A DNA stretch of 35,490 bases, taken from positions 1 through 35,490 of the forward strand of contig CAJFOO010000026.1 in NCBI GenBank assembly GCA_904397205.1, written 5' to 3'. This stretch comes from an uncultured Clostridia bacterium (GTDB lineage: Bacteria > Bacillota > Clostridia > Oscillospirales > Acutalibacteraceae). Below are positions 1 through 35,490 of this stretch, piece after piece. Under the pieces are notes generated by a model that saw nothing but the letters and a program-made list of their open reading frames with translations, ran no database searches and was not told where the DNA came from. The first letter of the stretch is position 1. The number at the start of each line of letters is the position of its first letter. The position numbers and the translations under genes are program-made.

Positions 1-293
1 CCAAAGAACGCATCGTATTTTTCAATATCCTGCTTGCGGGAGGCAATGTATTTGACCAGCAGGGAATGCACCAGATCGTTGGCGCTGGTCTTATCCAAAA
101 AGGCCAGCTTCTCCAGGTTCTCCTTTGTGCTCGGATAAAATACATAGTTTACCCGCGCGGTCTTCAATTCCTTTTGCGGCCGGGCTTCTTTTTTCGCCGT
201 CTCCTGCACCGGGGCGGACGCCTCCGGCGGCGTGATAAACTGCATCGTGGGGTTATCCAGGTGGATCCCGGCTTTAAAGCTCTTTTTATTCAT
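1..293 (-). CDS. Small partition-associated protein downstream of ParA (partial, runs off the window start)
   Basis: Not in the ORF track because it is truncated. Minus-strand ATG at 293 overlaps the parA stop by 8 nt; translates MNKKSFKAGIHLDNPTMQFITPPEASAPVQETAKKEARPQKELKTARVNYVFYPSTKENLEKLAFLDKTSANDLVHSLLVKYIASRKQDIEKYDAFF. Position and size fit a ParB/RHH-like partner of ParA. Confidence 0.7.
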   Translation of the reverse strand, partial: MNKKSFKAGIHLDNPTMQFITPPEASAPVQETAKKEARPQKELKTARVNYVFYPSTKENLEKLAFLDKTSANDLVHSLLVKYIASRKQDIEKYDAFF

Positions 294-1062
294 GTGCCTT
301 TCCTCCTTTGTCTTGCAATATCTCATCCAGCAGGGACTGGTAATCCTGCGCCACCTTGCTTTTGGGGGCATAGGTGAAAATATCCGTGTGGCTGGCCTGC
401 GCTTCTTTGATGGCAATGGCTTCCCGGATGGGGGTTTGGAATACTTTGGTGCGGATCTGTGCCGCGGTATCCTGAATGAGATCGGTTAATTCTTTGGTCA
501 GGATGTTGCGCGGATTGTAACGGGTCAGCACGATACCTTCGATTTGCAGGGAGGGATTGGTGTATTTTTTCACGGTCTCGATGGTACCATACAGCCGCTG
601 GATAGCCGATAAGCTGAATAAATCCGCCTGCGCGGGGATAATCACCTTGGTGGCGACGGTCAGGGCGTTGACGGTCAGGACCCCAAGGGCTGGGGGGGTA
701 TCCAAGACCAGATAGTCGTACTGGCCGAGGAGGGGGGCAAGGGCTTCTTTGAGACGGTATTCCTTGCCGGTATCGTGAAACAGCAGGTCGGCCGCACTGA
801 GATTCATCGAGGCGGGGAGGATATCCAGATTTTCCCGCACGGGCTGGATCACGTCGCCGGCGGCTGCGGTCTGCTGCATCAGTTCCAAAATGGTGGGCCG
901 GCTGGGATCGGCGCCCGCCGCGAGCGTCAGATTTGCCTGGGCGTCCAAATCCACCAGCAGGGTTTTGTTCTGCTTGCGGGCCAGCCCCGCGCCAATGGCG
1001 TGCGCGGTGGTACTTTTGCCGATACCGCCTTTCTGGTTAGTGATGGTAAAAATTTCTTTCAT
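286..1062 (-). CDS. parA: ParA/Soj family chromosome/plasmid partitioning ATPase
   Basis: Deviant Walker A near N-terminus (TNQKGGIGKSTTAHAIGAGLA), LLVDLDAQANLTL, YLVLDTPPALGVLTVNAL. Confidence 0.95.
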   Translation of the reverse strand: MKEIFTITNQKGGIGKSTTAHAIGAGLARKQNKTLLVDLDAQANLTLAAGADPSRPTILELMQQTAAAGDVIQPVRENLDILPASMNLSAADLLFHDTGKEYRLKEALAPLLGQYDYLVLDTPPALGVLTVNALTVATKVIIPAQADLFSLSAIQRLYGTIETVKKYTNPSLQIEGIVLTRYNPRNILTKELTDLIQDTAAQIRTKVFQTPIREAIAIKEAQASHTDIFTYAPKSKVAQDYQSLLDEILQDKGGKAHE

Positions 1063-1104
1063 CCGGGTTCCACTCCGTTCTGCTTATCTTATGTATGATA
1101 ATAG

Positions 1105-1300
1105 ATTACATAAATTATACCATATTGCAAGAAAAAGTCAAGCGTATATATGTATTACAATATTATACTTAACATAATAGAAAAACCGCCGTATTTTTAA
1201 ACAAAATAAGAAAATTGCAAACAGAAAGTTTAAAAATAAACAGAACAAACCTATTAAATTACATAATACAATATTATACTTATAAAAGTGTATTACATAA
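1105..1300. repeat. AT-rich region upstream of parA with repeated motifs (candidate centromere/operator)
   Basis: ATTACATAA at 1105-1113, 1258-1266 and 1292-1300; ACAATATTATACTTA at 1157-1171 and 1268-1282. Confidence 0.6.
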
Positions 1301-1405
1301 CACAATAAACAACTTAATATATTGTGTAAATGTGCCTTGACACCCTAATATTACAAGTGAGATCCCGCAAGATGAACGATGTGCATATTGCCCTGGCGTT
1401 TGTCA

Positions 1406-1448
1406 TAAAAAATCCCCTGCATACTGCAAAAGCGCATACAGGGGAAAG
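1406..1448 (-). terminator. Rho-independent terminator downstream of the cotH operon
   Basis: Minus strand CCCCTGTATGCGCTTTTGCAGTATGCAGGGGATTTTTT. Confidence 0.65.
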
Positions 1449-1519
1449 GGAATATTTCTTCAAATGGTATGGAATTTTACGGTCGGCGCCGCCGCAGTTT
1501 TTTCAGCCCATCCCAAAGG

Positions 1520-2968
1520 CTAAGCGGCTTTTTTCAGGATAGCTTCCAAGGCGGCGGCCTGTTTTTCCCCGGCGGATTCCAGGTCTTCAAAATCCCCCAG
1601 ATCCGCCAGCCGGATACCGGAAGCGTCCACCCCGGCATGGGGTTGCTGCTGCTGGCCTTGGGTGGTGGAAGGGATTTCCCCCTGCAGCTGTCCCCGGACG
1701 CTCTGCGCCCGCAGCAGGCAGGCCTGCTCCAGCGTATCCACTGCCAGGAGATAATCCGTATAAGAACAAAAAGCAGTCGGATCGTTTCGGACATACGGGG
1801 AAATCTGGTTTGCCATCTGCCGGAGTGTTTCCGTGAACCGTCCGCTTTCCATATACTCCGAAAGAAAGGCGTCAAAATAGGCATGGTAGCGGGTAAAATA
1901 TGCGTCGTATTTCATCAGCTGGGAGAACAAAGGCCGCTTGTCCATGCTTTCCCCCAGCACGGGGGTATCGATGGGGGAATTGATTAAGAGATTGGGATCC
2001 CGGATGGGATCGGTCATGCCCAGCGCATACGTGCCGAAAGCCAGGTTATAGTCCCAGGGTAATATGCGCAGGATGCCGTCCTGTTCATACAGGAAGTAAT
2101 TGTGGCCGGTATATCCCAGATAGCTGTCCCAGTTCATCACAAAGGCCTGTACGGTAAAATACCGCAGGGCCCCGTCCACATCCACGGCGGTTTCCAGATC
2201 CTTCCCCGTGGAAAGGACCCGCAGCGCTTCCACCAGCCGTTTTTGGTCCGCTTCCGATGTTTTGAATTTGGCGTTTTCAAAAATACCCGGATAGCTGTCC
2301 GGGTCGCCGTCGATATATTGCAGTGCGACGTCGGCGTTTTCGTCTTCCAGGGAACGGTAATCGGGCTTGTACAGCTTTCCGTACTGCCTGCCGAAATTGC
2401 GTCTGGCAAAGGCTTCTTCCGGTTCTTCCACCGCCAGGAACAGCCCCCAGTCCTCGCCGTTGACCGTCACCCATACATAGCTGCACAGCGGGGCCGGTAC
2501 CCCCATGAAGGCCATCATATCATAGGCTATATACGTTTTCAGGTAGCTGTTGTCCTGAAAGGAGGCGTCCAGCGAGAGCTTATCCAGCCCATAGTAATTC
2601 CCCCCTTCGAGGAAGCGGTCGAATTCCAGCTTGAGGCTGTAACGGGAAAGCCCGTATTCCTCGGTCAGCCGCAGGGAATTATTCCCCTTGGCCCGCAGCC
2701 CCACCTGCAAAAATTCTTCGCCGTCGATTTCCACCCGGCAGGGGACGTATTCCTCCTGCGGCGCCTGCTGCACAAAAGCGCCCCAGTCGTCGATCTGGAT
2801 ATCTACCGTATGCACCCGGCTGCTGTCGAACAGGCGGGAGGTATATCCCGGGGTGGCGCTGGCCTTGGGAATCCCCAGCTGCTCGCCAAACAGCAGCAGG
2901 ACGGCGAGGATACCCGCAAGGATCACTGCGCCGATGCAGATCCGGTCAATGTACTTACTCCCTACCAT
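1520..2968 (-). CDS. cotH: CotH kinase family protein, membrane-anchored
   Basis: 482 aa; N-terminal TM; CotH-type core: SLDASFQDNSYLKTYIAYDMMAFMGVPAPLCSYVWVTVNGEDWGLFLAVEEPEEAFARRNF...HNYFLYEQDGILRILPWDYNLAFG. Confidence 0.9.
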   Translation of the reverse strand: MVGSKYIDRICIGAVILAGILAVLLLFGEQLGIPKASATPGYTSRLFDSSRVHTVDIQIDDWGAFVQQAPQEEYVPCRVEIDGEEFLQVGLRAKGNNSLRLTEEYGLSRYSLKLEFDRFLEGGNYYGLDKLSLDASFQDNSYLKTYIAYDMMAFMGVPAPLCSYVWVTVNGEDWGLFLAVEEPEEAFARRNFGRQYGKLYKPDYRSLEDENADVALQYIDGDPDSYPGIFENAKFKTSEADQKRLVEALRVLSTGKDLETAVDVDGALRYFTVQAFVMNWDSYLGYTGHNYFLYEQDGILRILPWDYNLAFGTYALGMTDPIRDPNLLINSPIDTPVLGESMDKRPLFSQLMKYDAYFTRYHAYFDAFLSEYMESGRFTETLRQMANQISPYVRNDPTAFCSYTDYLLAVDTLEQACLLRAQSVRGQLQGEIPSTTQGQQQQPHAGVDASGIRLADLGDFEDLESAGEKQAAALEAILKKAA

Positions 2969-2971
2969 GCT

Positions 2972-3643
2972 TTACCCCATATAATCGCCGTTGTAGGAAA
3001 CCAGCACCACCTGCGAAACGCCCGGCATGGCCTCCAGCTCATTGACAAAGGCGCTGTTGTCCTCTTTTAAGCGGATCTCATAATTCAGTTCCACACAGCC
3101 GTTGTCCACGCTTTTGCTTTTGAGGTTCAGCCGCTTGACCTGCGAACCCACAAACACACGCACCTGCTGTTCTATGCCGCTGTTTTCGCAGTGGACAACC
3201 AGGATATACGGCGAGTCCCTGGTCTTTTTTTTGGAAAACACCACCAGCACCGCGCCGATGAAGGCGCTGCCAAACACCGCCAGCGGGATCAGGCCCGCTG
3301 CCAGCACGATGCCCACCGCGATGGCCCAGAACAAAAAGGCAATGTCCATGGGCTCCTTGATGGCGGTGCGGAACCGCACGATAGACAGCGCGCCCACCAT
3401 GCCCAGGGAGAGCACCACGTTGCTCACGACCGTCATAATCAGCACGGTGGTAATCAGGGAAAGGGCAATCAGCGTGACCCCAAAGCTGGCGGAATACATC
3501 ACGCCGCTGTAGCTTTTTTTATAAATGAAAAAGATAAACAGGCCCAAAAGAAAAGCCAGAACCAGCGAAATCGCCATATCCAGCATGGAAATACTGGTGA
3601 TATTCTCTAAAAATCCGGATCGGAAAATATCCTGAAACGTCAT
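2972..3643 (-). CDS. DUF4956 family multi-TM membrane protein
   Basis: 223 aa, several TMs, MVGALSIVRFRTAIKEPMDIAFLFWAIAVGIVLAAG is typical of DUF4956 proteins next to VTC/CotH genes. Confidence 0.85.
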   Translation of the reverse strand: MTFQDIFRSGFLENITSISMLDMAISLVLAFLLGLFIFFIYKKSYSGVMYSASFGVTLIALSLITTVLIMTVVSNVVLSLGMVGALSIVRFRTAIKEPMDIAFLFWAIAVGIVLAAGLIPLAVFGSAFIGAVLVVFSKKKTRDSPYILVVHCENSGIEQQVRVFVGSQVKRLNLKSKSVDNGCVELNYEIRLKEDNSAFVNELEAMPGVSQVVLVSYNGDYMG

Positions 3644-3671
3644 GGAAGCCGTTCCTCCTCTTATTTTGGGC

Positions 3672-4370
3672 TTAGTCGAACCGCCGGCATACGGCGTATT
3701 TGGAGCAGGCCGCCGCCTGCCGGCCGGGCACCTGCACCGCCATGCGGACCAGATCCGGCAAAAACGCCCCGTATTTTACTTCCAGCACCGTGACGTTGTC
3801 CAGCGCGCGCAGCCGGGGCCCTTCCGGCTGTAAAAAGTCCAAACTGCCAAGCCCTGTGCGCACGTCCCGGTCCAGGGTGATCCGCACGCGGCCCGGCGCA
3901 TAAAGAAAGGCCTCCCGCTCATACCGGACAATGGTTTTGGGACGCAGGCCTTTTCCCTGGAGCTTGCTGTAAAACTCGATGCACAAAGGGTCGCCGGACT
4001 CCAGCAGGAAGCCGTACTCGCCGGCCAGCAGACGGCCCGCCTGTTCGGAAGTGAGCCGCGTGCTGCGCTTGCCGCACAGGCTGGTTTCCTTGAATTTTTT
4101 CTCCAGCCGGATAAAGGAAGCCTCGGTACCGTAATACCGCAGGCGGAATTTTTCGCGCCGGCTGACCCCGTCGATTTTTTCGCGCAGGGCGCTGTCATAG
4201 GGGGTGTCGAAGTACAGGCTGGTCACAAGGTAGCGCCCGTCTGCCTGCGCGTGCTTGTCGTGCGGGAACAATTTCCGCAGCCTTTGGGAAAGCACCAGAT
4301 CTTCCCGCAGGCTGATCTGGTGCTTTTGCTCGTGCCGCAGGGCGGCGGGCGCAGACGGGTTAATCGTCAT
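3672..4370 (-). CDS. VTC domain-containing (polyphosphate polymerase-like) protein
   Basis: RHEQKHQISLREDLVLSQRLRKLFPHD...YLVTSLYFDTPYDSALREKIDGVSRREKFRLRYYG...VRYEREAFLYAPGRVRITLDRDVR...VLEVKYGAFLPDLVR. ATG at 4370 (MTINPSAPA) overlaps the upstream gene stop by a few nt; the tracked ORF starts further upstream at 4406. Confidence 0.9.
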   Translation of the reverse strand: MTINPSAPAALRHEQKHQISLREDLVLSQRLRKLFPHDKHAQADGRYLVTSLYFDTPYDSALREKIDGVSRREKFRLRYYGTEASFIRLEKKFKETSLCGKRSTRLTSEQAGRLLAGEYGFLLESGDPLCIEFYSKLQGKGLRPKTIVRYEREAFLYAPGRVRITLDRDVRTGLGSLDFLQPEGPRLRALDNVTVLEVKYGAFLPDLVRMAVQVPGRQAAACSKYAVCRRFD

Positions 4371-5484
4371 AGCCGGAATCCCCTGCGCTGTAGTTGCTGC
4401 TGCCATAGTTGGTATTGCCGTAATTGCTGTTGCCGTAGTTGGTCACGCCATCGCTGCCGGGGCCATAATCGGTGTTGTTGTAATCGGTCACGCCATCGCT
4501 GCCGGGGCCGTAATCGGTGTTGTTGTAATCGGTCACGCCATCGCTGCCGGGACCGTAATCGGTATTGTTGTAATCGGTCACGCCGTCATTGCCCGGGCCG
4601 TAATCGGTATCCACTGCGGCAGGCGGGGTGACTGGGGTATTGGGAGTTGTGGTCGTTGCCGGGGCGGACGAGGGGGCCGGGGTGGCTGCCGGGGCAGAGG
4701 AAGCGGCGGGGGCGGGCGCGGAGCTTGCCGCGCTGGAAGCGGAAGAAGCGGTGCCGGATGCGGCGGCAGAGGCGCCGAGGTGCTCGGCTCTCAGGACTTT
4801 GCCGGTCACTGCGTCAATATCGTATTCGTATTCTCTGCCGCCTGCTACAAATTCCAGCTCAAAGGTAGCGGTGCCGTCATCGTGGTCGAAGTCTTTATCA
4901 TCGAATACAGCGTCCGCTGCGGAGATATTTGCCTGGCTCAGAGCAATTTCCTGGGCTTTTTCCAGGGTGATATACGGGGAGGGCTGGCCGGCTTTGGCAT
5001 AGTTGGGGTCGTAGTCGTCGTTATTGATGGTGACAATGTCGGAGGCAAGGCTCAGCTGCTGGACGGCTTCCTGTGTGCTTTCGCTCATATCCGCCAGGAA
5101 GTTGTCGCGCGGGATCGCCGAGCCGGGTTCCAGCTGCAAAACAATATCTTTTTTATTGCCGTTGACGTCCTCCACGAAATAGCCGGCCTGTTCAATTTCC
5201 GCAACCAGGTCTTTGAGCACCACGTCGCAGGATTTGCCAATATACCCCTGGTACTCCTGCACGATGCTTTGGCCTTCTGCATTGCGCCCCGCAACGGAGG
5301 TGACATTGCCGGCGGCGTCATACTGGATTTGGATTTCCGGGTTGACGCTCAGGGTCAACACCCCGGTATTCTGTACCGCAGCCTGTTGGGATGTGGCCGT
5401 CTCACTGCCGCACCCAGCCAGCATAACTGCGGAGAGAACCGCCAGGGCGGAGGCTGCTGCAAAGAGTTTTCTTTTGTGTTTCAT
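4360..5484 (-). CDS. Secreted lipoprotein with RsgI-like region, PepSY-like domain and C-terminal DTDYGPGSDGVTDYNN repeats
   Basis: 374 aa; lipobox LAGC; VLTLSVNPEIQIQYDAAGNVTSVAGRNAEGQSIVQEYQGYIGKSCDVVLKDLVAEI resembles the RsgI middle region; ITLEKAQEIALSQ...FELEFVAGGREYEYDIDAVTGKVL is PepSY-like. Confidence 0.85.
   Translation of the reverse strand: MKHKRKLFAAASALAVLSAVMLAGCGSETATSQQAAVQNTGVLTLSVNPEIQIQYDAAGNVTSVAGRNAEGQSIVQEYQGYIGKSCDVVLKDLVAEIEQAGYFVEDVNGNKKDIVLQLEPGSAIPRDNFLADMSESTQEAVQQLSLASDIVTINNDDYDPNYAKAGQPSPYITLEKAQEIALSQANISAADAVFDDKDFDHDDGTATFELEFVAGGREYEYDIDAVTGKVLRAEHLGASAAASGTASSASSAASSAPAPAASSAPAATPAPSSAPATTTTPNTPVTPPAAVDTDYGPGNDGVTDYNNTDYGPGSDGVTDYNNTDYGPGSDGVTDYNNTDYGPGSDGVTNYGNSNYGNTNYGSSNYSAGDSGYDD
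4441..4613. repeat. 45-bp in-frame tandem repeat (~3.8 copies)
   Basis: GGTCACGCCRTCR... starts at 4441, 4486, 4531 and 4576, period exactly 45 nt, encoding NTDYGPGSDGVTDYN. Confidence 0.95.
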
Positions 5485-5586
5485 GTGAATTGCTCCTCTC
5501 GGTTTTCATTGTTTTTGTCTTATATACATAGATTACGGGGGACTGTCTGGGAAAGGGGGGAAACAAGGAAATTTTTTTGCAAAAAT

Positions 5587-6687
5587 TTAGTCGTCCTCTT
5601 CATAACCGGAATCCCCTGCGCTATAGTTGCTGCCCCCATAATTGCTGTTCCCGTCCCCGTAGTCCGATGTGCCTTCGCCGGTATCCGGGGGGATGGGGTC
5701 TGCCGGAGGCGGGGTAAGATCCGTCACACCGTCACTGCCCGGCCCGTAATCGGTATCCGGGGGGATGGGCGCTGTGCTGGAGGGGGAGGGAAGATCCGCC
5801 CCGCCGCCGCTGCCGGAGCCGGGATCCGGTTCCGAAGGGATGGGCGCCGTGCTGGAGGGGGAAGGAAGATCCGCCCCGCCGCCGCTGCCGGAGCCGGGAC
5901 CCGGTTCCGAAGGGATGGGCGCTGTGCTGGAAGGGGAGGGAAGATCCGCCCCGCCGCCGCTGCCGGAACTGGGGTCCGGTTCCGAAGGGCTGGCCGCCGC
6001 GCTGGAGGGTTCTTCCGGAAATTCGGCCGAAGAGACGGCCGGTAAGGATCCAGCATCCGGGGAGGATGCGGCGGAGGGATGGCTTTGGACAGGATGTTCG
6101 CTCTGCTGGCTGGTGGAACGGAAAATTTCAATGTTAATGGTGAGCCTGCCTTCCAGATGTTTGGTTATTTCTGTAAACAGTTCCATCCGGTATTCCTGGA
6201 ACAAATCGTCATCCGGCACGTCGATGGAAAAAGATATCCATCCGCCTTCTGAGAGGAATCCCATCTCGATTGCCCGGTCGACCAGTTCATCCGCAACCGT
6301 TGCCTTATCTTTTCCTTTCCCGTCATAGCCTTCGAGCAGCTGTCTGCCATCCGGATTTGTGCCGGTCAGCCCAACCACGATGCCTTGCTGGTTTAAATCG
6401 ATCTGCACCTGGGGGTTAATTGTCAGATAAATGGAAGAGTATGTCTGCATGTAGCTCTGATAGTAGCTAAGCCCAAAGAACAGCAGGAAGCAGGCGGCGA
6501 TTGCTGCAACCCCACTGCTGATCCACCGGACAGGATGCCGTTGTTTTTCCGGGCTGTCTTTCATCAGCACCGGGTCATACACCGTTTGCCCTACCTCATA
6601 GCGAAGGTTGGCCGCTTTAAAAAACCGGCCTTCCTCGTCTAACAGCACCGTATAGCTGGGGTGGGCTTCGATTACCAGATAGCTCAT
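5587..6687 (-). CDS. rsgI: RsgI-like anti-sigma factor with single TM and repetitive Pro/Ser/Gly-rich extracellular tail
   Basis: N-terminal cytosolic RsgI_N-like VIEAHPSYTVLLDEEGRFFKAANLRYEVGQTVY, TM, then SIYLTINPQVQIDLNQQGIVVGLTGTNPDGRQLLEGYDGKGKDKATVADELVDRAIEMGFL; overlaps the sigma gene by 4 nt. Confidence 0.88.
   Translation of the reverse strand: MSYLVIEAHPSYTVLLDEEGRFFKAANLRYEVGQTVYDPVLMKDSPEKQRHPVRWISSGVAAIAACFLLFFGLSYYQSYMQTYSSIYLTINPQVQIDLNQQGIVVGLTGTNPDGRQLLEGYDGKGKDKATVADELVDRAIEMGFLSEGGWISFSIDVPDDDLFQEYRMELFTEITKHLEGRLTINIEIFRSTSQQSEHPVQSHPSAASSPDAGSLPAVSSAEFPEEPSSAAASPSEPDPSSGSGGGADLPSPSSTAPIPSEPGPGSGSGGGADLPSPSSTAPIPSEPDPGSGSGGGADLPSPSSTAPIPPDTDYGPGSDGVTDLTPPPADPIPPDTGEGTSDYGDGNSNYGGSNYSAGDSGYEEDD
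5759..5990. repeat. 75-bp in-frame tandem repeat (3 copies plus a degenerate one) in the rsgI-like gene
   Basis: GATGGGCG at 5764, 5839, 5914 (period 75), encoding SEPDPGSGSGGGADLPSPSSTAPIP. Confidence 0.93.
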
Positions 6688-7409
6688 CCTGACACCACTC
6701 CTTTCCCTATCTGTTTCAAGTGCCCGCGCAGGATCTCGTAGCCGTTGGTATAAATGAGCAGCAGGGCTACCATATATTTGCGGTGCCGTTCCAGGGTTTT
6801 GCGTTTCACCCCGCTGCCGGCAGTGAGCTGCTCGGCAGGCAGCCGTTTCGTCCGCAGGAACTCTTCCAGAAGTGCGGGATTGTCCCTGGCATACTGCAAA
6901 GCCGTCCGGCAGGCGTCCAGCGTCCTGTGCTGCCGCGGGCAGTTATCCGCCACGTCGCTCAGGCTGATGCCAAATTCCTCCATCTGCCGGGTCAGCTCCT
7001 CGATTTCCGCCCGGGTTGCTTCCCTGGTTTCCGATTCTTCATGCGGATTCCTGTCCTCTGCGATCGTCTCCCCGAGGGGGTTGTCGTCTTCGCCCATGGG
7101 TGTGTCGAGGGAAACCAGGCCGCTGTGCCGTTGTTCCTTGCGGCTGTAGTCAATGAGACGGCTGCGGATCAGCATGGCTGCGTATTTCAAAAAGGCGCCC
7201 CGTATACGGGAGTATCTGCGGATGGCTTCGTGAAAAGCAATCATCGCAATACTCAGCTCATCGTCCTGCCCTTCCACGGGCGGGCGTTTTAAGAATTTTG
7301 CGGTTTCCGTCCGGATGAAGGGCAGGTATGTATGAATCAACTGGTCCGCCGCCTGGATATCCTCTTTTGCCGCATAGACCTGTTGGATGATTTTGTGTTC
7401 CTCGTTCAT
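6684..7409 (-). CDS. sigI: SigI-like RNA polymerase sigma factor
   Basis: MNEEHKIIQQVYAAKEDIQAADQLIHTYLPFIRTETAKFLKRP...DELSIAMIAFHEAIRRYSRIRGAFLKYAAMLIRSRLIDYSRKEQRHSGLVSLD; start at 7409 preceded by GGAGGGAATCTGCTGC; tracked ORF extends upstream to 7478. Confidence 0.9.
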   Translation of the reverse strand: MNEEHKIIQQVYAAKEDIQAADQLIHTYLPFIRTETAKFLKRPPVEGQDDELSIAMIAFHEAIRRYSRIRGAFLKYAAMLIRSRLIDYSRKEQRHSGLVSLDTPMGEDDNPLGETIAEDRNPHEESETREATRAEIEELTRQMEEFGISLSDVADNCPRQHRTLDACRTALQYARDNPALLEEFLRTKRLPAEQLTAGSGVKRKTLERHRKYMVALLLIYTNGYEILRGHLKQIGKGVVSG

Positions 7410-7615
7410 GCAGCAGATTCCCTCCTGTACATTTATAGAATACGTCCTCCGCTTTTTGAAAACGGGGTCGGTACGCAATTCCTTTCCATCCTTTTGCCGA
7501 AAATACTCTAACTTAGTACTTTATCATTTTTTTCCTTAAACCGAAATCATGGAAAGGTTAAATCTATATAAAATAAAAACAAAAAAGAGAAAAGCTGACG
7601 GAAGGCTTAGAGGAA

Positions 7616-7735
7616 AATAATTTGGCAAACCCCACGCAGAGATGGCAGAAAATCTATACCCACCTTGGCAGCCATCAAATGCGTAAGGTAATGGAAGCTA
7701 GTCCTTTGATTCCAACAAAAATTAACTATGAATAA
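7616..7735 (+). pseudogene. Remnant of the 3' end of a tyrosine recombinase gene
   Basis: In-frame QKIYTHLGSHQMRKVMEASPLIPTKINYE* (7646-7735) matches the C-terminus of the intact recombinase at 11603-12508 (TEIYTHLGSHQVRKVLENSPFVTKKE*). Codon-for-codon alignment extends back to about 7616; no upstream recombinase body exists. Confidence 0.85.
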
Positions 7736-7740
7736 AAATA

Positions 7741-7785
7741 AAACCCCTTTTTCTAGAATAGAATTCCAGAAAAAGGGGTTTTTTT
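7741..7785. terminator. Strong bidirectional hairpin terminator
   Basis: AAACCCCTTTTTC-tagaatagaattcca-GAAAAAGGGGTTTTTTT. Confidence 0.85.
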
Positions 7786-7805
7786 GAAGGGTAATCCTGT
7801 ATATT

Positions 7806-9041
7806 TTATTTAGTCAAATCAAGCTTCCGCTTTCCTTTTGAATACAGTCGGTAGAGTTTGTATCCTGTTGGCAGAGGAAGGATAAGCCATAGAAATAACA
7901 ATGTTCCAAGGAGAACAAAAAGATTGATATGTAAAAAATATAGAACGGTGGAAAGGAAAACAGCAGAAATTATGCCTGCGGCCCCAATCCACACCAGGGT
8001 TTCCAAGTATATGGCTGCTATAAACCGTAAAAGCTCCCCACGGTGATGGAATTCCACATTGGCCAGGAGGCTTTTTGTTTTTCTCCACCGGAGGAAACAG
8101 AGCAGAACAGCGGCAAGGAGAAGGATGGCAGACGGGAATACCACAAAAAGGAGAATATTGCTTGTTGCATAGCCCAAATGAAAAATTTGCACGGGATAGA
8201 CCGCCAGTAAAACGTAGGGTTGGATCCCCACTTCTCTGCAAATTTGATCCAAGGTATTTTCAACGCGTAACACGCTTTCCGAAGAATATACAAAAGCGTT
8301 TGTGTGGCCCAGATATACCTTCATCTGGAAACTGTAGTCCTCCTCCCCAGCCGGATCATCAGGAAACTCCAGCGCCGGCATGACGATGTACCGGTCTAAA
8401 ACAAAGGATTCCCCTCGGGCGGCAGAGGCTCCTTCTTCCCAAAAACCGATTACCTTCAGGGGGAAGACTTTTCCTAAATAATTGACCTCAAATGTGTCAT
8501 TTATCTGCAAATACTCCCGGTATTCCTGTCCTGCAATCACCGGCACAGGCTGCCCTTCCTGATACACAAATTCCGTATCGTCAAACAAGCGGCCCTCGGC
8601 TACGTCCATGGACGATCCGCGGATGGCCGCTGCATTCATCTGCATGCTTTTCAGAGTAGACGGGTCGACCTCTTCGTCCGGAACATCGCCAAAGCCATAG
8701 GAAAATTTCAGGGGTAAATCTGTCCTGTCGGTATAGAGGAATTGGTCTGTCATAACAAAATAGGATGCGCCAAGCTGCTCTTTGCACAATGCATACATGT
8801 GTTTCAGTTGGGACAGCGCCCCCTCCTGCTCGAAGAAATCGAAGACGCTCATTTTGCCCGGCTGGTCAAGTTGATCGATAATGGAATAACCGCCGCCATC
8901 GGTATTCAATTTTGAGAATCGATGAATATCTGTAAATATAGCCATTCCGATTGTAAAAGAAGTAACACACAACAGGATAATTATAGGGCAGATCACCAGG
9001 AAACGGATTTTGGATTGCATCAAACGCAGAAAATATGGCAT
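7806..9041 (-). CDS. FtsX/MacB-like permease-topology membrane protein
   Basis: 411 aa; one N-terminal TM, large extracytoplasmic domain, three C-terminal TMs (NILLFVVFPSAILLLAAVLLCFL; LETLVWIGAAGIISAVFLSTVLYFL; LFVLLGTLLFLWLILPLPTGY). Confidence 0.6.
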   Translation of the reverse strand: MPYFLRLMQSKIRFLVICPIIILLCVTSFTIGMAIFTDIHRFSKLNTDGGGYSIIDQLDQPGKMSVFDFFEQEGALSQLKHMYALCKEQLGASYFVMTDQFLYTDRTDLPLKFSYGFGDVPDEEVDPSTLKSMQMNAAAIRGSSMDVAEGRLFDDTEFVYQEGQPVPVIAGQEYREYLQINDTFEVNYLGKVFPLKVIGFWEEGASAARGESFVLDRYIVMPALEFPDDPAGEEDYSFQMKVYLGHTNAFVYSSESVLRVENTLDQICREVGIQPYVLLAVYPVQIFHLGYATSNILLFVVFPSAILLLAAVLLCFLRWRKTKSLLANVEFHHRGELLRFIAAIYLETLVWIGAAGIISAVFLSTVLYFLHINLFVLLGTLLFLWLILPLPTGYKLYRLYSKGKRKLDLTK

Positions 9042-9125
9042 AATACATTCACCTCATGCCTTCATAATGTATTAAGAAAAAAAACGCTATGAAGTAAAAA
9101 GACTTCATAGCGCCTTTTTCATGGT

Positions 9126-9707
9126 TTATTTCGTACCCCAGTAGGTTCTTGCTTGCAATTCATTTGCAGAAGTAGATTTTAGCCAAGGAGTGTAAGCACG
9201 GGACCAATAGCTAGTAGCAGCACTACTCCATTGTCTTCCTGAATCTGATCGAACGTCTCCAAAAAATTCAAACCGTGCCACAGAATAGCTGTTTATAGGT
9301 GTGGCTTGTACTGTAATATTGGGGGATATATACCAAACTTCAGCACGAGTTTTAGCATATACACGTTGTACTCCGTTACCAGCTTCTCTTCCTCCATCAT
9401 GATCGGCACGGATAGGACCATCATATTGCATAGCCCTCGTATCACTTCCACTATTTTCCCGGATACCTATGATGTCGCCCTCCTGTAAGCTGTAGGTAGT
9501 ACCATTTTCTTGCCAGGCAACATCTTGAGTTACCGTATAGGAACCATCCGAGTTTTGAGTAGATACTGCTTGCAACCTGGCTGTTCCGTTCAGAACTGGT
9601 TCCGCGTTGAAAGCAGAAACCGTAGAAATGCTAGCGGTTACTGTAAGCGCAGCGGCACATAGGCTAATAAATACTTTTTTCTTGTTCCCTAATTTTTTCA
9701 TGGTCAA
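9126..9707 (-). CDS. Secreted hypothetical protein, 193 aa
   Basis: Signal peptide MTMKKLGNKKKVFISLCAAALTVTASISTVSAFNA; Trp/Tyr/Ser-rich C-terminus. Confidence 0.7.
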   Translation of the reverse strand: MTMKKLGNKKKVFISLCAAALTVTASISTVSAFNAEPVLNGTARLQAVSTQNSDGSYTVTQDVAWQENGTTYSLQEGDIIGIRENSGSDTRAMQYDGPIRADHDGGREAGNGVQRVYAKTRAEVWYISPNITVQATPINSYSVARFEFFGDVRSDSGRQWSSAATSYWSRAYTPWLKSTSANELQARTYWGTK

Positions 9708-9790
9708 AATCCCTTCCTAAAATAAAACTTTCATGACTAAAAATGAAAAATAAGAATTCCTATTCCTTTGGAAATATTTCCTTGGCATTA

Positions 9791-9848
9791 CTATATCATA
9801 AGGTTATACATTTGTCAACAATGTTTTGTGCCACAATATATTGACAAA
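9791..9848. promoter_or_regulatory. Divergent promoter region between the secreted protein and padR
   Basis: Minus strand TTGACA-17-TATAGT (actata near 9790 / TTTGTCAA 9811-9818); plus strand TTGACAAA 9841-9848. The two -35 hexamers form an 8-bp inverted repeat. Confidence 0.6.
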
Positions 9849-9933
9849 CCATATTTTTTCTATAAAATAAAATATAAGAGTAGAATCTTGGAAAAATACA
9901 TACCATTACTATAAAAAGGAAGTATCAGTTATC

Positions 9934-10287
9934 TTGAATGTGCAGGAAAATATCAAACGTGGTACAGTAGAAATGTTACTTCTTGCTTTATTGTCAGAAG
10001 AAGATATGTATGGCTATCAGCTGTGTCAGGAGCTGGACGAGCGAAGTGATGGACTCTTTCTTCTTCAGGAAGGGTCGATGTACCCGATTCTTTACCGTAT
10101 GGCGGAAAAAGAGTTGGTTTCTACTCGAAAGGAATTAGTAGGAAAACGACGCACACGGGTTTACTATCATATAGAGCCGGCCGGGCTGGTTTATATGGAG
10201 GAGTTGAAAAAAGAATACTTGTCTATTCATAAGGGGATTATAAAAATATTGGATAGCATAAAAGGAGATAAGGGGAATGGGGAATGA
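9934..10287 (+). CDS. PadR family transcriptional regulator
   Basis: RGTVEMLLLALLSEEDMYGYQLCQELDERSDGLFLLQEGSMYPILYRMAEKELVSTRKE...RRTRVYYHIEPAG; TTG start preceded by AAAAAGGAAG. Confidence 0.92.
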   Translation: MNVQENIKRGTVEMLLLALLSEEDMYGYQLCQELDERSDGLFLLQEGSMYPILYRMAEKELVSTRKELVGKRRTRVYYHIEPAGLVYMEELKKEYLSIHKGIIKILDSIKGDKGNGE

Positions 10288-10724
10288 CAGAAGAAAACCG
10301 TCTTGTACAGGATTTAAAAGATTTTTATAAGGAAATAAAATCCCTTCTGCTTTGTTCGAGTGCAAAAAAAGAAGATATTCTTTTGGGCTTGCAGGGGGAT
10401 ATTGAGGAATATATTGAGCATCACCCCGAAGCTGGTATCGAAGATATTAAAACAAAGTTTGGTACAGCAGAAGTGATAGCGAACAGCTATCAGTTTTCTA
10501 TAGGGGAAACAGAAGTCCGGCAAAAAATAAAAAAGAAAAAGACATTTTGGTGCATTGGAGCAGCTGTTATTTTTATACTGTTTGTTATCAGTGTAATTTT
10601 AATTGTTATATACTATAAAAAATCGACAGCGGAGCTGCCGGTATACTATGTAATCACAGAAGAAATCATAGAAGGCTCTATCCCCGAAGAATTATTAAAC
10701 GATCCCAATGCAGTGACAAAATAA
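10284..10724 (+). CDS. HAAS-domain-like membrane protein (PadR partner)
   Basis: Overlaps padR by ATGA; helical N-terminus LLGLQGDIEEYIEHHPEAGIEDIKTKFGTAEVIANSY, one TM, short extracytoplasmic tail. Confidence 0.75.
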   Translation: MTEENRLVQDLKDFYKEIKSLLLCSSAKKEDILLGLQGDIEEYIEHHPEAGIEDIKTKFGTAEVIANSYQFSIGETEVRQKIKKKKTFWCIGAAVIFILFVISVILIVIYYKKSTAELPVYYVITEEIIEGSIPEELLNDPNAVTK

Positions 10725-10739
10725 AAAGGAGAATGAACG

Positions 10740-11249
10740 ATGAAAAAAACCGTAAAACATTTGTTAGTATCTATATTGGCTGCCAGCAGCCTATGCACAG
10801 CGATTCCATTGAGTGCCAGCGCCGCAACAGTATCCCCTCAGATTTCTGAGAATGTTTCTTCTGGATTGGTAATGGTAGATCAAACTGTGGAACATTTGGC
10901 CGATGGAGGATACATTACCATCGAGATTTATGAGTCTCCCTCCCTATCCAGAGCGATCTCTCAAAAACAGGGAAGAAAAGTAGTTACTCAGTCTGACAGC
11001 AATGGAAAAATGGTTTGGCAATATACCTTATCGGCTACCTTTTCTGTAAATTCCGGAGTGAGCGCTACTTGTACAAAGGTTACAGGTACTCCTTCTATTT
11101 ATGATACCGCTTGGTTTACGGTTTCTAATACGCCCAATCGTTCGGGAAACCGTGCCACTGGAAATATCACGATGCAGAATCGAACTTCTAAGCAAAAAGT
11201 CAGCCGCAGCGTTACCTTGACCTGCGATGCTTATGGCAATTTATCTTAA
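10740..11249 (+). CDS. Secreted hypothetical protein, 169 aa, beta-rich
   Basis: Signal peptide MKKTVKHLLVSILAASSLCTAIPLSASAA; WQYTLSATFSVNSGVSATCTKVTGTPSIYDTAWFTVSNTPNRSGNRATGNITMQ...SRSVTLTCDAYGNLS. Confidence 0.75.
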   Translation: MKKTVKHLLVSILAASSLCTAIPLSASAATVSPQISENVSSGLVMVDQTVEHLADGGYITIEIYESPSLSRAISQKQGRKVVTQSDSNGKMVWQYTLSATFSVNSGVSATCTKVTGTPSIYDTAWFTVSNTPNRSGNRATGNITMQNRTSKQKVSRSVTLTCDAYGNLS

Positions 11250-11276
11250 TTTTTAGATTTGTTTTTATTTATTTCT

Positions 11277-11311
11277 AAAAACCCCAGGAAATGCGATTTT
11301 CCTGGGGTTTC
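11277..11311 (+). terminator. Rho-independent terminator
   Basis: AAACCCCAGGAAA-tgcgat-TTTCCTGGGGTTT. Confidence 0.8.
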
Positions 11312-11514
11312 TGATTTCGATAGTATATCTCCTCTGAACCACTATCACTGAAGCTAGCAGCATCTTGTTTTCAAAAAATCTATTTGTAATTTTATTTACA
11401 ATCCCTTTGGTCAACAGATTTATTGTCTGAGTTGAGATTCCTTATGGAAAAGGGTTACGGCGAGTAGTCAAGAACACTCGTTTTGCGTGATTTGGCTTAT
11501 AATATCCTATTATC

Positions 11515-11558
11515 AAAATAAATTTACACAAAATAAAAATTTTGTGTAAATTTATTTT
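11515..11558. repeat. Perfect 20-bp inverted repeat (4-nt spacer) upstream of the tyrosine recombinase
   Basis: AAAATAAATTTACACAAAAT-aaaa-ATTTTGTGTAAATTTATTTT. Confidence 0.9.
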
Positions 11559-11602
11559 TGTTTTATAATAGTTTATAACTTTTTAAAAAGGAGAATAAAA
11601 TT

Positions 11603-12508
11603 ATGGAGAAATTAATTCACAATTTTTTGGAATACTTGGAGCTGATTGGAAAATCCAAACGGACAATTTCTGAATACGCCTTGGATTTAAGGGTATTTTT
11701 GTCTTTTTTCGGCGGACAGCATTCCCCGGATCTGGCGCTTTTACAATCCCTCCAGAGAAAAGACATTGAAAAATATACCTATTATTTAAAAAATGTGCGG
11801 CAGAATACCGCTGCCACCCGCTGCCGGAAAATATCCTCCCTCAAGGTGTTTTATGATTTTTTAATCCGGGAAAATCTGGTGCATAAAAATCCGGTAAACG
11901 ATGTAGCAAAGCCCAAAAAACCAGAAAAACTGCCAAAATATCTGACGCTGGAGCAAAGCCGGATTTTACTGGACGTCATTTCCGGAAAGCATCAAAGCCG
12001 GGATTTGTGTATGTTGACTTTACTGCTCAACTGCGGCTTGCGGCTGTCCGAACTGACCGGCCTGAACCTCGGGGATATTTCCAGCCTCGATACTCCAGGA
12101 CAGGCATTCATGCGGGTATGGGGAAAAGGCGGCAAGGAACGCATATTGTTTTTGAATTCTGCTTGTGTACAGGCTATCCAGCAGTATCTTCCTGTGCGGA
12201 AAACCAGAGACCCCGGGGAAACTGCCTTGTTCCTGAACGCATTCGGCAAACGGATCGGGAACCGGACCGTACAGAACATGGTACGCAGTTACCTGCAGCA
12301 AATAGGTTTAGGAAAGGGGTATTCTGTACATACCCTGCGCCATACAGCGGCTACGCTATTATATCAGTATTCCCATGCAGACATATTGATCCTCAAAAAC
12401 ATTTTGGGCCATTCCAATGTGAGCACAACGGAAATCTATACCCATCTTGGGAGCCATCAGGTCCGCAAAGTTCTGGAAAACAGCCCTTTCGTGACAAAGA
12501 AGGAATAA
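11603..12508 (+). CDS. XerC/XerD-like tyrosine recombinase
   Basis: 301 aa; SAM-like N-terminal domain; catalytic signature GLRLSEL, HTLRHTAATLL, LGHSNVSTTEIYTHL. Confidence 0.93.
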   Translation: MEKLIHNFLEYLELIGKSKRTISEYALDLRVFLSFFGGQHSPDLALLQSLQRKDIEKYTYYLKNVRQNTAATRCRKISSLKVFYDFLIRENLVHKNPVNDVAKPKKPEKLPKYLTLEQSRILLDVISGKHQSRDLCMLTLLLNCGLRLSELTGLNLGDISSLDTPGQAFMRVWGKGGKERILFLNSACVQAIQQYLPVRKTRDPGETALFLNAFGKRIGNRTVQNMVRSYLQQIGLGKGYSVHTLRHTAATLLYQYSHADILILKNILGHSNVSTTEIYTHLGSHQVRKVLENSPFVTKKE

Positions 12509-12611
12509 AACCGGGGTTTTGTGTTGCCAAAGGGAGTGATGATGGATGAACTGCGTCACAGCGGACAGCAGCCGTTATCGCCCTGTTTCAAAAGAAATGA
12601 GAGGGATTATA

Positions 12612-13160
12612 ATGAAGGAGCTTTCTATTCTTCCGCACGTCGGGATTTGGGAATTAAAGCTGGGGATGTCCCCGAAAGAAATTCTGGAAAAAATTAACCG
12701 GCTGTGCGCGGAATTCCATTTACCAAAATTGAACAATCTTCAAATTTCTAAAGATCCAGAGGAAGAGGATGGCAGTTATTATCTGCGCTATCAAAGCGAT
12801 TTCTTTTTCTTTCTGGTGCAGTATGATGATAAAGAGCAGGCGGTTGAAATTGGCATTGACCGCCTGATAAGCGAACAGGCTGTGGTAAGGTTGTATGATT
12901 TGGATGTTTTTAAAACCCCGGCCGAAGAACTCATTCTTTATTTAAAGAAAGTCAGCCCCTGCTCTTATGATGACATGGATGAACAACTGAGCACAAATTA
13001 TGAATTTGATGATATCGGCATCCGGCTCTGGAGGGATGAGCCGTTCCACGAAAAACTGCTGAAAGATCCGGCTTACATCGAAGAAATGAGGGATACCCTC
13101 CACGAAATGTTCCGGTATCGGTACTTTGATATTGCCGCTGTCCAATCAGTAAAAAAATAA
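12612..13160 (+). CDS. Hypothetical cytosolic acidic protein
   Basis: MKELSILPHVGIWELKLGMSPKEILEKINRLCAEF...YEFDDIGIRLWRDEPFHEKLLKDPAYIEEM; start at 12612 with AGAGG upstream; tracked ORF begins at 12546. Confidence 0.6.
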   Translation: MKELSILPHVGIWELKLGMSPKEILEKINRLCAEFHLPKLNNLQISKDPEEEDGSYYLRYQSDFFFFLVQYDDKEQAVEIGIDRLISEQAVVRLYDLDVFKTPAEELILYLKKVSPCSYDDMDEQLSTNYEFDDIGIRLWRDEPFHEKLLKDPAYIEEMRDTLHEMFRYRYFDIAAVQSVKK

Positions 13161-13198
13161 AAACAACCGCCCACCCTCCAAGTGTTGCGGTTGTTTTT
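13160..13198. terminator. Bidirectional hairpin terminator
   Basis: AAAAACAACCGCCcaccctccaagtgttGCGGTTGTTTTT. Confidence 0.8.
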
Positions 13199-13277
13199 CA
13201 AATAACCAAAACTATGGGGAACCGTTTTGCCGGTATCCCTTTCTGTTTTTATTGCAGCAATCCTCCCCCCCTGGCAA
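13161..13277 (-). ncRNA. Orphan type I antitoxin-like RNA gene (promoter, conserved 5' motif, terminator)
   Basis: Minus strand TTGCCA (13277-13272)-17-CAATAA (13254-13249), then AAAGGGATACCGGCAAAACGGTTCCCC, then terminator GGGCGGTTGTTTTT; same layout as the minus-strand RNA at 14199-14329. Confidence 0.5.
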
Positions 13278-13310
13278 AGCCGATGGCGGCAGGGCCGGGG
13301 GTTTTGTTAT

Positions 13311-13853
13311 TTAAGCATGATAGATCTGCTGAAGGATGGCTTCCCATTTCTTCTGTGAATCCAGCCAATCCATTGCGGCGGAAACGAAAGGCGAAGGATC
13401 CAACCCTTCATTGGATAATTGGTAACGTCCGCTGGTGCAATACTGTACCTGCTCACGCACTTCTTCGTTCCTTTGCTGTATATAGGAAAGCACTGCCGGG
13501 GAACGGGTATCCACCGTAGGGATTTCCTGCACTTCTTCCGTCAGCACCGTACAGCCAAAGAGCATCGGGCGGGTATGCGCATTTTGTACATCCTGTTCCG
13601 TGAGAACACCATGTTCCTGTAACTCACACAGCAGGTTTTGATACTCTGCACTGCCCATGGCATCCAAAGGATAGCGCGATTTTAAATCCTTTGCCAGCGC
13701 ATCTGGCAGCGGGCCAGACTCCTGCGGCGGCTGTGCTGAAACCGGCCGGGCGATTTCCGTCTGCAATAGACCGGCAAAGGAATCTTGTGGATGGTTCTTC
13801 CCCGTGTCCAAATAAGAAGCCCCAGCGGTGGAAAGCAATCGGGTTATCTGCAT
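13311..13853 (-). CDS. Hypothetical protein
   Basis: MQITRLLSTAGASYLDTGKNHPQDSFAGLLQTEIARP...; ATG at 13853 preceded by GGAGGTGATACC; tracked ORF extends to 13919. Confidence 0.6.
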   Translation of the reverse strand: MQITRLLSTAGASYLDTGKNHPQDSFAGLLQTEIARPVSAQPPQESGPLPDALAKDLKSRYPLDAMGSAEYQNLLCELQEHGVLTEQDVQNAHTRPMLFGCTVLTEEVQEIPTVDTRSPAVLSYIQQRNEEVREQVQYCTSGRYQLSNEGLDPSPFVSAAMDWLDSQKKWEAILQQIYHA

Positions 13854-14019
13854 GGTATCACCTCCAATTAAGAAATCATAAAATCCAACGGTTAAACCTA
13901 TACTATACAACCAAAGCATAGCACAAAAAAAGCAAAAAGTAAATGTTTTGTGTGCATTTTATGCATGATTTTTTTATTCCTACATGCAAAAAACCCCGGC
14001 AAAAACCGGAGGATTTATG

Positions 14020-14048
14020 TTGCCAACAGGGGCCCTTTGTGCTAAGAT
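14020..14048 (+). promoter_or_regulatory. Promoter of type I toxin mRNA
   Basis: TTGCCA (14020-14025), 17-bp spacer, TAAGAT (14043-14048). Confidence 0.65.
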
Positions 14049-14108
14049 AAGCACGGAAAGGGATACCAATGACGGTAAGGCGGCTCCCCCTGCAAAGGGG
14101 GTGGTGAT

Positions 14109-14189
14109 ATGTGCGTTACATACCAAGACCTGATTCAGCTTGGCCTGTTAATCGTGGCAATCATCGCTCTGTTTAAAGACAGAGATTAA
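14109..14189 (+). CDS. Holin-like small hydrophobic type I toxin (26 aa), not in the ORF track
   Basis: MCVTYQDLIQLGLLIVAIIALFKDRD*; SD GGGGGTGG 5 nt upstream; SD can pair with CCCCC at 14086-14090; matches the general pattern of the short Firmicutes holin-like/TxpA-type toxins. Confidence 0.75.
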   Translation: MCVTYQDLIQLGLLIVAIIALFKDRD

Positions 14190-14198
14190 GTTTCCACA

Positions 14199-14329
14199 TA
14201 AAAAGGGAAACAACCGCCTTCCTGGGGAGTTAGGCGATTGTTTCTTTTAACAACCTAAATTCTCGGGGGAACCGTCTTGCCGGTATCCCTTCCTGCTTTT
14301 ATTATACCAAGTTCCCCCGGCAAAGTCAA
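14199..14329 (-). ncRNA. Antisense antitoxin RNA convergent to the toxin mRNA (span includes its promoter)
   Basis: Minus strand TTGACT (14329-14324)-17-TATAAT (14306-14301); predicted transcript ~14295 to ~14200 ends in GGCGGTTGTTTCCCTTTTT; overlaps the 3' end of the toxin mRNA. Confidence 0.7.
14203..14248. terminator. Bidirectional terminator shared by toxin mRNA and antisense RNA
   Basis: GGGAAACAACCGCC...GGCGATTGTTTCTTTT. Confidence 0.75.
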
Positions 14330-14366
14330 GCGCCGGGGCTTTTTTACCGGCCGCGGAGGACGCGGA

Positions 14367-16253
14367 TTAATATTTGCTGTCGAGGTCGTCGGAGAAGACA
14401 GCGTCTTCCATCTGCGCACCGGCCGGATCGACATAGGCCCGCTGGCCCACGCTGCCGGTCTTCTCGGCGGCGCGGTACGCTCTTTGTGCCGCGGAGATAA
14501 AGTCCGGATCGTTGCGCTTTTCGTCCGGGATGAAGGCATGGCCGGCCCGGCGGTCGCGCAGGTTGAATTTCTCCATCTCCTTGCGCAGCACCTCGGCCTG
14601 CTGGCTCATCTCGTGGCTGGATGCCGCAGACTGTTCACTGATAGCGGCATTGCTGGAAACCGCGTCGGAAATCTGGGTGATTTCGTCCACCACATGCTTG
14701 ATTTCTTCGGTCTGCTCCTCCGAACGCGACGCGATCTCGTTGACGATGGTAGCAATCTGGTTGATTTCCTCGTTGATGATCTGGAACGTCGAAAGCGCTT
14801 CCTGGGCAATGGCGTTGCCCTCGTGGGTCTGCTGGATGCTGTTCTCAATGAGGGCCTTGCTCTCCTTGGCCGCATCGGTGCTCTTGAGCGCAAGCTCGCG
14901 GACCTTATTGGCTACTACGGCAAAGCCTTTGCCCAGCGCGCCGGCGTTGGCGGCTTCGATGGTGGCGTTGAGGGCGAGGATGTTCGTTTCAAACGCAATG
15001 GATTCAATGGTCTTGATCACCACGGAGATCCGTTCCGCAGCGTCGCGGATACGTTCCACGGATTCCATGAGCGATTCCATATGCTGGTTGCCCACATTGG
15101 CGTCGCTCTTGATTTTCTTGGTGACCTCGTGGGCCTCGATGACTTTCTCGTTATTTTCTTCAATCAGCTCGCTGGTATGCTTGGCGTTATCGGAAAGACG
15201 GCTGACCGCATCGGCCTGGGTGGAGGCGCTCTCCGCCAGGGAATGGCTGGCGTCGGCAATCTCGCTCGCGCCGGTGGCCACGGTATGGGCGGCCTGCACG
15301 ATGTTGCGGAACATCATATCATTGGACTGCACCAGCTTATACAGGTTCTTGCCCATGGCGTCGTGGCTGGAGTGGATGTTGACAAACGCGGTCATATCGC
15401 CGGCGGCCACCCGCTTGAGCACGTCCACATTGGCCTGGATATTCACGGCCATGGTGTGGAAGGCGTCCATCATCTGGCCAATTTCATTGTCCTTGTTCTT
15501 TTCATAGATATTGGCGAAATGCGACTCGGTCTCGTCGATATTCTCCGCGCCCAGGGCCAGCCGCTGCGCGAGGTTGGTGACCAGCACCACGGGCTTTGCA
15601 ATGCGGTTGGCGGTGTGGCGTGCCAGCAGAATGGAACCGACAATGATCAAAATCGTCAGCCCGGCGGTAACGCACAGCATAACCAGCAGGAGGGTTTCAA
15701 ACAGGGCCTCTTCCTCCTCGGCCTTGGCCGAATAATAGTCCGCCAGCTCCTGCAGGGTAGCCACAACCTCGTCCGTCAGGGGGTTGACCTCGGCCAGGAA
15801 GCGCTGGTTGGCAAGCTCCTCGTTGGTGTCGCTCAGGGCAATGAGCTCGCGGGCCAGGTTATGCAGCTGCTGGTGGGGGCTTTGGAGACGGTTCAAAATG
15901 GCCTGTACCTGCGGGTCTTCCTCCGTATAGCTGGCCATCCACTGCCCCAGGGAACAGGTTTCCGGGTCGAGGCTGCCGGTAAACTCGGTGCCCTGCTGCA
16001 ATGCGGTATTGAGCTGCGAACGCCACTGGTAGTGCGCGATGATGGTATTGTTGATGGTGTTGCGGGTGCTGGTGGAATGTACGGTGGCCTGGAAGTCAAA
16101 ATGGAGCCAGATCATGGCGCCCACCAGCAATACGCCCAGCATACAGCAGATAACGATAATCTGGATGTACCCGTTCATGATCTGCCGGCGCAGCCCTTTG
16201 GCGTGTTTTTGTTCCCTGGGTGCGCCTTTGGAATTAGTTTGTCCCGTCTGCAT
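14367..16253 (-). CDS. Methyl-accepting chemotaxis protein with extracytoplasmic CZB-like domain
   Basis: Two TMs, HAMP, MCP signalling hairpin ([57 protein letters not shown]). Start at 16253 with GGAG upstream; tracked ORF to 16268. Confidence 0.93.
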   Translation of the reverse strand: MQTGQTNSKGAPREQKHAKGLRRQIMNGYIQIIVICCMLGVLLVGAMIWLHFDFQATVHSTSTRNTINNTIIAHYQWRSQLNTALQQGTEFTGSLDPETCSLGQWMASYTEEDPQVQAILNRLQSPHQQLHNLARELIALSDTNEELANQRFLAEVNPLTDEVVATLQELADYYSAKAEEEEALFETLLLVMLCVTAGLTILIIVGSILLARHTANRIAKPVVLVTNLAQRLALGAENIDETESHFANIYEKNKDNEIGQMMDAFHTMAVNIQANVDVLKRVAAGDMTAFVNIHSSHDAMGKNLYKLVQSNDMMFRNIVQAAHTVATGASEIADASHSLAESASTQADAVSRLSDNAKHTSELIEENNEKVIEAHEVTKKIKSDANVGNQHMESLMESVERIRDAAERISVVIKTIESIAFETNILALNATIEAANAGALGKGFAVVANKVRELALKSTDAAKESKALIENSIQQTHEGNAIAQEALSTFQIINEEINQIATIVNEIASRSEEQTEEIKHVVDEITQISDAVSSNAAISEQSAASSHEMSQQAEVLRKEMEKFNLRDRRAGHAFIPDEKRNDPDFISAAQRAYRAAEKTGSVGQRAYVDPAGAQMEDAVFSDDLDSKY

Positions 16254-16491
16254 AACGATTCTCCTCACTGAAAAGTTTTTATGACATTATTATTGAAATT
16301 ATACCATAAAAGCCCCGGCCAGGTCAAGAAACAATCGGATTCCCCGTCGTTTTTCGGGAAAGGAAAGTTCACAAAGCAGGAAATATTCCATAAGGCTTGA
16401 CATTCCCCACTGAGAGAAAATATACTTAAAGAAAAGAAAATATGTATGTAAGACCCGCCCCATCCCCTTTGAAAGGAGAAAGGAATACCGG

Positions 16492-17553
16492 ATGGAAACC
16501 TTAAAATTTAACGTCAACCGGCAAATCCGGATGCTGATGATCGGGTTCAGCATCGCCATGATGATAAATTTTTTTGTCACCCTCATTATCCAGCTCCCCT
16601 ACCTGCCGGTTTTTTATATCTGCTCCACCGTGTTTTATGCCATCCTGGCGAAAATTTCCCGGCTTGAGCGATTTCTTCTTGTCTATATCCTCAACTTACT
16701 GCAAACAGTATGCCAGTCTATCCTCTCCGTATATGTCCTGGGCGATGACTGCGGCATCCAGATGTATCTGTTTTCCCTGGCCATCTCGTGCAACTATGTG
16801 CGCATGACCAAGTGCTCCCCCTCCTTCTGCAAGGTGTTTATCATACTCAGCTACGCGTTCATGGTGTTTTTCTACATCCTCTCGGATGAAATCATCGATT
16901 TCTGGCTCGATCCGCTGACCAAAATCGCCAACGAATCAGAAATCTTTTTTACCATTTTAAACGTATCGTGCAGCCTGACGCTGCTGGCCCTCATCAGCGG
17001 CACGTTTTTCTACGGATACCAGAAGGAATACAACCGGCTGGCGCACCGCAACACCCTTTTGAAGCTGGCCGCCGACAAGGACGCCCTCACGGGCCTGCAC
17101 AACCGCCGGGGCATTGACGCCTTTGTGCAGGACCAGTACCGGCAATGGCAGCGCGGGCGCTCGCAGTTTACGGTAGCGCTGGCGGACATCGATAATTTTA
17201 AGACCTTCAACGATTCCTACGGCCACGATGCCGGCGACACCGTACTCAAGACCCTTTCACAGGTGCTCTCCCGCAGCCTGCCGGATACTGCCTGCATTGC
17301 CCGCTGGGGCGGCGAAGAATTTTTGTTCCTGTTCTCCTGCGGCGTGCAGGAGGCCGCCGGGGAACTGGAAGACATCCGCCGCCTGGTGGAGGATACCTGC
17401 ATCCCTTATGAAGAGAAACTGCTTTACGTCACCATGACCTTTGGTGTGGCGCAGGCGCAGCAGGGCCAGACCATCGACGATGTGGTCAAAGCCGCGGATG
17501 AACGCCTGTACATTGGAAAACAGCGCGGGCGCAACTGCGTGGTATATGAATAG
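16492..17553 (+). CDS. Membrane-bound GGDEF diguanylate cyclase
   Basis: Multi-TM N-terminus; DALTGLHNRRGIDAF, DIDNFKTFNDSYGHDAGD, ARWGGEEFLFLF. Confidence 0.93.
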   Translation: METLKFNVNRQIRMLMIGFSIAMMINFFVTLIIQLPYLPVFYICSTVFYAILAKISRLERFLLVYILNLLQTVCQSILSVYVLGDDCGIQMYLFSLAISCNYVRMTKCSPSFCKVFIILSYAFMVFFYILSDEIIDFWLDPLTKIANESEIFFTILNVSCSLTLLALISGTFFYGYQKEYNRLAHRNTLLKLAADKDALTGLHNRRGIDAFVQDQYRQWQRGRSQFTVALADIDNFKTFNDSYGHDAGDTVLKTLSQVLSRSLPDTACIARWGGEEFLFLFSCGVQEAAGELEDIRRLVEDTCIPYEEKLLYVTMTFGVAQAQQGQTIDDVVKAADERLYIGKQRGRNCVVYE

Positions 17554-17619
17554 GCGGCAGCAGGGAATAGGGTTCACATAATTTTCTGCAAAAAAAGTGA
17601 ATTTTTTTCAAAAAATCCC

Positions 17620-17745
17620 TTGACAAAACGCCGCGCACGGTATATGCTTAAAGCACAGTAAAGCTTGTGCAAGGTTTTACTGTGTGGGAAGGACCGTATT
17701 TAATTTTGTCCAACAAATTAAAGTTTCCCAAATCTTTCTTTTTTA
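17620..17745 (+). ncRNA. Candidate structured small RNA with its own promoter
   Basis: TTGACA (17620-17625)-17-TATGCT (17643-17648); hairpin CACAGTAAA/TTTACTGTG (17654-17684); nested GGGAA/TTCCC and TTTAATTT/AAATTAAA hairpin (17686-17729); T-rich end. Confidence 0.4.
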
Positions 17746-17828
17746 AACCCTATTTTTTAACTCACGATACCAGGGTTTTAGAAAACACCATCTCGTCATT
17801 TTTTAGTCAACTCAGGCACCAAAAACAG

Positions 17829-17864
17829 CAAAACACCTCTTCTTGTTGGCAAAAGAGGTGTTTT
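17829..17864. terminator. Hairpin terminator
   Basis: AAAACACCTCTT-cttgttggc-AAAAGAGGTGTTTTG. Confidence 0.8.
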
Positions 17865-17888
17865 GTTGTTTTTTGTTTTTGTTTTTCA

Positions 17889-18569
17889 TCATGCCCAGGC
17901 GGCATTTTCTTTCTGTTCCAGCTCCCAGCGCAGGCCATATGGATCCAAAAATCCAAAATACTGCATATGCACGTCGGTTTCCCGGCACAACGGCTCGCTG
18001 TGCAGCAGGCGCGTGTCGGCCTGCCGGGCAATATGGGACAGCGCCGCCCCCAGGTTCGACACCCGCAGCGCCACCGAATACATCGGGGGCGCGTGCGGAT
18101 CGCGGGGTTTTTCCTCGGGCCACTCAATCACCTGCAATGTCAGCCCCGAGCCCGGCAATGAGGCAAAACCAATGCGGATTTCCTTCTCGCCCGGGCTTTT
18201 AAATTCCAGGATTTTTCCGCCCGTCTTCGCGCCGCGCAGGTCCTGCTCGGCCTGGCCGCCGCGGATGAGCGCATATACCGCGCCTTTGGGATAGGCATTG
18301 GCGGCGGCGTAGGTATAGGGACAACGCAGAACATGCCGGCTCGGCTTGGCTCCCAGCACACGCTCATAATAGGCAAGCGTTTTCTCCATGTCGCGGGTAA
18401 CCACACACAGATGGGAATGCATCAGGCAGGAAAGCAGATGGGCCGTCTGTGCCCGTTCCCCTTCCCATTCCGAGCAAAGGTTCACGTGGGAAAGGCCCTC
18501 CACCGCGGGCAGGGCCGCTGCTTCTCCCCCCGGCGACGGCACGGGGGCAGCAAAAGCGATTTTCTGCAA
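17889..18569 (-). CDS. VOC/glyoxalase family protein (two VOC-like halves)
   Basis: SHLCVVTRDMEKTLAYYERVLGAKPSRHV...VALRVSNLGAALSHIARQ...MQYFGFLDPYGLRWELEQ; probable TTG start at 18569 (GGAGGGATCGTTTTG). Confidence 0.8.
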   Translation of the reverse strand: MQKIAFAAPVPSPGGEAAALPAVEGLSHVNLCSEWEGERAQTAHLLSCLMHSHLCVVTRDMEKTLAYYERVLGAKPSRHVLRCPYTYAAANAYPKGAVYALIRGGQAEQDLRGAKTGGKILEFKSPGEKEIRIGFASLPGSGLTLQVIEWPEEKPRDPHAPPMYSVALRVSNLGAALSHIARQADTRLLHSEPLCRETDVHMQYFGFLDPYGLRWELEQKENAAWA

Positions 18570-19018
18570 AACGATCCCTCCTTTTCTCTGCGGCATACAG
18601 CCGGATAACGGTATCTTTTTGTTCACCGGATCTCCATCGATCATACTCTACAAATCCCGTCTTGTCAATCCAAATTCGCTTTTTTCACATTCCTGCGCAA
18701 CAGGCCCCTCCCCGCTGCCACGCCGCACCCGGATGCACATCCCATATGGCGATGGGGGCGGCCTTTTCCCTTTCTATGCAAATCCGGATTACCAAACGGC
18801 CGGGTTTTTGACAGAAAACACAGGCGCAATCTTATAAAAAAGATAATCCTTTGTATAGTCTGTTCATAGACTCTGATAAAAAAGTCTGCTATACTGAATA
18901 TACAAAAAAATGACAGGATTCGGCAGACGCGTGGACGGCCAAAACGGCAGGTTTAGCAGATTTTCCCGGGAGACGGACAGACGGCAGCCCAATCTTGCAG
19001 AGTGAGGGGTATCTTTTT

Positions 19019-20695
19019 GTGAAAAATCTGAAAATCAAACTGCGCATGATCCTTGCCTTTGGGTCGGTAGTGCTTTCGTGCGCCATCGCCATTGCTGTCC
19101 TGATTGTAGGGAGCGTGCTGTCCGACCGGCAGTATATGAATGTGCTCAACAACAATACCACCGCATTCATTTCTTTCCTGACCGTCCGTACCGAGGTCAA
19201 CTATGCCGCCCGCCTGATGACCGGCATGATGACCTCCGGCTATGATGCCGACGAAGCGGCGCAGATCAATTCCCATGTCGAAAACCTTAACCAGCAGGCG
19301 CAGACCTTCCTGAATACCTACCCGGTGGACGACAATGCCGACCAGGAATATTACCAGATGATACAGCAATGGGAAGCCTATATCCCGGAGATGCTCAGCC
19401 TGATCCAATCCGACATGGACCAGGCCATTTCCAAATTCCATAATGAAATCGAACCCTTGATCGCCTCCATGGGGGAAAAGGGAACGGAAATCACCAGCAC
19501 CATGCAGGCCGACCAGAACCAGGCCGTGGCCGACACCGAGGTCATGAGCTGGATTTTCAGCGGCGTGGGCATGGGCCTTGGCGTGTTTTCGATTGCGCTG
19601 GCCATGTTTATTGTGGGACGCTTCGTGCGCGACATCACCCTCCCTCTGGAGCAGGCCCGCGATGCGATTGTGGCCATGAGCCACGGCGATTTGCAGCATC
19701 AGACCACCTATGTTTCCCAAAATGAGATCGGCCAGATGATGGATGCTATTCACAAGTCGCAGAAGGTGCTCAACGACGTAATCGAAGATATTTCCCGCGT
19801 GACGGGCGAGCTCAAAAACGGCAACTACAATGTGGCTTTCACCACGCATTTCCCCGGCAACCTCGCCCCCATCCAGGAAAGTATCGAGCAGTTTGTCTCC
19901 GACATGAGCGTGATTCTGGAGCAGGTTTCGACCGCCGCCGAGCAAGTGACCGCCGGCTCCGAGCAGATTGCCAGCGTATCGCAGGAGATGGCCCAGGGAG
20001 CCACCGAACAGGCCAGCTCTGTGGAACAGCTCGCCGCGACGATCAACGACGTTTCCACCCAGATCACCGAAACCGCCCACCATGCCCAGAGCGCAAGCAG
20101 CGAATCCATTTCGTCGTCGCAGGAGCTTTCCGTCAGCAACCGCAAAATGCAGGAGCTGATGCGTGCAATGGGAGAAATCAACCACTCTGCCGACGAAATC
20201 AGCAAGATCCTCAAGACCATCGAGGACATTGCCTTCCAGACCAACATCCTTTCGCTCAATGCCGCCGTGGAAGCCGCACGGGCCGGCGCGGCAGGCAAGG
20301 GGTTTGCCGTTGTGGCCGACGAGGTGCGCAATCTGGCAGGCAAATCGGCCGAAGCGTCGCAGAATACTGCCCAGCTCATTGAAAAATCCATTTCCGCCGC
20401 CAAAAACGGCAGCGCCATTGCCGACGAAGTGGCAATGATGCTGGATTCCGCCGTACAAAGCGCGGAAAACGTGACCAGCCGGGTGGAAAAAATCTCCGAC
20501 GCAGCCAACGATCAGGCGGCGGCCGTCAAGCAGATCAACGAAGGCGTGGACCAGATTGCCAACGTGGTGCAGACCAATTCCGCCACGGCGGAGCAGAGCG
20601 CGGCAGCCAGCGAAGAGCTTTCGAGCCAGGCCGCCTTGCTCAAGAACCTCATGAAACAGTTTACCCTCAAATCCAAAGGCGGGGAATTCCAATAA
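19019..20695 (+). CDS. Methyl-accepting chemotaxis protein
   Basis: GTG start after GAGGGG; 4HB-like periplasmic domain; [62 protein letters not shown]. Confidence 0.95.
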
Positions 20696-20699
20696 AAAA

Positions 20700-20758
20700 A
20701 GAGCCCGCACGGGCTCCGCAGAAAGCAGGGGATGCTTCCCCCTGCTTTCTTTTTTGCG
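20700..20758. terminator. Bidirectional terminator between convergent genes
   Basis: GAGCCCGcacGGGCTC and GAAAGCAGGGGatgcttCCCCCTGCTTTCTTTTTT. Confidence 0.85.
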
Positions 20759-20766
20759 CCGCCGGC

Positions 20767-21396
20767 TTAATCCGCCACGACGCTGATGCGTTGCTGTATA
20801 TGGTTCCCGTTTTCCGCCTCGTCCACCATGGCAATGGCATAATCGGCATAGCTTACCACGCTTTCCCCGCGGCTGTTGAGGGTCAGTTCCTCGCCGCCCA
20901 GAATGTATTTGCCGGTGCGCGCGCCGTCCGGACGGAAGTCCGCCGCCGGGCTGATAAATGTCCACCGCACGTCGTTTCTCTGCCGCAGTTCTGCAAGCGC
21001 CTTGCCCTGCGCTTTAGCCAGCGGCAAAAACTGGGGCGGGAAATCCGGGCTGTCGGAAAGGCAGGCGGTGTGTTCCGGGTTCACATACAGGCTCCCCGCC
21101 CCGCCGACCACCAGCAGCCGGGCCTGTGTGCCGGAGAGGATGTCGCACAGGTGCCGGAGCGAGGCGCTGTGCTGGGGGAGCGTGTCCTCGGTCCACGCGC
21201 CGAACGCATCCACTACCACGTCAAAGCCTTGCAGGTCGGCGGCGGTCAGATCGAACAGATCCTTTTGTAAAACGTGCGGCGCCTGGGTCTGGTTCTCCCC
21301 GCGCACAACCGCCGTCACCTCGATCCCTCTGCCCACGGCTTCCTCCACAATCTTCCGGCCAGCCTTTCCGTTGGCGCAAATAACCGCTAATTTCAT
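20767..21396 (-). CDS. NAD(P)-dependent oxidoreductase / NmrA-like SDR
   Basis: MKLAVICANGKAGRKIVEEAVGRGIEVTAVVR...LLVVGGAGSLYV...WTFISPAADF...GESVVSYADYAIAMVDEAE; ATG at 21396; tracked ORF extends to 21684. Confidence 0.88.
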   Translation of the reverse strand: MKLAVICANGKAGRKIVEEAVGRGIEVTAVVRGENQTQAPHVLQKDLFDLTAADLQGFDVVVDAFGAWTEDTLPQHSASLRHLCDILSGTQARLLVVGGAGSLYVNPEHTACLSDSPDFPPQFLPLAKAQGKALAELRQRNDVRWTFISPAADFRPDGARTGKYILGGEELTLNSRGESVVSYADYAIAMVDEAENGNHIQQRISVVAD

Positions 21397-21677
21397 ATGG
21401 CAATTCCTCCTTGATGGGTCTTTTTTGGAGCTTTGGGAATCTGTCCCGCGCCCCTTTGCCTGTATTATACGGCAGGGCAGCCGGGGCGTAAAGCACGCAC
21501 TTTCTGGTGGCATAGTTACCGGGAGGAAACGATTGGACGGTTTCCCCAAGGGAACCATTGGGCAGGGATGCGGGCTCGGGAAGCATGGGCACAGCGGGAA
21601 AATTTTTTTATTCTGGCTGTACGGGAAAGCGCGGGAGAAGGAGAAAAAATAAAAATAAGAATTTTTCTTATTTTCTA

Positions 21678-21706
21678 TTGACAAACCCGCCCCGTTCCGG
21701 TATACT
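21678..21706 (+). promoter_or_regulatory. Promoter of ahpC
   Basis: TTGACA-17-TATACT; inverted repeat GTTAG-gatata-CTAAC at 21716-21731 just downstream. Confidence 0.85.
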
Positions 21707-21763
21707 TACCTTAGAGTTAGGATATACTAACCAAATGTTGAAAAGAAAAGGAGCGAGTATCTT

Positions 21764-22327
21764 ATGTCTATGATTAACAAAGAAGTCAGCGATTTCAGCG
21801 TGGAAGCCTTTCAGAACGGCGCATTTAAAACCGTGAAAAAAGCCGATATCCTCGGCAAATGGAGCGTATTTTTCTTCTATCCGGCCGATTTCACCTTCGT
21901 ATGCCCCACCGAGCTGGAAGACCTGGCCGATAAATACGCCGAGTTCCAGGCAGCAAACTGTGAAATTTACTCGGTTTCCTGCGATACTCACTTTGTCCAT
22001 AAGGCCTGGCATGATGCGTCCAAGCGCATCCAGAAAATCCAGTACACCATGCTGGCCGACCCGACCCATGCCCTGGCCAAGGATTTTGACGTGTACATTG
22101 AGGACGCCGGCCTGGCAGAGCGCGGCAGCTTCATCGTGAACCCCGAAGGCAAAATCGTTGCCTACGAAGTCACTGCCGGCAACGTCGGCCGCAACGCCGA
22201 GGAACTGCTGCGCCGCGTGCAGGCCAGCCAGTTTGTGGCCCAGCACGGCGATGAGGTTTGCCCGGCCAAGTGGAAGCCCGGCGCACAGACCCTCAAGCCG
22301 AGCCTGGACCTGGTTGGCCAACTGTAA
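21764..22327 (+). CDS. ahpC: Peroxiredoxin, alkyl hydroperoxide reductase subunit C
   Basis: SVFFFYPADFTFVCPTELEDLADKYAEF; C-terminal EVCPAKWKPG; AAGGAGCGAG SD. Confidence 0.97.
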   Translation: MSMINKEVSDFSVEAFQNGAFKTVKKADILGKWSVFFFYPADFTFVCPTELEDLADKYAEFQAANCEIYSVSCDTHFVHKAWHDASKRIQKIQYTMLADPTHALAKDFDVYIEDAGLAERGSFIVNPEGKIVAYEVTAGNVGRNAEELLRRVQASQFVAQHGDEVCPAKWKPGAQTLKPSLDLVGQL

Positions 22328-22348
22328 TACGGGAAGTTATTTCACAAG

Positions 22349-23977
22349 ATGGAGAATCTATACGATGCGGTAGTGGTAGGCGGCGGGCCGGCAGGCCTGA
22401 CCGCTGCCATCTATCTGGCCCGGGCACGTTACCGGGTTCTGGTTATTGAAAAAGAACAATTCGGCGGACAGATTACCATCACGTCGGAAGTCGTCAACTA
22501 TCCCGGCATCGAACGCACCAGCGGCACAGCCCTCACCGAATCCATGCGCCGCCAGGGGGAACATTTCGGGGCACAATTCCTTCTTGCGGAGGTAACCGGC
22601 TTGGATTTGTCCGGTGATGTGAAAATCATTCACACAACCCGCGGCGATTTCCGGTGTTTCGGGGTCCTTATCGCCACTGGAGCCTATCCGCGTACCATCG
22701 GGTTTGCGGGCGAGGCCGAATTCCGCGGGCATGGCGTGGCGTACTGCGCCACCTGCGACGGCGAATTTTTCACCGGCAAGGAGGTCTTTGTGGTGGGCGG
22801 CGGGTTTGCCGCGGCGGAAGAAAGCGTGTTCCTCACCAAATATGCCCGCCATGTGACCATCCTTGTCCGGGAACCGGATTTCACCTGCGCCAAGAGCGTA
22901 GCCGACGCCGCACGCGCGCATGAAAAAATCACCGTGCTGACCAACACCGTCGTGGAGGAAGCCGCCGGGGATTCCATGCTGCGCTCCCTGCGCTACCGCA
23001 ACACCGAAACCGGCGAAATCACCGAGTACCGCCCGCCTGCGGGGGAAACCTTTGGGATTTTCGTCTTTGCGGGATACCAGCCGGCCACGGCGCTGGTGCA
23101 GGGGCTGGTGGAGCTGGACGCACAGGGGTATGTGGTGACCGACCGCAGCCAGCAGACCAGTGTGGAAGGCGTATATGCCGCCGGGGATGTGTGCGTAAAA
23201 AACCTGCGGCAGGTCGCCACAGCCGTAGGCGACGGCGCTGCGGCAGCCACGGAACTGGAAAAATATGCCGCACGGATGCAGGAAAAAACCGGCCTGCATC
23301 CCGCCGTGCCGGACCCTGCCAAGGATGCGGCCGAAGCCTCTCCCACCGAAGGCGATGGCGCGCAGGAGGAAGATATGTTCCCGCCGGAAATGCGCGCACA
23401 GCTGGAGACGGTATTCCAGAAGATGGAAGCCCCCCTCCTGCTGGAAATGTCGCTCGACGACCGGCCGGTTTCGGCGGAGCTGGAGCAGTTCCTCACGACC
23501 CTCACCGGCCTGACGGACAAGCTGACGCTGCGGCAGGCGGCCAGCCCCAAACCGGACGCCCCGTGCGTGCGGATCCTGCGGGCTGACGGGGAAGATACCG
23601 GCATCGCGTTCCACGGGGTACCGGGCGGCCATGAGTTCACTTCTTTTGTGCTCGCCCTGTACAATGCCGCTGGCCCGGGGCAGTCCCTGCCCGCCGGGGC
23701 CGAGGAAGCCATCCGCGCCATCCAGCGGCCCGTACAGATGCAGGTTTTCGTGTCGCTCTCGTGCACCATGTGCCCCGAGCTGGTGGCTGCCGCGCAGCGC
23801 ATTGCCTCGCTGAACCCCCTGGTTTCGGCGGAAGCGTACGACCTCAACCATTTCCCGTCCCTGCGGGATCAGTACGAGGTCATGAGCGTACCCTGCCTGA
23901 TCATCGGCAGCGGCAAGCCCGTATTCGGCAAAAAAAATATCCAGCAGCTGCTGGATCTCCTCAAAGAACATGCATAA
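22349..23977 (+). CDS. AhpF-like/thioredoxin reductase-like flavoprotein with C-terminal tandem thioredoxin-fold domain
   Basis: N-terminal FAD-binding VVVGGGPAGLTAAIYLARA, CATC active site, NAD-binding VVGGGFAAAEE; C-terminal FVSLSCTMCPELVAAAQRIASLNPLVSAEAYDLNHFPSLRDQYEVMSVPCLII. Confidence 0.92.
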   Translation: MENLYDAVVVGGGPAGLTAAIYLARARYRVLVIEKEQFGGQITITSEVVNYPGIERTSGTALTESMRRQGEHFGAQFLLAEVTGLDLSGDVKIIHTTRGDFRCFGVLIATGAYPRTIGFAGEAEFRGHGVAYCATCDGEFFTGKEVFVVGGGFAAAEESVFLTKYARHVTILVREPDFTCAKSVADAARAHEKITVLTNTVVEEAAGDSMLRSLRYRNTETGEITEYRPPAGETFGIFVFAGYQPATALVQGLVELDAQGYVVTDRSQQTSVEGVYAAGDVCVKNLRQVATAVGDGAAAATELEKYAARMQEKTGLHPAVPDPAKDAAEASPTEGDGAQEEDMFPPEMRAQLETVFQKMEAPLLLEMSLDDRPVSAELEQFLTTLTGLTDKLTLRQAASPKPDAPCVRILRADGEDTGIAFHGVPGGHEFTSFVLALYNAAGPGQSLPAGAEEAIRAIQRPVQMQVFVSLSCTMCPELVAAAQRIASLNPLVSAEAYDLNHFPSLRDQYEVMSVPCLIIGSGKPVFGKKNIQQLLDLLKEHA

Positions 23978-24069
23978 ATATCCCTCTGGGGACCGGGAAA
24001 CCGGTCCTTTTTTTATCTCTGCGGCGGAAATTGTCCACAGGCGCCCGCCCATTTTTGTGGAAAAAATAC

Positions 24070-24098
24070 TTGACAGATCCGGATATACCCTTTATACT
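24070..24098 (+). promoter_or_regulatory. Sigma-A-type promoter reading into the 24.1-24.2 kb small RNA locus
   Basis: TTGACA (24070-24075)-17-TATACT (24093-24098). Confidence 0.7.
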
Positions 24099-24111
24099 AA
24101 ATAACAGGAAT

Positions 24112-24222
24112 AAAAAAAATGCCAGGGAGGAAAACCTCCTGGCATCCTGCGGCAAGGCTGCATACCAAAGCGCTTGCCACTTGAATAGTACATGTTTCGT
24201 TTGCAGACGCGGTACTATTTCT
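24112..24222 (-). ncRNA. Candidate three-stem small RNA with strong terminator
   Basis: Minus promoter TTGACT (24258-24253)-18-TATAAT (24234-24229); stems AATAGTAC/GTACTATT (24184-24219), GGCAAG/CTTGCC (24151-24178), terminator ATGCCAGGaGG..CCTCCcTGGCAT plus T8 (24112-24145). Confidence 0.65.
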
Positions 24223-24426
24223 GTCTTTATTATAGTATAAAGCACTACAATAAGTCAAGGCTTTTTTGAAAATTTTCTCCAAAAAATTTTTCCTCCCTTT
24301 CCAGGCGGGGCCTTCGACGGAAGATAGAAATGATACATGCGATAGAATAACGGGCTGTACTGTTGGAAAAAAACACAGGCGGCCCGTTTTTATTTTGTCC
24401 GCCGGAAAGAAAGAAGGAAAAAATTA

Positions 24427-25319
24427 TGACGCATACCACCGCATACCACCGCCTCCAACTGCACGAGACGTTCAACCCGCTGTACCTGCAGCTGCCCCGG
24501 TTCCTGTTTGAAGGCGAACTGCGCGACGGCCTCTCAAACGATGCGCGCATCCTCTACGCCGCACTGAAGGCCCGCCATTCCCTGAGCGACCGCAACGCCT
24601 GGGTCAACGAAAACCAGGAGGTGTACTTCCTGTTCTCCCGCGAGGAAATGTGCCGCATGATCGGGTGCAGCCTGCCCACCCTGCGCAAAGCCCTGCGCCT
24701 GCTGCGGCAGTTCCGGCTCATTGAGGAGGAACGCCAGGGGCTGGGCCGGCCAAACCGGATCTACTTAACCCGCTACGAAGATCCCGGCGCCGGGGAAACC
24801 CCGCTTCCCTCCAGAAAGAAAGAATCTTTCCGTCTGGGCAAAAAAACCTTTTCCCCAAATCAAAAAGAAAAGAAACAAGAAAATCCAGAGATCCTTTCTT
24901 CTTCTGACGGCGACGATACACAAACGCCCCTTTCCCAAGGACTGCCATGGGACGCTGTCCAGTCGGCCGACTGCCCAGCCTCGTTCCTGTCAGCCGTGCT
25001 AACCGTCCTGCAAAACGCCTGCCGTCCCGATCGCCGTCCTGCCATTGGAAAAGAGCGCCCTCCTGCAGACACGGTGCGGCGGCAGCTGCGCCGGCTGCGA
25101 AAGGAACATATCGAGCATGTGTACCAATGCGTGTCCTCCACCGCGCGGGAAATCCGCAATTTCCCGGCCTATCTGCTGGCCTGCCTCTATCACGCCCCCG
25201 AAAGCTATGCCCTTGCCCAGGCCGTCCCGCCGTATTCCCCCCCCTGTGAGGACCGCCGCCCGACGTACGACCTGGAAGCCTACGAAGCCATGGATTTCCT
25301 GGCGGAACTGCGGCGGTAA
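24427..25319 (+). CDS. repA: RepA_N-type replication initiator protein
   Basis: FNPLYLQLPRFLFEGELRDGLSNDARILYAALKARHSLSDRNAWVNENQEVYFLFSREEMCRMIGCSLPTLRKALRLLRQFRLIEEERQGLGRPNRIYL; C-terminal TVRRQLRRLRKEHIEHVYQCVSSTAREIRNFPAYLLACLYHAPE. Confidence 0.85.
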
Positions 25320-25532
25320 GGGGGTTCCCCAGCCGCTACATACGGCCGTATAAGCGCCGGCACCGCACCGGCAAACGGATGGTCTATCTACCGGCAAGGG
25401 CGTCCTGCCCTTGCCTAAAATACCGGGACAACCCTCGCACGCGGTGTTTTTATTTTGTGGGGCCGTATGGGTTCCGCCAAACGCGCAAAAACCCCCTTCC
25501 TGCCCATTTCCGGCAAAGAAGGGGGGGAGCGT

Positions 25533-26141
25533 TTATGCTTGGCGGCCGGGGGCGGCGGCCAGTTGATCCATGGCCAGCACTTGCACCGCACCCATGGCCT
25601 GGGCTTCCTCGCGGCTGTGCGTCACCAGCAGGACCGTTTTCCCGGCACAGCGTGTTTTTGTGTCCTGCATGACCGTCTGCTTGGTTTCCGCATCCAGCCC
25701 CTTGAACGGTTCGTCCAGGAACAACACGTCGGATTCTGCCAGCAGCGCCCGCAGGATCGCCACGCGGCGGCACATCCCGCCCGAAAGCTCCCGTACCGGC
25801 TGCCCCGCACATCCCGCAAGGCCGACGGATTCCATGGCGCGCAGGGCTTCTTCCCGGCGCAGACCCGGGCATACCAGGCGGATATTTGCCGCCGCATCCA
25901 GATTCCTGCACAGGCGGTCTTCCTGGAATACCGCGCTTTGCTTTTTCCCCAAAAGCCCGGTAATCTTCCCGCTGTCGGGAAGCTCCAGGCCCATCAGGAT
26001 CCGCAGCAGCGTGGTTTTCCCAAAGCCCGAGGGGGCCATCAGCGCGCTGACCTTCCCCGCCGGGAACACCGCCGAGAAATCCCGCAGCACGGGCTTGCCA
26101 TCGAATGATTTACAAAGGTGTTCTACCCGGATGGGTTCCAT
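25533..26141 (-). CDS. ABC transporter ATP-binding protein (nitrate/sulfonate/taurine type)
   Basis: Walker A-like APSGFGKTTLL, signature LSGGMCRRVAILRAL, Walker B DVLFLDEPFKGLD. Confidence 0.92.
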   Translation of the reverse strand: MEPIRVEHLCKSFDGKPVLRDFSAVFPAGKVSALMAPSGFGKTTLLRILMGLELPDSGKITGLLGKKQSAVFQEDRLCRNLDAAANIRLVCPGLRREEALRAMESVGLAGCAGQPVRELSGGMCRRVAILRALLAESDVLFLDEPFKGLDAETKQTVMQDTKTRCAGKTVLLVTHSREEAQAMGAVQVLAMDQLAAAPGRQA

Positions 26142-26146
26142 AAAGG

Positions 26147-26920
26147 CTACATCCTTTCCACACGTTGGATCAGGCGGCCCAGCAGCACAAGGAACCCCTT
26201 TTCAAAGGCCAGGCTCACGCACACAATGACTGCTGTCCAGGCGAACAGGTCGGGGGTTGCCAGATAGATTTTGGCCTGCTGGAGCTTTTCGCCGATGGAA
26301 CCGTCGGGCATGCCGATGACTTCTGCCGCAATGCCGGATTTCCAGCAAAGGCCCAGCGCAATCGTACAGCCGGACCGGAAAAACGGCAGGACCTGCGCCG
26401 TATAGATATACCGGAACCGGCGCAGGGGCGGGATCCGGAACACCCTGGCCATTTCCAAAAGCTGCGGGTCGGCCGCGCGGATGCCGCCCAGCACATTGGT
26501 ATAGATGACCGGCAGCACCATCAGGAAGGAAATCAATACCGACAGGTTCCGCGACGAGAACCAGATCAGCGCCAGGATGATGAACGACGCGACCGGGATG
26601 GTCTTGATGGCCAGCATGGCGGGAGCAAGCAGTTCCTCCACCCGGCGGAACCGGGCCGAAAGCGCTGCCAGAAAAATCCCGGCCGCGGCCCCCAGCAGAA
26701 ACCCTCCGCCGATGCGCAGCAGCGACCATGCAATCGAGATCCAGAAATCCCCTGTGCCGCCAAGCTCCCAAAGCCGCACGACCACCCGCCACGGGGCTAC
26801 CAGCAGGAATTCCTTGCCGATGCAAAGGCTGGCAATCTGCCAGACGCAAAGCCATACCAGCACCGCCCAAAGCCGGATATGCCGCCGGCGCTTGCGCTTA
26901 GCGGCTGTAATAGAACGCAT
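26147..26920 (-). CDS. ABC transporter permease (SsuC/TauC-like)
   Basis: Multi-TM, EAA-like loop (GGIRAADPQLLEMARVFRIPPLRRFRYI), co-oriented with ATPase and SBP. Confidence 0.92.
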   Translation of the reverse strand: MRSITAAKRKRRRHIRLWAVLVWLCVWQIASLCIGKEFLLVAPWRVVVRLWELGGTGDFWISIAWSLLRIGGGFLLGAAAGIFLAALSARFRRVEELLAPAMLAIKTIPVASFIILALIWFSSRNLSVLISFLMVLPVIYTNVLGGIRAADPQLLEMARVFRIPPLRRFRYIYTAQVLPFFRSGCTIALGLCWKSGIAAEVIGMPDGSIGEKLQQAKIYLATPDLFAWTAVIVCVSLAFEKGFLVLLGRLIQRVERM

Positions 26921-27938
26921 CGCCCGGCAGCACGCCGCCGATGGATTGCGGGTTCTGTTCCAGCAGGACCGACAGATAGCCCGAGAGCTTCTGTTTCATT
27001 TCGTTCCCTTCGATGAAGGTGATATTGCAGGAGGGCAGGGCTTCTTTGGCCACTTCTGCGGTGACAATGCCATATTTGCCCACCAGTTCGGCAGCCCCGT
27101 CCACATTGGCGTTGACGTATTCCACAGACGCCTGATAATCGTCCAGGAACGCGGATACCGCCTCGGGATTCTGTTCTATAAAATCCCGGCGCGCCACGAC
27201 TACGCCTGTGATCAGTGCGGACGGCGATTCGCTTCCCGCTTGGATGGCGTCCCATTCCTCGGTCAGATCGAGCGCCACGCGCAGGCCGTCGTTCTGCTTG
27301 AGGGCGGTGGTCACAAACGGCTGCGGCAGCATGGCCACGGCGGCCTGGTCGGTGCTTAGGGCAGCCAGGCAGGCAGCGGCCTCGCTCTGCCATTCGATGG
27401 TGACATCCGCGGCGGGATCGATGCCGTTTTGCGAGAGCACATAGTTGAGGGCGTATTCAGGGGTGGTGCCTTTGCCGGTGGCATAGAGGGTTTTGCCGCG
27501 CAGATCCTCCACGGACCCGATGGACTCGCCGTTTTCCACTACATACAGCACACCCAGGGTGTTGATGGCCAGCACCTGGATTTCCCCGCCGGCATTGTTG
27601 TAGAGCGCGGCGGCGGCGTTGGCCGGCAGCGCGGCGACGTCAATGCGGCCTTGGGTGAGGCCCACGGTGACTTCGTCGGCCATGGTCTGGATAGCAAAGG
27701 TATATGCCTGGCTGGCGGCGCCGTTTTCGGCGTCGTCCATCAATTTGACCATCCCCATGGCGGTGGGGCCGTTCAGGGCGGTCACGCGCATACCGGTTTC
27801 TGTGGTGGCCGGGGCGGACGGTTCGGGCTGCGGCTGCGAGGACGGCGCGGAAGCAGCGCCTTGGGGCGTGGTAGCGCAGCCGACCAGCATCACCGCTGCG
27901 AGCGTGAGGCAAAGAAGAAGCGGGATCAGTTTTTTCAT
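26898..27938 (-). CDS. ABC transporter substrate-binding lipoprotein (NMT1/THI5-like)
   Basis: MKKLIPLLLCLTLAAVMLVGCATT lipoprotein signal; DLRGKTLYATGKGTTPEYALNYVLSQNGIDP; ORF extends upstream to 27992. Confidence 0.9.
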   Translation of the reverse strand: MKKLIPLLLCLTLAAVMLVGCATTPQGAASAPSSQPQPEPSAPATTETGMRVTALNGPTAMGMVKLMDDAENGAASQAYTFAIQTMADEVTVGLTQGRIDVAALPANAAAALYNNAGGEIQVLAINTLGVLYVVENGESIGSVEDLRGKTLYATGKGTTPEYALNYVLSQNGIDPAADVTIEWQSEAAACLAALSTDQAAVAMLPQPFVTTALKQNDGLRVALDLTEEWDAIQAGSESPSALITGVVVARRDFIEQNPEAVSAFLDDYQASVEYVNANVDGAAELVGKYGIVTAEVAKEALPSCNITFIEGNEMKQKLSGYLSVLLEQNPQSIGGVLPGDAFYYSR

Positions 27939-28034
27939 GACAAGATTCATCCTTTCTGTTGGGCCGGGGCGCGCGGCAGCCGGATTGTGCAAAGGCGCGG
28001 GAGGCTTGTCCGCGGCGGGGAGCCCTGCCCATAT

Positions 28035-28086
28035 GTTAGCGTAATCTAACCCATTTTATTATACCCCTGGGGAAAAGGGAAGTCAA
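28035..28086 (-). promoter_or_regulatory. Promoter/operator of the ABC transporter operon
   Basis: Minus TTGACT (28086-28081)-17-TATAAT (28063-28058) then GTTAG-attacg-CTAAC (28050-28035). Confidence 0.8.
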
Positions 28087-28156
28087 GCCGCCTGCTGCCC
28101 CCCTGCGGAAAAAGCAGCAGCCGCCCCGGGAAACCCACAGGGCGGCGGCTGGCGCT

Positions 28157-29695
28157 TTACAGGTTGTCCGGATAATTTTCCGGGGCCTGCGGCCAGTGCG
28201 AATACAGATACCACTGGTGATCCTGGCCGAGCAGGTCGTCGCTGATGAGGAAATAGGTGTGGCGCAGCACCGGCGTGGAGCTGACCGGGTCGTCCCAGGT
28301 CACATCCACGTTGTACCACTGCCCGTCGATTTCCACCTTGTTCCAGGCGTGGGCTTCCTGCTGGCCGCCCGAGTACCCGATGCCGGAAATCCGCAGGCAT
28401 TCGATATCCGCCAGGTAGCAAAGCAGGTCCAGCGCCTTGACATATCCGTCGCATACGGCCCGGCCGTCCACCAGCGCACCCACGGCGGCATGGCTGCGGT
28501 CGCCGGTCTCGCGGTAGGTCACGGTGTTGACCAGGTAGTCGTGGAACGCCAGCACAATCTCATACTCGCTCATGGAGGGGTCCACCAGGTCGGCATAAAC
28601 CTCCCGGGCGGCGGCAAGGGTTTGCTGGTCTTCCGCCGAGAGCGAGGAAGATTTGCCTTCCAGATATGCCATGATACGCGCTGCATCGTTGTAAGTAATG
28701 TTTACCGTGAATTGCCCGGAGCCGTTCACATAGGATGTGCGCAGCTGCAGGACATCCTGGAAGCGTTCAATCTGTTCGAGCAGGAGGGTCTGGTAAGCGG
28801 CTTCCTGCCCGCGGGGGACATGGATATCCACCTCGCTGCTGCGGCTGTTCATCACCTCGATGAACTGTTCCATCAGATCGTCGCCCGAAGAAACGGTGAT
28901 CGACGAGATAGCCGGGGTGATTTCCGTGGAGGCGCCCGCGGATGGGATCAGGCTTTGGCCCTTGTCGGCCCACCAGGAGGTGTCGCGGGTGGCCACCCCG
29001 CCCTGGGCAACCCCGTTTTGCACGTCGATGCGCACAGAGGAATGGGTCACCGCGCCGCCGTCCTGAACAATCTCATAAATAATGTAGCAGGTGCCGGGGT
29101 TTCTGCCGGTAACGCGGAAATTCCCGTTTGCAAGCTGCGTGAGGTTCACAATGGAGCCGGTACGGGAATCCGACACGCGCAGGGTGCCGTTTCGCACCAT
29201 CTGCTGGACCTGGCTTCCCGAAAGCGCCTGCCCGTCGCCGTCGGTGACGGTCACGCCGATGTCATAAATATTGCCGGGGGCCATGCGGTAGTTGACGGTA
29301 TCGAGCGTAATGGATCCGCCTTTGGGATACACGGTCACGGCAATGGAAGCCTGCTGTCCGTCATACGATACCGAGAGGGATGTGGAACCCGCCTGTAAGC
29401 CGGTTACCCGGTATGTTGCGCCGGAAGCGTCGACGCCGGCGAACGAAACGGACGCAATGGAGGGATCTTCCGGTTCAATGAAGATGCCGCCCGAGGAGGA
29501 AGCGCCCTCGATAGTGAACGAGCCGATCCCCACCTCCTGCGTCAGCTGTAAAGACTGCACATTCAGCCAGGAAGCCTGGCTTTGCTGTGTCTGCGCGGCG
29601 AATACCTGCGGCGCCGCGCCCACCGCCGGGACGCTGAAGGCCAGCAGGGCGGCCGCCAGCAGCGACGAGAAAAGTTTCTTTTTTCGTAGGTGCAT
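28157..29695 (-). CDS. Secreted protein with Ig-like regions and a transglutaminase-like domain
   Basis: Signal peptide MHLRKKKLFSSLLAAALLAFSVPAVGA; GRAVCDGYVKALDLLCYLADIECLRISG...HAWNKVEIDGQWYNVDVTWDDP; tracked ORF extends to 29986. Confidence 0.9.
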   Translation of the reverse strand: MHLRKKKLFSSLLAAALLAFSVPAVGAAPQVFAAQTQQSQASWLNVQSLQLTQEVGIGSFTIEGASSSGGIFIEPEDPSIASVSFAGVDASGATYRVTGLQAGSTSLSVSYDGQQASIAVTVYPKGGSITLDTVNYRMAPGNIYDIGVTVTDGDGQALSGSQVQQMVRNGTLRVSDSRTGSIVNLTQLANGNFRVTGRNPGTCYIIYEIVQDGGAVTHSSVRIDVQNGVAQGGVATRDTSWWADKGQSLIPSAGASTEITPAISSITVSSGDDLMEQFIEVMNSRSSEVDIHVPRGQEAAYQTLLLEQIERFQDVLQLRTSYVNGSGQFTVNITYNDAARIMAYLEGKSSSLSAEDQQTLAAAREVYADLVDPSMSEYEIVLAFHDYLVNTVTYRETGDRSHAAVGALVDGRAVCDGYVKALDLLCYLADIECLRISGIGYSGGQQEAHAWNKVEIDGQWYNVDVTWDDPVSSTPVLRHTYFLISDDLLGQDHQWYLYSHWPQAPENYPDNL

Positions 29696-29876
29696 TCGAA
29701 TCTTCCTTTCCAAAAAGGCCGGTTTGCCCGGGGGCAAAGGGGTATGTGGTCTGCAAAACAATCCCTCTTTTCTATTATAGAGGATTTTCTGCATCCTGTC
29801 CAGTTCCTTGGGCAATGTGTCCAAAAAGGCGCCCCCTATCCCCTGTCTTGGCAAAGCGCGGACGTGCCGGATCAAA

Positions 29877-29909
29877 AAACCCCCTGCTGCACAGCGGGGG
29901 GTTTTATTA
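29877..29909. terminator. Hairpin terminator downstream of crcB
   Basis: AAAACCCCCTGCTGCACAGCGGGGGGTTTT. Confidence 0.8.
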
Positions 29910-30275
29910 TCGCAGGATGAGCTTTTGCCCGAGGTATACGGCCAAAATGCCCAGCGCCACGCTGGAAACAGCGTACAGGATGGCAATCCAGAGATTGCCG
30001 TTTTTTATCAGGCCATGGGTTTCCAGCGCAAACGAGGAAAACGTGGTGAACCCGCCGCAGACCCCGGCCTGGAGGAACAACACCAGGCGCGGCGGGAGCA
30101 GGCTGTGCTTGGAGGCCAGCGCGGCGATGATCCCGATGGCGAAGCAGCCTGCCAGGTTGATGAGGAAGGTCTTAATGGGGAACACCATCCACTCCTTGAC
30201 AGGGATCAGGCCGATAAGATACCGGCACACTGCCCCGAGGAACCCGCCCGCGCCCACAGCCAGGCATTCAATCAT
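29907..30275 (-). CDS. crcB: Fluoride exporter CrcB/FluC
   Basis: GAGGFLGAVCRYLIG, TFLINLAGCFAIG, GVCGGFTTFSSFALE. Confidence 0.96.
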   Translation of the reverse strand: MIECLAVGAGGFLGAVCRYLIGLIPVKEWMVFPIKTFLINLAGCFAIGIIAALASKHSLLPPRLVLFLQAGVCGGFTTFSSFALETHGLIKNGNLWIAILYAVSSVALGILAVYLGQKLILR

Positions 30276-33200
30276 GGATTTGCGCCTCCTTTCCGGGTGG
30301 ATTCTTCGGGCTGGTCAATGGTGCGGAAGAAGTCCTCCAGCTCCATGGGGCGGTAGAAATAAAAGCCCTGGATAAAATCGCAGCCGGTTTTCTGGATGGC
30401 CGCAAGTTCCTCTTCGGTTTCCACCCCTTCTACGCAGACCTGCTTGCCGAACCGGTGGCAGGCGTAGATCACGCTCATAATAAAATCCATCTTTTCTTTG
30501 GAAGAGGTCACTTCACACATCAGCATCCGGTCGAGCTTGATCAGGGTTGCCGGGTAGCGCAGGAGCAGCTGCAGGCTTGAATATGCGTTGCCGAAGTCAT
30601 CCAGCGCGAAGGTGATGCCCATTTCCTGACATTGCGTGATGAAGTGTTCCAGATGATCGGGCATCTCGTCAAAATGGGTTTCGGTCAGCTCAATGGCCAG
30701 GTTTTTCCCGGGGATGCCAAATTCCTGCATGGTTTGCTGAAGAAATGGGAAAAAGTTTTCATCCACAATTTGCAGGTAACTGACATTGATGGACAAAAGG
30801 AAATCCGGGAAGCGCCGGAGGATATCGCGGCAGGCTTTCAGGGCCTGGGTAATGACCCATTTCCCAACGGGGAGGATCAGGCCCGACTGCTCCAGGATGG
30901 GGATAAACTTGGCCGGGGGCATGTCGCTTCCCTGGTTTTTCCAGCGAAGGAGGATCTCCCCGCCGAAGATGCGCCCGGTGTCGGTGCGCACCTGGGGCTG
31001 CACCACAATGCGGAAATTCTCAAAGGCGTGGTTAATGCTGGAATGGAGCGCCAGGCTCAGGTCGGCGTGGTTTTTGCAGATGGCCGACATATGCGGCGAA
31101 AAAGAGAGGTAATCGAGCTCGGGGAACGCCTTGGCGGTCTGGGCGACCACCAGGGCGTTGTCGATGAATTCCTGCGGGGTCTGGCCGTCCTGGGGATAGT
31201 ACAGCAAGCCGACGGCGCACGGGTACAGCATATGGACGCCGTGGCTGCGGTATACCTCGGCCACAACTTCATGGATGCGGCGGGATGGAGGGCCGGGGTC
31301 GTCGGCCTTGTGTGAAACGGCCAGGAAGCGCAGGCCCTCCAGGCGGAAAAAGCGGAAATCGCTGCCAAGGTCCATCTCGAGCTGCCAGGCGATCTCCTGC
31401 AAAATGGCATCGCCGATGGCGCGGCCGAAAGTGTGGTTGATGTCGGAAAAATTCTGGAAGGTAAAGCTCAGCGCCATGGCAGGCTGGCCGCCGCCCGCGC
31501 GCGCCAGTTCGTGCCGCGCAAACGAAAGGCTCAAAAACCCCGTGATGGGATCGACTTCCATTTCGTTTTTGAGGTTTGTCAGGCTGCCGGCCAAAAACAG
31601 CGCTTTTTTGCCGGTTTCGTCCCACTTGAGCGCCGCGCGGCAGGAGATCCACACCAGCGCGCCGTCCTTATCGCGCGCGCGGAAGCGCACGGCCATAGCC
31701 GTGCGGTTTTCTTCAAACATGCCGTGCATCTCCCGCTGGGCCTGCCGGCGGTCGGGTTCATAGATTTTCTCTTCCATGCGCGGAAGGAAGTCGTACACCA
31801 GGTTGTCTTCAAACTGGAAATCTTCCCGGAAGTTGTCCGAAACATAGTAGGTATTCTTCTGCACGTCGCCGCAGAAAAGGTACGGCCCGGCTTCCCCGCC
31901 CACAATGGCCTGCAATCCCGCGTCGGCGTCGAAATAGTAGTTTTTCAGATAGGCCTCGAACGCCGAATCTTGCTTGCGCGTGTCCTGCTGCCCTTTGGCG
32001 GCGGCCTCCATCTGCCGGTAAAAGGCCCGTTTGTCTTCATACATGCGGGAGTCCGCCACCTGCAAAAGCTGGGAAAAGTCTTTTTCCCCCCGGTCGGCCC
32101 ACACGCTGCCAACCGAAAGGGTGCAGTTTTCCGCCAGCAGGGTTTTGCGCAGGGCGGCCACCCTTTCGGAAAACGTTTCTTTGCTGGCCCCCAGGCGCAA
32201 GACGATAAACTCGTCGCCGCCGATGCGGAAAATCTTGCTGCGCGGGAACGACTCGCGCAAAATCTGATAGGCCTGCACAATGAGCCGGTCGCCGCCCTCG
32301 TGCCCGATCGTGTCGTTGATCTTTTTCAGGCCCGTGATATCGCAGTAGACCAGGCCCACGGTATCCTCCAGGGAATCCTTGTCGGTATTTTTGGAAAGGG
32401 CGTGGCGGTTGAGCGCGCCGGTGAGGGGGTCGTAATAGCTGATGCGTTTGAGGTGGTCCATCAGGTCGCGCCGCTGCAAAATCGCCACGATAAAATGCGA
32501 GAGCATCTTGCAGTTTTCCATAATGACCGATACCAGGGTTTCGGGGGGGTTGTCCAGCCGCAGAAAGCCCAAAAGGCCGCCCTTGCCAAGCAGCGGGAAC
32601 AGCACGAGCGAATGGATGCTCTCATATGGCAGGAGATATTGATACAGATCCGGCACGCGGTCGCGCATCTGTTCCAAGTTGTAGAAATACATCGGCTCGT
32701 TGTGATGGAATTCCTGGTACCAGTCCTGGATATACAGGGCAAAATCCATGCACAGCGGCGGGTACTGGGGGGAAGAGGCGTCTTTGGTGTAGCTGTAGGT
32801 GTTATAGACCATGTCGCCGTCGCGCACTTCGTGGATGTATGCACCGTCGCAGCCGGTATGATCCACCAGGTAGCGCAGCATCCGCTGCAGCGACTGGTGG
32901 GGGTCGGCGGTGGAATGGGTGACCATCAGGCACTCGTTGACAAAGGATTCCTGCCGCACCAGAGAGGAATCCGGCAGGGAGAGGGTTTCGCCGCAGGTTT
33001 CGGCGGCAACCTCCATGCGGTACAGCCGCCCCTGGTGCTCTATGAGGGTATCCTTGAGCGCCATGACCCGCTGGAGCACCGGGTTGCGGTAGATCCATTC
33101 GTAGCAGTCGCCCGGGTTTTTGAGCTTGTAGTTGGTGCAGAAGGCGCAGGGCTTGGGCAGTTTTTGCAGCACCCCGTAACATGTTTTGCCCTGGTAGTTC

Positions 33201-33316
33201 TCCAGGGAGAACGCCTTGCGCGCGGCGGCGTTCATATATACCAGTTCAAACGTCTGCACATCGGCTACATAGACCAGCTCTTTCCAGTTTTCCAAATGTT
33301 CCCAAGGCGCTTTCAT
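30272..33316 (-). CDS. Multidomain PAS/GAF-GGDEF-PAS-(degenerate GGDEF)-EAL protein
   Basis: DPLTGALNRHAL...RIGGDEFIVLRLG; second GGDEF-like GFLSLSFARHELARA lacking GGDEF; EAL: GGEILLRWKN, SINVS, ELTETHFD, LDDFGNAYSSLQLL, EGVETEEE. ATG at 33316; the 1317-aa tracked ORF extends spuriously to 34225. Confidence 0.92.
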   Translation of the reverse strand: MKAPWEHLENWKELVYVADVQTFELVYMNAAARKAFSLENYQGKTCYGVLQKLPKPCAFCTNYKLKNPGDCYEWIYRNPVLQRVMALKDTLIEHQGRLYRMEVAAETCGETLSLPDSSLVRQESFVNECLMVTHSTADPHQSLQRMLRYLVDHTGCDGAYIHEVRDGDMVYNTYSYTKDASSPQYPPLCMDFALYIQDWYQEFHHNEPMYFYNLEQMRDRVPDLYQYLLPYESIHSLVLFPLLGKGGLLGFLRLDNPPETLVSVIMENCKMLSHFIVAILQRRDLMDHLKRISYYDPLTGALNRHALSKNTDKDSLEDTVGLVYCDITGLKKINDTIGHEGGDRLIVQAYQILRESFPRSKIFRIGGDEFIVLRLGASKETFSERVAALRKTLLAENCTLSVGSVWADRGEKDFSQLLQVADSRMYEDKRAFYRQMEAAAKGQQDTRKQDSAFEAYLKNYYFDADAGLQAIVGGEAGPYLFCGDVQKNTYYVSDNFREDFQFEDNLVYDFLPRMEEKIYEPDRRQAQREMHGMFEENRTAMAVRFRARDKDGALVWISCRAALKWDETGKKALFLAGSLTNLKNEMEVDPITGFLSLSFARHELARAGGGQPAMALSFTFQNFSDINHTFGRAIGDAILQEIAWQLEMDLGSDFRFFRLEGLRFLAVSHKADDPGPPSRRIHEVVAEVYRSHGVHMLYPCAVGLLYYPQDGQTPQEFIDNALVVAQTAKAFPELDYLSFSPHMSAICKNHADLSLALHSSINHAFENFRIVVQPQVRTDTGRIFGGEILLRWKNQGSDMPPAKFIPILEQSGLILPVGKWVITQALKACRDILRRFPDFLLSINVSYLQIVDENFFPFLQQTMQEFGIPGKNLAIELTETHFDEMPDHLEHFITQCQEMGITFALDDFGNAYSSLQLLLRYPATLIKLDRMLMCEVTSSKEKMDFIMSVIYACHRFGKQVCVEGVETEEELAAIQKTGCDFIQGFYFYRPMELEDFFRTIDQPEESTRKGGANP

Positions 33317-33435
33317 ACGGCAAAATCCTTCCCCTCGCCGCACCGGGTTTCCGGCGGGCGTCATATACTCCTGATTTTTGTCTTTGTCTATTGTATAGTG
33401 TACTGTATTTTTGAGGAAAATGTCAATATGCCGCC

Positions 33436-34104
33436 TCACCCCAAGGGCAGGGTAAAGCGGTTTTTTTGAAAGTCGATCCGGCCTTCTCTGCGCAGCTTGG
33501 AAAGCTCGTGGCACATCGCGCTGCGGTCCACCGAAAGGAAGTCGGCCAGCTCCTGGCGCGAAAACGGGATCGAAAACGACCGCGATCCGGCGCGCCGGGC
33601 TTCCCCGCCCAGATAGCACAGGAGTTTTTCGCGGGTGGTGCGCTTGGAAAGCAGCTCCACCTTGCGGCTTAGCTGCATATTTTTGCCCGCCAGCACGCGC
33701 AGCATATTGTAAATGAGCCGGTGGTGGAACGCGCAGCGTTTTTCGCAGGTGGAGAGGATTTTCCGGTAATCGATCCAAAGGATTTCGCTGTCCCCGGCCG
33801 CCACCGCCCCCACCGGCAGCGCCGCCGCCCCCGCGCACGCGAACGCTTCGCCGAAGAGCTGCCCCGGCCCCACCGAGGCCACAATGCTGCGGTTGCCGTA
33901 AAAATCGTCCTGTATCACCTGCACCTGCCCGGTCAGTACCAGGCCCACCCGGCCCGCCGGATCGCCTGCGCGCAAGACGTCCCCGCCCGCCGGGATCTTT
34001 GCCCGCCGTGCCGAAAGGCATCCGAGCAGGGCGGGCAGATCGGTTTCGTCCACGCCGTCGAACAGCGGCGAAGATCCCAGGATTTCCCAGTCGGTTTTCT
34101 TCAT
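33436..34104 (-). CDS. Crp/Fnr family transcriptional regulator (HcpR-like by context)
   Basis: cNMP-like N-terminus (LVLTGQVQVIQDDFYGNRSIVASVGPGQLFGEAFA), HTH SFSIPFSRQELADFLSVDRSAMCHELSKLRREGRIDF; divergent from hcp. Confidence 0.92.
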   Translation of the reverse strand: MKKTDWEILGSSPLFDGVDETDLPALLGCLSARRAKIPAGGDVLRAGDPAGRVGLVLTGQVQVIQDDFYGNRSIVASVGPGQLFGEAFACAGAAALPVGAVAAGDSEILWIDYRKILSTCEKRCAFHHRLIYNMLRVLAGKNMQLSRKVELLSKRTTREKLLCYLGGEARRAGSRSFSIPFSRQELADFLSVDRSAMCHELSKLRREGRIDFQKNRFTLPLG

Positions 34105-34238
34105 GGCTGCCTCCTTTTTGTTGGAAAAACAACATACAATCCCAGCATACCATAGTATACTCTACCCTGTAAACCGCTTTTTTGAAAAATACTGCGAAAA
34201 AATACCGGATGACACGATACGACAAAGGAGGAAAACCG

Positions 34239-35490
34239 ATGGATATGTTTTGTTACCAATGCCAGGAGACGGCCGGCGGTTCGGGCTGCTGCGGTGCGGC
34301 GGGCGTGTGCGGGAAAACTGCCGAGGTCGCGGCCTTGCAGGATGTGCTGGTATATGCCGTGAAGGGGTTGGCCGAAGTGGTGGTCAAAGGGAAGGTCCCG
34401 CCGGAGGAGGCCCCCGATCTGCCCCGCGAGGTGCTCAAAAGCCTGTTTATCACCATCACCAACGCGAATTTTGACGGCGAGGCCGTCATGCGGCAGACGG
34501 AGAAACTGATCGCCGCCCGCGAGGCGCTCAAGGCCAAGCTCCCGCCCCGGGAATGGAGCCACGCGGCGCAGTTTGCCGGCGGGTCCCAGCAAGCCCTGCT
34601 GGCCGTCCGGAAGGAAGCCGGGGTGCTGTCTGCCGCGGATGAGGATATCCGTTCCCTGCGCGAGACTATCACCTACGGCCTCAAAGGGCTGGCGGCCTAT
34701 GCCCAGCACGCGGCGAACCTCGGCAAGGAAAGCCCGGAGCTGTACGCCTTTTTATATGAAGCGCTGGCCGCTACGCTCGACGATTCCCGCACCAAGGAGG
34801 ATCTTATCGCGCTGACGCTCAAAACCGGCGAGCACGGGGTACAGGCCATGGCCCTGCTCGATGAAGCCAATACGGCCGCGTACGGCCACCCGGAAATCAC
34901 CAAGGTGAATCTGGGCGTGCGGGGGAACCCGGGCATCCTGATTTCGGGGCACGACCTTTCCGATCTGGAGCAGCTTCTGGAGCAGACCCAAGGCACCGGC
35001 GTCGACGTATACACCCACTGCGAGATGCTGCCCGCGCACTATTACCCGGCGTTTCAAAAATACCCGCACTTTGTGGGCAACTACGGGAACGCCTGGTGGC
35101 AGCAGGCGGCGGAATTCGAGGCGTTCGGCGGGCCGGTGCTGTTCACGACCAACTGTATTGTCCCGCCCCGCAAGGACGAGGTGCGCCGGCGGATCTTCAC
35201 CTGCGGCGCGGCGGGCTACCCCGGCTGTACGCATATCGAAGCCGGCCCCGACGGCAAAAAGGATTTCTCGCCCCTCATCGCGCTGGCCAAAACCTGCCCC
35301 CCGCCCAAGGAGCTGGAATCCGGCGAGATTGTGGGCGGCTTTGCCCACAACCAGGTGCTGGCCCTGGCCGACAAGGTGGTGGAAGCCGTCAAGTCCGGGG
35401 CGATCCGCAAATTCTTTGTCATGGCGGGCTGCGACGGCCGTCAAAAGTCCCGCGGGTACTACACCGAATTCGCCGAAAAGCTCCCAAAGG
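34239..35490 (+). CDS. hcp: Hydroxylamine reductase / hybrid cluster protein (partial, runs off window end)
   Basis: Not in ORF track because truncated. [57 protein letters not shown]...[54 protein letters not shown]. Confidence 0.96.

Follow-up and report, generated by a model that had tools for sequence, protein, structure and literature searches.

Antisense-RNA transcription attenuation, acting on the initiator gene of a RepA_N replicon, is the best reading of the region ahead of repA in this Clostridia contig, and it is probably how copy number is controlled there. The window, by which we mean the whole 35,490-nt stretch that was analysed, is best read as part of a plasmid, a chromid or an integrated plasmid with a RepA_N initiator. 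Both promoters, both terminators, the overlap of the two transcripts, the RepA_N domain and a co-folding switch in the repA leader are computed (Table 1). An earlier note on this DNA had left three readings side by side. Its proposal of a copy-number control RNA beside repA is now backed by the layout, the protein family, a plasmid-type parA and the switch calculation; the type I toxin-antitoxin pair and the trans-acting small RNA regulator fared poorly, as set out below.

Table 1. Positions of the replication, partition and RNA features in the window.
Feature	Position	Strand	Basis
Small gene, candidate partition partner; overlaps the end of parA and is cut by the contig end	3..293	-	sequence
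Plasmid-type ParA	286..1062	-	Pfam AAA_31, phrog ParA-like partition protein
repA-leader promoter, TTGACA-17-TATACT	24070..24098	+	11/12 consensus
Predicted repA leader, 321 nt up to the start codon	24105..24425	+	start inferred from plus promoter
Antisense-RNA intrinsic terminator, hairpin and T8	24112..24143	-	sequence and fold
Predicted antisense RNA, about 110 nt, three stem-loops	24112..24222	-	fold z = -4.35
Pre-emptor (antiterminator) strand, within the antisense-covered leader	24183..24202	+	pairs with attenuator 5' arm
Antisense-RNA promoter, TTGACT-18-TATAAT	24229..24258	-	11/12 consensus
Intrinsic terminator (attenuator) before the repA ribosome-binding site	24349..24396	+	fold z = -3.55, sequence
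repA ribosome-binding site, AAGGA	24414..24418	+	sequence
repA, RepA_N plasmid initiator, 297 aa	24426..25319	+	PF06970, 4e-17

Two promoter sites face each other over 24070-24258, in agreement with the convergence described earlier for 24060-24260. The minus-strand site was recovered exactly as reported. The plus-strand site had been called perfect; this holds for its -35 element and spacer, but the -10 element is one position off the consensus. Sites that match 11 of the 12 consensus positions number 12 in the window, against 0-1 in each dinucleotide shuffle, and no other two of them converge closely. An inverted repeat (24090-24114/24218-24242) was considered as an invertible promoter or a MITE and rejected: most of it is made up of the two -10 regions, and the segment is present in one copy.

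The minus-strand RNA, its 5' end placed from the -10 element and its 3' end from the T8 run, folds into the three stems and the terminator that had been proposed for it. On the minus strand, 24212-24219 pairs with 24184-24191 (stem 1), 24169-24180 pairs with 24149-24159 (stem 2), and the terminator hairpin at 24143-24121 is followed by T8 at 24119-24112. Its fold energy is -42.6 kcal/mol, compared with -28.4 kcal/mol in shuffles, and 0 of 200 shuffles equal it. The plus strand of the same segment also folds well (z = -4.8). The RNA is complementary to nt 1-118 of the repA leader. No Rfam family reached its gathering score in the window, where searches at E up to 10 gave weak sub-threshold matches alone, and the window holds no tRNA.

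The repA leader folds with z = -4.5 to -5.3 (nascent leader, z = -5.3) and contains an attenuator that is absent from the earlier note and that a simple terminator scan did not list. Its 5' arm spans about 24348-24365, its T tract lies at 24387-24396, and it ends about 30 nt ahead of the repA start codon. Between 24105 and 24425 there is no further plus-strand promoter-like site; repA would therefore have to be reached by read-through. A 21-aa open reading frame with an AGGA motif (24119-24184, plus strand) lies just behind the inferred leader start and is a possible leader peptide.

Folding of the nascent leader (end at 24365-24383) joins the attenuator 5' arm to the pre-emptor strand in the best structure, with a mean pairing probability of 0.97-0.98. 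This falls to 0.0-0.3 once 24105-24222 is blocked, which mimics the antisense RNA. When both leader parts were shuffled, mean pairing was 0.27 and 0 of 900 shuffles reached the real value; shuffling of the antisense-covered part alone gave 1 in 900. None of the 19 other terminators in the window reached a pairing of 0.9. The energy of the isolated duplex between pre-emptor and arm is not significant (18-67% of shuffles are as good). Support for the switch thus comes from the ensemble calculation, which was picked when the duplex test had already failed. From 24386 on, with the 3' arm complete, the terminator is favoured at equilibrium whether antisense RNA is present or absent, so the switch would have to be kinetic.

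Control could then proceed as follows. The plus promoter would transcribe the repA leader and, without antisense RNA, 24183-24202 would hold the 5' arm of the attenuator, allowing RNA polymerase to read into repA. A constitutive minus-strand RNA would pair with leader nt 1-118 and take the pre-emptor away, upon which the attenuator would form and repA would be switched off. Because the antisense RNA would rise with copy number, initiation of replication would be limited. We infer for this scheme that both RNAs exist, that their pairing is rapid enough to have an effect, and that replication is initiated by RepA.

The protein encoded by repA carries a RepA_N domain (PF06970, 62 bits; cut-off, 30) and a DUF6017 domain. 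Its N-terminus matches the solved RepA_N domains 4pql, 4pt7 and 5kbj at E about 1e-17, and no second RepA_N gene was found in the genome. In pSK41 and other RepA_N plasmids, the origin (Rep boxes) lies in the central part of repA. The central part of this gene contains a low-GC patch (24800-24905; 0.40 versus 0.63) and, at 24951-24982, a 13/16 palindrome. No iterons were found.

Genes of both plasmid and chromosomal character surround this region. The best plasmid matches of ParA reach 52% identity over 97% (Lawsonia, Streptococcus), and at E <= 1e-60 ParA occurs in one other genome among 60 related ones. The small gene that overlaps the end of parA weakly matches sequence immediately behind ParA on the Streptococcus plasmid p29887. 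Upstream of repA lie ahpC (21764-22327) and ahpF (22349-23977; TIGR03143), and downstream, on the opposite strand, is a sulfonate-type ABC transporter. The earlier note had also raised an effect on ahpF. We dropped this idea because ahpF has its own terminator (23988-24009); the minus-strand RNA ends about 100 nt before it. A XerC/D-like recombinase gene is found at 11603-12508, and just before it is an A+T-rich inverted repeat with 37-nt arms (11498-11575), whose 13% GC is the minimum of the window; it is possibly a recombination site or an origin. Elsewhere, 4360-7478 holds a gene for a SigI-like sigma factor and two RsgI-like genes with 45- and 75-nt tandem repeats.

A close copy of part of the window, 99.3% identical over 19568-35490, is present in another metagenome-assembled genome (G547; CALXAN010000116.1, "uncultured Clostridia bacterium"; locus L034), which is assigned to a different family. 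A shared plasmid, a misbinned plasmid contig or a misbinned chromosomal contig would explain a near-identical contig in genomes of two families. In its extension the G547 contig encodes hcp, pst-phoU and a two-component pair, a gene content that favours a chromid, an integrated plasmid or a chromosome. Comparison of the two copies shows 0 changes over the 356 nt of the control region (24070-24425) and 1 over the 894 nt of repA; the spacers on either side show 3 changes in 92 nt and 8 in 213 nt. Most longer coding stretches differ by about 0.4-0.8%, and ahpC has 0 changes in 564 nt. The identity of the control region, a single comparison, hints at constraint. The stretch 34226-35490 is 4.5% different from the other contig (loci L081/L082), compared with about 0.7% in the remainder, as though it had recombined. 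Behind repA, a hairpin at 25390-25420 (GGCAAGGG-CGTCCTG-CCCTTGCC) has a loop that appears nearly as its reverse complement in the close copy (AAGGACG), resembling a loop inversion.

The covariance search in relatives that had been suggested earlier recovered nothing beyond the window's own contig and its near-identical copy. The model was run on 398 family genomes and 43 ahpF/repA loci and returned the window's copy alone, scores of 9-13 bits elsewhere being taken as chance. A DNA search of 98 relatives gave no homologue; its one 27-nt match (G096) is merely a promoter-like stretch. The control region has no match in plasmid and phage DNA. In viral contigs the pattern of stem 1 was absent, and a loose pattern of stem 2 occurred twice. 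Downstream of ahpF, four genomes of the same genus have different sequence and no such RNA. In one same-genus genome (G005; locus L056, 3530-3620), the stretch downstream of ahpF has a minus-strand promoter-like site and a short terminated stretch, positioned like the antisense RNA of the window and without clear sequence similarity to it.

The other RepA relatives found in the order and class are remote; within the order, the best reach 32-34% identity. We inspected the regions ahead of about two dozen further RepA_N genes, many of which lie within operons. Terminators stand just before the RepA_N gene start at three loci of the family (L007, 646-627; L014, 1383-1408; L023, 937-909). Those of L007 and L023 come close behind an upstream gene; that of L014 follows a separate leader, which shows no antiterminator.

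Several other explanations were weighed against attenuation. It is unlikely, although less so than the alternatives that follow, that the antisense RNA controls repA by another route, either by sequestration of the ribosome-binding site as in pSK41 or by interference between converging promoters. The layout of converging promoters and antisense RNA is also compatible with such control. When the full leader is folded, the repA ribosome-binding site is largely paired with 24286-24309, but 7-10% of shuffles pair it as well, and the pairing is unchanged when the antisense-covered segment is blocked. Strong converging promoters can collide. A dedicated terminator before the ribosome-binding site would be superfluous. 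We give a still smaller chance to an independent, trans-acting small RNA that merely happens to overlap the repA leader. Its own promoter and terminator and its stable three-stem fold would suit this role, but it overlaps completely with a leader that bears an attenuator. Since homologues are lacking in the family genomes (covariance model) and the relatives (DNA search), nothing points to conservation of a trans-acting RNA, and Rfam gave no match. The regulator acting elsewhere that the earlier note had allowed for is unsupported.

The region may also be a chromosomal relic of a plasmid control region, in which RepA and its RNA have ceased to drive replication, with a switch that is in decay or that drives a domesticated gene. 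The adjacent ahpCF and ABC transporter genes, with hcp and pst-phoU on the extended contig, would fit this explanation, as genes such as ahpCF, hcp and pst-phoU are usual on chromosomes, and no circularity has been established for the contig. Against it stand an intact repA, a control region unchanged between the two copies and a plasmid-type parA on the same contig, and we regard a relic as improbable. Least probable is a type I toxin-antitoxin pair. Its transcripts would converge and overlap as these do, yet the open reading frames of the segment encode just 21 and 25 aa on the plus strand and 33 aa on the minus strand, the last extending beyond the terminator, and none of the three resembles a hydrophobic type I toxin when judged by eye.

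Attenuation by the antisense RNA is therefore the reading carried forward here. We put forward tentatively, with some doubt, a more specific version: a RepA_N replicon of uncultured Clostridia, possibly an ahpCF/hcp/pst chromid common to more than one family, under attenuation of the pIP501/pT181 type with a terminator separate from the ribosome-binding site. No report of such attenuation of RepA_N outside staphylococcal plasmids was found in the literature searched. The predicted combination of antisense attenuation with RepA_N, and its clostridial host, would be new, the mechanism being predicted from sequence. If it operates in Clostridia, antisense attenuation would have been joined to RepA_N more than once, or the association would be old. 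There would also be reason to seek plasmids and chromids among contigs binned as chromosomal. Few genetic tools are available for the Clostridia group of the host, and the region could provide a copy-control cassette from this group. RepA_N initiators are widespread among plasmids of Firmicutes, and descriptions of RNA control concern those of staphylococci (PMC5703833).

The closest parallel in layout is the RNAIII/repR system of pIP501 (Inc18). In pIP501 a leader of about 320 nt has the antisense promoter about midway and, shortly ahead of the rep translation start, a terminator formed by an inverted repeat and a T tract, which the antisense RNA induces (PMC5703833). The window resembles it in leader length (321 nt), in a mid-leader antisense promoter, with the antisense start at leader nt 118, and in a terminator before the ribosome-binding site. 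However, the pIP501 initiator RepR is of the PriCT_1 type, whereas that of the window is RepA_N; pIP501 has a CopR gene upstream of rep, whereas in the window ahpF, and no CopR-like gene, lies directly upstream; and the RNA of the window has no Rfam match. Because of the differences in initiator and CopR, the window was not assigned to the pIP501 type. In the RNAI/repC system of pT181, the leader contains a pre-emptor that pairs with the terminator's 5' arm, and binding of the antisense RNA releases this arm (PMC5703833). The same pre-emptor logic is predicted for the window, where the plain duplex test was negative. pT181 is, however, a rolling-circle replicon with a Rep_trans initiator.

The staphylococcal plasmids pSK41, pSK1 and pSA564 are RepA_N replicons in which an antisense RNA acts on mutually exclusive folds of the repA leader, with a putative terminator (PMC5703833, PMC8129170). 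A 2017 review found similar RNA control to be apparently absent from RepA_N plasmids of non-staphylococcal genera (PMC5703833), and the host of the window is a clostridial metagenome-assembled genome. The antisense RNA measures about 83 nt in pSK41 and under 100 nt in pSA564 (PMC5703833, PMC8129170), compared with about 110 nt and three stems here, and the leader is 197 nt in pSA564, compared with 321 nt. In pSK41-type systems the terminator contains the ribosome-binding site, whereas in the window it precedes this site. The window was not assigned fully to the pSK41 type either, because an antisense effect on sequestration of the ribosome-binding site did not emerge: in the full leader this site is largely paired whether the antisense-covered segment is blocked or free, and 7-10% of shuffles are as good. 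It shares with these plasmids a RepA_N initiator and a small RNA antisense to the repA leader, predicted here with its own promoter and terminator.
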